Shown here: positions 1 through 64,000 of the stretch, piece by piece
How the letters are laid out: every line of letters begins with the position of its first letter
Numbering within the stretch: the stretch's first letter is position 1
DNA from: Rhodococcus sp. CH91
Lineage (GTDB): Bacteria; Actinomycetota; Actinomycetes; Mycobacteriales; Mycobacteriaceae
Assembly: GCF_022554085.1 (NCBI RefSeq)
Contig: NZ_JAKFYR010000014.1
Span: 1-64,000, forward strand
Length of the DNA: 64,000 nt
Reading direction: 5' to 3'
Made by a program: the position numbers and the translations under genes
The notes under the pieces: generated by a model
Told to the model about the DNA's origin: nothing
Databases searched by the model: none
What the model saw: only the letters and a program-made list of their open reading frames with translations

Positions 1-88
1 GATGCGTGCCGAGGCCCATGTGGGTCCGGGCAGCGACAAGCGCGACGTGAACGTCCTCGAGGGTGCCGATCGCAGTCCCGCTGATCAT
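1..88 (-). CDS. Possible 5' end of an upstream reverse-strand gene (partial)
   Basis: On the minus strand an ATG at 88 opens a frame that reads to the window edge without a stop. The 29 codons translate to a plausible hydrophobic/mixed peptide beginning M-I-S-G-T-A-I-G-T-L-E-D. It would be divergent from the monooxygenase at 164. Only this fragment is visible, there is no clear ribosome binding site, and I do not recognise a family. It may be chance. Confidence 0.25.
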   Translation of the reverse strand, partial: MISGTAIGTLEDVHVALVAARTHMGLGTH

Positions 89-163
89 CCTCGTGAGTGA
101 TCGGACGAGGTAGCGGCCGCAGACGGTAGCGGCCGGCCCTCCGCCGGAACGGAGTGGAGCGAC

Positions 164-1705
164 ATGACCGGAGCCGAGTCGGCCGGGACACTTCCCGCCG
201 AAGTCGATGTGCTGATCGTCGGCGCCGGTATCTCCGGCATCGGGACGGCCTACCACCTGAAGACGAAGCGACCGGGGACCAGCTTCGCGATCGTGGAGTC
301 CCGCGACGCGATCGGAGGCACCTGGGACCTGTTCCGCTATCCCGGCGTCCGTTCCGACTCCGATCTGTACACACTCGGCTTCGAGTTCAAGCCGTGGACG
401 AAGAAGCACGCCTACGGGCTGGGGGACGAGATCCTCGACTACCTGCGCGAGGCAGTCCAGGAGAACGATCTCGCGCGGTATCTGCATCTCGGGCACCGGG
501 TGGTCGGCGCTCGATTCTCGACCGGGTCGGGGCGGTGGACCGTCACGTTGGACAGGTCGGGAGACGCCGAGACGGTCACGGTGAGCTGCAGGTTCCTCTT
601 CTCCGCGACCGGCTACTACGACTACGAGGCCGGTTACACCCCGGAGTTCGAGGGCAGCGACGACTTCCGCGGACAGATCGTCCATCCCCAGCACTGGCCC
701 GACGACCTGGACTGTGCGGGCAAGAGGGTGGTCGTCATCGGCAGTGGAGCGACGGCGGTGACCCTCGTACCCGCCATCGCCGACGACGCCGCGCACGTGA
801 CGATGCTGCAGAGGTCCCCGTCGTACGTGCTGTCGTGGCCACGCGAGAACAAGCTCGCGAACGCGGTACGGCGCCTGCTCCCCGAACGCGCGGCCTACCG
901 TACGAACCGCGTGCTGGGTGTCCGGCTGCTGCACGAGATGTACCGATCGGCGAGACGCGCCCCCGCACTCGCGCGCCGGGTGCTCAGCCGCCGGGCCGCA
1001 CGTTCCCTGCCCGACGACTATCCGATCGACGTGCACTTCGGCCCGTCCTACGACCCGTGGGACCAGCGATTGTGCGTGGCGCCCGACGCCGACCTCTTCG
1101 ACGCCATCACCCGAGGTGACGCCTCGGTCGTGACCGACCGGATCGTCCGGTTCACCCTCGCCGGGATCGCCCTCGAGTCGGGGCGCGAGCTCGAGGCCGA
1201 CGTCATCGTCACCGCGACCGGCCTGGCGATGCTGCCCTTCGGCGGGATCGATCTCGAGGTCGACGGACGACCGATCGACCTGCACGAGTGCATCACCTAC
1301 AAGGCCACCATGCTCACCGGCGTCCCGAACTTCGCCTTCGCATTCGGTTACACGAACTCGTCGTGGACCCTCAAGGTCGATCTCACCGGCCATCACCTGT
1401 GCCGGCTGCTCGACCACATGGACCACCGTGGCTACGCCGTCGTCACCCCGGTCTGCGACGATCCGACGGTCGGTGGAGGGCCGTTCTGGAACCTCACGTC
1501 GAACTACCTCCGGCGATCCGAGGACGTCTTCCCCACGTCCGGGGCCGACGGCCCGTGGACGATGGAGCAGAACTACTATCTCGATCGCCGCCGGTTACGT
1601 CGCGACCCCGTCGATCATCCGGCGTTGCGATTCTCGCGCGTCCCGGCGTCGTCCACGGCAGCGCCGCCCCGTCGCGACATTTCCGATCAGCGGGCGGAAG
1701 CCTGA
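164..1705 (+). CDS. FAD-dependent class B (Baeyer-Villiger-like) monooxygenase
   Basis: Flavin monooxygenase of 513 aa, a usual length for the class, expected to insert oxygen into a ketone or soft nucleophile using FAD and NADPH in the cytosol. An FAD Rossmann motif GAGISG is at residues 20-25, followed by GGTW and RYPGVRSD (about 51-64) typical of class B enzymes. The Baeyer-Villiger fingerprint FxGxxxHxxxWP is seen as FRGQIVHPQHWP (about 168-179). A second dinucleotide-binding motif, VIGSGATA, follows near 190, and an ATGY motif precedes the fingerprint. The ATG has a GGAG a few bases upstream. The 3' end overlaps the convergent TetR gene by 19 bp, so that regulator is a candidate controller. 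Substrate cannot be read from sequence. Confidence 0.87.
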   Translation: MTGAESAGTLPAEVDVLIVGAGISGIGTAYHLKTKRPGTSFAIVESRDAIGGTWDLFRYPGVRSDSDLYTLGFEFKPWTKKHAYGLGDEILDYLREAVQENDLARYLHLGHRVVGARFSTGSGRWTVTLDRSGDAETVTVSCRFLFSATGYYDYEAGYTPEFEGSDDFRGQIVHPQHWPDDLDCAGKRVVVIGSGATAVTLVPAIADDAAHVTMLQRSPSYVLSWPRENKLANAVRRLLPERAAYRTNRVLGVRLLHEMYRSARRAPALARRVLSRRAARSLPDDYPIDVHFGPSYDPWDQRLCVAPDADLFDAITRGDASVVTDRIVRFTLAGIALESGRELEADVIVTATGLAMLPFGGIDLEVDGRPIDLHECITYKATMLTGVPNFAFAFGYTNSSWTLKVDLTGHHLCRLLDHMDHRGYAVVTPVCDDPTVGGGPFWNLTSNYLRRSEDVFPTSGADGPWTMEQNYYLDRRRLRRDPVDHPALRFSRVPASSTAAPPRRDISDQRAEA

Positions 1706-2364
1706 CGGGAACCGTTCAGCACGTCGCCGGGAACACCCACGACCAGTGCGCGTGCGGCGCTCGTCACCTCGGCGACCCGGGTCACGCCGAGCACCGTCAG
1801 TGACGCGGTCGCCAGGGTTTCCGGCAGGCTCGCGTCGATGTCGCCGTCCGCGCGCGTGGAGATGACCGATTCGACGAGCCGGAAGGGCAGATCGATCCGC
1901 GGGTCGTCCCCGCCGACGATCTGCGACGCGAGTTCACGATAACGCCGGTACAGACGCCGGCGGTCGCGGCGGAAGACGTCGAACGAATCGGTGCGCAACT
2001 CCGGAAGGTGGTAGAGCGCACCGAGATTCCATCTCCCCGCACACAATTGGGCGGCGTCGAACCAGGTCAGTGCACACAACCGCAGGTCGGCGGGCAGTGC
2101 GTCCCCGAGTCCGTCGTCGAACTCGATCGTCGGTTCGACGGTGCCCTCGAGCAGTGCTACGAGGATGTCGTTCTTCGTCGCGAAATGGTTGTACAGCGAT
2201 GCCTGCCGGATCCCCACGGTCTCCGCGATCAGGCGTGTCGACGTACTCGCGAATCCGCGTGTGGTGAACAGCTCGGCCGCCGCATCGAGAATCTCTGCGC
2301 GGGCGTTGTTTCCGGGTCGGCGCGGGGCGCGGAGGCGGGGTCGTCCTGGTCCTGCTTGGCTCAC
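1687..2364 (-). CDS. TetR/AcrR-family transcriptional regulator
   Basis: One-component repressor-type regulator of about 225 aa. An N-terminal TetR helix-turn-helix is plain: the stretch AEILDAAAELF, then TSTRLIAETVGIRQASLYNHF and the K-DIL motif. The C-terminal ligand-binding half is unassigned. I take the GTG at 2364 (product begins MSQAGPGRPR) because an AGGGTGAAGG lies just upstream; an ATG at 2382 and a GTG at 2400 are alternatives. It is convergent with the flavin monooxygenase (19-bp overlap) and divergent from the DUF1989 operon starting at 2540. The 20-bp palindrome at 2496-2515 in the shared divergent region is the obvious candidate operator. Which of the two neighbours it controls is inference. 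Confidence 0.86.
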   Translation of the reverse strand: MSQAGPGRPRLRAPRRPGNNARAEILDAAAELFTTRGFASTSTRLIAETVGIRQASLYNHFATKNDILVALLEGTVEPTIEFDDGLGDALPADLRLCALTWFDAAQLCAGRWNLGALYHLPELRTDSFDVFRRDRRRLYRRYRELASQIVGGDDPRIDLPFRLVESVISTRADGDIDASLPETLATASLTVLGVTRVAEVTSAARALVVGVPGDVLNGSRQASAR

Positions 2365-2495
2365 CCCTTCACCCTGACACATCGAAATGTCCAGCAACAC
2401 TGCAGAGTTCGAGTGGTGAGCATTCTGTCACCTGGATGAAACACAAGAAACGGAGTCGTTACGCGCAGGACATTCGCCGAAGATGCGCGACCGGA

Positions 2496-2515
2496 AAACT
2501 GTCGATCGACAGTTT
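2496..2515. promoter_or_regulatory. Perfect 20-bp palindrome, candidate TetR operator
   Basis: AAACTGTCGATCGACAGTTT is a perfect inverted repeat centred at 2505/2506. It ends 24 bases before the ATG at 2540 and lies in the divergent region between the TetR gene and the DUF1989 operon. Size and symmetry suit a TetR-dimer operator, and the position would block RNA polymerase or initiation of the operon. Binding by the adjacent regulator is inferred. Confidence 0.6.
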
Positions 2516-2539
2516 CCCCCACCCGCCGATCGGAGCGCC

Positions 2540-3388
2540 ATGACCGAGACACTCGCGACCGCCACCACGCACGCCGCTCGTGCCCACGCCCGAGCGCAGG
2601 CCGGAACCGTCACGGACGCGATGCCGATCGTCCCCGCCTCCTCCTGGCCCGCCCCGCCGAACGGCCGTGCGGCAGCGATGACCTGGGCCGAGACCGTCCC
2701 CGGCGGCCGCTACACCGGCAAGGTTCTCGCCCGCGGCACCCGCCTGCGGTTGCGGGACGTCGACGGCACGGCCTGCGCGCACGTGCTGCTCTTCCGTGCC
2801 GATGCGCCGCACGAGCGGCTCAACGTCGCCGACACCGTGAAGGTGCCCTGGCAGGCCTATCTCGGAACCGGGCACCCCCTGCTCTCCGATCAGGGCCGAC
2901 TACTCGCGACCATCGTCGCCGACACCTCCGGCCGGCACGACGCCCTGTGCGGCACCACCCATCTCGCCGGAAACACCGCGAAGTACGGAGCAGGAGAACT
3001 TCATTCGTCGTCTCCGGCGGGCCGGGAACTGTTCTCCGTCGCCGCCGCCAAGCACGACCTGCAACCGCGCGACCTGCCGCCGTCCCTGTCCTTCTTCCAC
3101 GGTGTCCGTGTCGAGGAGGACGGAAGGCTCGTCAGCACCGGTAACGCCGGGCCCGGCGCCTACGTCGACCTTCTGATCCACCTGCCGGTGATCGTGCTCG
3201 TCGCCAACACCGCACACCCGCTCGATCCCGATCCCGAGTTCACCACCGGCAGCCTGGAGGTTCTCGCCTGGCGAGCACCGGAAGAACTGAATTCGCTGCC
3301 GAACACCGACCCCGAATACCAGCGCGCCGTCCTCAACACCGACGACGCCTGGGCCGCCGCCACGTCCGAAACGGAGATCCGCCGATGA
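2540..3388 (+). CDS. DUF1989 urea-carboxylase-associated protein 2 (carboxyguanidine deiminase-type subunit)
   Basis: Protein of 282 aa of the DUF1989 family. Proteins of this pair accompany urea/guanidine carboxylases, and characterised members act together as carboxyguanidine deiminase (CgdA/CgdB). The conserved blocks are intact: HDALCGTTHLAGN, KYG, PAGRELF, KHDL, RDLPPSLSFFHGVRV and NAGPGAYVDLL with LPVIVLVANTAHPLDP. The ATG at 2540 is preceded by GGAG and gives the usual N-terminus; an upstream in-frame start at 2483 would run through the operator palindrome and is unlikely. It is first gene of a tight operon and overlaps the next start by 4 bp (ATGA). No biotin-carboxylase gene or allophanate hydrolase is nearby, so substrate is uncertain. 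Confidence 0.85.
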   Translation: MTETLATATTHAARAHARAQAGTVTDAMPIVPASSWPAPPNGRAAAMTWAETVPGGRYTGKVLARGTRLRLRDVDGTACAHVLLFRADAPHERLNVADTVKVPWQAYLGTGHPLLSDQGRLLATIVADTSGRHDALCGTTHLAGNTAKYGAGELHSSSPAGRELFSVAAAKHDLQPRDLPPSLSFFHGVRVEEDGRLVSTGNAGPGAYVDLLIHLPVIVLVANTAHPLDPDPEFTTGSLEVLAWRAPEELNSLPNTDPEYQRAVLNTDDAWAAATSETEIRR

Positions 3389-4035
3389 CCCTCACCGCAG
3401 ACACCGCAGAACTCGCCCTCGTTCCCGGTCGCGTCGTCCTCGACGAGATCGTCGGACTCCGCGGACCGTGGTCGGCCGTCGTCGCCGCGGGAGACGTCCT
3501 CACGATCGTCGACCTGCACGGCAATCAGGCCGTCGACACGCTCGTCTACGACGCGCACGACACCGGCCGGCGATACAGCGCGGCGGCCACCGTCACCGCA
3601 CAGCAGAATCTGTTCCTCACCACCGGATCCGTCCTGCGCGACTCCGAGGGCGCTCCGCTGATGACGCTCGCCGCCGACGAGGTGGGAAATCACGACACCG
3701 TCGGTGGCGCGTGCTCGCAGGAGTCGAACACCCTGCGCTACGGGCACCACACGAAGCATCAGCACGCGTGTGTCGAGAACTTCCTCATCGAGGGCGCGAA
3801 GTGGGGCCTCGGCAAACGAGATCTCGTCTCCAACATCAACTTCTTCATGAATGTGCCCGTCGAGGCGGACGGCACCCTCGGCATCGTCGACGGGCTCTCC
3901 GCTCCCGGAAAGCGCCTCGCGCTCCGCGCCGAGCGCGACGTACTCGTGCTCGTCTCGAACTGCCCCCAGATCAACAACCCGTGCAACGGCTTCGATCCCA
4001 CGCCGGTTCGCATGATCGTCACCCGCGAGGAGTGA
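3385..4035 (+). CDS. DUF1989 urea-carboxylase-associated protein 1
   Basis: Second DUF1989 protein, 216 aa, expected to pair with the product of the preceding gene in a hetero-oligomeric deiminase. Family signatures visible are [12 protein letters not shown] (about 46-57), then [17 protein letters not shown] and QHACVENFL with the conserved cysteines and histidines that bind metal in this family, then NFFMNVPV and [12 protein letters not shown] near the C-terminus. The start overlaps the upstream stop (ATGA), suggesting translational coupling, and the stop is 7 bp from the next gene. The pair strongly predicts a carbamoyl/guanidino nitrogen-release pathway, but with only the carboxyltransferase half of a carboxylase downstream the exact compound is open. 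Confidence 0.86.
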
Positions 4036-4042
4036 GCCTGCC

Positions 4043-6013
4043 ATGACCACCAAGATCGGCGTAGAACGCCCCGGAATGCTCACCACCGTCCAGGACTATC
4101 CGGGTCGCACCGGCTACTGGCAGATCGGCGTACCGCCCTCCGGGCCCATGGACGACCTGTCCTTCCGTCTGGGCAACGTGGCTCTCGGCAACGACGAGGG
4201 CGCCCCCGGCCTCGAGACCACGATGGCAGGTCCCGCGCTGCGTTTCACCGAGGACACCGAGGTGTGCGTGACCGGTGCTCCCGCCGTCGTCCAGGTCGAC
4301 GGAGTCACCGTTCCGCAGTGGCGGCCCGTCACCGTTCCGGCCGGCGGACTGCTCGACGTCGGCGTCGTCTCCGGTCCCGGCCTGCGCGTCTACATCCTGG
4401 TCCGGGGCGGACTCGACGTTCCCGAATTCCTCGGCAGCGCATCGACGTTCACGCTCGGCACGTTCGGTGGTCACGAGGGCCGCACCCTTCGCGAAGGCGA
4501 CGTCCTCGTCGTGGGTGACGACCCCCGCGGTGAGAGCGCGCCCGTCCCGTCCGAACACGTACCGGCTCTCGGCACGCGCTGGGAGATCGCGGTGACCGAA
4601 GGCCCGCACGGCGCCCCCGAGTTCTTCACCCGCTCCGACATCGACACCCTCTACGCCACCGAGTACGAGGTGCACTTCAACTCCGATCGCACCGGGGTCC
4701 GGCTCATCGGCCCGAAGCCGGAATGGGCCCGGACCGATGGCGGGGAAGCGGGGCTGCATCCGTCGAACATCCACGACAACGCGTACTCCGTCGGTGCGCT
4801 CGACTTCACGGGCGACACCCCGATCCTGCTCGGCCCCGACGGGCCGAGCCTGGGCGGCTTCGTGTGCCCGGTGACGGTCGTCGCCGCCGACCGCTGGAAG
4901 CTCGGTCAGCTCGCACCCGGCAACACCGTCAGGTTCGTCCCCGTGAAGTCGCAGCACAGCGCGTCGCGCCGCGAACTGGGAGTCGGTCGTCGTGCCGGTC
5001 TGTCGCTGGTCGCGTCGGGCGGCGGCGACGGCGACGACGGAGTCCTGGCCCGCCGCGACGGGCACACCGCCGTCACCTACCGCCGCAGCGGCGACGACAA
5101 CGTGCTCGTCGAGTACGGCGACATGACGCTCGATCTGGCGCTGCGGGCCCGCGTGCACGCCCTGCACCAGCGCCTCGAAGCGCAGCGCCCTGCCGGCCTG
5201 CTCGAACTCACCCCCGGTATCCGGTCGCTGCAGGTCAAGGTCGACCCGGATGTCCTGCCGGTACCGGTCCTGCTCGGTCTGCTCGCCGAGGTCGAGGACG
5301 GTATCGGCGACAGCGACGAACTGGAAGTGCCCAGCCGTCAGGTGCGCCTGCCGCTGTCCTGGGACGATCCGGCGACCCGCGAGGCCATCCAGCGCTACAT
5401 GCACGGCGTGCGGTCGGACGCGCCGTGGTGCCCGTGGAACATCGAGTTCATCCGTCGCATGAACGGCCTCGACACCGTCGCCGACGTGTTCGACACGGTG
5501 TTCGCCGCCGACTACATGGTGCTCGGACTCGGCGACGTCTACCTCGGTGCACCGGTCGCGACACCGCTCGACCCGCGGCACCGGCTGGTCACCACCAAGT
5601 ACAACCCGGCCCGCACGTGGACCCCCGAGAACGCGGTCGGTATCGGCGGTGCGTATCTGTGCATCTACGGCATGGAAGGCCCCGGCGGATACCAGTTCGT
5701 CGGCCGCACCACCCAGGTGTGGAATCACCGGCACCCGCAGCCGGCCGGGCCCTTCGAGGACGGAACGCCGTGGCTGCTGCGGTTCTTCGACCGGATCTCC
5801 TGGTATCCCGTCGACCCCGAGGAACTGCTCGATCTGCGTGCCGATCTCGCGGCCGGCCGCGGCGGGGGAGTGGAGATCACCGACGGGACCTTCTCGCTGG
5901 CGGACCACCGGAAATTCCTCGCCGACAACACATCCTCGATCGCGGAGTTCCAGGCGACCCAATCCGTCGCCTTCGCGCAGGAGCGGGCACGGTGGAAAGC
6001 GACCGGCGCATGA
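4043..6013 (+). CDS. Carboxyltransferase-only urea/guanidine carboxylase homologue (AHS2-AHS1 fusion)
   Basis: Protein of 656 aa in KipA-like (AHS2) then KipI-like (AHS1) order, as in the carboxyltransferase part of urea/guanidine carboxylases. The N-terminal half carries [20 protein letters not shown] and [11 protein letters not shown]; the C-terminal half carries [37 protein letters not shown] and [17 protein letters not shown]. Typical urea carboxylases are about 1200 aa with an N-terminal biotin carboxylase and a C-terminal biotin carrier. Both are absent here: there is no ATP-grasp region and no MKM biotinylation motif. Fused 5-oxoprolinase PxpBC proteins usually have the opposite domain order, so I place this nearer to carboxylases. 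It may work with a biotin carboxylase encoded elsewhere or catalyse a biotin-independent step. Confidence 0.8.
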
Positions 6014-6777
6014 CGACCGCCGAACGGATCCGGCTTGCAGGAACCCGGTTCGAGCGAACGCTGCTGGCGCGGCCGGGCACCGAACCCGACACCACCACCC
6101 GGGTCACCTGGGTGCAGGGCGAGAAGTTGTACTGCGATCTGAGGCAACCCGCCTCGTTGCCTGTGGTGACGGCCTCGACCGCGAACGACATGGACCTCGA
6201 CGATCTCGTGGCACTCGCGGCGCAGGACGGATTCGCGGGCCGGTTGCTCGACCGCGGCGATCACGTCGAGTGGGAACGCGCCGTGTCGTTCCACCCGCTC
6301 GGGCCGACACCCGACGCCGGCAGCCTGGCCGTCCTCGACGCGGACACGATCATCGAACACGGTGTGTACGAGGACTACACGGAACACTGGCACATCGCCG
6401 GCGTCTCGTCCGACATCGAGGAGTACCTGCTCGAGGACATCGACACCGGGGCGACCGCGGTACTCGTGCGGGTGGGGGAGACCTTCGCGTTCGCGCGCGG
6501 CCGCGACCACACCCCCGGATCCGGTTCCCTGCTCGAACGCATCAGGGGGGCGGCGACACTCCGCGAGGCCCGCGCAGTGCTCGACTGCGAGGTCGCCGTC
6601 GGCCGAGTGTGCGCCGGCCGATGGAACATCACCGCATCGACTCTCCCGTATCGGATCGGGGACGACCTCGACCCCGACTTCGGAGACGAGATCCACACGA
6701 GCGACGTCACATTCGACGGAACGCCCGTCACGAGGCGGTGGCGTCCGCTCGACCCGAACCCCAGGAGGGAACCATGA
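6010..6777 (+). CDS. Conserved hypothetical protein of the DUF1989/carboxyltransferase operon
   Basis: Predicted soluble protein of 255 aa that I do not recognise with confidence. It lacks signal peptide, membrane segments and nucleotide-binding motifs. The pattern of short polar/hydrophobic alternations, for example [18 protein letters not shown] near residue 30 and [13 protein letters not shown] near 120, suggests a beta-rich barrel-type fold. It is sealed in the operon: the ATG overlaps the upstream stop by 4 bp and its stop overlaps the next ATG (ATGA). Such coupling argues it acts with the carboxyltransferase-like protein and the oxygenase on either side. No function is assigned. Confidence 0.7.
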
Positions 6778-7805
6778 CCTTCACCAGCATCCCCGTCGTC
6801 GACGTACACGCACTGGTCTCCGCCGACGACAGCGGACGGGAAGCGGTCGTCGAGGAACTCGGGCGTGCCGCCCGCGAAGTCGGTTTCGCTCAGATCGTCG
6901 GGCACGGTATCGATCCCACCCTCATCTCGGGACTGAAGACAGCCGCAGAACGCTTCTTCGCACTGCCCGACGAAACCAAGATGTCGGTCTACATAGGCAA
7001 TTCGTCGAACCACCGCGGCTATGTGCCGCCGGGTGAGGAAGTGTTCGCCGGTGCCACACCCGATCACAAGGAAGCGTTCGATCTGTCCATCGATCTTCCC
7101 GCCGACGATCCGGACTATCTGGCCGGCAATCCGCTGCTCGGACCGAACCAGTGGCCCGACCTGCCGGACTTCGAGAAGCCCGTGGGGGCGTACTACGATG
7201 CCGTATTCGGTCTGGGCCGTGTGCTTCTGAGGGCTTTCGCCGAGACGCTCGGCGAGCCGTCCGACCTGTTCGATCGGTATGTGACGACACCGCCGGCGCA
7301 GTTGCGGATGATCCATTATCCCTACGATCCCAGTGCATCCGACCGCCCCGGTATCGGCGCCCACACCGACTACGAAGTGTTCACGCTACTTTTGCCCACG
7401 GCGCCGGGACTCGAAGTGGTCAACGCCGACGGGGACTGGATCGAGGTGCCCTACCGCGACGATGCTTTCGTCCTGAATATCGGTGACCTACTGGAGATCT
7501 GGACGAACGGCGTGTTTACAGCGACGTCACATCGGGTGCGTAAGGTTGCTCAGGAGCGTTACTCGTTCCCCTTGTTCTTCAACGTCGATTACGACACCCG
7601 GGTCGAGCCGCTGGAGAGGTTCGTCGACGCGGACGGACCACGATACGACGGAGTGACGGCCGGCGAGCATCTGTTCGCACAGACCGCTCAGAGCTTCACC
7701 TATCTCCGCAACCGGCTCGCCTCCGGCGAGATCGCTCTTCCCGACAATGCCCGCCCCCTCTATTCGCTCGGACGCGAAGCCCAACGCAGCGCTCCTGCCG
7801 TCTGA
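6774..7805 (+). CDS. Isopenicillin N synthase-family 2-oxoglutarate/Fe(II) oxygenase
   Basis: Enzyme of 343 aa with the two-domain layout of this superfamily (DIOX_N-like start PVVDVHALV, then the 2OG-Fe(II) core). The iron triad is visible as H197-T-D199 (GAHTDYE) and H253 (TSHRVRK), followed by the 2-oxoglutarate/carboxylate-binding RYSFPLF motif. It should couple 2-oxoglutarate decarboxylation to hydroxylation of an organic substrate in the cytosol. It overlaps the previous gene (ATGA) and is followed 21 bp later by the symporter. Related oxygenases hydroxylate arginine or homoarginine and release guanidine, which would match the DUF1989 neighbours. That link is an inference from context only. 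Confidence 0.85.
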   Translation: MTFTSIPVVDVHALVSADDSGREAVVEELGRAAREVGFAQIVGHGIDPTLISGLKTAAERFFALPDETKMSVYIGNSSNHRGYVPPGEEVFAGATPDHKEAFDLSIDLPADDPDYLAGNPLLGPNQWPDLPDFEKPVGAYYDAVFGLGRVLLRAFAETLGEPSDLFDRYVTTPPAQLRMIHYPYDPSASDRPGIGAHTDYEVFTLLLPTAPGLEVVNADGDWIEVPYRDDAFVLNIGDLLEIWTNGVFTATSHRVRKVAQERYSFPLFFNVDYDTRVEPLERFVDADGPRYDGVTAGEHLFAQTAQSFTYLRNRLASGEIALPDNARPLYSLGREAQRSAPAV

Positions 7806-7826
7806 CCTTCTCCATACGGAGCTGCC

Positions 7827-9305
7827 ATGATCATCACCGGTGTTGCCGTGTGCCTCGTCGTACTTCTCGGGGCCGGCTTCTACTCCACCCGCAAGGTCCG
7901 CGGACAGGCCGGCAACTTCCTGCTCGCCGGTCGCTCGCTGGGCGCACCCGTTCTCGCCGTCCTGCTCATGTCCCAGGTCATCGACTCCAACGCGACCCTC
8001 GGTTCGGCCGACCTCGCGGCCGGATTCGGATTCTGGGCCGGCGCGGCGATGCCCCTCGGCGTCGCGCTCAGTGTTCTGCTCGTCGGAATCTTCTTCGCGA
8101 AGCGCCTGCGGGCGACCGGCGTGGTGACCCTGCCGGAGTTCTTCGCCCGGCGCTTCGGGCGCGGCACCGAGATCACCGCCTCCGTCCTCACCGTGGGCAG
8201 CTTCGGCATCCTCCTCGCCGGCAACCTCGTCGCACTGGCCTACCTCCTGCAGTACTTCCTCGGTCTGAACTACACCGCCGCGGTACTGGTGATCATCCCG
8301 TTCGTGCTCGCCTACACGATGGCCGGCGGCATGTTCGCGAGCGTCTACACCGGCATGGTCCAGTTCGCCGTCATGGCCGTCGGCATCGTCTCCCTCCTCG
8401 CATGGGTGGCCCTCGGTCCCGGCTTCACCCACGGTGACGGCCTCGGCATCGGCGATCTCGGGCAGCTCACCGACCCGGCGCAGGGCGCCGCGATCAACTG
8501 GGCCACGATCGTCGCTCTCGGACTCGGCAACCTCGTCGCGATCGACCTGATGCAGCGTGTGTTCTCCGCCAAGTCGCCGCACGCGGCGCAGCGCGCCTGC
8601 TTCTCCGCGGCGACCGGCATTCTCCTGCTGTGCGTGCCGCTCTCGTTCGTCGCTCTCGCCGCGGTCTCGATCGTCGGTGACAGCGCCGCGGACGCGCCGA
8701 TCCTCTACGTCCTGCTCGGGCAGTACACCCCTCAGTGGTTGTCGATCCTGGTCCTGTCCGGTCTGGTCACCGCGTCGCTGACCACCATCAGTGGGGTGCT
8801 GCTGTCCACCGCGACGGTCCTGGTGCGCAACGTCTTCCGAGTCGGTGGCGAGAACGCCGCGATGTCCTCGGACGTCATGAAGGCCACGCGTCTGCTCATG
8901 CTGCCCATGGCGGCCTTCGGCGCGCTCGTCGCCCTGCGTGTTCCGCAGACGGGTATCCTTCTCACCCTCACCTTCGACCTTCTGCTCGCCTCGCTCGTCG
9001 TTCCGTTCATCCTCGGGCTGTTCTGGTCGCGTGGGGACGGGCGTGCCGTGGCCGCCGCCGCGATCGCCGGCATCACGGTGCGTGCCGGGTTCTTCGTCCT
9101 CACCCCGACGATCTACGGCGTCGACAACACCCTGCTGTACATCCCGAACTCGCTGGTCACCTCGTCCGTCGACGGCTGGACCACCTTCATCGGATTCCTG
9201 GTGTCGCTGGTCGCCTACGTGACGGTCGCGCTGGTACGCCGCCCCGTCCGCGCGGTCACCGTTCCGGAACCGGTCGTGGTCGCGAAGCAGCCGGTCGCGG
9301 TGTAG
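7827..9305 (+). CDS. Sodium:solute symporter (SSS family)
   Basis: Integral membrane transporter of 492 aa with about 13 hydrophobic segments, the usual SSS topology. The N-terminal region shows the family pattern YSTRKVRGQAGNFLLAGRSLG and SQVIDSNATLGSADLAAGFG, and the typical FFARRFGRGTEI loop and YTMAGGMFASVYTGMVQ segment follow. The ATG has GGAG at 7819-7822. As last gene of the operon it probably imports the compound that the DUF1989 pair, carboxyltransferase-like protein and oxygenase process. It is followed by a strong bidirectional hairpin. Substrate is unknown; members move urea, nucleobases, organic acids, amino acids or sugars. Confidence 0.88.
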   Translation: MIITGVAVCLVVLLGAGFYSTRKVRGQAGNFLLAGRSLGAPVLAVLLMSQVIDSNATLGSADLAAGFGFWAGAAMPLGVALSVLLVGIFFAKRLRATGVVTLPEFFARRFGRGTEITASVLTVGSFGILLAGNLVALAYLLQYFLGLNYTAAVLVIIPFVLAYTMAGGMFASVYTGMVQFAVMAVGIVSLLAWVALGPGFTHGDGLGIGDLGQLTDPAQGAAINWATIVALGLGNLVAIDLMQRVFSAKSPHAAQRACFSAATGILLLCVPLSFVALAAVSIVGDSAADAPILYVLLGQYTPQWLSILVLSGLVTASLTTISGVLLSTATVLVRNVFRVGGENAAMSSDVMKATRLLMLPMAAFGALVALRVPQTGILLTLTFDLLLASLVVPFILGLFWSRGDGRAVAAAAIAGITVRAGFFVLTPTIYGVDNTLLYIPNSLVTSSVDGWTTFIGFLVSLVAYVTVALVRRPVRAVTVPEPVVVAKQPVAV

Positions 9306-9315
9306 TCCGCGTCCG

Positions 9316-9363
9316 CACACGAGTCGAGCCCGCCGCAGAGATGCGACGGGCTCGACTCGTGTG
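9316..9363. terminator. Bidirectional terminator between symporter and ABM-domain gene
   Basis: A 17-bp perfect stem (9316-9332 pairing with 9347-9363) encloses a loop that itself can pair CGCA with TGCG. It lies between two convergent genes, 11 bp after the symporter stop and 7 bp before the opposite stop. Confidence 0.85.
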
Positions 9364-9369
9364 AGGTGC

Positions 9370-9681
9370 CTACTTCTCGAAGACGATGTCCTCGACGAGG
9401 GTGTGCTGTTCCACCGCGGAGGGCGCCTGCATACCCGGGGCCTGATCGTCCGAGTGCGCGGCCTTGAAGGAATCCGAACGCAGCCATGCCAGGAAATCGT
9501 CCTTGGAGTCGAATTCCATCGTGGACAGGTAGGGAAGGCCTTCGGCTGCCGGGCGGAGCAGGGTCGTGCGGTTCAGGCCCGGCACCCCCTCCAGTGTCGA
9601 GCGCATGCTCTCGACGAACACCGTCTCGAACGAGTCGGCGGTCTCGGCGGGAACTTCGATGCGGTTGGTGATGACGTACAC
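9370..9681 (-). CDS. Antibiotic biosynthesis monooxygenase (ABM) domain protein
   Basis: Small protein of 103 aa with the ferredoxin-like ABM fold. It starts VYVITNRIEVPAETADSFE, then carries the PGLNRTTLLRP and YLSTMEFDSKDDFLAWLRS pattern, the typical strand-helix-helix-strand of dimeric ABM proteins such as haem-degrading MhuD/IsdG-like or cofactor-free monooxygenases. The GTG at 9681 is preserved by a good GGAAAGG ribosome binding site; longer upstream readings of the frame are low-complexity and unlikely. It stands alone between two transcription terminating/convergent contexts. Without the Asn/His haem signature being certain I do not claim haem oxygenase activity. Confidence 0.8.
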   Translation of the reverse strand: MYVITNRIEVPAETADSFETVFVESMRSTLEGVPGLNRTTLLRPAAEGLPYLSTMEFDSKDDFLAWLRSDSFKAAHSDDQAPGMQAPSAVEQHTLVEDIVFEK

Positions 9682-9755
9682 GGCGAGCCTTTCCGGATCA
9701 CGTGTGGGCCCTCGAGCCCGCGACGACTGTACCGACCGCTTGTACCTGCGATTGT

Positions 9756-10280
9756 TCAGCGTTGCACGATGTCGATCGTTCCTGTGCACACGGCATTCTG
9801 GGTGTTGACGAACCACCAGCCCGCGCCGGTCTGGAGGGTGACGGTGAAATCCACCGTCCCGGTGCCGGTCCAGGTGCGGTTCACCGGGATTCGCGGATGT
9901 TGCTGCCATGCCTCCTGGTCGCTGACGCTCCGGCCGGATCGCCCGGTGTTGCGGTTGTGCCAGTCGACGAGCACCTGGGTGCCGTACCAATTGATGCCGA
10001 TGCTGGGGATCAGGCCACCGGGTGGAATCGGAAGTTCGTTGCCGCCGGACAGCAGGAGTGACGGCTCGAGTGGCCCGTCCGGTGGCGCCGATTCGCCGGA
10101 CGCCGCGTGAACGGTCCAGGTGAACGGTGGTGCCCAGAAGAGCGGATTCGCACTGGAACAGGTCATCGTCGTGGATGTCGGCGCAGCCTGGGCGACGCCC
10201 CCCGCTGCGACCATCGCCGTCCCCACGACACTTGCGGTGAATACCGCTGCCGCTGCGCGCCGGATCGATTTCCGTGTCAT
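9756..10280 (-). CDS. Secreted protein of unknown function
   Basis: Precursor of 174 aa. MTRKSIRR is followed by an alanine-rich hydrophobic core and an AQAAP signal-peptidase site near residue 34, so it is exported. The mature part is about 140 aa, rich in Trp, Gly, Pro and Thr, with a pair of cysteines (one in MTCSSANPLFW and one in QNAVCTGTIDIV) that could form a disulfide, and looks beta-sandwich-like. The ATG at 10280 has a strong AGGGAGGA ribosome binding site, so the upstream in-frame start at 10304 is rejected. It lies 82 bp downstream of the secreted lipase on the same strand and may be co-expressed. Confidence 0.75.
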   Translation of the reverse strand: MTRKSIRRAAAAVFTASVVGTAMVAAGGVAQAAPTSTTMTCSSANPLFWAPPFTWTVHAASGESAPPDGPLEPSLLLSGGNELPIPPGGLIPSIGINWYGTQVLVDWHNRNTGRSGRSVSDQEAWQQHPRIPVNRTWTGTGTVDFTVTLQTGAGWWFVNTQNAVCTGTIDIVQR

Positions 10281-10362
10281 ATGTCCTCCCTGCCTCGACG
10301 ACAATTCGAACGTCGCCGGATACTCTGCACCTTTTTTCCGCCGGCCGCAGGTTATTTCGTGA

Positions 10363-11388
10363 TCAGGCGCCGAATCTGCCTGCGACCACGGACTCCTCGG
10401 CAGCAGGACCGCCGATCATCGGGTCCGGGCTCCACCCGAGGATCGGGGGGACGAAGACGCATTCGAGCGGCCCGGCCGAGCCGGGGTCCAGGGCCTCGAG
10501 CACGAACCATGCGGCATTCGGATCGTTGACGATGCCGGCATGCTCGACGAAGTCGTTTCCGCAGTGGTCCTGCAGCACGATGTTCGTCGCGTTCGGTGCT
10601 TCGCGGTAGCCGCTGGTGTACGGGAGAACGATCTCCTCGTAGCGGGTCATGATGTTCGTGTACGTCACCTCGTCGGCATAGACCCCGGCCTGCTGGATCG
10701 TGTGGATCCAGTCCGAACCGGCGAGGACCTGCGGGCACGCACCGCATCCGATCGCGTGGACGAGATTCTCCACGTCCTGGCGCACCCCGGCGTGCTCGAA
10801 CAACTCGAACGAAGCCGCGAGAAGGAAAGCGTGGCTGCCTTCGTAGACCGGGCCGAGGGAGACGTAGTCGTCGACCTTCTCGTTGCCACCGAGGAACTTC
10901 ACGTACCAGACGGGCATGAGCGTGCCCTGCGAGTGGCCGATCAGGTCCACCTTCCCGGCGCCGGTCGCGGCGAGCACCTCGTCGACGAAATCCGAGAGCT
11001 GCTGCGCACTGTCCTCCATCGGCAGCAGGCCGCCGACGGCACCGAGCGGCCACGGAAGGTCGGCATGGTTGCCGTAAGTGAGAGCGAAGACGCAGTACCC
11101 CTCGTTGGCGAGGAGGGGGCCGAGATACGACCAGTTGTTCTGCCGGTTGAGCACCGTGCCGTGGACGAGGACCACCGGATCGGGGTGTTCCTCGGACGGT
11201 GTGCAGCCCCAATCGTTGGTGCCGGGTGCGCTGCCGTGCGGATCGCCGAATTCCTGTGCGAATCCGTCGAGGAACGTCTTTCCGACGGGGAGAGGAGGTG
11301 CGGCCGGTTCCTCCGCTGCTGCCGTTCCTGCCCCGACGATCGTGAAGGTGGCCGCGAGTGCCGCGGCGACCCATGAACGTATATGCAT
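10363..11388 (-). CDS. Secreted triacylglycerol lipase/esterase (alpha/beta hydrolase)
   Basis: Exported hydrolase of 341 aa with a signal peptide ending near AAAEE (residues 1-26). Oxyanion-hole region PVVLVHGTVLN is at about 71-81, and the nucleophile elbow GHSQG is centred on Ser153. Later D and H candidates lie in GSDW/DH-containing segments, with FVEHAGIVNDP as the likely catalytic His region. Several cysteines (C61, C99 and a CGACP motif near 220) suggest disulfides in the extracytoplasmic protein. It belongs to the actinobacterial lipase class that hydrolyses acylglycerols or other esters outside the cell. The promoter region is shared with the cAMP phosphodiesterase and contains a CRP/GlxR-like site. 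Confidence 0.87.
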   Translation of the reverse strand: MHIRSWVAAALAATFTIVGAGTAAAEEPAAPPLPVGKTFLDGFAQEFGDPHGSAPGTNDWGCTPSEEHPDPVVLVHGTVLNRQNNWSYLGPLLANEGYCVFALTYGNHADLPWPLGAVGGLLPMEDSAQQLSDFVDEVLAATGAGKVDLIGHSQGTLMPVWYVKFLGGNEKVDDYVSLGPVYEGSHAFLLAASFELFEHAGVRQDVENLVHAIGCGACPQVLAGSDWIHTIQQAGVYADEVTYTNIMTRYEEIVLPYTSGYREAPNATNIVLQDHCGNDFVEHAGIVNDPNAAWFVLEALDPGSAGPLECVFVPPILGWSPDPMIGGPAAEESVVAGRFGA

Positions 11389-11491
11389 CGACCATCCCCC
11401 TGAGGTGTGTGGATGGGGCAGAAAGTTAACAGAAATTCTCTCCTACGGGAGGGCGGTGCCCTGCCGGTGGGAGTGGACCGCAGGGGGTTTA

Positions 11492-11507
11492 TGTGATCCA
11501 GATCACG
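11492..11507. promoter_or_regulatory. CRP/GlxR-type cAMP-receptor binding site
   Basis: TGTGATCCAGATCACG matches the actinobacterial GlxR/CRP pattern TGTGA-N6-TCACA with one terminal mismatch. It lies about 104 bp upstream of the lipase start and 168 bp upstream of the phosphodiesterase start, in their common divergent region. A TGTGATCCGG half-site recurs near 11582. Binding is inferred from the motif. Confidence 0.65.
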
Positions 11508-11674
11508 ACACATCCTGTCCGCCCCTGTTTTCGCAGCTCACCGCGTGATGACGTGCTGTCCGCAGCAGGTGTGTCCCCTCGATGTGATCCGGAATTCGTG
11601 GAGCCGCGCACGACCACTCGCTACCTTTGATGACGATCGAGTGCGCCGACACGGGCAGATGGAAGTGAGAGATC

Positions 11675-12595
11675 ATGGGCAGGTCCGCAGCCCCTGAGCG
11701 AACAGCCGAATATCCCAGACCTTCGCACACACTTCTCCACCTCACGGATACACATCTCGTCGGTGGAGACGAACTCCTCTACGGCACGGTCGACGCGGAC
11801 ACCCGCCTCCGGACGATCCTCGACGACATCCGCGCTTCGCAGGTCCGTCCCGATGCGCTGGTGTTCACCGGCGACCTCGCGGATCGGGGCCAGCCCGATG
11901 CCTACCGGAAACTCCGCGGCCTGATCGAGCCGCTCGCCACTGCACTCGGCGCCGAGATCGTCTGGGCGATGGGCAACCACGACGACCGGGCCACCTTCCG
12001 CGAAGAACTGCTCGACGAATCGCCCACCGGTGCGCCGATCGACGGTGTCCACGACATCGGTGGACTGCGGATCGTCACGCTCGACACGTCGGTTCCGGGT
12101 CATCACTACGGTGAGGTCTCCCCGGAGCAGCTCACGTGGCTCGCCGACGAACTCTCGACGCCGTCTCCGTTCGGTACCGTTCTCGCACTGCATCATCCAC
12201 CGGTACCGAGCATCTTCGACATGGCCGTCCTCGTCGAACTGCGCGACCAGGCCGGTCTCGCCGACGTTCTGCGCGGAACCGATGTGCGCGCCATCCTCGG
12301 CGGACATCTGCACTACTCCACCTCGGCGACCTTCGCCGGTATCCCCGTGTCCGTCGCCTCGTCCACCTGCTACACACAGGACCTCAACGTCCCCGTCGGT
12401 TCGCAGCGCGGACACGACGGTGCACAGGGGTTCAACCTCGTGCACGTCTATCCCGAGACGATCGTGCATTCGGTGGTGCCGAGCGGGAGCTACGCCACGG
12501 CCGGGCAGCCGCACAGTGCAGAGGACGCAGCACGGCGACTCGCCGAAGCCGGTATCCGTATCCCGGAGAACCCCGGCCTCACCGTCCGCGTGTAG
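11675..12595 (+). CDS. cpdA: Class III cyclic-nucleotide phosphodiesterase (Rv0805-like metallophosphoesterase)
   Basis: Dinuclear metallophosphoesterase of 306 aa that should hydrolyse 3',5'-cAMP (and other phosphodiesters). All metal motifs are present in order: LTDTH (D25, H27), FTGDLAD, GNHDD, the histidine pair in LALHHPPVP and GGHLHYS. Length and the C-terminal extension match Rv0805 of M. tuberculosis, and the convergent next gene is a CpsY homologue as in that genome (Rv0805/Rv0806c), which supports orthology. A CRP/GlxR-like site lies in the upstream region, suggesting feedback between cAMP and its phosphodiesterase. The symbol is given for the family; a strict Rv0805 orthologue is likely. 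Confidence 0.87.
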
Positions 12596-12605
12596 ACCGC
12601 GGAGA

Positions 12606-12635
12606 ACCCGGCAGACCCGTCACGGTCTGCCGGGT
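12606..12635. terminator. Terminator between phosphodiesterase and cpsY
   Basis: Perfect 12-bp stem ACCCGGCAGACC / GGTCTGCCGGGT with a 6-base loop, followed by TCTCGTTTCTC. It separates convergent genes and can serve both. Confidence 0.85.
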
Positions 12636-12643
12636 CTCGTTTC

Positions 12644-14065
12644 TCAGCCGGGACGGCCGGACTCCCAGGGCGCCGGGATCGGGTAGTACCGCTCGAGGAA
12701 CTGCGTCACCTTCGCTGTGCGTAGTTCCAGGTCCACCTCGGGGGTGCTGCCGTCGTTGAGGCAGAACAGGTCGTGCTTGCGCCGAGCCAGGATCGTGTCG
12801 AGCCGGCGCAGTCCGGACTCGGCGGTCGTGTCGACGTACTCCACCTTCGCCGTGGTCTGCTGTACCGCGCGGCCGGTCATCAACGCGTAGTAGTGATAGA
12901 AGGAGTTCGTCACCGAGATGTTGTCGGCGGCCCGGAACGGACTCGCTGCCGTCGCCGCGAACTCCTTCGCGAACTCTCGCTCCATCTCGGCCATGATCGA
13001 TCTGCGGAGCGGCACCGGAGTGTGTTCGAGGTGCCGAGTGATGGTCACCCCGAAGCGTTCCTTCAGCAGCGTCCGGTTCATCCGAGCCGAATTCTCGAAC
13101 CCGCTTCGCGCCTTGTGGTTCCGTCCGAGTCCGATCCGGACGTCGCACTCGATGAACTTGCTGACCCCACCGCCGGAGAAGAACAGGTCCGGGCGCACCG
13201 GGCGACCGAAGAACATGTCGTCGTTCGAGTACAGGAAGTGCTCGGACAATCCCGGAATGTGATGCAGCTGCGACTCGACCGCCATCGAGTTGTAGGTGGG
13301 CAGCACCGACGGATCGGAGAAGAACTCCTCGCTGCGCACGAACGTGACACGCGGGTGGTCGGCGAGCCAGGCCGGTCGCGGCGAGTCGGTCGCGACGAAG
13401 ATCCGCCGCACCCAGGGCGCGTACATGTGCACCGATCGCAGGGCGTACTTGAGCTCGTCGATCTGCCGGTAACGTGCGGGCGAGTCGTCGCCTTCCCCGA
13501 CGACGTAGTTCTGCATGAGCTTCGCGCGCTCGGCCTGGAACGACCTCGACGACCCGTCGACCCACGAGAAGACGAGGTCGATCTCGAACGGGACGTCCCC
13601 CGGGTGGAGGTCGAACATTCCCTCGATGGTCGGCCACAACTGGCCGTACCGCTCGACCGTCGTCCGGCGCATCTCCTCGCGCAGGGCCGTCATGCGGGTC
13701 AGGGCGTTGGGGCGAGGCATGATCACCTCGTCGCCGCTGTACGACCACAGTTCGATCTGCACCCCGTTCGACGCCCCGTAACGCAACCCGCTGGTGAGTT
13801 CGACCCGGGGCCGGAACAGTCGGAACACCCGGTCTTTCTTGCTGTGCGAGAGGTGCCCGTCGGCCACGAGCACGGGACGGCGCTTCGAACCGACGGCCTT
13901 CGAGTAGAAGGGTTCGTCGGCGCATCCCTCGGCGAGGGCGGCGCGCAGCCTCTTCCGGTCGCTCCGATCGATCGCCAGAATGGGGCGCTCGCTGTGGTCG
14001 CGCACCAGAAGATAGTCGATCCGCGCGCGGTCGAGCACGCGACGGAGGAACAGCACGTCCTCCAC
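12644..14065 (-). CDS. cpsY: Stealth-family capsular/cell-wall sugar phosphotransferase (CpsY)
   Basis: UDP-GlcNAc-type hexose-1-phosphotransferase of the Stealth family, related to M. tuberculosis CpsY (Rv0806c). Conserved regions in the 473-aa reading are EIDLVFSWVDG (about 161-171), RQIDELKYALRSV, the long PTYNSMAVESQLHHIPGLSEHFLYSNDDMFFG block in pieces, and the C-terminal FCLNDGS. It should transfer sugar-1-phosphate units to a surface glycan. The GTG at 14065 is the first recognised start, but homology appears to extend upstream (a TTTTPHEAQ segment at about 14068-14094 resembles the CpsY LTPQEAQ region), and no ATG/GTG/TTG exists in that stretch before a stop at 14252-14254. The true start is therefore unresolved. 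It is convergent with the phosphodiesterase. Confidence 0.82.
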   Translation of the reverse strand: MEDVLFLRRVLDRARIDYLLVRDHSERPILAIDRSDRKRLRAALAEGCADEPFYSKAVGSKRRPVLVADGHLSHSKKDRVFRLFRPRVELTSGLRYGASNGVQIELWSYSGDEVIMPRPNALTRMTALREEMRRTTVERYGQLWPTIEGMFDLHPGDVPFEIDLVFSWVDGSSRSFQAERAKLMQNYVVGEGDDSPARYRQIDELKYALRSVHMYAPWVRRIFVATDSPRPAWLADHPRVTFVRSEEFFSDPSVLPTYNSMAVESQLHHIPGLSEHFLYSNDDMFFGRPVRPDLFFSGGGVSKFIECDVRIGLGRNHKARSGFENSARMNRTLLKERFGVTITRHLEHTPVPLRRSIMAEMEREFAKEFAATAASPFRAADNISVTNSFYHYYALMTGRAVQQTTAKVEYVDTTAESGLRRLDTILARRKHDLFCLNDGSTPEVDLELRTAKVTQFLERYYPIPAPWESGRPG

Positions 14066-14393
14066 CTGCGCCTCGTGCGGTGTGGTCGTGGTGATCGGAA
14101 TCGCGTAGCGATCCTCGAACCATACGACCTCCTCGTGCGTCGCCGGTCCGCGAACCGTGGCGTGTACGCGTGGGCGGGTGTCTCCGACCTGTTCGGAAAG
14201 GGAGACGAAAGAAACGTTGTGGGGGGCCGGCGTGTGCGTCGGAATCTCCTTTCACGGGTCGGGACAGGAACGTCCCATTTTAACGCCGATCTGAGCTAAG
14301 TTCCCGCGTCGGCGATGTGACGATCCTGTGAACGCGGGCGCTGCCGCGGCGCGGGAGGTGGCGAACCGACGGTGTAGCCTGTGCGCAGGACTC

Positions 14394-14467
14394 GACACGG
14401 GGTGCCGGAAACGGCTGAGAGAACACCCGTCGAACCTGATCTCGATCATTCGAGCGAAGGGATGCCG
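14394..14467 (+). ncRNA. TPP (thiamine pyrophosphate) riboswitch
   Basis: The conserved THI-box elements occur in order: ACGGGGTGCC, then GGCTGAGAG, ACCCGTCGAACCTGATC and the closing GATCATTCGAGCGAAGGGATGC. This is the leader of the SDR/monooxygenase operon, ending 65 bases before the ATG at 14532. Binding of thiamine pyrophosphate normally represses the downstream genes. Confidence 0.92.
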
Positions 14468-14504
14468 AGCCGGCGACAGCCACAGGGCTGTCCCTGTCAC
14501 GCAC

Positions 14505-14524
14505 CCTTCCCGACCCAGGGAAGG
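14505..14524 (+). promoter_or_regulatory. Shine-Dalgarno-sequestering hairpin, likely riboswitch expression platform
   Basis: CCTTCCC pairs with GGGAAGG across a 6-base loop. The right arm is the ribosome binding site of the gene starting at 14532 (7 bases downstream). This is the translational type of expression platform usual for TPP riboswitches in high-GC bacteria. The switch in pairing itself is inferred. Confidence 0.7.
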
Positions 14525-14531
14525 CAGAGAA

Positions 14532-15296
14532 ATGTCCTTGCAGAACCGGATCGTCCTCGTCACCGGCGCCGGCCGCGGCCTCGGACGCAGCATCGCGCAG
14601 GCGTTCGCCGACGAAGGCGCCGCGGTCGTCCTCGACTACCGGACCAGCGGCGACGGCGCACACGAACTGGCCGAGACGATCGGACGCGATCGCGCAGTCG
14701 CGCTCCGGGCCGACGTCACCGACCGCGCCGAGGTCGAGTCGCTGTTCGCGGCTGCCCGCGACCACTTCGGGCGACCGGTCACCACGGTCGTCAACAACGC
14801 ACTACCCGATTTCTCCTTCAACGGTGACGCCCGCGCCAAGGCCGACGAGATCGGATACGCCGACTTCGGAGCCCAGTTCGACGGCGTCGTCGGCGGTGCG
14901 GTCAATGTCGTCCAGGCGGCGCTGCCGGGGATGCGGGAGACCGGTGGCGGCAGCATCGTCAACATCGGAACCAACCTGTTCCAGCATCCTGTGGTCCCGT
15001 ACCACGACTACACCGCCGCGAAGGCGGCGCTGCTGTCGCTGACTCGCACCTTCGCCGCCGATCTCGGACCCGACGGCATCCGCGTCAACATGGTGTCCGG
15101 TGGTCTGCTGCGCACCACCGACGCGTCGTCGGCGACTCCCGAAGCGGTGTTCGACCTGATCGCGTCGTCGACGCCGCTCCGGAAGGTCACCACGCCGGAG
15201 GATTTCGCTGCCGCGGTACTGTTCTTCGCTTCCGACTGGTCGCGAGCCGTCACCGGGCAGAACCTCGTCGTCGACGGCGGGCTGGTGATGAATTGA
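14532..15296 (+). CDS. Short-chain dehydrogenase/reductase under TPP riboswitch control
   Basis: SDR of 254 aa, classical length. Cofactor motif TGAGRGLG is at 11-18, the NNA motif at 88-90, and the catalytic Tyr/Lys are in YTAAK (Y160, K164). The position usually holding the catalytic serine (13 before Tyr) reads Thr147 in NIGTN. The C-terminus has the GQNLVVDGG motif. It resembles FabG-like oxidoreductases, but the position behind a TPP riboswitch points to thiamine-related chemistry, such as oxidation or reduction of thiamine precursor or breakdown products. The ATG uses the sequestered GGGAAGG site. It is coupled to the next gene, whose TTG start overlaps its stop by 4 bp. Confidence 0.87.
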   Translation: MSLQNRIVLVTGAGRGLGRSIAQAFADEGAAVVLDYRTSGDGAHELAETIGRDRAVALRADVTDRAEVESLFAAARDHFGRPVTTVVNNALPDFSFNGDARAKADEIGYADFGAQFDGVVGGAVNVVQAALPGMRETGGGSIVNIGTNLFQHPVVPYHDYTAAKAALLSLTRTFAADLGPDGIRVNMVSGGLLRTTDASSATPEAVFDLIASSTPLRKVTTPEDFAAAVLFFASDWSRAVTGQNLVVDGGLVMN

Positions 15297-16600
15297 AGGC
15301 CGGCCCGCGCACCCTCCACCTCAACGCCTTCCTGTACGGGGTGGGGCACCATTCGTCGGCATGGCGGCATCCCGGTTCCGCTGCCGAACGCATCGGCGAC
15401 ATCGCGTATTTCGAGGAACTGGCGCGAACCGCCGAGCGAGGCTGCCTCGATGCGGTGTTCTTCGCCGACGGCCACAGTGTCGACCCGAAGTACACGGCAG
15501 GGACCACCTGGTTCCTGGAACCGCTCACCGCGCTCGCGGCGATGGCACGTGCCACGACACATGTCGGACTCGTCACCACCGTCTCCGCCAGCTTCTACAC
15601 TCCCTTCCATGCCGCGCGTCTGCTCGCCTCGCTCGACCACATCAGCGGCGGCAGGGTCGGTGCCAACATCGTCACCTCGATGTTCGACGCCGAAGCGCGC
15701 AACCACGGGTTCGACGTCCTCCCACCCCACGCCGAACGATACGCACGGGCAGAGGAATTCATCGAAGTGCTCCTCGCGCTGTGGGATTCGTGGGGCGAGG
15801 GCGGACTGCTCGTCGACCGGCAGGGCGGACGATATCTCGACGCCGACGCCATCCACCCGATCCACCATCGAGGCAAGCACTTCCGCGTCGACGGCCCGCT
15901 GACCGTGCCGCGATGCCCGCAGGGCCGTCCCGTGCTGTTCCAGGCCGGTGCATCGGACACCGGCCGCGATCTCGCGGCCCGTTACGCCGAAGCCGTCTAT
16001 TCCGTCGCCTGGGACATGACGGCGGCCCTCGACTACGCTACCGACCTGCGCGCGCGAATCACCGCGTCCGGCAGGGACTCCGGATCGGTGGCGATCCTGC
16101 CGGGACTCGTGACCTACGTCGGCCGCACGGAGGAGGAGGCGTGGTCGAAGAAGGCGGCCCTCGACGCGCTACTCGACGTCGACGCGGCCGTGGCGCAGCT
16201 CGGAGTCTTCACCGGCCAGGACTACACGGCCCACGACCTCGACGGCCCCGTCGACGACCTGCCGCCCATCGAGCAATTCACCGGCCCGCAGGGACGCTAC
16301 GCGACGGTGCAGCGCATCATCGAGACCCGCCGCCCGACCCTGCGTCAACTGCTCGGTTACCTTGCGGCCGGCGGTGGGCACGCGACGATGGTCGGTACCC
16401 CCGAATCCGTCGCCGACAGCATCGAGGAGTGGTTTGCTGCGGGCGCCTGCGACGGCTTCAACCTCATGTGCCCCGCATACCCCGGCTCCCTCGACGACTT
16501 CGTCGATCTCGTGGTGCCGGAGCTGCAGCGGCGCGGTCTGTTCCGCACCGAATATCCCGGTACGACGCTGCGCGACTCGCTCGGCCTGAAGACGATCTAG
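15293..16600 (+). CDS. NtaA/DmoA-family FMN-dependent monooxygenase (luciferase-like)
   Basis: Flavin-dependent monooxygenase of 435 aa, the size of the NtaA/SnaA/DszA/DmoA subfamily, which uses FMNH2 from a partner reductase to oxidise sulfur- or nitrogen-containing compounds. Family features are HHSSAWRHPGSA near residue 20, ATTHVGLVTTVSASFYTPFHAAR, the GGRVGANIVTS active-site loop with NHGF, and the QGRPVLFQAGASDTGRD motif. It begins with TTG overlapping the SDR stop (translational coupling), so it shares the TPP riboswitch. Members attack thiazole- or thioether-like sulfur, so a thiamine-related substrate is a reasonable inference, not a known function. Confidence 0.86.
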   Translation: MKAGPRTLHLNAFLYGVGHHSSAWRHPGSAAERIGDIAYFEELARTAERGCLDAVFFADGHSVDPKYTAGTTWFLEPLTALAAMARATTHVGLVTTVSASFYTPFHAARLLASLDHISGGRVGANIVTSMFDAEARNHGFDVLPPHAERYARAEEFIEVLLALWDSWGEGGLLVDRQGGRYLDADAIHPIHHRGKHFRVDGPLTVPRCPQGRPVLFQAGASDTGRDLAARYAEAVYSVAWDMTAALDYATDLRARITASGRDSGSVAILPGLVTYVGRTEEEAWSKKAALDALLDVDAAVAQLGVFTGQDYTAHDLDGPVDDLPPIEQFTGPQGRYATVQRIIETRRPTLRQLLGYLAAGGGHATMVGTPESVADSIEEWFAAGACDGFNLMCPAYPGSLDDFVDLVVPELQRRGLFRTEYPGTTLRDSLGLKTI

Positions 16601-16613
16601 GGAAGCGGACAGA

Positions 16614-16669
16614 AGCGCGAAACGGTCAGAGGAGCGGGTTGTAGCGCGAACCTTCGACCGTTTCGCGCT
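16614..16669. terminator. Inverted repeat between convergent genes
   Basis: AGCGCGAAACGGTC (16614-16627) and its perfect complement GACCGTTTCGCGCT (16656-16669) form a 14-bp stem with a 28-base loop. The right arm lies in the 3' end of the AbiEi-like gene. It is probably a bidirectional terminator for the two convergent genes. Confidence 0.6.
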
Positions 16670-17570
16670 CCGGAGCCGGCCGGTGTGTCTTTCGCCTGAG
16701 CACAGCGCGCTCGAAACGGCCGACGACGACGTCGAATCGCGACAATTCCGCCCAGTTCCAGCGGATCACCTCGAACCCGAGATCCCGCAGTGCGTCTTCC
16801 CGCGCCTTCTCGGCGAGCAATCTGTGGTGTTCGGTGTACTTACCGAGACCGTCGAACTCACCGATGACACCGAGGTCGCGCCAGAGGAAATCGACTCGAT
16901 ACCGGCGCCCGTCGCGGGCGACGATCTCCGGTTGGAGATCGGGTATCGGCAGACCGGCTTCCCTCATCCGCAGCCGTGACAACGACTCGCCGACACTCTC
17001 ACTTCGGCCGTCGAGCAGGCGTGCCACCGACTCCGCCGCAACTATTCCTGTACGGCCCCGCGACGCAGCGAGGATCCGGGGCAGGTCGGAGCGAGCGCTC
17101 GGATCCGACCGCAGTGCCGAATCTCCTATGACGAGGGCGCGGGGGCGCGACAGTGTGCGGGCGACGTCGACGATGGTGCGAGCGAGGGAGGTGACGCGGA
17201 GTCCGTCCACGTCGACGATGTCGTCGTCCAGACCGGATGCGTGAATGTGCAGGTCATCGCTCAACCGGCAGCTTCGCATCGCCGGGCGGGTGAAGTGAAC
17301 GCGTTCGAGCGGCGCATCCCACACGTCGAGACCGTGTAGAACAGCGGCGGATATGTGGCTGACAGCCTCGTCCGTGCGCAGCCTCGAGCCGACGAAGCGT
17401 GCTCGCAGCAGATGCACGCCGACAGGGTCCGACGAGTCGAAGTCCCGTCGCGTCATGTACATGCCACGTGCGATCCTGACCAGTTCGCCTCGTCGGAGTT
17501 GCGTTCGTATCGCGCGATCCGACACGCCGGATTCGATGAGTTGCGCTCTCGTCCACATCTGATCGGTCAT
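16626..17570 (-). CDS. AbiEi-antitoxin-like/DUF559-type protein
   Basis: Protein of 314 aa of a common actinobacterial family. Residues about 1-60 form a winged-helix domain as in type IV AbiEi antitoxins (MWTRAQLIESGVSDRAIRTQL, then RIARGMYM). The C-terminal part resembles Vsr/DUF559-like PD-(D/E)xK folds: the run YRVDFLWRDLGVIGEFDGLGKY followed by KAREDALRDLGFEVIRWNW. No cognate AbiEii-like nucleotidyltransferase toxin is adjacent, so it may act alone or be an orphan. It is monocistronic, convergent with the FMN monooxygenase. Whether the nuclease-like domain is active cannot be read here. Confidence 0.78.
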   Translation of the reverse strand: MTDQMWTRAQLIESGVSDRAIRTQLRRGELVRIARGMYMTRRDFDSSDPVGVHLLRARFVGSRLRTDEAVSHISAAVLHGLDVWDAPLERVHFTRPAMRSCRLSDDLHIHASGLDDDIVDVDGLRVTSLARTIVDVARTLSRPRALVIGDSALRSDPSARSDLPRILAASRGRTGIVAAESVARLLDGRSESVGESLSRLRMREAGLPIPDLQPEIVARDGRRYRVDFLWRDLGVIGEFDGLGKYTEHHRLLAEKAREDALRDLGFEVIRWNWAELSRFDVVVGRFERAVLRRKTHRPAPERETVEGSRYNPLL

Positions 17571-17726
17571 GAGACCGATCTTCGGGGCCCGCCCGCGTCC
17601 GGTCCGGAGGGTCGGCCTTCACACGCGAGAACTGTGGAGAAACGAGGACCCTGTGGACGAGAGCGTGCTCAGTATCGCTTCGGGGGCGGGCGCTCGCTGG
17701 CAGTGGATAGGATCGGCGATCCGCGA

Positions 17727-19004
17727 TCAGCCACCCGGAGTGGGTGTCGCGGTCGTCTCCGACCCCGGTGCTCGGGCCGGATCGTCCGGCTCCTGGTACT
17801 CCGATCCGTAGAAGATCGGCAGGATCCCCTTGACCAGGGTCAGGGCCGAGCCTTCACCGGACGGCACGGTGGACAGGTTCGTCGCGACCACGAGGGTCAG
17901 ATCGGTCTCCGGGTCGTGGCCCATGAAGGTCATGAATCCGGGGAGCTGACCGTCGTGTCCGAGCAGCGGTCCGAAGCGGGCCATACCGAGACCGTATCCC
18001 GCGGTTGCCGCACCCACCGACCGGATGCTGTCCAGTCGGGTCTGCTGCATCTGCTCGTCGAGCAGACCCCCGCCGACGAGCGCTTTCACGTAGGTCGTCA
18101 TGTCGCCCACGGTGGAGATCGCAGCACCGGCGGTCCACGTCCACGACGGATTGTCGTCGGTGACATCGTTCGGTTTCACCGTCCCCGCCACGGCGGCCGG
18201 CTGCTCGTCTTCGGGCAGAGCGAAGGTGTCGATCGTGGAGACGTTGGTGCCGAACATGTACCCCTGCGGATGCGGGTCGGGGATCGATGCGTCCTCGATG
18301 GCAGGGAACGAGGTGTTCGCCAGGCCGAGCGGAGCGAAGATCCGTTCTTCGAACGCTTCGGCGACCGGCATCTCGGTCAGCTCCTCGATGACCAGGCCGA
18401 GCAGGACGGTATTGGTGTTGCTGTATTCGAACTGTTCTCCGGGTGCGAACTCGACCGGATGGGAGAAGGCGATCTGCAGCAGCTCCTCCGGTGTCCATGC
18501 CTTCTCCGGTTCCCGGTCCAGGGTGGCGTTGAACTCCGGGTCGGCACTGTAGTTGTACAGACCGCTGCGCATCTCGGCGAGCTCGGAGATGGTGATCGTC
18601 TCGCCGTTCGGTACGCCCTCGACGTAATTCGAGATCGGGTCGTCGAGCGAGAGTTGTCCTTCTTGTACCAGTTGCAGGATGACGGTGACCGTCATCGTCT
18701 TCGTGTTGCTACCGATCCGGAAGTGGTCGGTGGCCGACAGCGGATCGTCGGCGTCGATGGTTCCCGTGCCGAAGGTTCCGGTCCAGTCCCCACGATCGGG
18801 GGAGCTGATCTGTACCACCGCCCCGGGAATTGCGTTGTCCTGCATCAACTGGTCGACCGTCGATTCGACATCGGCCACATACTCGGGCTGAGGCTGTTCG
18901 GTGGATGCGGGGGAGGGTGTGGACTCGGATCCGGTCTCGTCGGAACTGCATGCCGAGGCGGACAATACGGCCACCGTGATGATCGAAGCTGCGAGCATCT
19001 TCAT
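17727..19004 (-). CDS. Serine hydrolase lipoprotein (class C beta-lactamase / D,D-peptidase family)
   Basis: Lipoprotein of 425 aa: signal sequence with lipobox LSASAC, acylated Cys19, then a Ser/Pro/Thr/Glu-rich spacer. The penicilloyl-serine hydrolase motifs are SNTK (Ser99, Lys102), YSN near residue 196 and GHDG (in place of KTG) near 357. It should sit on the outer face of the membrane and act as a D-alanyl-D-alanine carboxypeptidase, esterase or beta-lactamase-like enzyme. The Pro/Thr-rich C-terminus is an unusual tail. The ATG at 19004 follows a weak purine-rich site. It is divergent from the zinc alcohol dehydrogenase (106 bp). Confidence 0.86.
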   Translation of the reverse strand: MKMLAASIITVAVLSASACSSDETGSESTPSPASTEQPQPEYVADVESTVDQLMQDNAIPGAVVQISSPDRGDWTGTFGTGTIDADDPLSATDHFRIGSNTKTMTVTVILQLVQEGQLSLDDPISNYVEGVPNGETITISELAEMRSGLYNYSADPEFNATLDREPEKAWTPEELLQIAFSHPVEFAPGEQFEYSNTNTVLLGLVIEELTEMPVAEAFEERIFAPLGLANTSFPAIEDASIPDPHPQGYMFGTNVSTIDTFALPEDEQPAAVAGTVKPNDVTDDNPSWTWTAGAAISTVGDMTTYVKALVGGGLLDEQMQQTRLDSIRSVGAATAGYGLGMARFGPLLGHDGQLPGFMTFMGHDPETDLTLVVATNLSTVPSGEGSALTLVKGILPIFYGSEYQEPDDPARAPGSETTATPTPGG

Positions 19005-19110
19005 GGGTCGTCCACTTTCGAGTCTCGGTTTCAGCCCCTGTGAAACGTTCCGCTCAGACTAGCCCGCGTGTCATCCTGAAAAGGACCGATCTCTCGGCGA
19101 AAGGCCGAAA

Positions 19111-20157
19111 ATGAAGGCATTGGTATACCACGGTCCTGGGCAACGATCCTGGGAGGACGTGCCCGACGCAACGATCCAGGACGGGACCGACGCGGTGGTG
19201 CGGGTCGATGCGGTCACCATCTGCGGTACCGACCTGCACATTCTCGGAGGGGACGTACCGGCGGTCACCGACGGTCGCATCCTCGGTCACGAAGCCGTAG
19301 GAACGGTGGTCGAAGTAGGGGGAGGGGTGCAGACGCTCGCCCCCGGCGACCGCGTCCTCGTGTCGTGTGTCACCGCGTGCGGAACGTGCAGGTTCTGCCG
19401 AGAAAGCCGTTACGGCCAGTGTCTCGGCGGCGGTGGCTGGATCCTCGGCCACCTGATCGACGGGACCCAGGCGGAACTGGTCCGAGTTCCCTACGCGGAC
19501 AATTCGACTCACCGCATACCCGAGGGCGTGAGCGACGAGCAGATGTTGATGCTCGCCGACATCCTGCCCACCTCCTACGAGGTCGGCGTGCTCAACGGCT
19601 GCGTCCGGCCGGCGGACGTCGTCGTCATCATCGGCGCCGGACCCATCGGGCTTGCCGCGATTCTCGGGGCGAAACTGTTCAGCCCGAGTCACATCGTCGC
19701 CGTGGACCTCGCCGACAGCAGACTCGAAGCGGCCAGAGCATTCGGAGCGGATGTGGTCGTCAACGGTGGTCGCGAGGACGTGGCGGCCGCCGTCCGGGGT
19801 CTCACCGGTGGTCTCGGCGCAGACGTCACCATGGAGGCGGTGGGTTATCCCGCGACGTTCGAGCAAGCGGTCGCTCTCGTCCGGCCGGGTGGGCACGTCG
19901 CGAACCTCGGGGTTCACGGCAAGCCCGCGACCCTGCATCTGGAGGACATCTGGATCAAGGACCTCACGATCACGACCGGGCTGGTCGATACCTACTCCAC
20001 GCCCACACTGATCGGATTGGTGAGCAGTGGCGGGCTCGACACGTCGCCGATGATCACGCACCGGTTCGCCCTCGACCAGTTCGAGGAGGCCTACGACGTG
20101 TTCTCACGCGCGGGCGAGACGGGCGCGCTGAAGGTCCTTCTCACAGCCGGTTCGTAA
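19111..20157 (+). CDS. Zinc-dependent alcohol dehydrogenase family protein
   Basis: Medium-chain dehydrogenase of 348 aa that should oxidise or reduce an alcohol/aldehyde pair with NAD(P). Catalytic-zinc ligands are C38 (TICGTD) and H60-E61 (GHEAVG); structural zinc cysteines are C90, C93, C96 and C104. The Rossmann motif GAGPIGLAA starts near 174. The sequence ILGHLIDGTQAELVRVPYAD is typical of the threonine/secondary-alcohol dehydrogenase branch. GAAAGG lies 6 bases before the ATG. The 3' end is 12 bp from the convergent GH3 gene. Confidence 0.88.
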   Translation: MKALVYHGPGQRSWEDVPDATIQDGTDAVVRVDAVTICGTDLHILGGDVPAVTDGRILGHEAVGTVVEVGGGVQTLAPGDRVLVSCVTACGTCRFCRESRYGQCLGGGGWILGHLIDGTQAELVRVPYADNSTHRIPEGVSDEQMLMLADILPTSYEVGVLNGCVRPADVVVIIGAGPIGLAAILGAKLFSPSHIVAVDLADSRLEAARAFGADVVVNGGREDVAAAVRGLTGGLGADVTMEAVGYPATFEQAVALVRPGGHVANLGVHGKPATLHLEDIWIKDLTITTGLVDTYSTPTLIGLVSSGGLDTSPMITHRFALDQFEEAYDVFSRAGETGALKVLLTAGS

Positions 20158-20169
20158 CGGTTCCGATCC

Positions 20170-22407
20170 TCACGTCTGCTGGTTCGCAGCGTCGAGGAGC
20201 TGCTGGATCTGCCCCGGGTCGACGCCCGGGGCGAATCCTGCGATGCGCCCGATCGGCATCGACGCCGCCATCTTCAGCACGCTCTCGTCGATCCCGACAT
20301 CGCCGCCCATCGATCCGAATGCCTGCATGACGATCTCGGCCGCTGCGGGATTCCGGAACAGCTCGCCGAGCGAAGATTCCATCGTGAGCGGAATCCTCAC
20401 CGCATCACCGTCGATCTCGACGTGCAGGCACTGACGGATGTCGCGACTCGAGGCGCCGATCTCGACGGTGTACGTACCGCCCTCGACGATCCAGGAATCC
20501 GCTCGGGTGTCCCAGTAGGCGAGGTCGTCGCGCCGCAGCGTGATCACGATGCGGCGCGATTCGCCGGGTTCGAGGTGGACCTTGCCGAATCCCTTCAGTT
20601 CTCGTGCCGGTCTCGTCACCGAGGAATCGGGCACCCCGATGTACACCTGCACGACCTCCGCACCTGCGCGCTCACCGGTATTGGTGACGGTGACGTGCAC
20701 CCTCGGATCACGGTCGGCCTCCACCGATGCGTCCGTGTACTCGAACGTCGTGTACGACAATCCGTGGCCGAACGGGAAGGAGACGTCGAGGCCGCGCGCG
20801 TCGTAGTCGCGGTAACCGACGAACAGACCTTCGCCGTAGCGCACGTGCCCGTGCTCGCCGGGAAAGTTCGTGTAGGCGGGTGTGTCCTCGAGGCGGACCG
20901 GAATCGTCTCGGCGAGGCGGCCGCTCGGATTCACCACTCCGTACAGGACGTCGGCGAGCGCACCTCCGCCCGCCTGCCCGAGCAGCCACCCCTCCACGAT
21001 CGCCGGCACGCGTTCGGCGAACCCGCTCAGCCGGACCACACCGCCGTTCGACAACACCACCACGACGTTCGGATTCGCGGCGAGCACCGCATCGAGCAGC
21101 GCGGTCTGGCTCGCCGGGAGTTCGAGATCGTCGCGGTCGAAACCCTCGGATTCGAGTTCCGCGGGCACCCCGAGGAAGACGACGGCGATGTCGGCGTCAC
21201 CGGCGAGGGTCACCGCCTCGTCGACCAGTGCGGCCGCTTCCGATCCGTCGAGGGCGTACCCGGCCGCGAAGGGGACCTCGCGCGAGGACAGTGCCCGGAT
21301 CTCGTCGAGTGCGTTGTCGAGGCGCGTCGGGTTGATCCGGGACGAGCCGGCGCCTTGGTAGCGCGGGGTGCGGGCGAGCTCGCCGATCACGGCGACGTCC
21401 GTGTCTGCGGCGAGAGGAAGCAGGCCGGTCTCGTTGCGCAGCAGGACGATGCTCTGCCCGGCGACTTCCCGGGCGAGCGCGTGGTGTGCCTCGGAGTCGA
21501 ATGTCGCGTCGGGATCGGCTCCGCCGACGATCTTCTGCACCAACCCGACCACGCGTCCTGCCGCCTCGTCGAGCACCGCCTCGTCCAGACTGCCTGCGCG
21601 CACGGACGCGACGATCTCGGCGTCGGTGCGCCCTCCCGTCGCCGGCATCTCCAGATCCAGACCGGCGCGCAGGGAGGCCACCCGGTCGTCGACGGCACCC
21701 CAGTCGCTCACCACGAGCCCGTCGAATCCCCATTCACCGCGCAACACGTCGGTGAGCAGCCACGGGTTGCGAGACGAGTAGACGCCGTTGATGCGGTTGT
21801 ACGAGCACATCACCGTCCAGGGGTGGGCGTCCTGCACGACCCGCTGGAAGCCGCGCAGATAGATCTCCCGCAGGGGCCTCGGGTCGATGTCGGCGGAGAC
21901 CCGCATGCGGTCGGTTTCCTGGTTGTTCGCCGCGAAGTGCTTGAGCGAGGTGCCCACCCCCCGCGACTGGATCCCGCGGACCAGGGCAGCACCCAGAACA
22001 CCGGAGAGCAGTGGATCCTCCGACAGGTACTCGAAGTTCCGTCCGCACAGCGGAGAGCGCTTGATGTTGATACCCGGACCGAGCAACACCCCCACTTGCA
22101 ACGCCCGCGCTTCCGTGCCCAGCGCGGCGCCGACACGTTCGAGCAGTTCCGGATCGAACGAGCAACCCAGTGCGACCGCGGGCGGGAAACAGGTCGCGGG
22201 AACGGACGAGTGCAGCCCGAGATGATCGCCTTCCGCGGTCTGCTTGCGCACGCCGTGCGGTCCGTCGGTGAGCATCACCGAAGGGATGTTCTCGCGCAGA
22301 ACCGGTTCGGTGTGCCAGAAGTCGAGGCCGCTGGTGAGCGACGCCTTCTCCTCGAGCGTCAGTCGCGCCACGATCTCGGCAGGGGTGCGGAGGGTCGGAT
22401 CGGTCAT
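20170..22407 (-). CDS. Glycoside hydrolase family 3 beta-glucosidase
   Basis: Enzyme of 745 aa with the GH3 N-terminal TIM barrel, alpha/beta sandwich and C-terminal fibronectin-III-like domain (EVVQVYIGVPDSSVTRPARELKGF). The catalytic nucleophile is the Asp of VVSDWGAVDD, near residue 235, and KHFAANNQE gives the substrate-binding KH motif. There is no signal peptide, so it is cytoplasmic and would cleave imported beta-glucosides. The ATG at 22407 has GAAGGAG 6 bases upstream and is preferred over the in-frame start at 22440. The C-terminal 80 residues (a DVGIDESVLKMAASMPIGR region) are the extra helical tail seen in some actinobacterial GH3 enzymes. Confidence 0.9.
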   Translation of the reverse strand: MTDPTLRTPAEIVARLTLEEKASLTSGLDFWHTEPVLRENIPSVMLTDGPHGVRKQTAEGDHLGLHSSVPATCFPPAVALGCSFDPELLERVGAALGTEARALQVGVLLGPGINIKRSPLCGRNFEYLSEDPLLSGVLGAALVRGIQSRGVGTSLKHFAANNQETDRMRVSADIDPRPLREIYLRGFQRVVQDAHPWTVMCSYNRINGVYSSRNPWLLTDVLRGEWGFDGLVVSDWGAVDDRVASLRAGLDLEMPATGGRTDAEIVASVRAGSLDEAVLDEAAGRVVGLVQKIVGGADPDATFDSEAHHALAREVAGQSIVLLRNETGLLPLAADTDVAVIGELARTPRYQGAGSSRINPTRLDNALDEIRALSSREVPFAAGYALDGSEAAALVDEAVTLAGDADIAVVFLGVPAELESEGFDRDDLELPASQTALLDAVLAANPNVVVVLSNGGVVRLSGFAERVPAIVEGWLLGQAGGGALADVLYGVVNPSGRLAETIPVRLEDTPAYTNFPGEHGHVRYGEGLFVGYRDYDARGLDVSFPFGHGLSYTTFEYTDASVEADRDPRVHVTVTNTGERAGAEVVQVYIGVPDSSVTRPARELKGFGKVHLEPGESRRIVITLRRDDLAYWDTRADSWIVEGGTYTVEIGASSRDIRQCLHVEIDGDAVRIPLTMESSLGELFRNPAAAEIVMQAFGSMGGDVGIDESVLKMAASMPIGRIAGFAPGVDPGQIQQLLDAANQQT

Positions 22408-22587
22408 GATGCTCCTTCGGCCACAGACGGTCCGCTGCACCCTAACCCGCGAAAGTGGACAGACGATATCGATGCCGCCCGACCGCGTGTTACATGGGAC
22501 AGCCCGGATGCGGGGCTGTCGTACGGCAGGTTAAGAATGTCCGAATCATCGGTTTTCGTCGGGGGACGAGGCAATCGGGAGGATGAC

Positions 22588-24408
22588 GTGATCGAGGTGC
22601 ACGCAGCGGCGAGGGGGACCGTGACGTTGCCCCGCGACCATCGATGGGTGGTGGTCGACGTCGAGACCTCGGGCGTACGCCCGAACGCCCACCGGATACT
22701 GAGCGTCGCAGCCTTGGTGCTGCGTGAGGACGGTTCCGTCGAACGAGAGTTCTCCACGCTCGTCGATCCCGGCTGCGATCCGGGGCCCGTCCACGTCCAC
22801 AGGCTCACGCCCGAACGACTCGCCGGCGCGCCCCGCTTCGAGGACATCGCGACCGACCTCGCCGACGTTCTCGACGGCGCCACACTCGTCGCCCACAACG
22901 CGTCCTTCGACTACGGATTCCTCGACGCCGAGTTCCGCCGCGCAGGCACCTCGCTCCCCGCCGAGCACCGCCTGTGCACGCTCGCGCTGTCGCGGCGACT
23001 CGAGCTCGACGTCCCCAACTACCGCCTCGCCACCCTCGCGCAGCACTGGCAGGTGCAGCAGCTGCAGGAGCACGACGCCTACGACGACGCGCGGGTCCTC
23101 TCCGAGATCTTCCTGCGCAGCGCCGCCATGGCCGACAACCTCCAGTTGCCGTTGCCGGTGGTGAACTGCCGCACCCGCAAGTCGGTCCACCCCCCGTCGG
23201 TGCCGCGTGTGCCGTGCCCCTGGAAGAACCCGGGTCGCCTCACCGAGGACGGTCTCGTCCAGGGCATGAAGGTCGTGATCAGCGGGTCGACGGTCACGCC
23301 GCGCACGGTGCTCGCGAAGCGCCTGACCGAGGCCGGGCTCGACGTCATGAACAGCGCGAGCAAGCAGACCGGCGTCGTGGTGTGCAACGACCCCACCGTG
23401 CAGACGGCGAAGATCCGCAAGGCCATGGCCGAGGGCATTCCCGTCGTGAGCGAGCAGCAGCTCGAAGACCTGCTGACACGCGTGCGCCCGGGCGAACCGA
23501 AGGTCGCCACCGTCGTCGATATCATTCCGCCGCCCGAACCGGCGCTCGAACAACAGACCGACGCTCCGGCCGTGCCGGCCATCCGGGAACTCGGCGGCCA
23601 CAAACCCAAGTTGTGGACCGGCCGCAAGGTGCTGCTCATGGGCGGCACCCACCTGCAGGCCGTGATGATGCGCTCGCGGCTCACACAACTCGGTGCCCGC
23701 CCCGCCCTCAACTTCACCGCCGCCGTGACCGACGTGCTGGTCCTCGAAGGCGGCGAGTCGGACAAGAGGATGTCGCGGGTCGCCACACGGGAGCTGCCCG
23801 TCCTGCGGCCCGACGACGTGGACGCCGCCGTCCAGCACGGAATCGTTCCCCCGCACATGCGGATGGAGTCGCGGCTGACGGCGCCGGTGCTGTCCCGCGG
23901 TGAGGTGATCGACCTGCCGTCCGACAGTCACCGCTGGGCCGTGAACGTGGCGTGGAAGGCCGAAACGGCCGGCGACGAGTTCGATCTCGACATCGTCGCG
24001 TTCCTTCTCGGTGCCGACGAGAAGGTCGACACCGACGAGGATTTCGTCTTCTACAACAACCCCTCCTACGACGACGGTGTCGTCGAGCTGAGCATCGACG
24101 GCAGCAGCGAGCACTGCATCCGGGTCGACCTCGCGTCGCTTCCCGGTGAATGCGAACGCATCGCCGTCGCTGCGGCCATCGACGGCAACCGCACCTTCGG
24201 AGAACTCGGCGCGGTGTCCGTCGGAGTCGACAGCGAGGCCGGCACTGCCGCAACCTTCGTGCTCGACGCCGGAACCACCGAACGCACCATGGTGCTCGCC
24301 GAGATCTACCGCCGCGCCGGCGCGTGGCGGCTGCGTGCGGTCGGGCAGGGTTACGACGACGATCTCGCAGCACTGGCCCAGCGGTACGGGGTGGACGTCG
24401 ATGAGTGA
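22588..24408 (+). CDS. DEDDh exonuclease - BRCT - BRCT - TerD fusion protein (active-site intact copy)
   Basis: Multidomain protein of 606 aa. Residues about 18-185 are a DnaQ-like 3'-5' exonuclease with complete DEDDh residues: D24 and E26 (VVDVETSG), D108 (HNASFDYGF), H162 and D167 (EHDAYDDA). Two BRCT-like regions follow (about 222-300, GMKVVISGSTVTPRT; about 345-415, GRKVLLMGGTHLQAV). A C-terminal TerD domain ends EIYRRAGAWRLRAVGQGYDDD. TerD domains bind calcium; BRCT modules mediate DNA-repair assemblies. The GTG at 22588 has GGGAGG 6 bases upstream and aligns with the start of the second copy at 58819; ATG 22537 is an alternative. A NERD-helicase follows 33 bp later. It likely processes DNA in a Ter-dependent stress/defence response. 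Confidence 0.85.
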   Translation: MIEVHAAARGTVTLPRDHRWVVVDVETSGVRPNAHRILSVAALVLREDGSVEREFSTLVDPGCDPGPVHVHRLTPERLAGAPRFEDIATDLADVLDGATLVAHNASFDYGFLDAEFRRAGTSLPAEHRLCTLALSRRLELDVPNYRLATLAQHWQVQQLQEHDAYDDARVLSEIFLRSAAMADNLQLPLPVVNCRTRKSVHPPSVPRVPCPWKNPGRLTEDGLVQGMKVVISGSTVTPRTVLAKRLTEAGLDVMNSASKQTGVVVCNDPTVQTAKIRKAMAEGIPVVSEQQLEDLLTRVRPGEPKVATVVDIIPPPEPALEQQTDAPAVPAIRELGGHKPKLWTGRKVLLMGGTHLQAVMMRSRLTQLGARPALNFTAAVTDVLVLEGGESDKRMSRVATRELPVLRPDDVDAAVQHGIVPPHMRMESRLTAPVLSRGEVIDLPSDSHRWAVNVAWKAETAGDEFDLDIVAFLLGADEKVDTDEDFVFYNNPSYDDGVVELSIDGSSEHCIRVDLASLPGECERIAVAAAIDGNRTFGELGAVSVGVDSEAGTAATFVLDAGTTERTMVLAEIYRRAGAWRLRAVGQGYDDDLAALAQRYGVDVDE

Positions 24409-24441
24409 GCGGCTGACCCCCGCCGGTCGGGGAGACGCGTC

Positions 24442-26094
24442 GTGAGCATCCGCATCCCCGAACAGCCCCGCTTCGCGAATGCGACGGAGGAGAGCGTGTG
24501 GAACACGCTCACCGCTCAGCTCGACGCGAACGATCTCGTGGTCGCCAACCAGCGCGTCACCGACCACAGCAAGGATCACGAGATCGACTTCGTCGTCGCC
24601 CTCGAGGGGTACGGGGTGATCTGTCTCGAGGTCAAAGGTGGTGAGGTCTGGTGGGAGGACGGCAACTGGTACCAGCGTCATCGCTCCGGGCCCGCGATCA
24701 TCGAACCGGTGGAGCAGGTCCGCGGCGCGATGTACGCGCTGCGGCGGTACGTCGACAAGGATCCCCGGTGGACGTCGGGGCATGTGCGGTGGGATCACGT
24801 CGTCGTCTTCCCCAGCAGCAGCATCTCCGCCGAGTTCGCGCTACCGGAGTGGCCCCGCTGGAAGGTCGTCGACCGTGACGACATCGAGAAGATCGTGCCC
24901 CTGCTCCGGCGGATACTCGTCGACCAGCAGGTCGCGAAGACGGGGATCGACGCCGACGGGATCGCCGAACTCGCCGAGGTGCTCTCGGGGCGCGGGATGC
25001 CGCAACGCGACGTCGTGGCGCGGGCGCTCGAGAACGAGAACACCTGCGACGTCCTCACCGCTCAGCAGGCGATGATCCTCGACGCGACGCGGCTGCTCCC
25101 GCGCGTCGAGGTGCGCGGTGGCGCGGGCAGCGGCAAGACCTTCCTTGCACTGGAGAAGGCGCGACGGCTCACCAAGCATGGCAAACGCGTTGCCCTGCTC
25201 TGCTATTCGCACGGACTCGCGTCCTATCTCGAACGCATCACCGCCACCTGGCACCGCAAGGAGCGTCCTGCCTACGTAGGGGAGTTCCACGAACTCGGCA
25301 GACTGTGGGGAGCGCCGGAAGGCCCTCCGGAGAGTCTGCGCACCGAACAGACCGTGCAGTTCTGGGAACACGAGCTGCCCGCGCGTATGGCCGAACTCGC
25401 CGCCGAACTACCCGACAAGAAGAGATTCGACGCGATCGTCGTCGACGAAGCGCAGGACTTCGCCGACGATTGGTGGCGCCCCGTGCTCGCCGCCCTCCGC
25501 GACGAGGATGCGGGAGAGATCTACGTCTTCAGCGACGAAGGGCAACGCGTCTTCGACCGGGAAGGCGTGCCGCCCGTCGACCTCGTGCCGCTCGTTCTCG
25601 ACCAGAATCTGCGCAACACCAGGCAGATCGCCGATTCCTTCATCTCGCTGGTCGGGCAGCGGATGCGGCTGCTCGGCAGTGACGGACCCGAAGTCCGCTT
25701 CGTGCCCTGCCTCCCGGAAGATGCCGTGGGCAGGGCGGACGACGCGATCGACGGACTCCTCGACGAAGGCTGGCGTCCCGAGGACGTCGCCCTGCTCGCG
25801 ACGGGTAGCCGGCACCCGGAGCAAGTCGAACGCCAGGCGGCCGGCCCGAAAGCGTACTGGGAGAGTTTCTGGGACACAGACCAGGTCTTCTACGGGCACG
25901 TGCTCGGCTTCAAAGGACTCGAACGACGAGCAGTGGTCCTGGCCCTGAACGAAAAGAAGCCGCAGGACCGCTCCCGTGAGCGCCTGTATGTCGGCCTGTC
26001 GCGCGCACGGGATCAACTGATCGTCTGCGGAGACCCCGACTTCGTCCGCGAAGTGGGCGGGGAGGACCTGCTCGAGCGGTTCGGTGGAATCTGA
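24442..26094 (+). CDS. NERD nuclease-domain UvrD-like helicase
   Basis: Protein of 550 aa. Residues about 12-130 form a NERD (nuclease-related) domain with the DHEIDFVVA and CLEVKGG elements that mirror a PD-(D/E)xK core. It is followed by an SF1 helicase motor: Walker A GGAGSGKT (226-233), Walker B VVDEAQDF (D335), and C-terminal helicase motifs ending in ERLYVGLSRARDQLIVCG. It should translocate on and cut or process DNA using ATP. The GTG has GGGGAG upstream. It follows the exonuclease-BRCT-TerD gene by 33 bp in the same direction, making a two-gene DNA-processing unit, and is closed by a long stem-loop at 26123-26164. Confidence 0.86.
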   Translation: MSIRIPEQPRFANATEESVWNTLTAQLDANDLVVANQRVTDHSKDHEIDFVVALEGYGVICLEVKGGEVWWEDGNWYQRHRSGPAIIEPVEQVRGAMYALRRYVDKDPRWTSGHVRWDHVVVFPSSSISAEFALPEWPRWKVVDRDDIEKIVPLLRRILVDQQVAKTGIDADGIAELAEVLSGRGMPQRDVVARALENENTCDVLTAQQAMILDATRLLPRVEVRGGAGSGKTFLALEKARRLTKHGKRVALLCYSHGLASYLERITATWHRKERPAYVGEFHELGRLWGAPEGPPESLRTEQTVQFWEHELPARMAELAAELPDKKRFDAIVVDEAQDFADDWWRPVLAALRDEDAGEIYVFSDEGQRVFDREGVPPVDLVPLVLDQNLRNTRQIADSFISLVGQRMRLLGSDGPEVRFVPCLPEDAVGRADDAIDGLLDEGWRPEDVALLATGSRHPEQVERQAAGPKAYWESFWDTDQVFYGHVLGFKGLERRAVVLALNEKKPQDRSRERLYVGLSRARDQLIVCGDPDFVREVGGEDLLERFGGI

Positions 26095-26122
26095 CCGATC
26101 CGCTGTTTGCATTCGCTCGCGA

Positions 26123-26164
26123 ATCAGTCATCCGCGCATGGAATTTCGTGCGCGAATGACTGAT
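26123..26164. terminator. Long stem-loop after NERD-helicase gene
   Basis: ATCAGTCATCCGCGCA (26123-26138) pairs with TGCGCGAATGACTGAT (26149-26164) with one mismatch across a 10-base loop. It lies 28 bp after the helicase stop and has the shape of an intrinsic terminator without a clear U-tract. Confidence 0.7.
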
Positions 26165-26209
26165 CTTCGTGCGGTTGTCGGGGCCGAGCGCTCCGGCGTG
26201 CGAAGCGGT

Positions 26210-26234
26210 CATCGGTGCGCGTTATTGCGCGCTC
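26210..26234. repeat. 25-bp imperfect direct repeat, left copy
   Basis: This 25-base stretch (CATCGGTGCGCG-T-TATTGCG...) recurs at 28124-28148 in the same orientation with two mismatches. The pair brackets the 26.2-28.1 kb segment carrying the DUF3558 operon and a secreted protein gene. It overlaps the 3' end of the adjacent gene. Confidence 0.5.
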
Positions 26235-26584
26235 TGATGACGGTTTCCCGCTCCGATGTCTGGGTCGGTGGAGGCGAGTTGGCGAGCCCAGTCGGATTCG
26301 GTGTCGAGGAAGGCTTCTCCGCCGGTGGCGAAGGCGTCGCGGAGTTGTTTCAATGCTCGGCTGAACTGTTCGATGCGCTCCACTGCGGATTCAGGCGTCC
26401 CAGCGGCCTTGCGGCGATAGCCGGCGGCGAGTTGCTGGGCGGAGTCCAAGTCGCCGAAACCGTGGACCTCCATCAGTCTTGTCGCAGTCTCTTTGGCTCT
26501 GTCGAACTCCTCGAGCATCGTGTCGCAGATTCTGACGAGTTCGTCGACGACGTGCGGGTCCAGGCGTGTAAACGATGAGTTCAT
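26222..26584 (-). CDS. Small helical protein of unknown function, WXG100/ESX-like
   Basis: Acidic 120-aa protein, almost wholly predicted alpha-helical and without signal peptide or membrane segment. The middle shows heptad-like runs (VDELVRICDTMLEEFDRAKETA and RIEQFSRALKQLRDAFA, read in pieces), which resemble ESX/WXG100-associated helical proteins of mycolata but without a clear WXG motif. I do not assign a function. The ATG at 26584 follows GGGAG at a suitable distance; the upstream in-frame start at 26653 overlaps the lipoprotein gene and is less likely. It follows the DUF3558 lipoprotein by 10 bp and is probably co-transcribed, a common actinobacterial gene pair. Confidence 0.65.
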   Translation of the reverse strand: MNSSFTRLDPHVVDELVRICDTMLEEFDRAKETATRLMEVHGFGDLDSAQQLAAGYRRKAAGTPESAVERIEQFSRALKQLRDAFATGGEAFLDTESDWARQLASTDPDIGAGNRHQSAQ

Positions 26585-26594
26585 GAGGCTCCCA

Positions 26595-27179
26595 TCAAGG
26601 AAGATATGGTTCGACTGACGCAACGAGTTGCTCGAACCCCTGGCACCATTCATCGATGGGTGGGTCCGTTAGAGAGTCCACGTGTTCGATCCTGTTGAAG
26701 ATGACGATTCCGAAGTCGGTCTGCAGTACATAGGTGCAGGTGGCCTTCTGGCTCGGATCGATACGTAGGAGAGCGGCTCTCCCGTTGACCCTCGTTGACG
26801 AGGAGATATGCCCGTTCTTCTCGAGTTCTTCAGCCACAGTGACATTCCCCGAAAGAACATTGATCCCGTACCCGCGTCGCACACCGGGGATGTGGTTGGC
26901 GTCGCGGTACGTGCATCCCAGGAAGGTATACGTCCCCATGGGCATGTCCGCGAGTTCTTTCTTCCCCGCGTCGTACCCGGCCGCATTCATGACGTCGTCG
27001 GGAATGTCATAACAGGGATCGAAGGTGACGGGTGGTCTGCCGGAGTCGTCGGTGATGCGCGGGGTGCGGGTCGTCGATGTGGCTGCCTCGTCGTCTGTGA
27101 GGTCGTCTGCGGCACTCGGACTGCACGCCGTCACCACTACCGCAGCTACTGCGAGCGCGACCGTTCCCCACTTACCCAT
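26595..27179 (-). CDS. DUF3558 lipoprotein
   Basis: Membrane-anchored lipoprotein of 194 aa. The signal peptide ends in the lipobox VVTAC with lipidated Cys19, then a Thr/Asp-rich spacer. The DUF3558 core starts with the hallmark FDPCYDIPDDVMNAAGYD, and further conserved cysteines occur in YTFLGCTYRD, ATCTYVLQ and DEWCQGFEQL, probably disulfide-linked outside the cell. The family is restricted mainly to Actinobacteria and is of unknown function. The ATG at 27179 starts the operon with the downstream small helical protein. Its role is unknown. Confidence 0.85.
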   Translation of the reverse strand: MGKWGTVALAVAAVVVTACSPSAADDLTDDEAATSTTRTPRITDDSGRPPVTFDPCYDIPDDVMNAAGYDAGKKELADMPMGTYTFLGCTYRDANHIPGVRRGYGINVLSGNVTVAEELEKNGHISSSTRVNGRAALLRIDPSQKATCTYVLQTDFGIVIFNRIEHVDSLTDPPIDEWCQGFEQLVASVEPYLP

Positions 27180-27255
27180 GCGACCCCCCGATCGATTGTC
27201 GGGCAGACGCTAACACAAAGCAGGCGAGTGGTGATGAGGGCTGATTCGTCGTACA

Positions 27256-27292
27256 CGAACGCTCTCGGTTTCAACGAAGCCGAGAGCGTTCG
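27256..27292. terminator. Terminator for secreted protein gene
   Basis: A 13-bp perfect stem (CGAACGCTCTCGG with CCGAGAGCGTTCG) and an 11-base loop, 48 bp past the stop of the minus-strand gene at 27341 and also upstream of the DUF3558 gene. It separates the two units. Confidence 0.8.
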
Positions 27293-27340
27293 GTTACCTC
27301 GTCGACCCGACTACCAATTTGCGAGGGTCAATGCTGACGG

Positions 27341-27772
27341 TCAGTACGCAAAGGCGTAGTTGTATCCGCCGTAGCTGCTGTGGTTTTCGTCCCTTGCGAC
27401 CAGAGTGTAGTTGGGCGGCGCACCGGTGCTACCCGAGAACAGCGGGTAGGAGACCGAGTAGACGGCGGCGTAGACGTAGTGCGCACGTTCGTTCTTGATC
27501 AGAGCAGAAACATACGAATCGGACTCGATGCCGACCTCGACGACGCCGCAGTAACTGCCGTCCTGCGCCTTGGCGGGCAAACTGACGATCTTGCTGACCT
27601 CGCCGTACCGGTCGTCGTACGAGATCTGGTTGTTGTGCTGGTTCGAGCTGCAGAACACGTACTTCACTCCGCTGCCGGAGATGGTCACAGCCTGGGCGAC
27701 CGGCGCGGTGAGTGCTGCCGAGCTCACTGCGAGCGTGGCTGCAGCAGCAAGCGTTCCGATGAACTTCTTCAT
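27341..27772 (-). CDS. Secreted small protein of unknown function
   Basis: Precursor of 143 aa. MKKFIGTLAAAATLAVSSAA begins a clear signal peptide cleaved after APVAQA near residue 28. The mature part is about 115 aa, rich in Ser, Tyr, Gly and Asn, with two cysteines (VFCSSNQ and GSYCGVV) likely bridged, and ends GGYNYAFAY. No family is recognised. The ATG at 27772 has AAGGA 9 bases upstream; a TTG 9 bases further up is possible. It is a single-gene unit with its own terminator. Tyr/Gly-rich mature sequence suggests a cell-surface protein. Confidence 0.75.
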   Translation of the reverse strand: MKKFIGTLAAAATLAVSSAALTAPVAQAVTISGSGVKYVFCSSNQHNNQISYDDRYGEVSKIVSLPAKAQDGSYCGVVEVGIESDSYVSALIKNERAHYVYAAVYSVSYPLFSGSTGAPPNYTLVARDENHSSYGGYNYAFAY

Positions 27773-28308
27773 TGGGTCCAATCCTTGGGTGGATGCTGTA
27801 GGTCGAGCGCACCCCGCTCTGGATGAGGGCTGCAGTCCGAAGGCGGACGGGGTTGGGAGGACGTGCGCCGTGGCGGCTTATGGCCGCGGGCGGTCGAGTC
27901 CTCCGGGATATCGCGCTTCCGGACACAGGGGACGGAGCGCAAAGACCGGTGCTCTGCGGCTGTGGGCAGACCGAGGATGACGCGGCCGCGAGCCGACGGG
28001 CAGGTTCAATGCAATGTCCGTTCTGTGTGGAATGACCGTATGTATGTCGCATGTCCCCATCACCTCGTTACAGGGGTCTTCACGACCGACACACGGTGAC
28101 GACATTCGGGCGCGTGGAACGGACATCGGTGCGCGCTATTGCGTGCTCGAACGACCAGTTCGCGCACCGCTGCCGGAACGGTCACTCTGTCTGTGCGAAC
28201 TCGATGGTGGGGACACCGATGGCGACGATGTCGCCGTGATTGCCGCGCGCCGGAACGGGCTACCCCGGTAGGTAACCAGCGGAAGCATCGCAGTCGGGAG
28301 GCACGTTC
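27773..28308. other. 536-bp intergenic region upstream of acnA
   Basis: No convincing gene is seen here. The frames that are open are short, arginine-rich and lack ribosome binding sites. The region holds the right copy of the 25-bp repeat (28124-28148) and presumably the promoters of the secreted protein gene and of acnA. No riboswitch or tRNA is recognised. Confidence 0.6.
28124..28148. repeat. 25-bp imperfect direct repeat, right copy
   Basis: Matches 26210-26234 at 23 of 25 positions in direct orientation. Together they bracket 1.9 kb. No target-site duplication or integrase accompanies them, so they may be a dispersed intergenic repeat instead of an insertion scar. Confidence 0.5.
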
Positions 28309-31104
28309 ATGAGCGACGACAGTTTCGGCGCGCGCGACACCCTGAAGGTCGACGACACGGACTATCGGATCTACCGCATCGACAAGGTTCCTGGTTCGGA
28401 GCGACTGCCCTACAGCCTCAAGGTCCTGCTGGAGAACCTGCTGCGGACCGAGGACGGGCGGCTCGTCACCCGGGAGCAGATCGAAGCGGTCGCGGCATGG
28501 GACCCGAAGTCCACCCACAATCCGGAGATCCAGTTCTCGCCGGCACGCGTCCTCATGCAGGACTTCACCGGCGTGCCCTGCATCGTGGACCTCGTCGCGA
28601 TGCGCGACGCCATGACCACCCAGGGTGGCGACCCGAAGCGCATCAATCCGCTGATCCCCACCGAGCTCGTCATCGACCACTCGGTGATCGCCGACGTCTT
28701 CGGCACCGAGGACGCCTTCCGCATCAACACCGACCTCGAGTTCCAGCGCAATCGTGAACGCTACGAGTTGTTGCGGTGGGCGCAGGGAGCCTTCGACGAC
28801 TTCAAGGTGGTCCCGCCCGGCACCGGTATCTGCCACCAGGTGAACCTCGAGTACCTGGCCCGCGTCGTGTTCACCCGCGAGGACGCGGACGGCGACCTCG
28901 TCGCCTATCCCGACTCGCTCGTCGGCACCGACTCGCACACTCCGATGGTCAACGGCCTCGGTGTGGTCGGGTGGGGTGTGGGCGGCATCGAAGCCGAGGC
29001 GGCCATGCTCGGGCAGCCCGCGTCCATGCTGATCCCGCAGGTCGTCGGCTTCAAGCTCACCGGGGAACTCACAGAAGGCACGACGGCGACCGACCTGGTG
29101 CTCACCGTCGCCGAGAGGCTCCGCAAGACCGGAGTGGTGGGCAAGTTCGTGGAGTTCTTCGGTCCCGGCGTCGCCAACGTGCCGCTCGCCAACCGCGCGA
29201 CCATCGGCAACATGAGCCCCGAATACGGGTCGACGATCTCGATCTTCCCGATCGACGACGTCACGCTCGACTATCTGCGGCTCACCGGCCGCGACGACCA
29301 TCAGATCCGTCTCGTCGAGGCGTATGCCAAAGAGCAGGGCATGTGGCACGACCCGGATCGCGAACCCGAGTACAGCGAGGTCGTCGAACTGGACCTGTCG
29401 ACGGTCCGCCCGTCCGTCGCCGGTCCGAAGCGACCGCAGGACCGCATCCCTGTCGCGCTCGCACCCACGGCCGTGACCTCGCTGCTCAACGGCGAGGAGG
29501 TGCCCGATGTCGTCTCGCGCGTGCAGGACTCGGGTGTCGACGAGGGCGTGCTCGAATCGTTCCCCGCCAGTGACCCGGTGTCGGTGCGCGCCGAGGACTC
29601 CCGCGACGAACCGCGCGAGCCCGTGCCCGACGATGCCGACACCTCGGCGCCGCCGTCGAAGAAGGTCCCGGTGCGCATCGGGGGCGGTGACGAGTTCGAG
29701 CTCGACAACGGTCACGTGGTGATCGCGGCGATCACGTCGTGCACCAACACGTCCAACCCATCGGTGATGATCGGGGCCGCGCTGCTCGCCAAGAAGGCCG
29801 TGGAGAAGGGACTGCGCAGCAAGCCGTGGGTGAAGACCACGCTCGCCCCCGGTTCGCGAATCGTCACCGACTACTACGAGCGCTCGGGGTTGATGCCCTA
29901 TCTCGACAAGCTCGGATTCAACCTCGTCGGTTACGGCTGCACGACATGCATCGGCAACTCCGGTCCGCTTCCGGACGAGATCGCGGCCGCGATCGACGAG
30001 CACGACATCAACGTCTCGGCGGTGCTGTCGGGCAACCGCAACTTCGAAGGCCGCATCCACCCGCAGACGAAGATGAACTTCCTGGCCTCACCGCCCCTGG
30101 TCATCGCGTACGCGCTGGCGGGGTCGATGCTCGTCGACCTGTTCGAGGACCCGCTCGGAACCGACACCGACGGCAACCCCGTCCATCTGCGCGACATCTG
30201 GCCCACCACCCAGGAGATCCAAGAGGTCATCGACGACGCGGTGCGCTCGGAGATGTTCGAGACCGGTTACCGCGACGTCTACACCGGCGACGAGACATGG
30301 CGGAATCTCGACGTCCCCGACAGCGAGGTCTTCGAGTGGAAGGACGACTCCACCTACGTGCGGCGTCCTCCCTACTTCGAGGGCATGTCGCCGGAACCCG
30401 AGCCGTTGCGCGACATCGAAGGCGCCCGGGTGCTGGCGCTGCTCGGCGACTCGGTGACCACCGACCACATCTCACCGGCCGGTTCGATCCGACGGGACAG
30501 TCCGGCAGGCCGGTACCTGTCGGAGCACGGGGTCGAACAATCCGACTTCAACTCCTACGGCTCGCGGCGCGGCAACCACGAGGTGATGATCCGCGGCACC
30601 TTCGCGAACATCCGGTTGCGCAACCAGCTCGTGCCCGGTGTCGAAGGGGGCGTCACCCGTTACCTGCCGACGGACGAGCAGATGAGCATCTACGACGCCG
30701 CGCAGAAGTACGCGGAGGACGGCACACCGCTCGTCGTGCTCGCGGGCGCGGAATACGGTTCCGGATCGTCGCGCGACTGGGCGGCCAAGGGCACACTGCT
30801 GCTGGGTGTGCGGGCGGTGATCGCGCAGTCGTACGAGCGCATCCACCGCTCCAACCTCATCGGCATGGGCGTGCTGCCTCTGCAGTTCCCGGAGGGCGAG
30901 TCGGCGCAGAGCCTCGGCCTGACAGGGGAGGAGGAGTTCACCATCACCGGTCTGGCGGACAGCGACGACATCCCCGAGACCGTGCGAGTGCGCGCGGGCG
31001 ACAAGGAGTTCGACGCGACGGTGCGTATCGACACTCCCGCCGAAGCCGAATACTTCAAGCACGGTGGAATCCTGAAGTACGTGCTGCGGCAGCTCGGGCA
31101 GTGA
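28309..31104 (+). CDS. acnA: Aconitate hydratase A
   Basis: Tricarboxylic-acid-cycle enzyme of 931 aa interconverting citrate and isocitrate, AcnA/IRP1 branch by length. The [4Fe-4S] ligands are C478 ([10 protein letters not shown]) and C544/C547 ([12 protein letters not shown]). Other signatures are [29 protein letters not shown] and, in the swivel domain, [16 protein letters not shown] and [14 protein letters not shown]. An acidic insertion of about 60 residues near 400-460, containing FPASDPVSV, lies before the cluster domain, as in other actinobacterial enzymes. GGGAGG precedes the ATG by about 7 bases. No acnR-type TetR gene follows; the next gene is convergent, with stops 5 bp apart. 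Confidence 0.95.
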
Positions 31105-31109
31105 CGCCG

Positions 31110-32849
31110 CTACGTGCCCGATGACAGTGCGTCGAAGACCGCCTTCACGCGCGCTTCGTCCTCGATGCCGAGGATGTCGGCCCAGAAGTACGCCGCTTCG
31201 TCGGTGTAGGCGTGGCCGTGGCCACCGGGCACGTCCGCGGCGAACACCATGTCCAGCGTGACCTGCCAGAAGGTGACGAACGGGAACCACGTCATCTCCT
31301 TGTCGACGTCGGCACCGCGTTCCTCCTTCAGCCAGTCGGGGCGATGCCGGATCAGATCGGGGGACCACCACACGATCGGGTCGCTCGGATGTTGCCAGTA
31401 GACGATGCGGGGGAACGCCCAATCACGCAGGCCGGGAAGGTTCGTGAGGTCCTGGGGGGTCGCGGCGAACCGCACGTTCTGTCCGCCGTAGATCACCGGC
31501 AGGATCTCGCGGCTTCCGGGATCGCGCGAGTCGGTGATGCGGCGCCACTGCTCCGTGAAATTCGGTGTCCCCACCCACAGGGCACCGTCGGTGCGGGTGA
31601 TCATGTCCTGCGCGCCGGCGAACGCCGCCTGGCCCCCGTAGGACCCCAGCGATTCGCCGAAGACGAGCAGTTTCGGACGGGTGGCCGGGTCGAGCACGCT
31701 CCACTTCGCGTACACGGCTTCGAACAGGGCCCGGCCGGCATCGCGAGGCGAGACGCGGTCGGCCAGGAACGCCAGCGGGCTGGCGAGGAAGGAATACTGC
31801 ATCGCTGCGATCGCCGTGTTCCCGTCGCCGAGATACTCCAGGGCACTTGCGACGTCCTCGTTCACCCAGCCGCGGCCGGTCGTCGTCGCCACCGCCAGGT
31901 AGTCCCGTTCGAAGGCCTTGGTGCGGTCCAGTTCCGCGACGACGTGTGAGGCGATGAGGTTCATCTTCTGCGCGTCGTCCTCTTCTCCGTCCTCGGTGTC
32001 GAGTGAGCGGTAACCGGCGTAGACCCGGATCGGCATCATGGCGGGATCTCCGGTGACCGCGGTGATCTCCTCGGGGGTCGGACCTCCGGCGACGAACGTG
32101 CGGCCCTCGCGGCCGAGCGAATCCCACGGTTCGAGGGACGCACTCGATCCCGAGCGTTCCGGTGCCTGGGGTTGCTCGACCCCCTCGGCGGTACCCGCGT
32201 CCACGCTTCGCGCCGATCCGTTCGCGATGTGGGCTATCTCCGCGGACAACAGCCCCTCCACCGCCCAGAACACGAGCAGCCCCACCAGTACGACACTGAC
32301 CGCCCGTGCCACCGGTGGCGGAAGCACTCTGACGACCATCCGGCTGAGCCACTGCGCCACGCGGCGCAGACCCCGGCCGATCTCGAGCAGGAGCAACGCC
32401 AACACGATCGTCACGAGCAGGACGCCGGGATAGTCCCAGGTGCCGCTGCCTTCCATTCCGACGAGTTCACGGCTGATGCGTTGCCACCGCGAACCGAGAG
32501 CGAGGAAGGTCGGCACCACCACGAGAGCGACCACCGCGAGCAGATACCACCCGGCCTTCTTCAGGATCGGCGGCCAGTTCGTCTCGAATCCGCACTTGCG
32601 GATGCCCCACGCGAGAAGGACACCGAGTCCGTATCCGGTCACCACGCTGATACCCGTCGCGACGCCCTGCAGGTACCAGGCGCGTGGCAGTAGAGATGGG
32701 GATAGCGACCAGCAGTAGAACACCAGGGCGACGATCAGCCCCAGCGGATGGAATCGCCGCAGCCACCGCAGCACACCCGCGCCGACCCGGGCGCGGAAGG
32801 TCGGTGAGGGCTCGGGAGTCGAAGGCGGCGTATCGACGGTCGAGGTCAT
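31110..32849 (-). CDS. Membrane alpha/beta-hydrolase (PF10081/DUF2319 type), copy A
   Basis: Protein of 579 aa. The first about 230 residues hold five or so membrane segments beginning with LGLIVALVFYCWSLSPSLLPRAW, the hallmark of this family. The rest is an alpha/beta-hydrolase domain: GREGRTFVAGGPTPEEI, RGWVNEDVASALEYL, and the nucleophile elbow FGESLGSYGG with Ser at about 400. It ends in the family HP/D/H-containing region YWQHPSDPIVWWSPDL and GHGHAYTDEA. It should be a membrane esterase or lipase-like enzyme with the catalytic domain on one side of the membrane; substrate is unknown. The ATG at 32849 is the natural start. The second copy lies 143 bp upstream on the same strand. Confidence 0.85.
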   Translation of the reverse strand: MTSTVDTPPSTPEPSPTFRARVGAGVLRWLRRFHPLGLIVALVFYCWSLSPSLLPRAWYLQGVATGISVVTGYGLGVLLAWGIRKCGFETNWPPILKKAGWYLLAVVALVVVPTFLALGSRWQRISRELVGMEGSGTWDYPGVLLVTIVLALLLLEIGRGLRRVAQWLSRMVVRVLPPPVARAVSVVLVGLLVFWAVEGLLSAEIAHIANGSARSVDAGTAEGVEQPQAPERSGSSASLEPWDSLGREGRTFVAGGPTPEEITAVTGDPAMMPIRVYAGYRSLDTEDGEEDDAQKMNLIASHVVAELDRTKAFERDYLAVATTTGRGWVNEDVASALEYLGDGNTAIAAMQYSFLASPLAFLADRVSPRDAGRALFEAVYAKWSVLDPATRPKLLVFGESLGSYGGQAAFAGAQDMITRTDGALWVGTPNFTEQWRRITDSRDPGSREILPVIYGGQNVRFAATPQDLTNLPGLRDWAFPRIVYWQHPSDPIVWWSPDLIRHRPDWLKEERGADVDKEMTWFPFVTFWQVTLDMVFAADVPGGHGHAYTDEAAYFWADILGIEDEARVKAVFDALSSGT

Positions 32850-32992
32850 CGGCGATCGCTTTCGTCGGAATCGGCTGGCCTGCGGGCGGGACTGTTCCGC
32901 ACTCAGTGTGCGCGCAGGAAGGCGTGGTGGAGCGACGAAATGCGATGCCGTGATGGAGAGAGTGGACGGCGGAGGGGCTGTGCCGGGTCCGG

Positions 32993-34690
32993 TTACTCGT
33001 CGCCAGCGTGCATCCGGTCGAGCGCGTCGGCGATGCGCTCGGTGTCGGCGAGGGTCCACCCGTCGCGCGGGGCGACGGCGGCCCAGCCGTAGGGGATGAG
33101 GTCCTCGTAGTTGTGCCCGTGACCGACGGGCGGCGAGGTGCCGACCATGATGTCGGCCGCGACCTGGGCGAAGGTGACGATCGGATACCACCGCATCGAC
33201 GGCGTACGGTCCGAGCCGGGAGGTTCGGCGAGCCAGTCGGGTCGCTCGAAGAGCAGGTCCGGTCCCCACCACACCACCGGATCGGAGGCGTGCTGCAGAT
33301 ACAGCACGCGCGGGTCGTTCCACGGCCCCGGCTCGTCCTCGAGGGTCTTCAGGTCGGAGGCGAAGCGCACCGCGATGCCGTCCTCGTAGACGGGCAGGAC
33401 TTCCGGAGAACCGGCGTCACGATGGTCGACGATGCTGCGCCACAGCTGGTTCGAATTCGGTGGCCCGACGAACAGGGCGGCGTCGATCTTCGTGCGCATG
33501 TCGGCGATGTCGCCGAACGCCGCTTCGGCCGACTGCGAGCCGAGACTTTCGCCGTAGACGACCAGCTTCGGGCGCTGGTCTTCGGGCAGCCGGCTCCAGC
33601 GTTCGTGGACGCCGTTGATCAGAGCGTCGCCAGCGGCCTTGGCGGCCGAGCCGTCGACGAGGAACGAGATCCAGCTCGGCAGGAAGGAATACTGGATCGC
33701 GGCGATCGCCGAATTGCCGTTGTAGATCATCTCGATCGAATCGGCGGCGATGGGGTTCACCCACCCGGTGCCGGTGGTTCCGGACACCACGAGAATCTCC
33801 CGTTCCCACGCCTTCGTGCGGTCGAGTTCGTCGAGGATCAGCTGCACCTGCTGACCGGTGGTGTCGTCGGCCTCGAGCCCCGCATACACCCGGATGGGTT
33901 CGAGTGCGGGAGCGTCGTTCAGCTCGGTCAGCTGCTCGGCGTCCATCCCGCCTGCCACGAAGGTGCGGCCCTGGCGGCCGAGGCTCTCCCACGACGACTC
34001 CGACGCGGGGCTGCCCGACCGCTCGGGAACCTGCGGCTGTTCCACGCCGGGGTCGGTGCTGTTGTTGTCGTCGGCGAACACGATCCGCGCGGCGGTCGAA
34101 CTGCTCGCGAGCAGGACCTGATCGACGAACACGACCGCCGCGACCGTCAGGATCACCGGCGCGAGAACGTGCGCGGCAGCAACCGGAACCCGCAGCCGGC
34201 TCGCCAGGAACTCCGCGAATCGCCGCCCGGTCCATCGCACTCCGCGCGCGACGTAGAGGACCGCGACGAAGATCGCGACACTCACCAGGCCCGTGCGCAG
34301 ATAGGCGAAGCCCGTCGTGGTCTCGATGCCCATGAGGGCGCGGATCTCGTTCTGCCAATCCGCAGCGAACAGCAGACTCCCGGCGAGCGTTCCCACCGCC
34401 GCCAGCGCAACCACACCTTCGACGACACGCCGGACAGCGTGCCGCTGCTGCCACCACGTGAACCGCGGAGCGATCCACCGCCGCGCAGGGAAGGCGAGGA
34501 GCACACCGATGCCGTACCCGGCGATGCCGGTCACGCCACTGATCAAGCCCTGGTAGTACCACTCGCGGGGGATCAGCGACGGGCTCAGGCTCCAGGCGAA
34601 GAAGAACAGTGCGACGACGAGACCGACGAAGTCGAGACCGAAGACGGAAAGGAGTCGTCGAGTTTGCTTGTCCTGCTCGGGCGCGCTCAC
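32993..34690 (-). CDS. Membrane alpha/beta-hydrolase (PF10081/DUF2319 type), copy B
   Basis: Paralogue of the preceding protein, 565 aa from the GTG at 34690. It has the same FFAWSLSPSLIPREWYYQGL membrane start, shared GVEQPQVPERSGSPAS linker, GRQGRTFVAGG, GTGWVNPIAADS and the nucleophile YGESLGSQSAE. No Shine-Dalgarno is seen before GTG 34690, but GATAGTGT a few bases upstream could be a -10 box giving a leaderless mRNA; a TTG at 34756 is an alternative. The two copies are in tandem, same strand, probably one unit. The gene is divergent from the large helicase at 34876. Function as a membrane esterase is a family inference. Confidence 0.83.
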   Translation of the reverse strand: MSAPEQDKQTRRLLSVFGLDFVGLVVALFFFAWSLSPSLIPREWYYQGLISGVTGIAGYGIGVLLAFPARRWIAPRFTWWQQRHAVRRVVEGVVALAAVGTLAGSLLFAADWQNEIRALMGIETTTGFAYLRTGLVSVAIFVAVLYVARGVRWTGRRFAEFLASRLRVPVAAAHVLAPVILTVAAVVFVDQVLLASSSTAARIVFADDNNSTDPGVEQPQVPERSGSPASESSWESLGRQGRTFVAGGMDAEQLTELNDAPALEPIRVYAGLEADDTTGQQVQLILDELDRTKAWEREILVVSGTTGTGWVNPIAADSIEMIYNGNSAIAAIQYSFLPSWISFLVDGSAAKAAGDALINGVHERWSRLPEDQRPKLVVYGESLGSQSAEAAFGDIADMRTKIDAALFVGPPNSNQLWRSIVDHRDAGSPEVLPVYEDGIAVRFASDLKTLEDEPGPWNDPRVLYLQHASDPVVWWGPDLLFERPDWLAEPPGSDRTPSMRWYPIVTFAQVAADIMVGTSPPVGHGHNYEDLIPYGWAAVAPRDGWTLADTERIADALDRMHAGDE

Positions 34691-34875
34691 GGTCGTGACA
34701 CTATCCAAAATGATCTTCGTGGGCTTGTCATCGAGCCACCCCGTCTCGCTCCGCAACGGCCGCGCGCACGGCGTCGAATGGGACCGGGTCCGGGCATGTC
34801 CGTCACGACTTCTAAGGTGGACTTACCCGTTTCGGTCGACGGGTGGCGGACGTCCGCAGGGTGAGAGGAGCAGGT

Positions 34876-37800
34876 GTGGAGCCGAAGGCGGGCGAACCCG
34901 AATTGAGGGATCGCGTGCAACGGCTGCTCGCCTTCCTGGCCGAGCTCGTGAAAGCCCGCAGCGCGCCCGTCCGCATCGTCGACAAACACCGTGCCGTGAT
35001 GTCCCTCGAGGCAGGAAACCTCGGTGCCGGGCTCAGGGCCGACGCCACCGCGGGTGACGTCATCCTTCGTGCGCGGCGCGTCCGGCTGGAAGACCCGCCG
35101 CGCCCGCCCGCACCGGTCGCGGAGTACGTGCAGGGAGACATCGGCAACTCCGCCGTCGAACCCGCATTCCGCCCGGAGACACCCGACACCGTCGACGGCC
35201 TCGAAGCCTGGCTCACGGAGTGGCGGGCCTGGGCGAGCGTCGACCGTGAGCGGCAGGCCGCGTCACAGCTGTACAGCTTCCTGCAGCGGGCCATGCTCGA
35301 GCTCGAAGACCAGCCGGAGTCGCTGGAACTCGTCGTCGCCTCGGGCCTGCTGCAGCTCTCGGAGGGTGTCGCGGGCGCACGCGTGCGCACACACCTGATC
35401 ACCCAGTCCGCTCGCGTCGAGCGGCTCGGCGACTCCGGCGACGTGGTGGTCCGGCTGAATCCCGACGCTGGCCCGGCGCTGGAAGACACCCTGCTCCTCA
35501 CCGGCCTGGACATTTTCGACCCCGCGAACACCCGCGACCTGCACGAGTCCCTCCCGACCCAGGTCGCCTCACCCCTCGATCCCGCCGCCCGGGGTTTCCT
35601 GAAGGGCTGGGGCGAGCGTGCGCTGACGGTACGCGTCGACCTCGTCGACCGGGCGGACGAAGCATCGTCACCCGACGCCTTCCTCACACCCTCACCGGCG
35701 CTCGTACTGCGCAAGCGCAGCGCCCATGCACTCATCGAGTACTACCACCGGATGACCGAGGCCGCTGCCGACGCGTCGAATCCGGTGCCGCTCGGTCTCG
35801 CGCAGCTCGTCGAACCCATCGAACCGGCCGACCGCGTCGCCTGGCTCGATCGGATCGGCAAGCCGTCCACCTCCTTCACCGGCGACCTCCTGTTCCCGTT
35901 GCCCGCGAACGAGGAGCAGCGCGACATCGTCGACCGGCTCGCCGGCGACAGCGGAGTGGTCGTCGAAGGACCGCCGGGCACGGGCAAGACCCACACGATC
36001 GCCAACATCGTGGCCGCGCTTCTCGCGCGCGGCCAGCGCGTGCTGGTCACCAGTGAGAAGGCCCAGGCGCTGCGGGTTCTCCGCGAGAAGCTTCCGCCCG
36101 AGCTGCGGGAGCTGTGCGTCGCGGTGAGCGACCCGGTCCACGGGGGCGCCGCAGAACTCACGCGCAGTGTCAGCGAGATCGCCACCCGCAAAGCGCAATT
36201 CAACGTGCGCCGCACAGCGCAGCGCATCGACGAGATCGCCACGCAACGCGACGACGCGCTGAACCGCCGGTCGACACTGATGGAGCAGATCCGGCAGGCC
36301 CGGGCGGACGAAGCGGTCGTCCATCCCGAGGTCGCCGCCGGATACGGGGGCACAGCCGCATCGATCGTCCGGCGCGTGCGTGCGGAGGAAGCCAAGTACG
36401 GGTGGCTTCCCGCGCCCCTCCTCACCGACGCCCCGCCGCTGACCGTCCAGGAACTCGTCACCCTCCACGGGCTGCATCAGCGATCGAGTGTCGAGCGGGC
36501 ACGCCGCCGGCACCAGCTCTTCCCGGACCTGTCCCTGCCCGACCAGAGAGAACTCGAGTACGCCTGCGCCGCGGTCGCACAGGCACCCGCGGATTTGTCG
36601 GGCAGCGACACGCACGGGGTGCTGCGGATCCTCGAGGGCGCACCCCTCGATGCACTCGCCCGCATCCGCGATCTGTGCGAACAACTGCAAGGCGCCCTCG
36701 AGGATGCCGAGCGCCTCGATGCGCGGATGCGACGCGTGACCGACGACGTCCTGTCGGGGAAGGCCCAGCACCTGTGGGGCAAGACGGCCGAACTCGCCGA
36801 TCTCGTGCAGGCCGCGCAGGACGCCGATCGCGTGGTCGGTGCCAGTACCGTGGTGGCGCCGGTGACGGGCGGCCTCGCGTTCGAGGCGTACGACGCGCTG
36901 GCCCGCAAGCTCGAGGCGGGGGACACCTGGCGCAGCGGCTTCTCCCGATTCCGGAGAAGTGACGAGCAATCCGCGGTCGAGGCGCTCGGTGAACCCGCGA
37001 CCGTCGACGGCGTCCCGGCCACCACCGCCCGTACGGCCCGCATCGTGGCCGAGCACCTCCGTGCGCTCGAGGCGATCCGGGTGGTGGGGATCGTTCTCCG
37101 CGATCTCGGTATCGACATCGCGCTCGACGAGTCGCGCAGCCGGGCCGTCGGAGCCCTCGCCTTCATCGACCGTGACCGCGGCGTCGTCGACAATCTCGTT
37201 GCACGGGTGAGCGACGTCGAGACCGCGCTCCGTGAGATCCACCCCGGTGCCCCGCGCATCACGAGTATCGAACAGGCACGGTCCGTCGCGGAGTCGGCCC
37301 GCGTGATCGCCGCGGCCGGCACCGCGGAAGCCAGCAAGAGCTGGCTCGAATCCATCGGGATGTACATCCGGAGTCAGATCGCCGGGGGAGCCTCGCCCGA
37401 AGGACGCGCGCTGGCACGTGCCTTCCACGAGGCAGACTTCGACGCCATCAACACCGCCCTGGACGCGTGGGACCGGGCAGTCGGGGAGCAGCGCGAGGAA
37501 CTCGACCTCGTCGCCCTGCACGCACGTCTGACCACCGCGGCACCCGGCCTCGCCCAGGCCATCGCGGAAAACCCGTTGAGCCTGGCATGGCCCGTCCGTC
37601 TCGCGGACATCGAGGAAGCGTGGGCCTGGCGCCGCGCAGACGACTGGGTGCGGCGCTTCCACGAACGCAGTGACGACGGGCAGTTCGAACGCGACCTCGA
37701 CGCGGTCGAGAAGGACATCACGCGCCTCACGACGCTGCTCGTCGAGGAGAAGGCGTGGAGCGCGTGCCTCGAACGCACGACCGCCGAGCAGGTCCAGGCG

Positions 37801-39300
37801 CTCCATTCCTACCGCGATCATGTCGCGAGCATCGGTAAGGGCACCGGGCGGTACGCGGAGCGCTACCGGGCGGCCGCCCGCGAGGCCATGCAGGTCGCGC
37901 AGGGGGCGGTGCCGGCCTGGGTGATGCCCCTACAGCAGGTGCTGTCGTCGATACCGCCCGAACCGAATTCGTTCGACGTCGTCATCGTCGACGAGGCGAG
38001 CCAGGTCGACATCAGCAGTCTGTTCCTGCTGTGGCTGGCGCCGCGCGTGATCGTCGTCGGCGACGACAAGCAGTGTGCACCGAGTGCGGTGTCGCTGGGC
38101 GCGCTCGACGGTGTCTTCAGCCGCCTCGATTCGTATCTGCCCGACATTCCGAACTACCTGCGCGACAGTTTCACTCCGCGGTCGAGCCTGTTCTCGTTGC
38201 TGCGATCGAGATTCGGGAGCATCATCCGGCTGCGGGAACACTTCCGGTCGATGCCGGAGATCATTGCGTGGTCCAGCGACCACTTCTACGCAGACGACCC
38301 GCTGGTTCCCATGCGGCAGTACGGATCCGACCGCCTGCCACCCCTGCGCACCACTCTCGTCGAGGACGGCGCCGTCACCGGCCAGAACGCGACGTTGACG
38401 AACCACGCCGAGGCCCACGCCCTCGTCGACACTCTCGTGAAGTGCGTCCAGGATCCTGCCTACGAGGGCAAGACCTTCGGCGTGGTCGTCCTGCAAGGCC
38501 AGTCGCAGGTGGACGTCATCCAGAACGCACTGCTCGACCGCCTCACCCCGGATCAGTGGGAGCAGCGCAGGCTCCGCGTCGGCACACCCCCGGATTTCCA
38601 GGGTGACGAGCGGAACGTGGTGTTCCTGTCGATGGTCGTCGCGCCAGGGCAGAACATCGCCGCCATGACGCGAACCGAGTATCAGCGACGGTTCAACGTG
38701 GCGGCCTCGCGTGCTCAGGACCAGCTGTGGCTGTTCCATTCGAGGACCGTCGACACGCTGCGACGAACCGACCTGCGGTATTCGCTGCTCACCCATATGC
38801 AGTCGACATCTCCGAATCCCGCCGAGCCGATGCCCGAAGGCGTGACACGCGACGAGCGGCACGAAGCGTTCGACAATCTCTTCCAGCAGGGAGTCTTCCT
38901 CGACATCGTCGCCCGCGGATACCACGTGAACCCGCGCGTCGAGGTGAACGGCCACTTCATCGACCTGGTGGTGACCGGTGCGGCAGGAAAACTGGCTGTC
39001 GAATGCGACGACGAACGCTGGCACACCGATCCGGACCGTCAGCGCGCCGACCTCGAGCGCGAACGCGAGCTGCACCGGAGCGGATGGAAGTTCTGGCGAG
39101 TCCGGGAATCGGAGTACTACCTCGACCCGGCTGCGGCGCTGGCCGGGCTGTGGGACGAGCTGGAACGGCGGGGGATCACGGCAGACCGTATGGCTGCGCC
39201 TGTGCTCGAATCGGGCGGGTCGTCGATCGAATACCGGAGGAATGGCAGCCCGGACGAGCGTGCCGTCGAGTCCGGGGGACAGGCCGCGATACTCCCCTGA
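34876..39300 (+). CDS. SF1 helicase fused to a C-terminal Vsr-like nuclease (Dna2/UPF1-type)
   Basis: Very large protein of 1474 aa. The N-terminal about 320 residues are unassigned. The motor begins at Walker A GPPGTGKT (365-372), motif Ia VLVTSEKAQAL follows, and a long helical insertion separates it from Walker B VDEASQVD (D1039) and VGDDKQCAPS. Motif VI is VAASRAQDQLW. The C-terminal about 130 residues resemble Vsr/PD-(D/E)xK nucleases: NGHFIDLVV, LAVECDDERWHTD (E1376), then ERELHRSGWKFWRV. Expected to unwind and cut DNA. GTG 34876 has GAGAGGAG upstream and matches the start of the truncated copy at 49810. Ter-linked loci often carry such helicase-nucleases. Confidence 0.86.
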   Translation: MEPKAGEPELRDRVQRLLAFLAELVKARSAPVRIVDKHRAVMSLEAGNLGAGLRADATAGDVILRARRVRLEDPPRPPAPVAEYVQGDIGNSAVEPAFRPETPDTVDGLEAWLTEWRAWASVDRERQAASQLYSFLQRAMLELEDQPESLELVVASGLLQLSEGVAGARVRTHLITQSARVERLGDSGDVVVRLNPDAGPALEDTLLLTGLDIFDPANTRDLHESLPTQVASPLDPAARGFLKGWGERALTVRVDLVDRADEASSPDAFLTPSPALVLRKRSAHALIEYYHRMTEAAADASNPVPLGLAQLVEPIEPADRVAWLDRIGKPSTSFTGDLLFPLPANEEQRDIVDRLAGDSGVVVEGPPGTGKTHTIANIVAALLARGQRVLVTSEKAQALRVLREKLPPELRELCVAVSDPVHGGAAELTRSVSEIATRKAQFNVRRTAQRIDEIATQRDDALNRRSTLMEQIRQARADEAVVHPEVAAGYGGTAASIVRRVRAEEAKYGWLPAPLLTDAPPLTVQELVTLHGLHQRSSVERARRRHQLFPDLSLPDQRELEYACAAVAQAPADLSGSDTHGVLRILEGAPLDALARIRDLCEQLQGALEDAERLDARMRRVTDDVLSGKAQHLWGKTAELADLVQAAQDADRVVGASTVVAPVTGGLAFEAYDALARKLEAGDTWRSGFSRFRRSDEQSAVEALGEPATVDGVPATTARTARIVAEHLRALEAIRVVGIVLRDLGIDIALDESRSRAVGALAFIDRDRGVVDNLVARVSDVETALREIHPGAPRITSIEQARSVAESARVIAAAGTAEASKSWLESIGMYIRSQIAGGASPEGRALARAFHEADFDAINTALDAWDRAVGEQREELDLVALHARLTTAAPGLAQAIAENPLSLAWPVRLADIEEAWAWRRADDWVRRFHERSDDGQFERDLDAVEKDITRLTTLLVEEKAWSACLERTTAEQVQALHSYRDHVASIGKGTGRYAERYRAAAREAMQVAQGAVPAWVMPLQQVLSSIPPEPNSFDVVIVDEASQVDISSLFLLWLAPRVIVVGDDKQCAPSAVSLGALDGVFSRLDSYLPDIPNYLRDSFTPRSSLFSLLRSRFGSIIRLREHFRSMPEIIAWSSDHFYADDPLVPMRQYGSDRLPPLRTTLVEDGAVTGQNATLTNHAEAHALVDTLVKCVQDPAYEGKTFGVVVLQGQSQVDVIQNALLDRLTPDQWEQRRLRVGTPPDFQGDERNVVFLSMVVAPGQNIAAMTRTEYQRRFNVAASRAQDQLWLFHSRTVDTLRRTDLRYSLLTHMQSTSPNPAEPMPEGVTRDERHEAFDNLFQQGVFLDIVARGYHVNPRVEVNGHFIDLVVTGAAGKLAVECDDERWHTDPDRQRADLERERELHRSGWKFWRVRESEYYLDPAAALAGLWDELERRGITADRMAAPVLESGGSSIEYRRNGSPDERAVESGGQAAILP

Positions 39301-39321
39301 GAACGTTACAGTGCCTCTTGT

Positions 39322-39346
39322 CACACTGCTCGGCAAGCGCAGTGTG
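39322..39346. promoter_or_regulatory. Inverted repeat upstream of small peptide gene
   Basis: CACACTGC (39322-39329) and GCAGTGTG (39339-39346) form an 8-bp stem with a 9-base loop, 21 bp after the helicase stop. It may be the helicase terminator or an operator for the downstream small gene; no U-tract follows. Confidence 0.5.
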
Positions 39347-39415
39347 GGCGTAAGTGATATTTATTGATGCGCAATAACTCTCGTTACGTCGAATCCGCCA
39401 CGGCAGGAGAAACAC

Positions 39416-39508
39416 ATGGAGACCCTCGCGTCCCTCATCGAGCTCGCGAAGCTGCTCGGCCCGTTCATGGAGCTCATCGGCAGCGTCGGCAGCCTGAGCG
39501 CTCAGTAA
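39416..39508 (+). CDS. 30-aa amphipathic peptide gene
   Basis: ATG-to-TAA frame of 30 codons with a strong GCAGGAG ribosome binding site 7 bases upstream and an intrinsic terminator 14 bp after the stop, so it looks like an independent transcription unit. The peptide begins METLASLIELAKLLG and continues with Pro-Phe-Met and a Gly/Ser-rich end; leucines, isoleucines and alanines alternate with Glu/Lys so that one helix face is hydrophobic. There is no signal peptide. It might be a small membrane-active peptide, toxin-like product or a subunit of a small mycolata porin, but I recognise no family. It sits between the helicase-nuclease and the TerY operon. Confidence 0.6.
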   Translation: METLASLIELAKLLGPFMELIGSVGSLSAQ

Positions 39509-39521
39509 TCACCGCGCAGCG

Positions 39522-39557
39522 AATGATCCCCGAAGGCAATGCCTTACGGGGATTATT
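39522..39557 (+). terminator. Intrinsic terminator of small peptide gene
   Basis: A stem of ATGATCCCCG-AAGGCA with TGCCTTACGGGGATTAT (one bulge, one G-T pair) followed by TCGTATTTG. It lies directly behind the 30-codon frame. Confidence 0.75.
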
Positions 39558-40029
39558 CGTATTTGCGGAACATCCACGAACTTTATCACCTCGGAATTCT
39601 CGACAGGACTGGCGTCATCGCCCGTCTGATCGCCCCGGGTGATGTGTGACCGACAAGATCGAATTTGTCGGCCGATGCGCTCCCTGTGAATTCGAGTTCG
39701 TCGCTAGCCGCCAAACCAATTGCAGTCGCCTTGCCGACTCGAAGATGTATCGCTCGTCCATCGAGCCCATCACAGTCTCCCTGACAATCGGCGACGAGCA
39801 CATCGATTCGATGATCGATATGGCTACGGCACCGATCGATCGCCGGGGTACCACCTCCCGAGGAGGAGGGGCGCGCAACACCTTGTTGGGGCGGGGCCGC
39901 CAACGTTCTGAGCATGGTGGCGCGCGGCGGAAGTGCCACCGATGTTGTCCGTAACTCTAATGGGCCATCGGCCGATACGTCTGTGTGCCCGTCTCGGACG
40001 GGCGTGTTCTCGTAACAAGGAGGCAAGTG
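39558..40029. other. Intergenic region before the TerY operon
   Basis: About 470 bp without a gene I can support. A GTG-started frame of 102 codons at 39646-39954 exists but has no ribosome binding site and ends in arginine-rich sequence. The 10-bp palindrome ATCGGCCGAT (39967-39976) and an AAGGAGG at 40017-40023 belong to the leader of the TerY operon. Confidence 0.5.
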
Positions 40030-40755
40030 GTGTCGAACATGAACGTGCAGGTCGAACAGGCTGCTCTGGCGCCGTTCTACCTGGTGTTCGACGTGTCGTA
40101 CTCGATGGCGGACGAGATGCCGGCTCTCAATCAAGCTCTTCGAGATCTGAAGAACGAGATGCTGAAAAGCCCGATCCTGGCCGACATCGCCCGTGTCTCC
40201 CTGATCAGCTTCAGCACCGACGCGCGTGTGGTCATTCCGATGATGGATCTCGCTCAGGACGAGCGGATCGGACGCGGTGACCTGTTGGAGGAGGAAGGCG
40301 CGACGTCCTATGCGGAAGCTTTCCAGACTCTGAAGGACCAAATCCAACGAGATCTTCCGTTGCTCAAGGCGGAGTCCGGTGGCGCCGTCTATCGGCCCAT
40401 GGTGTTCTTCGTGACGGACGGTCACCCGACCGACGATGACCACGAATGGCGCCGGGCCTTTCAGGATCTGACGACGGCCAAGCCGTTTCCGAACATCATT
40501 CCCTTCGGCTTCGGTGATGCGAACGGTGAGATCCTGAAGGAGATCACGTTCCCCAAGAAGCGCGGAGAGAGCTACTACTTCATCGCCCGTCAGGGATTGG
40601 GACGCGCCGAAGCCATGGCTGCGATCGCCAAGATCGTCGTTCAGTCCGTTGTGAGTTCGACCCAGTCGGCGGCAGACGGAATGCCGCGCGTGAGCTTGGA
40701 AAAGGCCGGGACAGAGCATGTTCTCCAGCAGGCCCCCGCTTGGGACATGGTGTGA
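40030..40755 (+). CDS. TerY-like von Willebrand factor A (vWA) protein
   Basis: Cytosolic vWA protein of 241 aa, a single MIDAS domain. Metal-ion motif DVSYS gives D21, S23, S25; T92 (EGATSYAEAF) and D130 (FFVTDGHPTDD) complete the site. It is the TerY/YegL type that joins a PP2C phosphatase and a kinase in the TerY-P triad (compare E. coli yegL-yegK-yegI). The GTG at 40030 has AAGGAGG 6 bases upstream; a GTG one codon earlier is possible. It is the first gene of an operon running to 46047, and its stop overlaps the next start (GTGTGAGC). It probably acts as a metal-dependent scaffold or sensor for the phosphatase and kinase. Confidence 0.9.
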   Translation: MSNMNVQVEQAALAPFYLVFDVSYSMADEMPALNQALRDLKNEMLKSPILADIARVSLISFSTDARVVIPMMDLAQDERIGRGDLLEEEGATSYAEAFQTLKDQIQRDLPLLKAESGGAVYRPMVFFVTDGHPTDDDHEWRRAFQDLTTAKPFPNIIPFGFGDANGEILKEITFPKKRGESYYFIARQGLGRAEAMAAIAKIVVQSVVSSTQSAADGMPRVSLEKAGTEHVLQQAPAWDMV

Positions 40756-41687
40756 GCAACGTTGTGCGAGGGAACTCGCATGAGCACGGGACGATCGATC
40801 TCGAGCATCCTGAGCCGTACACGGTAGGTGACCCGGGGCGCGCATACTCCGAGATCGGAGGCGGGGTGCCGTTTCGCTCGGTGATGCCGCCGGATTCGAT
40901 GTGCGACGCGTTCGATTGCTTCGGATGGTCGCTCAGGGCGGCGTCGGTACGCGGACTCATGCATCGCAGTGACGGATCGCCTCGTCAAGATGCGTACGCG
41001 GTGCGGTACTCGCCGGATACCGATCGCTTCGCCGTCGCCGTATGTGACGGCGTCGGTAGTGCTCCGCAGTCTCACGTCGCCGCGGACGCAGCCGCGAATT
41101 GCCTGGTCGATCGCGCAATGGATGGTGCGATAGCGAGCGACGACGAGTGGTGGACCGAGACGTTCCAGGTTGCGTCCGAGGCTGTCACGGTCGCTGCCGA
41201 GAAACTAGGGGTGTCGGATGCGTCGGCACCCAGAGTTCGTGGCGTCATGGCAACGACAGCGATCCTGATCGTCGTGGACGAGGTGTCGGTTTCCCGCTCG
41301 TGGACGGTGCGCTACGCGGGCATCGGCGACAGCTCCTTGTGGCTGACGGACGTATCCACGGACGACGAGACGGCATGGATTCCCGTCCTCGGAGGCAAGG
41401 CCGCTGCAGAAGACGTTGCCACCAACCGAACGTCGGCTCTGCCGCTGCGCGACAGTACACCCGTGCGACCGGGGCAGTTCACTCTGCTCGGGGGACAGCT
41501 GCTTCTCGCATGCACGGATGGTGTCGGTGACGCGTTCGGAGCGGGAGACGGCGAGGTCGCCCGGGCGCTGAAGCAGTCATGGATGAAGCCGCCGACCGCA
41601 TTGAACTTCGCAGCTCAGGTGTCCTTCGGAAGGAGGAGACTTCTTGATGACCGAACCGGCGTCGCACTCTGGGCCCCCACAGGTTAG
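40752..41687 (+). CDS. PP2C-family serine/threonine phosphatase of the TerY-P triad
   Basis: Metal-dependent phosphatase of 311 aa. Motifs are D80 (SPRQDAYAV), the VAVCDGVGSAP loop (D99, G100), RGVMATTAILIVV, YAGIGDSSLWL, LLACTDGVGDAF (D256) and the terminal DDRTGVALW (D300), so both metal-binding aspartate sets are present. It should remove phosphate from Ser/Thr of targets of the kinase encoded later in the operon. The GTG at 40752 overlaps the vWA stop by 4 bp. Its 3' end overlaps the next gene by 41 bp. The first about 50 residues form an extension before the catalytic core. Confidence 0.88.
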   Translation: MSNVVRGNSHEHGTIDLEHPEPYTVGDPGRAYSEIGGGVPFRSVMPPDSMCDAFDCFGWSLRAASVRGLMHRSDGSPRQDAYAVRYSPDTDRFAVAVCDGVGSAPQSHVAADAAANCLVDRAMDGAIASDDEWWTETFQVASEAVTVAAEKLGVSDASAPRVRGVMATTAILIVVDEVSVSRSWTVRYAGIGDSSLWLTDVSTDDETAWIPVLGGKAAAEDVATNRTSALPLRDSTPVRPGQFTLLGGQLLLACTDGVGDAFGAGDGEVARALKQSWMKPPTALNFAAQVSFGRRRLLDDRTGVALWAPTG

Positions 41688-42306
41688 GGAATCCGGGCTC
41701 GAGTCGCGGTTCCAGGATGCCTTCAGAGGCACCTTCTTCGACTCGGAGAAGGCATGCGTCGTCGTGGTGGCATGCATTCCGGTACTGGCCATGGGGGCGG
41801 TCGGAGGAATCCTCTGGCGTCCACTGGGGGTGATCGGATTGCTGTGGGGTGCCTATCTGTTCCGGTTCTTCCACCGTGAGGTTCGGTCGGCTGTCGCAGT
41901 GATGAAGCGCGACGTCGAACGTTCTCGTGGTGAGCGTAGCGGCCGTGTTCTGCTGGTTTGCCTACTGGCGGTGGCGATGTCGATTCCGTTGACACAGGTG
42001 TTCTTCGCGAACGACCTGAGGGCGATGGCGGCTCCGACCGTTGCAGCAGTGGATGCGGACACGAATGATCTGGACACAGCCATCCCGAAGGCGATCTACG
42101 GTTCGGCTCCGAGTTCGCCTTCGTACGGTCCTTGCGAAACGATCCAACGCTTCACCACTACTTCTGTTGCATGGCCGTGCTACTCGGCTGTCGGTTATCT
42201 GCGTCTGTGGCAGATGTCGTCGACTTTCGCCATGATGGCCTGCATATCGCTCTTGGTCGTCGGATTCCCCTCCGCACTGCTATGGCATGCCAGGTCTCGA
42301 CGATGA
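41647..42306 (+). CDS. Four-helix membrane protein of the TerY-P operon
   Basis: Membrane protein of 219 aa. Two close hydrophobic segments (about 38-80, CVVVVACIPVLAMGAVGGIL and PLGVIGLLWGAYLFRF) are followed by a basic stretch (EVRSAVAVMKRDVERSRGERSGR), a third at about 101-117 and a fourth near the C-terminus (MACISLLVVGFPSALL). The loop between helices three and four (about 120-185) holds two cysteines. No family is recognised. AGGAGGAG precedes the TTG/ATG starts; I use ATG 41647, and TTG 41644 is equally possible. The gene overlaps the phosphatase by 41 bp, so the product is translated in step with it. Confidence 0.75.
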   Translation: MTEPASHSGPPQVRESGLESRFQDAFRGTFFDSEKACVVVVACIPVLAMGAVGGILWRPLGVIGLLWGAYLFRFFHREVRSAVAVMKRDVERSRGERSGRVLLVCLLAVAMSIPLTQVFFANDLRAMAAPTVAAVDADTNDLDTAIPKAIYGSAPSSPSYGPCETIQRFTTTSVAWPCYSAVGYLRLWQMSSTFAMMACISLLVVGFPSALLWHARSRR

Positions 42307-42387
42307 GTCGAAGCATGCAGTGCTCATCATCGACTCCTCGTACCTGATGGTTCGAGAAGCAATCTCGCTGTTCTGAACGGAAATCGC

Positions 42388-43920
42388 ATGAGTCCTTTCT
42401 CCCTGTTCCTCGCACGACTTGCCGGCGCGCGAATCGATGTCCTGCGGCAGCTACCGGGACAGATTCCCAAGCAAGTCGCGATGGGCGCTGTTCTGTTGAC
42501 CACCGCTTTATTCGCAGCCATTTCTGCTGCGTACGCCCTCAACATCACCGGCGTTGCGAATAATTGGCTCCTTGCTCTCGTTGCGGGATTGGCGTGGGGG
42601 CTCGCGATCCTCAATCTCGACCGAATGCTTGTTCTGGGGCTTTCGCAAGAACGAAGTTGGAAGAGGTTGGTGGGATTGGCAGCACCTCGTGTGGTGCTGG
42701 CGTTCATCATCGGAGTTGTTATCTCGACTCCGCTGATGCTCAAGGTGTTCGAATCCGAAATCGAAGCTCAGCTGAACAAGAACATTCTCGCGGCGCAGGA
42801 ACAACTTCGATCCGACCTGAACAATTCCACCGCTTCTGCCGACCTTACGGCGGCAGAAGCGGAGTTGGCAGAGCTGCGTGCCCTGATCAATGCCGGTCCC
42901 TCGGCGGACCCGGCAGCCAATCCGAAGATTCAATCCGTGCAGACCGAAATCGACGCACTGAACGAACAGGCGGTCGAGCAGAAAGCCGATTACGACCGCC
43001 TCCAGGGTCAGGCCATCGCTGAGGAAGAAGGTAGCGGTGGCACCGGCATAGCCGGCTGTGCCGCAATGTGTGTGGAGAAGAAGCGTCTTGCGAACGAAGC
43101 CAAAGCTCGCTGGGAGGAGACGCTCCGAGAGATCCAGACCAAGGAGGACGACAAGGCGCGAGTGGCGACCGAACTCGAGGGCACTCTCCTGGAGGAGAGC
43201 GAGCGCCGGATCGCAGACGCCGAGGTCGAGCTTCCCATCGTCGAGCAGACCGTAGCGCAGCTTCGGGAGCAAATCTCGTCGGCCCAGGACACCGGTTACC
43301 AGCTCGAGCAAGCGAACCAGGGCATCATCGCTCGCCTCAAGGCCTTGAACGACCTTTCGGATGGGGACGGAACGGCGGCGGCGGCCCACCGAGCAGTCAC
43401 TCTTCTGTTCATGTGTATCGAACTGCTTCCGGTGATCTTCAAGGTTCTTACGAATCTAGGAAGGCCGACCGCTTACGACGAGGTACTCACTAAGACAGAG
43501 GACGTCGAAGTGTCGGCAGCGACGGCCGATATCGACGCCAAGCGTGAGCGGGACAAGCTCCGTACGGACGCTCAGATGGAGGCCGAGAAGGACCGCATCG
43601 ACAAGCAGCAAGCAGCGGTGCTGAAGATCAACGACGCGGTGGTCGCCCACCAGGTCGACGTGATCGACGCTGCGCTCGAGCGTTGGACCGACCACGCGAA
43701 GGCAACTGCGTCGGAGAAGTTGAACAGCTGGGCCGCGACACTCGGTGGGACCGGAACCATGAGGATGCCGCCGAGCGGTACGCCTCCGCGTCCGACTGCC
43801 GCGTCGGTCTCCCTCGACAAGAGCGGCGCGGGAAACGGTGAGTATGGACGGCCTGTACCGCGAGGCGGCACTGCTGCCAGAACATTGGTGGACCCGCTGC
43901 CCGATCCGAGCAGGATCTGA
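42388..43920 (+). CDS. DUF4407 membrane protein with long coiled coil
   Basis: Protein of 510 aa. Three membrane helices are at about 30-118 (KQVAMGAVLLTTALFAAISA; NNWLLALVAGLAWGLAIL; VVLAFIIGVVISTPLML). A coiled-coil region of about 200 residues rich in Ala, Glu, Gln and Lys follows, then another hydrophobic helix (AVTLLFMCIELLPVIFKVL, near 332-350) and a Lys/Glu-rich then Pro-rich C-terminus. This is the DUF4407 layout seen in Ter-associated loci. It probably forms the membrane platform of the triad. The ATG at 42388 lies 81 bp after the previous stop. Its molecular activity is unknown. Confidence 0.85.
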   Translation: MSPFSLFLARLAGARIDVLRQLPGQIPKQVAMGAVLLTTALFAAISAAYALNITGVANNWLLALVAGLAWGLAILNLDRMLVLGLSQERSWKRLVGLAAPRVVLAFIIGVVISTPLMLKVFESEIEAQLNKNILAAQEQLRSDLNNSTASADLTAAEAELAELRALINAGPSADPAANPKIQSVQTEIDALNEQAVEQKADYDRLQGQAIAEEEGSGGTGIAGCAAMCVEKKRLANEAKARWEETLREIQTKEDDKARVATELEGTLLEESERRIADAEVELPIVEQTVAQLREQISSAQDTGYQLEQANQGIIARLKALNDLSDGDGTAAAAHRAVTLLFMCIELLPVIFKVLTNLGRPTAYDEVLTKTEDVEVSAATADIDAKRERDKLRTDAQMEAEKDRIDKQQAAVLKINDAVVAHQVDVIDAALERWTDHAKATASEKLNSWAATLGGTGTMRMPPSGTPPRPTAASVSLDKSGAGNGEYGRPVPRGGTAARTLVDPLPDPSRI

Positions 43921-43932
43921 AAGGCGTAGCAC

Positions 43933-44529
43933 GTGTCCGATCAGTCGTTCGACATCGATGTCGATCCAGTGCTGCGTACCGACCTCGTCCTAGATCTTCC
44001 GGGTGACGATTGGAACCCTGCCGTTGTCGTCCCGGCGCTGACTGCATTGTCCGACCGCATGCCGTCCCAACCGCATCTCGACGGCGTCTTCCGTCTCGTG
44101 GTCCTGAGAGGTGGTCGACTTGTGTTCGACAGTTCCCACCAGCCACTGGAGATGGGCTCTGGCCCCGATACGATCTTGCGAGGAACGGTTCCGCACAGCG
44201 GTCGGAACGAACTGAGCGAGTCACATGCCGGAATGACCTTGGTGGTTGCGTCTGCCGGAACGATCGAGAAGGAAAGTGTCCGACGGTCTCCCTGGCCGGT
44301 TCTCCTCTGGCTTGTCGGACAGGATGCGAACGAGGTCTACTTTCGAGTTCACCGAGCGCTCGGACCTATGCGGACCGTCGCGGATCCCTCAGACGCATCC
44401 GACCGGCTAACCCTCGTCTGTAGCCGCTTCCTGAACGAGGTCGCGACGGCAGATCAACCCGACGTGACCCGATGGATCGACGACCGTGTCAGTCCGATCA
44501 CAGAGGGAATGGGCTATGCGGCCGGTTGA
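43933..44529 (+). CDS. Conserved hypothetical protein of the TerY-P operon
   Basis: Soluble protein of 198 aa with no signal peptide, membrane helix or known motif. The N-terminus is acidic (SFDIDVDPVLRTDLVLDL), then an alternation of beta-like segments (GVFRLVVLRGGRLVFDSS; HAGMTLVVASAGTIEKE) and a C-terminal helix-rich part with DRLTLVCSRFLNEV. I do not assign a family. The GTG at 43933 lies 12 bp behind the DUF4407 stop and the kinase follows 45 bp later, so it belongs to the operon. It could be an adaptor for the membrane proteins or for the kinase. Confidence 0.7.
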   Translation: MSDQSFDIDVDPVLRTDLVLDLPGDDWNPAVVVPALTALSDRMPSQPHLDGVFRLVVLRGGRLVFDSSHQPLEMGSGPDTILRGTVPHSGRNELSESHAGMTLVVASAGTIEKESVRRSPWPVLLWLVGQDANEVYFRVHRALGPMRTVADPSDASDRLTLVCSRFLNEVATADQPDVTRWIDDRVSPITEGMGYAAG

Positions 44530-44574
44530 TTCCACTGAGTCAGACGGTAGGAGGATCCGGAGGAGGGGTGTGTC

Positions 44575-46047
44575 GTGCCGATCGACAGAGCAAGTCTGAC
44601 GGTTCACCAGGAACTCGGTTCGGGTGGATTCGGCACGGTCTACGAGGTAGACACTCCGAATTCCCTCTTCTCGGAAAAGACATGCGCGTTCAAGGAGTTC
44701 AAGTCCCCGGGAAACGCTGAGATCCAGAACCTGCGCGTGCTCATCGCACACAGAGCTGCGATGTCTCAGGAGGATCGCGAGGTCCTCGACCGGTTCACGA
44801 CGTGGCCACGCGAGGTCGTGACGAATGGTCGTGACGTCGTCGGCTTTCTGATGCGCATCGTTCCGCAGGACTTCATGGAAGCCTCGATCGCACAGGTCGA
44901 ACGAACGACGTCGGTCATGCGAAGCATCGACTGGTTGGCAAACCCTGTACATGCCAGGAAGTCCGGAGCCTCCCTCGTCGTCGAGGCAGAGGATATCAAG
45001 ACCCGGCTGCGCTACTGCGCTTGGCTCTCCCGCGTCTTCCACCACCTGCATCGGAACGGGATGGTCTACGGTGACCTCAGCCTGACGAACGTGTTGTACA
45101 GCGACTCGCGTGACAACCCCGTCATGCTGATCGACACGGATCCCGTCCGGGTGGAGTCGAAATCTCCGTCGCTGGCACAGGCCACCTCCCCTGGGATGCG
45201 TCCGCCGGAGGCCAGGGGAGCGAACGCAGCGCGCAAGCAGGACGTCGAGACGGATCGTTTCAAGCTTGCCGTGTTGTTGTACAACGTGCTCGGTGCATCG
45301 ATGCGTATCGATCCGAAGTTGTCTGCGGTTCAGGACAAGATCGACTCCACGGGCGTGCAGATGTTCGCGGCGGCTCTGGGCAGCGACCGGAACCGACGAC
45401 CTTCGGCCGAAGAGTGGTACCGGTACTTCTACGCTCGGTACACCGCGCTCATCGAGTTTCCGAAGATCGCCGGCGTGCGTGTGGAACCCGCCCACGGACT
45501 CGCAGGCCAGTCGGTCACCGTTCGATGGCAGGTCCAGGGACAGGAAGCACTGGTGCTGCATACGCCGTGGGGCACCGTTCACGATCTGGAAGTCAGCGCC
45601 CCTGATTCGCTCCAGGTGACTCTTCAGAATTCGGGACAGTTCAGGCTCGTCGCATCGAATTCGAATGGTGTGACAGAAATGCTCAGTGACGTTGTGCACG
45701 TATTCACGCCGCCCCGGATCAAATTCGTGAATGTGCCTGCGCTGCAGGATGTCAGTCGAGTTGTAACAGGGATCGATATCGAGCCTCTGAGTCAAATGCT
45801 CGAACCCGAGCGCGATGTCGAGTGGGTCGACGACCTGCTACGCCAGGTGACGCCCCCACAGCTTCCCGAGGTGGTAGGCGACGCGTCTCTCCAAGTCCCC
45901 GATCTCGGATCGATGATGCTCTCGGCGGATGGCTTGTCGGGTGCGCTGACGGACGCGCTGAACGTGGCGGATCGAGAGGTCGGTCGGGATCCGGTGCGTA
46001 GGTCTGCGGCCCTGGACATCATTCGGTTCCTCTGGACACCACGGTGA
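44575..46047 (+). CDS. TerY-P protein kinase with Ig-like domain
   Basis: Kinase of 490 aa. The glycine loop is GSGGFGTVYEV (15-25) and the VAIK-type lysine is K40 in CAFKEFK. The catalytic loop is GMVYGDLSLTNVLY (D167, N172) with Tyr replacing the usual His/Arg, and the magnesium loop is LIDTD (D187), a DFG variant. This matches the YegI-like kinase of the TerY-P triad. Residues about 300-385 look like an Ig-like beta sandwich (VRVEPAHGLAGQSVTVRWQV; LQVTLQNSGQFRLVASNSNG). The C-terminal about 90 residues are acidic. The GTG follows GGAGGAGGGG and the operon ends here, facing the convergent TerD gene. Targets are unknown; the vWA protein and PP2C are obvious candidates. Confidence 0.85.
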   Translation: MPIDRASLTVHQELGSGGFGTVYEVDTPNSLFSEKTCAFKEFKSPGNAEIQNLRVLIAHRAAMSQEDREVLDRFTTWPREVVTNGRDVVGFLMRIVPQDFMEASIAQVERTTSVMRSIDWLANPVHARKSGASLVVEAEDIKTRLRYCAWLSRVFHHLHRNGMVYGDLSLTNVLYSDSRDNPVMLIDTDPVRVESKSPSLAQATSPGMRPPEARGANAARKQDVETDRFKLAVLLYNVLGASMRIDPKLSAVQDKIDSTGVQMFAAALGSDRNRRPSAEEWYRYFYARYTALIEFPKIAGVRVEPAHGLAGQSVTVRWQVQGQEALVLHTPWGTVHDLEVSAPDSLQVTLQNSGQFRLVASNSNGVTEMLSDVVHVFTPPRIKFVNVPALQDVSRVVTGIDIEPLSQMLEPERDVEWVDDLLRQVTPPQLPEVVGDASLQVPDLGSMMLSADGLSGALTDALNVADREVGRDPVRRSAALDIIRFLWTPR

Positions 46048-46120
46048 GTCCCGCCGTAACCGAGAGAGTTCGGCAACAGCGGGGCCGGATGGGTCTGCGG
46101 GAGTCTCCTCTTGAGGCCTG

Positions 46121-47347
46121 CTACTTGCTACCGGGTGTCCAGCGCATCCTCCACTTGTACGCCTTGTCGAGATGTGACTGATCACCCTTGATGTAGCGGA
46201 CTTCGCGTTTGACACTGATCTCGCCGTTCTTGCTTTCCAGCAATGCGATCGCGCACATGGGCGCACGGTTGTCGCCGGAGTCGAGACGGACTTCGATATC
46301 CGATCCGGAGGTTCGGTAGAGCGTGACCACTCCGTCCGCGGCCGCCCAGTTCGGCACGCCTTCATATATGTACGCGAAAATGAGGATTCGTTTGAAGGCG
46401 CCCGGGTTCGACAGGTCGATGTACAGGTTCTCGCCACCGGCGATGGATCCGGTTCGGTCGTCACCGTCGAGTTCGATGAACGGGTAGCTGTATCGCGATC
46501 CGAATGCTCCACCGAGGGCCTGGATGACGCCCTTGCTTCCGTCCGCCATTTCGTACAGGCAACCGAGATCGAGGTCGATGCCATTGCTGCCGGCAAGGCG
46601 ACCGAAGAATCCCTTACCTGAACCTCTCGTGGTCCAGTTCAGGTTCACCCGCATGAGGCCTTGCTCCTCACCGGCTTTCACGAGGCTCACCGAGGGAGTG
46701 TTCTTGTCTAGCGTGATCTTGGAGAGAGTGACCGGCGGCGCTGCCGGTGTCGGCACGCGTGGCTGGGACGGCGGGACTCCGCGTCGCTCGGTTGTCGGCT
46801 CCGGTGACGGGGCTGGGGGAGGAGCGGGCGTCGGCGCGGGGGGTGCCGGCTGGCTGACGTCTACACCGTAATTCGTCGCAAGAGCCGAAAGACCGGTATT
46901 CCACCCCTGCGAGACATTGCGGACCTTCCACGTCCCGTTGCGGCGATAGACCTCCATCAGAATCGCTGCCCGTTCGGAACTCAATCCGTTTGCGGGTGCC
47001 TGGACAACCAGGCCGGTCGATTGTTCGAGAGTGACGCCCAGATCGGGGACGGCCGCCAAAGTCCCATGCATGCTCTCGTCCAGAGCCACCGCGATCGACA
47101 GGGTGTGGATGTGTGCGGGCATAAGCGAGAGGTCCAACGAAATCCGGTCGGCGCCGATCAACCGGACCGCGCCTTCGGGAGACTTCGGTTGGTTGAAGAA
47201 GATGAAGTCGTCGTCGTTTCGTACGCGCTGGTTCTCCGTCAATTGGAAGGCCATCAAATCGACTGTGCCCTGGCGTGCGCCAGACACCGACAGGATTGCG
47301 GTGCCGTCGTGGATGACCGTATTCGCCCCGGGGGGAAGTGAAGGCAT
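46121..47347 (-). CDS. Double-TerD domain protein
   Basis: Protein of 408 aa. The first TerD domain (about 10-165) carries NDDDFIFFNQPKSPEG and AAILMEVYRRNGTWKV followed by GLSALATNYGVDV, closely like the TerD tails of the exonuclease fusions. A Pro/Ala-rich linker (about 166-206) follows. The second domain (about 207-408) is a more divergent TerD/CABP-like fold with NGIDLDLGCLYEM and GGENLYIDL. TerD domains bind calcium through acidic loops such as DLDLGC. The ATG at 47347 lies beyond a strong terminator of the upstream TerC gene, so it may have its own promoter. It is convergent with the kinase operon (73 bp). Confidence 0.85.
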   Translation of the reverse strand: MPSLPPGANTVIHDGTAILSVSGARQGTVDLMAFQLTENQRVRNDDDFIFFNQPKSPEGAVRLIGADRISLDLSLMPAHIHTLSIAVALDESMHGTLAAVPDLGVTLEQSTGLVVQAPANGLSSERAAILMEVYRRNGTWKVRNVSQGWNTGLSALATNYGVDVSQPAPPAPTPAPPPAPSPEPTTERRGVPPSQPRVPTPAAPPVTLSKITLDKNTPSVSLVKAGEEQGLMRVNLNWTTRGSGKGFFGRLAGSNGIDLDLGCLYEMADGSKGVIQALGGAFGSRYSYPFIELDGDDRTGSIAGGENLYIDLSNPGAFKRILIFAYIYEGVPNWAAADGVVTLYRTSGSDIEVRLDSGDNRAPMCAIALLESKNGEISVKREVRYIKGDQSHLDKAYKWRMRWTPGSK

Positions 47348-47389
47348 GGCGTGTCCGGCCCTACGGCCGACTCCTTTCGGCGGAGATGC

Positions 47390-47422
47390 GTGTGGGCAGC
47401 CGGACCAGCCGGCTGCCCACAC
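47390..47422 (-). terminator. Terminator between DUF475/TerC and double-TerD genes
   Basis: Perfect 14-bp stem GTGTGGGCAGCCGG / CCGGCTGCCCACAC with a 5-base loop, 10 bp after the DUF475 stop in the direction of transcription. It would separate the TerD-TerC unit from the double-TerD gene or attenuate read-through into it. Confidence 0.85.
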
Positions 47423-47432
47423 ATGGAACTGA

Positions 47433-48563
47433 TCAGGCGTTGACGGTGACCGTCTCGGGCTGCGGATCTTCATCCGAGTCCGTGGTCGCCTCGTCGTCGG
47501 GATTGTTCTTGTTCCGGATGATGCTGGTCGCCAGGGCTGCGAGGATCAGGAACACGCCGGTCAGGCCGGTGACGATCTCACTGACATGGTGGCCGATCGA
47601 GTACAGCAGGATCAATGCCAGCGCACCGATCGCCCAGTGAGCTCCATGCTCGAGGTAGACATACTCGGCGAGCGTGCCCTTGCGGACGAGGTAGACGGTG
47701 ATCGAGCGGACGAACATCGCGCCGATGAAGCCCAGGCCGAGAGCGATGATGATCGGGTCGGAGGTGACAGCGAACGCGCCGATCACTCCGTCGAAGGAGA
47801 ACGACGCATCCAGCACCTCGAGGTAGAGGAACAGGAAGAAGCCGGCCTTACCGGTTGCCTTCGCGAGGTCACTGGGACCACCGGACGATTCCTCGCCCTC
47901 CTCGTCGACGTTGAACAGTTCGCCGAGGCCGTTGACCAGAATATAGGTGATCATGCCGAGCGTGCCGGCGATCATCACCGTGGATGACTTGCCTTCGGGG
48001 GCGAGCAGCAGTGCGGTGAGAACGAGGAGCCCGGATGCCACAACCACCGAGAGCTGGTCGAGCTTGCCGATCCGTTCCAGTGGGCGTTCGATCCAGGACA
48101 ACCAGGTGATGTCCTTCTCCTCGAAGATGAAGCCCAGGAACAGCATCAGCAGGAACATGCCACCGAACGACGCGATCTGTGGGTGAGCATCGGTGATCAG
48201 CGTTTCGTAGCTTGCGCGACCGTCGGGGAAGTAGGCCGCACCGTCGGCAGGCGGGTTGAGCGCCAGGTCCAGGGCTGCAACGGGACCGAGTCCCGAGGCA
48301 ACCCAGACGATGAGCAGCGGGAACACGAGTCGCATGCCGAAGACGGCAATGAGAATGCCGATGGTGAGGAAGATCTTCTGCCAGAACTCACTCATTCTTC
48401 GCAGCACCGTTGCGTTGATGACCGCGTTGTCGAAGGAGAGTGAGACCTCGAGTACGCCGAGAATGGCGGCCAGTAGCAGGGCTTGAGGACCGCCGTAGAG
48501 GAAAGCGACGACCAGGGCTACAACGGTGACGGCGAAAGATGCGCCGAAGATGCGCATAACCAC
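47433..48563 (-). CDS. DUF475/TerC-family membrane protein
   Basis: Integral membrane protein of 376 aa with about eight or nine hydrophobic segments. The TerC signature pair is present: LEVSLSFDNAVINATV near residue 40 and LEVLDASFSFDGVIGAFAVT near 250, whose acidic residues are thought to bind or conduct a cation. Acidic loops (NVDEEGEESSGG and the DDEATTDSDEDPQPE tail) are consistent with metal handling. TerC-family proteins work with TerD in tellurite/metal stress. The GTG at 48563 sits 8 bases after GAAAGG; ATG 48557 is the alternative. It follows the TerD gene by 87 bp in the same direction. Confidence 0.88.
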   Translation of the reverse strand: MVMRIFGASFAVTVVALVVAFLYGGPQALLLAAILGVLEVSLSFDNAVINATVLRRMSEFWQKIFLTIGILIAVFGMRLVFPLLIVWVASGLGPVAALDLALNPPADGAAYFPDGRASYETLITDAHPQIASFGGMFLLMLFLGFIFEEKDITWLSWIERPLERIGKLDQLSVVVASGLLVLTALLLAPEGKSSTVMIAGTLGMITYILVNGLGELFNVDEEGEESSGGPSDLAKATGKAGFFLFLYLEVLDASFSFDGVIGAFAVTSDPIIIALGLGFIGAMFVRSITVYLVRKGTLAEYVYLEHGAHWAIGALALILLYSIGHHVSEIVTGLTGVFLILAALATSIIRNKNNPDDEATTDSDEDPQPETVTVNA

Positions 48564-48650
48564 GGACGTGGCCTTTCTCTATGGGTGCGGACGGGTCGGA
48601 CGCTCTTCCTTCGAGCTTCCCGACCGTTCCCGCGGACGGAACTGACGAAA

Positions 48651-49229
48651 TCAGGCGACGTTGACGCCGTAGTCGAGGGCGATCCCGCGAAGACCGGATG
48701 CGTAACCCTGGCCGACGGCGCGGAACTTCCACTCCGCGTTGTGGCGGTAGACCTCACCGAAGATCATCGCGGTCTCGGTGGAGGCATCTTCCGTCAGGTC
48801 GTAGCGAGCCAGCTCGACGCCCGTGACACGGTCGATGATTCGGATGTAGGCGTTGCGAACATGGCCGAAGGACTGGCCGCGAACGTCCGCGTCGTAGATC
48901 GAGACAGCGAAGAAGATGTTCGTCACCGTGGGCGGGAGTGCTGCGAGATCGACGTGGATGGACTCGTCATCGCCGTCTCCGTCACCGGTCAGGTTGTCGC
49001 CAGTGTGCTCGACCAGGCCGTCCGGCGAGGAGAGATTGCCGTAGAAGACGAAGTGCTTGTCCGAAAGGACTTTGTAGCTGGGCCCGGTGATCAGCGCCGA
49101 CGCATCGAGGTCGTAGGGCGCACCGGTGGTGGTGCGCTCGTCCCATCCCAGACCGACCGTGATGGTCGTAAGGTTGTCGGTCGCCTTGGAGAGGGAGACA
49201 TTGCCGCCCTTGGCAAGTGAGACGCTCAT
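48651..49229 (-). CDS. terD: TerD-family calcium-binding stress protein
   Basis: Canonical single-domain TerD of 192 aa. MSVSLAKGGNVSLSKAT is the classic start, followed by TITVGLGWDERTTTG, the DLDASALI calcium site, FVFYGNLSSPDGLVEHTGDNLTGDGDGDDE, and the ending GEVYRHNAEWKFRAVGQGYASGL. It should bind Ca2+ in the cytosol and act with TerC in the metal/tellurite or phage stress response. The ATG at 49229 follows GAAAGGA. It is first gene of the leftward unit, with TerC next. The symbol denotes the family. Confidence 0.93.
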   Translation of the reverse strand: MSVSLAKGGNVSLSKATDNLTTITVGLGWDERTTTGAPYDLDASALITGPSYKVLSDKHFVFYGNLSSPDGLVEHTGDNLTGDGDGDDESIHVDLAALPPTVTNIFFAVSIYDADVRGQSFGHVRNAYIRIIDRVTGVELARYDLTEDASTETAMIFGEVYRHNAEWKFRAVGQGYASGLRGIALDYGVNVA

Positions 49230-49809
49230 ATGGATCCTTTCGAGTTTCTGCGTGGAAGTAGGAGTGGTCCGTGCCTCGGCGCGGATCGCGCTAGAGGTGT
49301 CGGCCGGTCATGGAGCGGCCGATGAAGTCGACGAAACGGAGGGGAGTTCTTTCGATATAGTGCGAGCACTCAGACAGGGCTGTATCTGGGGTCGTGAGGG
49401 TACTTTCGTCCACGTTGTGTGGCTGAACTCCTTCTGCGGGTGCGACTTCTGGGATCGCGACGCAAACAACTGCACGGTGCTGTGCGTCACCTACTCCAGC
49501 CCCCGACAGACTGTTGGGCGACAACATAGCAGGTGCAACTAAATGTCCGAAAGTGCCCATCGGTCCGATTCCGGCGGATCGTTTCTGTTACCAGTAGTAC
49601 TGGGACGGGTACGGACCGAGTTGCTGGGCGGGTGTAACAATCCCCGTGCCGAATACAGATGTACTCGGCGATGGAGTTTGAGCACGCGGGGGGCAGAGAC
49701 GGCGCTTGGGGAAGGGTCCATGGACCGCTGTGTCATAGCCATTGTTTATGTTCGTCGGCGTTCCGTGCGTTTTCGTACGGAGTAACTTCATCGCGCAATT
49801 GGGGTGGTT
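49230..49809. other. 580-bp intergenic region between terD and the truncated helicase
   Basis: No supported gene. It must hold the terD promoter (leftward) and that of the helicase copy (rightward). On the minus strand a frame ends at 49588 with a Gln/Pro/Tyr-rich tail (AQQLGPYPSQYYW) and might be a remnant of another gene, but it has no start or ribosome binding site. No repeat or RNA element is recognised. Confidence 0.5.
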
Positions 49810-51603
49810 GTGGATTCGAGGGAGAGCGATCCTGAGCTGAAGGATCGTGTTCAACGTTTGCTCGCATTCTTGTCCGAGCTCGTGAAGGCGCGAAGCGCCC
49901 CCGTTCGAATCATCGACAAGCACCGCGCTGTGATCGCTCTCGACGAAGGCAATCTGGATGTAGCTCTCAGTACCGATGCGTCCGCCGGCGACGTCGTGCT
50001 CCGGGCGCGTCGCGTGCACTTGGAAGACCCACCCCGGGTGCCGGCTGCAGTCACTCCCTGGATCCGCGGTTCGATTGCGGAGTCGACAACCGAACCCACG
50101 CTTGATTCCGGTGCTCCCGACACTAGGGAGTTCGACGAATGGCTGACGAAATGGCGTGCCTGGGCAGAGGTCGATCGTGAGCGGCGACCGGCCTGGCACC
50201 TCTACGCGTTCCTCCAGCGCGCGATGCTCGACCTCGAGGCGCAACCGGAGTCCCTGGAACTCGTGATCGCGTCAGGGCTGCTCCAACTCTCGGCGGATGT
50301 AGCGGGCGAACAGGTGCGAACGCACCTCATCACGCAGTCGACGCTGGTGGAACGCGACTCGGCCTCTGGCGACCTCCTCGTGAGACTCGATTCCGAATCC
50401 GCTCCGGCGCTCGAAGACACTCAGTTGCTGACCGGGCTCGACGTCTTCGATTCGTCGGGTACTCGGAACCTGCACGAATCGCTGGCTGCGCGAGTGAGCT
50501 CACTTGTGGACCCTGCCGCACGGATCTTCCTCAAAGAGTGGTCCGACCGAGCCCTGACTACCCGCGTCGAGGTCGTCGACCGACCCGACGAAGCAGCCTC
50601 GCACGATCGTCTGCTCACGCCGTCGCCCTCGCTGGTTCTGCGCAAGCGCGGTGCCTATGCACTGATCGAGTACTACGACCGCATGACGGCAGCCGCGGCG
50701 GACGAGGCAACGGCGGTTCCCCTCGGGCTGGCACAGCTGGTCGAGGCGATCGAACCCGCCGATCGGGTCGCGTGGCTCGACAGGGCCGGTACGTCGTCCT
50801 CACTGCTTACTGACGATCCGCTGTTTCCGCTTCCTGCCAACCAGGAGCAACGCGACATCATCGATCGGCTCGCAGGCGACAGCGGTGTCGTCGTCGAGGG
50901 CCCACCCGGAACAGGGAAGACTCATACGATCGCCAACCTTGTCTCGGCGTTGTTGGCACGTGGTCAGCGCGTCCTGGTCACCAGCGAGAAGGCCCAGGCA
51001 CTGAGGGTCCTTCGCGACAAGCTGCCTTCGGAACTGCAGGAGCTCTGTGTTTCGGTCACGGACGCCGGCCGCGGGGGGTCGGCCGAACTGAACCGCAGCG
51101 TCAGCGAGATCGCGACCCGCAAGGCACAGTTCGATCCACGCCGAACAGCGGCGCGTATCGACGAGGTGGCGCAACGACGCGACACGGCACTGAGTCGTCG
51201 GGCGATGCTGACGGAACGCATCCGTCAGGCTCGTGCGTCCGAGACGCTCGCGCACGCTGATGTCGCGCCGGGGTATGCGGGCACGCCGGCGGAGATCGTC
51301 CGTAAGGTCACCGCGCAGAGCGCCAACCACGACTGGCTGCGTGGCTCCCTCACGACGGATACTCCACCACTCTCTCCGGAAGAGTTCCAGACACTGCTCG
51401 CCTTGTACGAACGGTGCGAAGCTGTTCGTAACGGTCCGGGTTCGGGAGGTGTCCCCACTTCGGGACTGCTTCGGATGCTGGAGGGCGCTGCTCCCGACGT
51501 TCTCGAACGGATCCGCGAGCAGTGCGACCATCTGCAGCGCGCGCTGATCGATGTGGAAGGTCTCGAACCCGCATTCCGGAACCTCGCCGACGCAGTAGGC
51601 TAG
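49810..51603 (+). pseudogene. Truncated copy of the SF1 helicase (motor cut after Walker A region)
   Basis: A 597-aa frame clearly paralogous to the 1474-aa helicase at 34876: PELKDRVQRLLAFLSELVKA matches at the start and Walker A GPPGTGKT (364-371) and VLVTSEKAQAL are intact. It ends at a TAG at 51601 where the parent continues; Walker B, motifs III-VI and the Vsr-like nuclease are all missing, so it cannot be a working helicase. GTG 49810 aligns with the parent's start; GTG 49804 is possible. Homology to the parent fades at the stop, and lower-GC sequence follows, so this looks like the left junction of an inserted island. A short ATP-binding product could still be made. Confidence 0.75.
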
Positions 51604-51743
51604 CGGCAACTGCGTTGAGGATTCCATCGCTTGGCAACGACAGGGACATGAAGGGCGTGCTTAGCCAAGTTTAATGTTTCATTTAGTGAAATGCTGACCG
51701 AGACAGAAGCATGGCAGTTTTTATGTCGTACGCCATTGCACTT

Positions 51744-52610
51744 CTAATCATGCGCGATTGTGCCGAACAGGATGTGCCGCAGGTGTTCCGGGGCATCGCT
51801 GATACCGCAATTTGAAAATTCCCCGATCCCGTTCTCGATTTCGCTGTCGGGAATTACGAAATGGGCAGAATCCCAGCGTGCGAACGGACTAGCATCCTGA
51901 GGAGCGGCTGCTTTGAAAAAAGTGTTTTTCACTGTACCGACACGAGAGATGTTCAAATCCTTATCAAGATGAACGGAGACAAGACGCCAGGCCGGGTCCC
52001 GCCGCATAACTTCGTACTCATTCCGTGAGAGGTAGTGCTTCGTTTTACCTCGCCGAGTGGTGCTCTTAACCTCAAGGTGAAGTTCAAGCTCGGGCGTTAT
52101 CGCTGAGATGTCATATCCGTGGGCATCTGACCAGGCAGCGACATGCTCGACTTGTGCGGAGGTTGTGCTCAGCAGTAGGTCCACCAGCGCCGCTTCCCCG
52201 GCTGCCCCGATGCGTGCCCGCTCTTCCGTATCCACTTTCTTCCATATTGAGGAAATCCGTGAGAACGCCTCCTCTGCATCAATGTTCAGCGTTCTCGCCG
52301 CCTGTATCGCGTCCTCTGGAAGGTCGTCTGGATTTCCGATCAGATCGTCCGCGTCCCGCAGCCAAAATGGTTGACCACTCAGGATCGCTGCATCGAATAG
52401 GCGATGTGAGGCCGAACTCGTAGGATCTCCCTTTTCTAGTAATCCGGCCTCGCGAAGCCACTCATAACCTTGGTCGTATTGCGTTGGCGCTATGTCGCTG
52501 AAATCGGAATGGGAAACGAACATGAGGCGGCTGCGAGTAACCCCGATCGCAGGAATGTACTCAAGCCACCTCCGTGCCGCCCGCAGGATCGGACTAGGGG
52601 GAATCGCCAT
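51744..52610 (-). CDS. DUF3883 protein (PD-(D/E)xK-like nuclease-type domain)
   Basis: Protein of 288 aa. The N-terminal about 135 residues are helical and unassigned. The C-terminal DUF3883 domain (about 140-250) shows GAAGEAALVDLLLS, DAHGYDISAI, ELHLEVKSTTRRGK (the ExK of a PD-(D/E)xK core), then YLSRNEYEVMRRDPAWRLVSV. DUF3883 proteins are frequent in restriction and defence islands. The ATG at 52610 overlaps the 3' end of the SNF2 helicase gene by 17 bp, so it is the last of a three-gene operon. GC content is visibly lower than in the flanking 0-50 kb genes, suggesting transfer. Confidence 0.8.
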   Translation of the reverse strand: MAIPPSPILRAARRWLEYIPAIGVTRSRLMFVSHSDFSDIAPTQYDQGYEWLREAGLLEKGDPTSSASHRLFDAAILSGQPFWLRDADDLIGNPDDLPEDAIQAARTLNIDAEEAFSRISSIWKKVDTEERARIGAAGEAALVDLLLSTTSAQVEHVAAWSDAHGYDISAITPELELHLEVKSTTRRGKTKHYLSRNEYEVMRRDPAWRLVSVHLDKDLNISRVGTVKNTFFKAAAPQDASPFARWDSAHFVIPDSEIENGIGEFSNCGISDAPEHLRHILFGTIAHD

Positions 52611-54411
52611 GCAGATGACCGATCAGTGCTTTCAGGTCGTTTCTGTCCATCTCCGAACCGACTGCCGGTTCCTCTTCGAGGTCGGCAAGCTGTTGCACGG
52701 ACGGATCGTCCAGAATTTTGCCCATGAACAAGAGCTTGTCTGCAAGACGCTTCTCGACGACGTCGTCGATAGTCTTTTCGGCCGACAGAACCGTGATACG
52801 GGTTTCGGTTCCTTCTGCGAGTCCGAGCCGGTGAATCCGGTCGAGGCTCTGGAGGAACCTCCCCGCCGCAAAATCACGGTCGACGTACACGGCGTCATGG
52901 CAGTGATGATGCAGGCTGATTCCCTCGCCCAGAGTAGCGGGGTTCGAGATAAGCACCATGCACTCGGGATCGTGTCGAAAGCGTGCAATTTCGGCGTCGC
53001 GGTCCTTGGTTCCCCCGTGAACGACGGCCGGCGAAAAGGCGGACAGCATATATTCGAGTGTGTTGATGCTTCGGATGAACGTCGACCATACCAACGTCTT
53101 GCGCCCGAGGGCGGCGTTCTGGGCGACAATCGACAGGACTTCCTGGTACTTCGGGGACATCTCGTATGCTGGAAGATCTTGCATCAGCTGAAACAATGGT
53201 GCATCGGTGGGAACTTGAAGCGATGGCACTCTGGCTTCCACCGGCTCGTGAGGCGAAGCTCCGACAGCTAGGAGGGCTGGCGTGGTAGCTGCCATCATCA
53301 GGTAGATGAGAACCCGCCCGAGCGCTTCGAAGTCGGATTCGTACCCCGTCGCCCGCGCTGAGAAGTGCCCGATGAGAGCGTCATAGATTTCTCGGTGCAG
53401 TCCGGTCAGTGCAATCGGCCGGATAGCGAGGTTAACAGGGGGGAGGCCCAGTTCATGCTTGGTCGTGCGGGTGAAGAGCGGTCGCAGTGCTTGACTTGCT
53501 TGTGCCAGGTCGCCCCCTGCTACTGCCTGAGTGACTTTGCGGCGGCCATGACCCGGCCACACGAAGCCGAAGAGATTCTCGAGGTCTTTGGCGCCGTTCG
53601 GTGCCGGAGTACCGGTCAGGATCAACCGGTGACGCGCCCGTGGGCCAAGTGCGAGACAGGCTGAGCCGTAAACACCGTCGGCTCCGAGCTTCATACGGTG
53701 CGCCTCATCGAGAATGATCATCGAGGGCCGCGCTGTAAGCCAGTTACTGAGATCATTGACAGCCGCCCCCAACCGCTCATAGTTGATAATCAACGCATCG
53801 GCCGCAGGGTCGATGCGCTGTGAGTACACCTTCATGTTCAAGGGCGCAGCGAGGCATTCGCGATTCTCGTGCTGCCACGACTCGTAACAGGACTTCGGCC
53901 CGACGATGAGCAGGCGCTCAACCCCGTTAGTGTTGCGTAGGGCCTGAAAAACGGCCAGTCCGACGCGGGTCTTTCCGGCGCCCGGCACTGAAAAGTTTGC
54001 ACCGTGTCGAAGAAGTAGCAGCTTCTGGACATCGCGTCGCTGGAACTCGGTGAGATTGGCGATCCATTCGCCTCCGAGTGCGGTGTCCAGATCAACCTGT
54101 TCTGGCGGAAGCCCGCTGTCAAGGCGAGCCTTGACGGCTTGAGAATCAGCCACCGAGTCAGAGGCCAAGCTCGCAAGTTGCGGATCCCAATGCACGCTCG
54201 AGGCTTCGGGCCAGCCGGCAAGTGCATCGAGATTCGTCAGCAACTCGTCAATTTCTACTTCCAGTAAAGACGGAGTCTTCTGCACTGCGGAGCTGAACCT
54301 CAGCGAGAGTTTCCGCAGGTGCGGCTCGAAACCTGCCCCGGCACGCAGGTGTGCCTGAGTTGCAGTGTCACCGAACAGGAGCTGGAGACTGTGTATAGAA
54401 GTCGAAGTCAT
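52594..54411 (-). CDS. SNF2/DEAH-type superfamily 2 helicase
   Basis: Helicase of 605 aa. The N-terminal about 120 residues precede the motor; motif I is NFSVPGAGKTRVGLAVF, motif II MIILDEAHRMK, motif III LTGTPAPN. The second RecA lobe has VVHGGTKDRDAEIARF, LISNPATLGEGISLHHHCHDAVYVDR and motif VI SLDRIHRLG. It should translocate on DNA as the motor of a restriction-type complex. The ATG at 54411 overlaps the ParB-like stop (ATGA) and its 3' end overlaps DUF3883, so the three proteins are made together. No nuclease domain is within the protein itself. Confidence 0.86.
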   Translation of the reverse strand: MTSTSIHSLQLLFGDTATQAHLRAGAGFEPHLRKLSLRFSSAVQKTPSLLEVEIDELLTNLDALAGWPEASSVHWDPQLASLASDSVADSQAVKARLDSGLPPEQVDLDTALGGEWIANLTEFQRRDVQKLLLLRHGANFSVPGAGKTRVGLAVFQALRNTNGVERLLIVGPKSCYESWQHENRECLAAPLNMKVYSQRIDPAADALIINYERLGAAVNDLSNWLTARPSMIILDEAHRMKLGADGVYGSACLALGPRARHRLILTGTPAPNGAKDLENLFGFVWPGHGRRKVTQAVAGGDLAQASQALRPLFTRTTKHELGLPPVNLAIRPIALTGLHREIYDALIGHFSARATGYESDFEALGRVLIYLMMAATTPALLAVGASPHEPVEARVPSLQVPTDAPLFQLMQDLPAYEMSPKYQEVLSIVAQNAALGRKTLVWSTFIRSINTLEYMLSAFSPAVVHGGTKDRDAEIARFRHDPECMVLISNPATLGEGISLHHHCHDAVYVDRDFAAGRFLQSLDRIHRLGLAEGTETRITVLSAEKTIDDVVEKRLADKLLFMGKILDDPSVQQLADLEEEPAVGSEMDRNDLKALIGHLHGDSP

Positions 54412-55823
54412 CGCGTCTGCGTGGAGGTCAGGAGCCAATTCACACCGTCTCCGGGTGATTCGAAAGTTCGGCCCGCCTGCAGGGCAAGACGAGCAAGGCT
54501 GTCGCGCAACGTGAGCAGGGCATCGTCGAATGCATCTTCGTCGAGAGCGTTCTTCGATTTCGCGTCTGCAAATTCGCGAACGCATTGCTGGATGTGCTCG
54601 GTCGCGTCAGAGATTCGCTCCGGCACAGCGATCTGACGCTTCTGAAGCTGAGCGGACTGGCCCGCCAGCTTTGCGGCCGTACTGAATGTTTCCTTGGCGT
54701 TCTCGATCAGGTTAGCGGCCGATTTCACCTCAGATGCCGTGGTTGACGGCCCGGATGACTCGAGGATCGCCTTTGCACGAAGGAGCTTGTCGGTGAGAGC
54801 GCGCACCTTCTTGACGTCACTCTCCGCATCTGCAACGGTAACCCCGGTCAGGCCCGGAATTACTACAGCAGTCGGCTCTGCCACCTCGGGCACCAGCTCA
54901 CCTTTGAGGCGACCTTCCAGATAGCGCTCGTGGAAGTCGGCCTCTGCCAACCTCAAGGTTGTTTTCGGAAGGTTGAGAAGCACCATCTGCAGGCGGGATT
55001 CCTTCAGACGCTCCGCTCCGTCAGGATCGGTCTTCGACAGTTTCTCGTAGTCGCGCTGAAGCTCTCGGAGCTTCTCCTGATGATCTTCGAAGTCGATGAG
55101 ACGAAGGGCGGCCGTACCATCCTCCGAACGGCTTCTCTCGATAGCGTCGTTGATGAGCTGAAAGACCCAGCGATCCTTCTTCAGAGTCGAGACTTTGATA
55201 TTGAATGTTCTGGCGATGTCATCCTGAGCATGACCGTCTGCGAGTTGGTCTTCGATGGCTATGAGCCGGTTGATGTACGAGTAGTCGCGGCGCTTGTCTC
55301 GGCGCAGCTGGAGTGCTAGTTCGACGGCGTTGACGTCGGCTCGCGAGGTGTCTTCCGGCAGGACGGCCACACGGATATTCGTCACGCTGAGATCGCGAAG
55401 AGCTGCGCATCGGGTGTTTCCGTCGACAAGGATGCCGTCGGGAGTGATGATCCCAGGTTCCTTCTGCCCGAACTCATCGAGCTCCTCGCGAAGGGTGATG
55501 AAGTCGGGGTCGAGCTGCGTCGGATCGGCGGGCTTAGCGCTTAGGAGGCGGTGTAGGTAGTGCTGGGCGTCCTCACTCCAAGGGCTCTCGTCAAGGATCC
55601 TGTTGAGGTCTGCATCAAGTGTTCTCTGTGCCCGGATCCGGTGAGTGTCAGGATTGAAGTAGAGCATTCCGACGGGCATGGTTATCACGTTGAGGTGCTT
55701 CTGCTGGCCACGCCAGTCAACCGTGACTTTGGCTCCGTCTTCCTGTCTGGCGACAGCGAGCCGCTCGGTGACAAGCGAGCGGATCTTGTCGCCTTCCGGT
55801 GGAACGCCGAACTTCGATGCCAT
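54408..55823 (-). CDS. ParB-like N-terminal domain protein
   Basis: Protein of 471 aa. The ParB/Srx core (about 90-200) contains FGQKEPGIITPDGILVDGNT in pieces, then RCAALRDL, and is followed by a helix-turn-helix-like stretch (GHAQDDIARTFNIKVSTLKKD). The rest is long, helical, partly coiled-coil. ParB-fold proteins use CTP or ATP or act as nucleases; here it probably supplies DNA recognition to the SNF2 helicase and DUF3883 protein. The ATG at 55823 is divergent from the HNH-like gene at 55922 (98 bp), whose direction matches the methyltransferase, forming a head-to-head locus. Confidence 0.83.
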   Translation of the reverse strand: MASKFGVPPEGDKIRSLVTERLAVARQEDGAKVTVDWRGQQKHLNVITMPVGMLYFNPDTHRIRAQRTLDADLNRILDESPWSEDAQHYLHRLLSAKPADPTQLDPDFITLREELDEFGQKEPGIITPDGILVDGNTRCAALRDLSVTNIRVAVLPEDTSRADVNAVELALQLRRDKRRDYSYINRLIAIEDQLADGHAQDDIARTFNIKVSTLKKDRWVFQLINDAIERSRSEDGTAALRLIDFEDHQEKLRELQRDYEKLSKTDPDGAERLKESRLQMVLLNLPKTTLRLAEADFHERYLEGRLKGELVPEVAEPTAVVIPGLTGVTVADAESDVKKVRALTDKLLRAKAILESSGPSTTASEVKSAANLIENAKETFSTAAKLAGQSAQLQKRQIAVPERISDATEHIQQCVREFADAKSKNALDEDAFDDALLTLRDSLARLALQAGRTFESPGDGVNWLLTSTQTR

Positions 55824-55921
55824 TGGGACCCTTCCAGAGCGCTGAAGTTATCTTTGGGAAGACATCATTGCAGGCTCTACAGACGAGCTCGGCAGGGCAT
55901 ATGGGAATGAAGGGGGGTCGC

Positions 55922-56626
55922 ATGGCGATTCCGAGGTGGGATGATCCAGCAAGTAAGCACGGGACGATGGTGCTAGGCGCGCTTTGGCTGGTACAGGAGG
56001 TTGGAGAAGGAAACGTTTTCACCAAGGACCAGCTCCGCAAGGCCTTTCCTGGGGTAGCTCAAGTCGATCGTCGAATCCGTGACCTGCGCGCGTTCGGCTG
56101 GAAGATCCTCACCAACACCCAAGATGCCACTCTGACAGCCGAGGATCAGCGCTTCGTCGCAGCTGGCGTCCCCGTGTGGGATAAGGCCGCACGCGCTGCT
56201 GCCGCAAAGAAGGCGATTCCCGCCAAGGATCGGCACTCCACCTTGGAACGAGACGGATTCCAATGCACAACGTGCGGAATCGCCGGCGGTGAGGGATTTG
56301 TAGATGCTCCGGGGCAGGTAGCAGTGTTGTCAGTGACGAAGAGATCGACCCTGACCCTCTCGGGGGAGAGCGAAGAGATGCTTGTCACGGTCTGCAACCG
56401 TTGTGCGTCGGGCCGAAGCGGGGAAGTCTCGAGCGTCGATGAAGTGATCGTGGAGTATCGCGATTTGGACCCCGTTGACCAGGCACGTTTCAGGCGTTGG
56501 GTGGCGCGTGGGCGGCGAGGCCAAACTCCCTTGGAGCGAGCGTGGACCGCATACCGAAGGCTCCCGGCTGATGCGCGCGCGGAAGTGCATTCGGTAGTGG
56601 TACCAGATGAGAATCGGCCGGTTTGA
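55922..56626 (+). CDS. Degenerate HNH-like zinc-finger protein
   Basis: Protein of 234 aa. The N-terminal half is a winged-helix-like region (NVFTKDQLRKAFPGVAQVDRRI, read in pieces, then DLRAFGWKI). The C-terminal half starts like an HNH nuclease: RHSTLERDGFQCTTCGIAGG with paired cysteines, and TVCNRCASGRSG gives the second pair. Between them the catalytic His-Asn-His residues expected in an HNH (an xDHxxP segment) are absent: the sequence reads GQVAVLSVTKRSTLTLS. It may be a zinc-stabilised DNA-binding protein. ATG 55922 has AAGGGGGG close upstream; the longer 55799 frame overlaps the ParB gene. It is divergent from the ParB operon, and the methyltransferase is downstream. Confidence 0.7.
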   Translation: MAIPRWDDPASKHGTMVLGALWLVQEVGEGNVFTKDQLRKAFPGVAQVDRRIRDLRAFGWKILTNTQDATLTAEDQRFVAAGVPVWDKAARAAAAKKAIPAKDRHSTLERDGFQCTTCGIAGGEGFVDAPGQVAVLSVTKRSTLTLSGESEEMLVTVCNRCASGRSGEVSSVDEVIVEYRDLDPVDQARFRRWVARGRRGQTPLERAWTAYRRLPADARAEVHSVVVPDENRPV

Positions 56627-56795
56627 GCGTGCACCAGGGATCCATGTCCTAGGTGCCATCTAGACTCGCCGCTAGCGAGTTGGGCCGGGCGGCCCCCCTG
56701 GTTCCGTTCCGGTAGCTGGAGAGGCGGTGGCAGCGTCGAATTGTTGCTGCTGGGGTGGCGGCTCGTCCCGTATCCAGCACCTGGAAGGAGTATGC

Positions 56796-58115
56796 ATGTC
56801 GGGGTCGGTTCGGGACGGAGAGCTCGAGGTCATCGAGATCTGCGCTGGCGCCGGTGGGCAATCACTCGGTCTGGAACGGGCAGGGTTCTCACATCGTCTG
56901 GCTGTTGAACTGGACCCTCATGCTGCAGCTACTCTCACTCATAACCTGGGGAACTTTGTTTCCGATCCCAAGGAAATCGTGAAGGTCGGTGACGCGGCAG
57001 ACTCGTCCGTGCTCAATCCGGCGGAGCACGTCGGGATCGATCTATTCGCAGGGGGAGTGCCTTGTCCGCCCTTCAGCATTGCGGGAAAGCAGCTTGGTGC
57101 GAACGACGAGCGCGACCTTTTTGCATGGGCCGTCGAGATGTGCGGACGGATGAAACCCAAGGCCCTCTTGCTCGAGAATGTTCGTGGGTTGAGTGGAAAC
57201 CGGTTTTCGGCCTATAGACAACACGTTCTCGATCAGCTGCGGGAGTATGGCTATATCGGTGAATGGAGGTTGCTGCACGCGTCCGATTTCGGCGTAGCGC
57301 AACTTCGACCGCGATTCGTGCTGATAGCTCTTCAGCCGGAGTACGCAGAGTATTTTTCCTGGCCGGAGCCAATCAAAGGATCTGCGCCCACGGTCGGCGA
57401 GGTGCTGCGCGACCTCATGGGAGCGAACGGTTGGGATGATCATTACGTAGACGCATGGGTACGTAAGGCCAACACGATTGCTCCGACGATCGTAGGTGGG
57501 TCGAAGAAACACGGTGGTGCAGATCTCGGGCCGACTCGCGCGAAGCGCGCCTGGGCGGAACTGGGCGTAGATGCAATGGGTGTGGCTGACGCGGCGCCCA
57601 GCAAGGGATGGGTGGTTCCGGAAGGGAAGCCGGGCCCGAAACTGACGAATGAAATGGTAGCCCGAATCCAGGGATGGTACGGAGAGTTCACTGGGTGGGA
57701 ATTTCTGGGTAAGAAGACTTCGGTCTATCGTCAAATCGGGAATGCCTTTCCTCCGCCGGTGGCCAAAGCGCTCGGTGTATCGATAAGGGACGCCCTTCTC
57801 AAGACTGGAGCACGTCGCAAACTGATCGAAGACGTAGATGTTGTCCACGATCCGATCTATACGCTTTTGCGCAGTTGTGTGCAGCCGTTGACCGTCGATC
57901 AGATTTGCGCGCGGCTGTCGAAGAATGAAATTTTTATTGCCGCTCCGGAAGTGGAACGCCGAATCGCGAATCTATCGAGGGACTTCGAGATCGCAACGAC
58001 TGAACGATCGAGCGGTACGCTTGCATTCAGATTAGGTGAATTTCTCGGATTCGTCGGCCAAGAATCGCACGTGCGACACGAGCTTTTCGCCCTGAATCGC
58101 TCCAAGATCAGTTAA
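56796..58115 (+). CDS. DNA (cytosine-5-)-methyltransferase
   Basis: C5-MTase of 439 aa. Motif I is EICAGAGGQSLGLERAG (SAM-binding), motif IV is GGVPCPPFS with catalytic C90, motif VI is LLENVRG (E127), motif VIII is QLRPRFVLIAL and motif X is YRQIGNAFPPPVA. The target-recognition region about 220-300 holds TIVGGSKKHGGADLGPTRAK. The C-terminal about 90 residues look like a winged helix (TVDQICARLSKNEIFIAAPE). It should methylate cytosine at a specific site, protecting DNA from a partner nuclease; the recognition sequence cannot be read here. GGAAGGAG lies 5 bases before ATG 56796. A Vsr gene follows 20 bp later. Confidence 0.93.
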   Translation: MSGSVRDGELEVIEICAGAGGQSLGLERAGFSHRLAVELDPHAAATLTHNLGNFVSDPKEIVKVGDAADSSVLNPAEHVGIDLFAGGVPCPPFSIAGKQLGANDERDLFAWAVEMCGRMKPKALLLENVRGLSGNRFSAYRQHVLDQLREYGYIGEWRLLHASDFGVAQLRPRFVLIALQPEYAEYFSWPEPIKGSAPTVGEVLRDLMGANGWDDHYVDAWVRKANTIAPTIVGGSKKHGGADLGPTRAKRAWAELGVDAMGVADAAPSKGWVVPEGKPGPKLTNEMVARIQGWYGEFTGWEFLGKKTSVYRQIGNAFPPPVAKALGVSIRDALLKTGARRKLIEDVDVVHDPIYTLLRSCVQPLTVDQICARLSKNEIFIAAPEVERRIANLSRDFEIATTERSSGTLAFRLGEFLGFVGQESHVRHELFALNRSKIS

Positions 58116-58135
58116 GCGGTGTAAGCTCGTCGAAG

Positions 58136-58615
58136 ATGAGCCGAAATGGAGCGAACACGCCCGCCGGCAAGGCTGAGGGGCGTGAAACATACCCGCGCGC
58201 GAGCAACGCCGGCAGGTCGCGGAATATGCGGGCTATCCGCAGGTCCAATACGAAACCGGAAGTGCAGTTGCGGAGTGCCTTGCATCGGAAGGGCTACCGA
58301 TTCCGGAAGGATTACCGGCTCGACTTGGGAGCATCTCGAGTCCGGCCGGACATCGTATTCACCGCCCGCAAGATTGCGGTCTTTGTCGACGGCTGCTTTT
58401 GGCATGTATGCCCAATTCATGGACGGCAGCCGACGGTGAACGAATGGTACTGGTCTCCAAAATTATTGAGAAACGTCGAGCGTGACAGGCGGGCGGATGA
58501 GCTCCTCGCTGCTGCAGGGTGGACTGTAGTTCGGGTATGGGAACATGAAACCCTTGAGCAGGCAATGGACTTGGTCGAGCAGGCGCTAATGCGCTCGAGC
58601 GATGGCGCAATGTGA
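58136..58615 (+). CDS. vsr: Very short patch repair (Vsr) endonuclease
   Basis: Vsr of 159 aa, usual length, that nicks T-G mismatches made by deamination of 5-methylcytosine, or acts as nuclease of a C5-methylation restriction system. Motifs are RSNTKPEVQLRSALHRKGYR at the start, RVRPDIVF (D72), FVDGCFWHVCPIHG (83-96) and WYWSPKLLRNVERDR. The ATG is 20 bp after the methyltransferase stop with a GAAG ribosome site, so it is co-transcribed, the usual arrangement. It is the last gene of the island before the second TerD fusion. Confidence 0.92.
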   Translation: MSRNGANTPAGKAEGRETYPRASNAGRSRNMRAIRRSNTKPEVQLRSALHRKGYRFRKDYRLDLGASRVRPDIVFTARKIAVFVDGCFWHVCPIHGRQPTVNEWYWSPKLLRNVERDRRADELLAAAGWTVVRVWEHETLEQAMDLVEQALMRSSDGAM

Positions 58616-58818
58616 GCGACGAGCCGTGAGAGAGAAGCAGCGAGCAACTTCGTGGGCGCACCTGTCAAATTCGAGGGGTGAGAGCGCCGAGGATCCGGAT
58701 TTGAGCCGGTACGATACTGCGGTCCCAAGGTCCGGATGGCAGTGGGACTCGATGGTGGACGTTATCCTCGGAGATTGCGATCCTCCGGGTTCTGACGGTC
58801 GGGGAGGAAGGTAGCCGC

Positions 58819-60714
58819 ATGCGCCACATCGAAGCCCACGTCCCGGGGGATGCAGGGTTGCCCGAGGGGCGTCGATGGGCAGTAGCGCATGTGGAGACAT
58901 CGGGCACGCGTCTTACTTCGGACCGAGTGATTGGTCTTTGCATCCTTGTGCTCGGCGGCGACGGCATGGTCGAAGACGAGTACGCCACAGCTATCGATCC
59001 GGGTCCTGACTTTGGCCTCGGTTCGTTGCACCATCGTTTACGCGATCGGCTCGCGGGAGCTCCGCACTTCGAGGATGTGACGGACCGCGTGGTCGATCTG
59101 CTCCACGGGCGGACGCTCGTCGCGTATGACGCAAGTACCCATTACGGTTTTCTGGATGGAGAGTTTCGCCGAGCCGACATTGCCAACCCCATCGTTTCGC
59201 GCCTATGTGTGCGTACGCTGTCGCGGCGCCTTGAATTGGACGTGCCGAACCTCCAGCTGACGTCCCTAGCCGAACACTGGGGAATCGAACGGCGCCCGAT
59301 GGGGGACAAAGCGCGCGACGAAGCTGATCTTGTAGCACGAGTGTTTCTCTCGACCTTAGGGCTAGCCGACTCCCTTGAGCTCCCACTGCCGGTCGTCGAG
59401 TGCGTGGCGAATAAGGCGGGCGCACCGAGACTGTCCCGCCGAGTGCCGTGTCCGTGGGTCAATCCTGGAAGATTCGACCCTGGCGTCGGCTTGGTGCAGG
59501 GAACGAAAGTTGCCATCATCGGCACTACGAAGACCCCACGCGATGCGCTCGAACGAAAGCTAGCATTGGCCGGGCTCGATGTAATGAGCACAGCCGGAAG
59601 TCATGTAGGTCTGGTCATCTGCAATGACAGAACGTCCGGCTCTACAGAAGTATCCAGATTGCTGGACGATGGGATCAGTGTCATACCAGAAAAGACACTA
59701 GAGCGCTTATTGGAAAGTGTTCTCCCGGGAATTCCGCGAACGAAACCGGAGCAAGATGGATGGACTGCGCTGCCCGCTGTCGACGAGGCGAGCCCAGAGC
59801 GTGCGCATCCTGAGCGGCCCGTAGAGACGGCAAGCACCGATTCCATCGACGCCGTCGCCTCAGCGGATCCAGTCCCCACGTCTCTTGCAGAGCAGCCGAC
59901 AGTACCGAGCTTCGTGGACAATCCATGGCAGAATCGCCACATTTTGGTGATCGGTGGCACCCATGAAGACGCGGCAGCAATGCGTTCGAAAATTGCGCGG
60001 CTGGGGGGTACTCCCGCGATCAACCTCTCCGCTGCGGTAACAGATCTACTTGTGCTCGGCGGCGATGGAAGGGATCGCAAGACGGTCACGATCGGAGGCC
60101 GGGAGCTACCTGTCCTGACACCCGAGATTTTGAAGGAGGCCAACGAGAACGAAGCCATGCACTCAGACATTGTGCAGCGCAGGCCGGGTGTTCGGTCGCT
60201 TGCCAGAGGAGAGGTTGTCGATCTCCACATGGACGATACACAAGTGAGCATTCATGCGTCCTGGCGTGCGGATTCGACGCGTGACGGAATTATCGTCGAT
60301 ATCGTCGGATTCATGCTGTCCGAGGAAAATTCGGTGAATTGTGACGAGGACTTCGTCTTCTACAACTTCCCGAGTAGGGACGACGGGGCAATGGCTCTCA
60401 CCGTCGACGGAAACTGCGAGCAAAGTATCCATATAGATCTTAAGGCGTTGCCGGACAACTGTGTCAGGATTGCAATTGCCGCAGCCATTGAGGGAACAGC
60501 GACCTTCGGTCAGCTGGGTCCGGTAGCAGTAAAGGTGGAGGCATCCGAGCAGCCGGAGGCCGAGTTCGTTCTCGATGCAGGTACAACGGAACGAACGATG
60601 GTGCTGTGCGAGGTATATCGGCGGGCGAACAGATGGCGCCTGCGTGCCTTTGGCCAGGGCTACGATAGTGGCTTGGATGCTTTGGCAACACTGTACGGGG
60701 TGGATGTCAAGTGA
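58819..60714 (+). CDS. Exonuclease-BRCT-BRCT-TerD fusion with degenerate exonuclease site (second copy)
   Basis: Paralogue of the 22588 fusion, 631 aa, same domain order. Exonuclease residues are lost: D24 is His (VAHVETSG), E26 is kept, D108 is His (YDASTHYGF), H162 of copy one is D163, and D167 is E168 (GDKARDEAD). Copy one has the full set. BRCT regions (about 230-300, GTKVAIIGTTKTPRD; about 370-440, NRHILVIGGTHEDAA) and the C-terminal TerD domain (NCDEDFVFYNFPS; EVYRRANRWRLRAFGQGYDS) are intact. A 75-residue Pro/Thr/Ala-rich spacer separates the BRCTs. It probably acts as a binding or regulatory scaffold without nuclease activity. The ATG follows GGGGAGG about 11 bases upstream. Confidence 0.84.
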   Translation: MRHIEAHVPGDAGLPEGRRWAVAHVETSGTRLTSDRVIGLCILVLGGDGMVEDEYATAIDPGPDFGLGSLHHRLRDRLAGAPHFEDVTDRVVDLLHGRTLVAYDASTHYGFLDGEFRRADIANPIVSRLCVRTLSRRLELDVPNLQLTSLAEHWGIERRPMGDKARDEADLVARVFLSTLGLADSLELPLPVVECVANKAGAPRLSRRVPCPWVNPGRFDPGVGLVQGTKVAIIGTTKTPRDALERKLALAGLDVMSTAGSHVGLVICNDRTSGSTEVSRLLDDGISVIPEKTLERLLESVLPGIPRTKPEQDGWTALPAVDEASPERAHPERPVETASTDSIDAVASADPVPTSLAEQPTVPSFVDNPWQNRHILVIGGTHEDAAAMRSKIARLGGTPAINLSAAVTDLLVLGGDGRDRKTVTIGGRELPVLTPEILKEANENEAMHSDIVQRRPGVRSLARGEVVDLHMDDTQVSIHASWRADSTRDGIIVDIVGFMLSEENSVNCDEDFVFYNFPSRDDGAMALTVDGNCEQSIHIDLKALPDNCVRIAIAAAIEGTATFGQLGPVAVKVEASEQPEAEFVLDAGTTERTMVLCEVYRRANRWRLRAFGQGYDSGLDALATLYGVDVK

Positions 60715-61178
60715 ATATGGGTGACGCAAGGCAAAGGCGGGTCCAGCCATTCGATTGCTGAAACTCGTCGATGCTGAATTCTCGGCAAATTGAGGTGCGG
60801 GTGCGCAACGGTGATTCACAGTAGTGTATGAGCCTGTGAAATTGCCCTGGACCTCGTAGGCCAGCCTTGCGACATGAGCTATGCGGTGATCGATATGCCA
60901 TCTTCCCACGATTGACATCCGAAGGTCTCATGCCCAACGAATATACGAAACCGGCTGCGGGTCGTTCGGCTCAAATCGTCGAGATTGATCAGTCGAGTTG
61001 CCCACAACTCTTGGTAGTGGTACCCGTAGCAATTGATCTCTCGGGTTGCATGGACTCTTGGATATTTGAAGCGACGGCTCGATACAAGTCATCGTCGAGC
61101 CATGAGCCGAAGCTCAAGATCAAGCGGCGGCACTCGCTCAACATATTGCATGCAGACACTAAGATCATCGGTGTGGCT
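60715..61178. other. Region between TerD fusion and ScoMcrA-N-like gene
   Basis: About 460 bp with no separate gene I can support. The frame of the next gene stays open back to 60867, with an ATG at 60930 behind a GAAGG site, so its protein might be up to 83 residues longer. TAAGAT at 61160-61165 could be a -10 box for a near-leaderless mRNA starting at the GTG at 61179. Confidence 0.45.
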
Positions 61179-61934
61179 GTGAAGGTGGATCTCTCGGCAA
61201 TTACCCGACCGACGGTCCTGTCCGCGATCGAAGAGTTCGACACACTCGGACAAGAAGAGTTCCTGCGTACACGGGGCTATGCCGAAGCGCGAAACTTCAG
61301 GCTGGTCTATCGCGGCCGCTTCTACGATTCGAAAGCGATCGCCGGTGTCGCACACGGGTACGCGACGGGGCATTTCTGCGACAGCTCTGAATTCTCCGGC
61401 GGGCTCGCAACGGTTTCCGATTGCCTCACCGCACTCGGGTTTGTCGTCGATCACGGCGGTAAGCACGCTCGCGGCGGCCTCTTGTGGGACCTCGAGACCA
61501 CTCAGGTGTTCAAGATGGGTGGCCGAAGTGCTGCGTACAAGTTTGTCGTGCTGCTCTGGGCCGTCATCCATGCAGACACGTTAGTCGGGCTCATGCCGTT
61601 CTCTGAGGTTCGGAAGGAACTGGCGGCATTATTGGCGCCCTTTGCGCTAGCTCAGTCTGCACCGAACCCCGCGGACCCTTGGGTGGCGTTGAGGGGAAGC
61701 AGCTGGTGGACGCTGGAAGTTCCCGAGGGAGTTGATCAGGCCGAAGCCGGGCATCAGGTCCTGAGCTCGCTGGCCGTGCGGGAAGACTTCCGCGCCGGCC
61801 TCTCGGAATCTGTCAGGTACAGACTCCGAGAGGCCGAATGGTGCCAGGAAGCTACCGAAGTACTCGAGCGGCGAATTGCGGAGCTGTCCAGTCCTGCCCG
61901 CGCTTACGACCTCGTCAAGCAACTCCGCAATTGA
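61179..61934 (+). CDS. ScoMcrA-N / sulfur-binding-domain-like protein, no nuclease
   Basis: Protein of 251 aa. It opens with the ScoMcrA N-terminal head pattern: DLSAITRPTVLSAIEEFDTL, then GRFYDSKAIAGVAHGYATG and the phrase FSGGLATVSDCLTALGFVV. The following region (AAYKFVVLLWAVIHAD; FSEVRKELAALLAPF; DPWVALRGSSWWTLEVP) resembles the phosphorothioate-sensing SBD that follows the head in type IV enzymes. The SRA and HNH domains of full ScoMcrA (about 500 aa) are missing, so no cleavage domain remains. I start at GTG 61179, where family members begin; GTG 61185 or ATG 60930 are alternatives. It probably recognises modified DNA and may recruit a nuclease from the locus. Family assignment is by pattern. 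Confidence 0.7.
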   Translation: MKVDLSAITRPTVLSAIEEFDTLGQEEFLRTRGYAEARNFRLVYRGRFYDSKAIAGVAHGYATGHFCDSSEFSGGLATVSDCLTALGFVVDHGGKHARGGLLWDLETTQVFKMGGRSAAYKFVVLLWAVIHADTLVGLMPFSEVRKELAALLAPFALAQSAPNPADPWVALRGSSWWTLEVPEGVDQAEAGHQVLSSLAVREDFRAGLSESVRYRLREAEWCQEATEVLERRIAELSSPARAYDLVKQLRN

Positions 61935-61973
61935 GGGGATACTGGTGTATTCCGGGCCGGCCGGCCTGCTCGC

Positions 61974-63281
61974 CTACAGCCATTCGTCCACGCCGCCATG
62001 GCCCGAACACGTGCCGCGTCGATTCTGACTGAACGAATACGTGCCATCAACACAGCGGGCGGATGCTCCAGCCGGAGCTGTGGGCGCCTGGACAGGGCCT
62101 GGGATGCAGTTGCCGTTCACATTGACGTAGCTGTTCGCTCCGCAACCGCCGCTGTAACCACTGTCGGGAGCGGGAGCGGGAGCGGGAGCGGGAGCGGGAG
62201 CTGGTGCCGGTTCGATCTCGACCGGTGGGGGAGGAGCGACAATCGCAGCCGCCGGCGGAGGCGTGTACTGCTCTGTGGTCGGCGCGGGATCGGTAGTCGT
62301 GGGGATTGTGATCGGGGCAATGCCACCGCACGAACGCAATTCACGTTCGAGCGCTTGGCGTTCCGTGATCGTCGTCCACAGCTGATACGCGGCCTTCACC
62401 TCGACCTGCCGTGCTACATACGTGCAGCGGTAGCCCTCGTTGGGCGGCAACCATGCAGAAGCGTCTCTGTCGTTCTTCTCTGTGCTGACGCTCTGTGCGA
62501 CCGCCTGAAGGTTGCGAGGATCGTTGGCCAGGTCCTGGAGGGCCTCGGCACCGAGTTCGTACGCACCCTTCTGCCATGCATCGCTCAACGAGACGACGTG
62601 GTCGATGACGACATCGTCGAAGGCGACCGAATCACCTGTGTAGGCGTCTTCGAGCGTTCCGGTACGGACTGTGCACGAAGACTCTGGATCGAGTGATACG
62701 GCCGTCAGGTCGCGGCGGAGGATGTCGTTACGCGTGTCGCACCCATTGTGGCCACCATCGACTGTGACGTCGTCGGACCATTCTTCACCGAAACGAGAAA
62801 GGTCGAACTGCGCGGCAGGTGCTTCATCGCGGACGCTGATCGTTGCAAGGGTCTTCAGCGCCAGCGTGGCGCCATCGCTGTCGACCGGTTCGAAACTGGC
62901 CGGTGCCGGTAGTGGCTCCGGTGGCGGCGGCGTACTCGATGTGGACGAGGAGACCGGTGCTGCAGTAGCGGAAGTCTGCTCGGCAGCGGGCGTTTCCGGA
63001 TCAGGTTCGGGCTCTGGGGCAGTAGCGCCAGCGAGTATGAAGCCGGGGATGAGGGCCCACGCCGCCCATTTGTAGCGCGCAGGCCGGGTGCGGTCCTCGC
63101 GCAGGTACATGACGCCTGCAGCGGTCGCAAGGAGTCCGAAGACTGCCATGCCCCACGCTCCTGTGAAGATGGCCAATGCAAGCGTTGCGCCGAGCACGAT
63201 CGCGATTACAGCAATGAGCTTTCCCAGGCGAGAGCGTGCTCCCCGATCACGTTGTGACGTTCGGGAGGGATTTGTCGACAT
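61974..63281 (-). CDS. Membrane-anchored DUF1524 (GmrSD-type HNH) nuclease with DUF3761-like tail
   Basis: Protein of 435 aa. Three hydrophobic segments at about 20-87 give a membrane anchor; the rest is probably outside the cell. A Pro/Ser/Thr/Glu spacer (about 88-125) leads to the DUF1524 core: GHNGCDTRNDILRRDL, then FDDVVIDHVVSLSDAW (D227, H228), ANDPRNLQAV (N257) and STEKNDRDASAWLP, the typical secreted-nuclease HNH. A Pro/Ala repeat from six GGGAGC units (62166-62201) precedes a Cys-rich end, CVDGTYSFSQNRRGTC and HGGVDEWL, a DUF3761-like tail. It may degrade extracellular DNA. ATG 63281 has AGG upstream; 63386 would be an Arg/His-rich overrun. Confidence 0.83.
   Translation of the reverse strand: MSTNPSRTSQRDRGARSRLGKLIAVIAIVLGATLALAIFTGAWGMAVFGLLATAAGVMYLREDRTRPARYKWAAWALIPGFILAGATAPEPEPDPETPAAEQTSATAAPVSSSTSSTPPPPEPLPAPASFEPVDSDGATLALKTLATISVRDEAPAAQFDLSRFGEEWSDDVTVDGGHNGCDTRNDILRRDLTAVSLDPESSCTVRTGTLEDAYTGDSVAFDDVVIDHVVSLSDAWQKGAYELGAEALQDLANDPRNLQAVAQSVSTEKNDRDASAWLPPNEGYRCTYVARQVEVKAAYQLWTTITERQALERELRSCGGIAPITIPTTTDPAPTTEQYTPPPAAAIVAPPPPVEIEPAPAPAPAPAPAPAPDSGYSGGCGANSYVNVNGNCIPGPVQAPTAPAGASARCVDGTYSFSQNRRGTCSGHGGVDEWL
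62166..62201. repeat. Six tandem GGGAGC hexamers
   Basis: Six perfect GGGAGC units in a row. On the coding (minus) strand they specify an alternating Pro-Ala run in the nuclease linker. Such a microsatellite can slip and change linker length. Confidence 0.9.
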
Positions 63282-63501
63282 GGTTACACCTGCTCGACGC
63301 GGAAGCAGGGATGGATGACCGCGGCAAGAATGGCATGCGCGGAGGTGGAGTAGAGCATGTGTATACCAATTCATAGGGGCCGGCAATGGACGCCGAGCCG
63401 GTGCACTTGCTTGTTTCGGTGGCAGTGCGAAATCCGTTACGCCATGTCCGAAAAGACGGAAATTTCGCTACTCGGAGGTCATTCGGCGGGTGTAAGCCTG
63501 C

Positions 63502-63906
63502 TTACGCGACGCGAGCGAGGCGGCATCGACACTTCACCGCACGCCCGTACTCGTCGTCCGGTAGCCATCCGTACTCGTCGCAATCGTCGCACTTCTCCGG
63601 GACGCTGCGCGGGACGGTCAGTTCTTGCCACATACGCACCCACGCTTGTGCGTACTTCATGGGGTTCTCCGGACGATGGACGGCCCTGGCTGCTGCGACC
63701 AGCTTCGCGGTGCCATGGATGTCGATCAGTTTCTCGATTGCGACGGCCGCCTCGGGCTTGAGGTACGCGAATGTCGCCATCAATCCCACCTGCTTGCAGG
63801 CTGCTGCCAGGCTTGCCACAGCCGGAGTGAGCGGAGCATTGGACGCCGGCCGGGTGCGGTTGGTTTTCATTCTTGGTTCATCGGTACTGATAAGAGCGCC
63901 TGGCAT
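63502..63906 (-). CDS. Small zinc-ribbon-like protein, possibly partial
   Basis: Protein of up to 134 aa. A helical middle (PAVASLAAACKQVGLMATFAY; KLIDIHGTAKLVAAARAV) is followed by a C-terminal Cys cluster (KCDDCDEYGWLPDDEYG and VKCRCRL) that looks like a zinc ribbon. Similar short proteins occur in phage and conjugative-element regions, but I recognise no family. ATG 63906 and ATG 63870 are both possible, each without a strong ribosome site. The frame is open further upstream to the window edge (codons reading WITIQTIYEEPRTD), so the true start may lie beyond 64000. Confidence 0.55.
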   Translation of the reverse strand: MPGALISTDEPRMKTNRTRPASNAPLTPAVASLAAACKQVGLMATFAYLKPEAAVAIEKLIDIHGTAKLVAAARAVHRPENPMKYAQAWVRMWQELTVPRSVPEKCDDCDEYGWLPDDEYGRAVKCRCRLARVA

Positions 63907-64000
63907 ACCGTTGTCCGCGCGACCGCGCGTCGGTTTTTCAGGCCCCGGGTCGGTACGCGGCTCCTCGTAGATCGTCTGGATAGTGATCCACTGTCCGCGC

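Follow-up and report, generated by a model that had tools for sequence, protein, structure and literature searches.

The 64,000-nucleotide stretch of Rhodococcus sp. CH91 DNA analysed here (the window) carries a TerY-P variant with a membrane core beside an independent ter unit. Nine genes are arranged in two convergent units, and ORF calls and Pfam searches confirmed the gene content and order described in an earlier sequence-only reading (Table 1). Unit 1 (39985-46047, forward strand) is a TerY-P-type operon of six genes, and unit 2 (46121-49229, reverse strand) encodes TerD, a DUF475/TerC protein and a TerA-like protein. Judging from which genes are present and conserved, which motifs are retained, what folds and topologies are predicted, and where the units are inherited together or apart, and from the literature on TerY-P, TerD and TerC, we favour, at roughly even chances, the explanation that unit 1 encodes a phosphorylation switch of the TerY-P type anchored in the membrane, more likely for defence or envelope stress than for tellurite resistance as such.

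Table 1. Features of the two units and their surroundings in the window.
Feature	Position	Strand	Evidence or remark
Full-length SF1 helicase with MTES_1575 nuclease	34843..39300	+	Pfam
Conserved block upstream of vWA operon	39944..40026	+	alignment of 3 genomes
TerY/YegL-type vWA	39985..40755	+	Pfam VWA_2 PF13519, E 8e-9; start uncertain
PP2C-type phosphatase, YegK-like	40740/40752-41687	+	PP2C_2 PF13672, E 2e-14
memb220, membrane protein (220-aa ORF)	41644..42306	+	hydropathy
DUF4407 membrane/coiled-coil protein	42388..43920	+	PF14362, E 1.3e-63
unk198, 198-aa protein	43933..44529	+	no Pfam match; predicted vWA fold
YegI-like Ser/Thr kinase	44575..46047	+	Pkinase PF00069, E 5.5e-8
TerA-like protein: TerD domain, Pro-rich linker, TerA-type C-terminal part	46121..47347	-	TerD, E 2.7e-27
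DUF475/TerC-family membrane protein	47433..48563	-	DUF475, E 2.3e-130; TerC, E 1.9e-14
TerD	48651..49229	-	PF02342, E 1e-78
Divergent TerD/helicase intergenic region, conserved blocks	49230..49803	.	alignment of 5 genomes
Truncated SF1 helicase of ter unit	49804..51603	+	599 aa open vs about 1440 aa in relatives

The vWA-PP2C-kinase triad and two membrane proteins proposed for unit 1 were supported by Pfam and by the retention of catalytic and metal-site motifs. The vWA protein, for which the gene caller preferred a GTG at 40027 or near it (242 aa), has an intact MIDAS (D-x-S-x-S / DVSxS, T, TDG) in all five aligned operons, and the PP2C motifs RQD, CDGVGS, GDS, DGV and DDRT were likewise kept in five of five. 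The kinase of the window retains the Lys, the catalytic Asp, the Asn and the DFG-type Asp, the last of these being D187. Its named plasmid relatives are YegI proteins, and unit 1 resembles the E. coli set YegI-YegK-YegL, which we take to be kinase, PP2C and vWA, respectively, but differs from it in sequence (about 24% identity), in the additional membrane core, and in a kinase without a transmembrane segment according to hydropathy. A conserved C-terminal domain of the kinase spans about residues 300-400 and looks Ig-like by eye only; no Pfam domain other than Pkinase was matched, and no Cys is invariant in the C-terminal half of the aligned kinases.

Membrane association of the system is predicted from hydropathy. 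memb220, for which neither Pfam nor NCBIfam gave a match at E 0.01, has three hydrophobic spans, the first of which (30-73) is long enough for two transmembrane segments, and a loop predicted to face outward. Two Cys in this loop (164 and 179 of the ORF; 155 and 170 in alignment A3) were kept in 11 of 11 proteins compared. For the DUF4407 protein, hydropathy and charges predict TM1-3, an outward coiled coil of ~210 residues with C224/C228, TM4 and a cytosolic helix. A fold search with its AlphaFold model (pLDDT 79, pTM 0.41) found no similar structure at E 0.001 or lower. We dropped the idea that the Cys pair distinguishes loci with memb220, as two Cys occur in this region in each of the 20 proteins compared, at differing positions. 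The available part of a published table lists DUF4407 among families differing between mycobacterial groups. The protein encoded next, unk198, had been called unknown; it indeed lacks a Pfam match, and its profile matched none of 11 neighbour proteins from other families, but the vWA fold predicted for it, without MIDAS residues, suggests that it is a second, degenerate vWA.

In unit 2, only one TerD domain was found by Pfam in the protein read earlier as a double TerD, the C-terminal part of which is 47-49% identical to annotated TerA; its ORF opens at 47473, while conservation places the start at 47347. The unit thus resembles ter operons in its TerD, DUF475/TerC and TerA-like proteins, and differs from them in that no TerB was matched by Pfam among the nine proteins, in the DUF475 branch of TerC, and in adjoining a helicase-nuclease and, here, the kinase operon. 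As far as the available portions of the sources go, TerD binds Ca2+ and its domain contributes to the calcium homeostasis of Streptomyces (PMC8123226), and TerC proteins of B. subtilis metalate exported and membrane enzymes (PMC12096827). A calcium response and an anti-phage role, both suggested earlier for the locus, are plausible from such family knowledge and from the context. Consensus promoters and terminators were no more frequent than in shuffled sequences, and an Rfam search gave no match near terC.

Published systems are compared here as described in the portions of the sources available to us. TerY-P triads consist of a vWA protein, a PP2C and a Ser/Thr kinase, are associated with restriction systems (PMC11090510, PMC4978471), and were reported to be active against T7-like phages (PMC7699616, on Gao 2020). 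Unit 1 shares with them a vWA with MIDAS, an adjacent PP2C with metal-binding motifs and a catalytically complete kinase, and adds DUF4407, memb220 and the MIDAS-less vWA-fold protein, a second, degenerate vWA being likewise described in type III-A CoCoNuTs (PMC11090510). The TerY-P kinase is described with a C-terminal zinc ribbon or OB fold (PMC11090510), neither of which was recognised in the window kinase, the conserved C-terminal domain of which is apparently a different one. GAP1-N2/DO-GTPase systems have in common with unit 1 an actinobacterial kinase with a beta-strand-rich domain, a PP2C, a stand-alone vWA and a membrane-proximal setting, and their kinase is described as catalytically active (PMC7159879). 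Identity of the window with a CoCoNuT, a GAP1/DO-GTPase system or a named PADLOC system was rejected because the component genes were not found: McrB-type GTPase, McrC, HEPN, GAP1 and DO-GTPase had no Pfam match in 30 window proteins, PADLOC had no family match for vWA, PP2C, memb220, DUF4407 or unk198, and the matches of the kinase were weak (best mad6, E 4e-7; MADS6 in NCBIfam, 23.4 of 460 bits).

The nine-gene set is conserved beyond CH91, in R. ruber NBRC 15591 and Rhodococcus sp. HM1, with protein identities of 62-98% (89% for the R. ruber DUF4407 protein), so the arrangement is not due to chance, and the confinement to one strain that the sequence-only reading named as a refuting outcome did not occur. 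Named relatives such as this R. ruber protein put the window in the neighbourhood of R. ruber. The synteny in three species speaks for a single calcium/metal stress module along the lines of the sequence-only reading, in which the TerY-P triad would directly regulate the TerD, TerC and TerA-like proteins. However, the full architecture did not hold as one system, since the two units are found apart. Of 18 genomes of the genus, three have DUF4407 and unit 1, and five have unit 2, counted as full-length TerA-like orthologues with E below 1e-200; the two additional genomes, G051 and G068, lack DUF4407, memb220 and the kinase. Conversely, unit 1 occurs without unit 2 in R. kyotonense, in G220 and in the more distant loci that were read. 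Linkage is thus limited to three genomes of one genus, the units vary independently, and an inseparable nine-gene module is ruled out by the occurrence of unit 2 alone. The single-module proposal draws further support from a kinase C-lobe-like remnant that G068 has at the corresponding convergent position, weak in itself (11.3 bits, compared to at most 3.9 for 500 shuffled sequences) and accompanied by pieces that look transposase-like by eye, and from a TerD domain encoded inside the DUF4407/pseudokinase operon in all five loci of genus g24 (R. globerulus and kin). Given the separability of the units, we consider such a module unlikely, and this separability is a warning against treating all nine as parts of a single machine. 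In all 18 genomes, shorter matches fell on other ter genes.

memb220 was found in 14 of 401 family genomes, and its surroundings fell into several layouts. vWA and PP2C lie upstream in five (the window, R. ruber, HM1, R. kyotonense and G220), five belong to g24 and one to Prescottella subtropica; G286 has memb220, DUF4407 and only the C-terminal domain of the kinase, and the remaining two (G001, G032) have memb220 and DUF4407 alone. These last three genomes were equated with loci L049, L051 and L050 through agreeing contig coordinates. The order memb220, DUF4407, unk198, kinase is the same in 11 family loci, with unk198 of L032 and L036 assigned from its position alone, and with a 170-aa gene (L031) or a transposase-like ORF (L029) intervening. 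In HM1, a transposase-like ORF splits unit 1, so the operon may be dispensable. A search of 301 family genomes with the kinase gave matches in 18, of which 11, the window's own genome included, were at E below 1e-80. Outside the family, all 17 DUF4407 loci found in groups f14, f15, f12 and f2 were read; seven of them have adjacent vWA, PP2C and kinase genes, and the five best DUF4407 matches in f14 are among these triad-linked loci; L124 has only the C-terminal domain, L131 a vWA, and eight none of these. The C-terminal domain of the kinase thus accompanies DUF4407 even where the kinase domain is missing (L049, L124). The triad was absent from 13 of 13 DUF4407 stretches taken from 12 of 65 f16 genomes, and DUF4407 was absent from the phage records and viral contigs searched.

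The state of the kinase largely follows the presence of the phosphatase. Catalytic residues are intact in all five family loci with a PP2C, and the kinase is a pseudokinase, with the Lys, the Asn and the DFG-type Asp lost, in all six family genome loci that carry a kinase domain without a PP2C (five in g24 and the one in Prescottella). The tree is compatible with a single origin of these pseudokinases, and places the loss in L049 apart from them. Two cases argue against a simple rule. One is the R. opacus plasmid copy, which keeps the kinase motifs although no vWA or PP2C was seen in 25 kb, and the DUF4407 gene of which is truncated. In L095, the PP2C is accompanied by a second, intact kinase, and the kinase carrying the C-terminal domain is a pseudokinase.

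The five g24 pseudokinase loci adjoin GAP1/DO-GTPase genes. Upstream are encoded GAP1-N2/GAP1-M, a vWA-like protein (recognised by eye, with no Pfam match), a DO-GTPase and a protein that ends in a TerD domain, as identified by Pfam in L034 and matched by similarity in the other loci. Published GAP1-N2 systems, as far as they are described in the available portion of PMC7159879, come with kinase, PP2C and vWA; in contrast, the g24 loci lack the PP2C and have a pseudokinase in place of the active kinase. We tentatively suggest, while holding it to be somewhat less than an even possibility, that DUF4407 and memb220 make up a new kind of envelope receptor in actinobacteria, a core on which the switch can be exchanged. 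The switch would be TerY-P in some lineages and GAP1/DO-GTPase in another, where the pseudokinase would serve as scaffold, and elsewhere only the C-terminal domain would be left. If true, one sensing chassis would serve two unrelated NTP-dependent switches, and it is this exchange on a shared core that most deserves to be tested.

Docking, sensing, signal direction, effector and defence as purpose are what we infer within the favoured explanation of a membrane-anchored switch. DUF4407 and memb220 would form an envelope receptor with an outward coiled coil and a Cys-paired loop, on the cytosolic face of which the kinase would be docked through its C-terminal domain and through the MIDAS-less vWA protein, while PP2C and the MIDAS vWA would hold the kinase off. 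An envelope cue, such as phage attachment, DNA entry or envelope damage, would tip the balance, and phosphorylation would then activate an effector; the likeliest local partners in this Rhodococcus clade would be the TerD/TerC/TerA-like unit, in membrane metal or Ca2+ handling, and a helicase-nuclease. TerY-P triads have been connected with both defence and tellurite resistance. The conserved membrane core next to the triad, together with natural variants in which a missing PP2C coincides with a pseudokinase, offers a concrete way to approach their input and wiring. In favour of the membrane-anchored switch we counted the intact triad, the conserved order, the triad-linked loci outside the family (7 of 17), the PP2C-kinase pattern, the C-terminal domain following DUF4407, the patchy presence (3 of 18), the lower GC, the conflict context (GAP1/DO-GTPase and restriction-type genes) and the anti-phage report on TerY-P. 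Against it were counted the PADLOC and NCBIfam negatives, the ter linkage in only three genomes of one genus, the independent variation of the two units, the absence of DUF4407 from phage and viral sequences, the R. opacus plasmid copy, the L095 pseudokinase, the split operon of HM1 and the many DUF4407 loci without a triad.

A further possibility is that the units are two unrelated accessory cassettes, functionally unlinked, inserted at a common hot spot next to a helicase; to this we also assign a low probability. The independent variation of the units fits it, as does the GC content, which in 2-kb steps is mostly 64-71% before 38 kb (62% in one step) and 58-63% beyond, a drop consistent with acquired DNA. 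So do the helicases that adjoin unit 2 in the genomes carrying it: they are 66-68% identical to the full-length copy of the window, are encoded divergently from TerD, and are full length in G186, G166, G068 and G051. Among the five genomes with unit 2, the window alone has this gene truncated, without the nuclease end and with 63% identity to its full-length copy over residues 4-636 of the latter. aco and abh genes near the locus in G068 and the window, with abh remnants in G186, also support shared insertion. Against it stand the TerD domain inside the g24 operons and the two helicase homologues that flank the kinase operon of R. kyotonense, where no ter unit was present in the stretch read.

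The full-length helicase-nuclease and an exonuclease (20422-24408) had been added to the system as components. Both recur together in genomes of the same genus without unit 1, and also in genomes without either unit, so they were rejected as components of the island; on this evidence, the helicase is a neighbour. Its type (74-85% identity) is present in 15 of 18 genus genomes, the window's own included, while G186 and G068 have only the 66-68% type and G223 only fragments. Its scores for the NCBIfam models of the helicase-nuclease defence proteins Hhe (120.6 of 2000 bits) and ProA (166.8 of 1500 bits) were below the curated cut-offs, and its best PADLOC match was the candidate PDC-S37 (E 1e-52). 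Restriction-type genes are located downstream in the window and also near the R. opacus plasmid copy. In G123, G084, G098 and G051, no more than about 25 kb separates a helicase of the full-length type from an RNase_T-BRCT-TerD gene, with aco, abh and a NERD helicase variably present there.

The window holds two RNase_T proteins that carry TerD domains, and the larger of them is also present in the four genus genomes read for this gene, as well as in G068, a genus genome that has the ter unit and lacks the TerY-P-type operon.

Further features of the window
Feature	Position	Content or evidence
TPP riboswitch	14388-14479	Rfam RF00059, 64.5 bits
Two RNase_T proteins	20422-24408 and 58819-60714	TerD domain C-terminal in both; BRCT in one
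Restriction-type gene cluster	51744-61934	NOV_C protein, SNF2 helicase, DruM2-like C5 methylase, Vsr, RNase_T-TerD protein, type IV restriction-like protein

Transposase-like sequences were seen in loci of two relatives. In G068 (locus L112, 17367-17618), an 83-aa kinase C-lobe-like piece adjoins transposase-like pieces, with abh on one side and the ter unit on the other, and in Rhodococcus sp. HM1 (locus L029, 12189-13754) the genes for the small membrane protein memb220 and DUF4407 are separated by a transposase-like ORF, named by eye.

DA1-like genes, presumably of zincin type, were found in three DUF4407/TerY-P loci (L031, 8915-9427; L086, 13224-13967; L095, 12339-12890). L086 also encodes a 241-aa protein (13969-14694) that resembles a nucleotidyl cyclase domain by eye and had no Pfam match. 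In another locus (L094, 5483-6950), two vWA matches in succession are followed by PP2C and kinase. In the Prescottella locus (L030, 4686-9198), genes for an ATPase, which looks MoxR-like when its sequence is inspected by eye, DUF5682 and vWA_CoxE are convergent with the pseudokinase operon.
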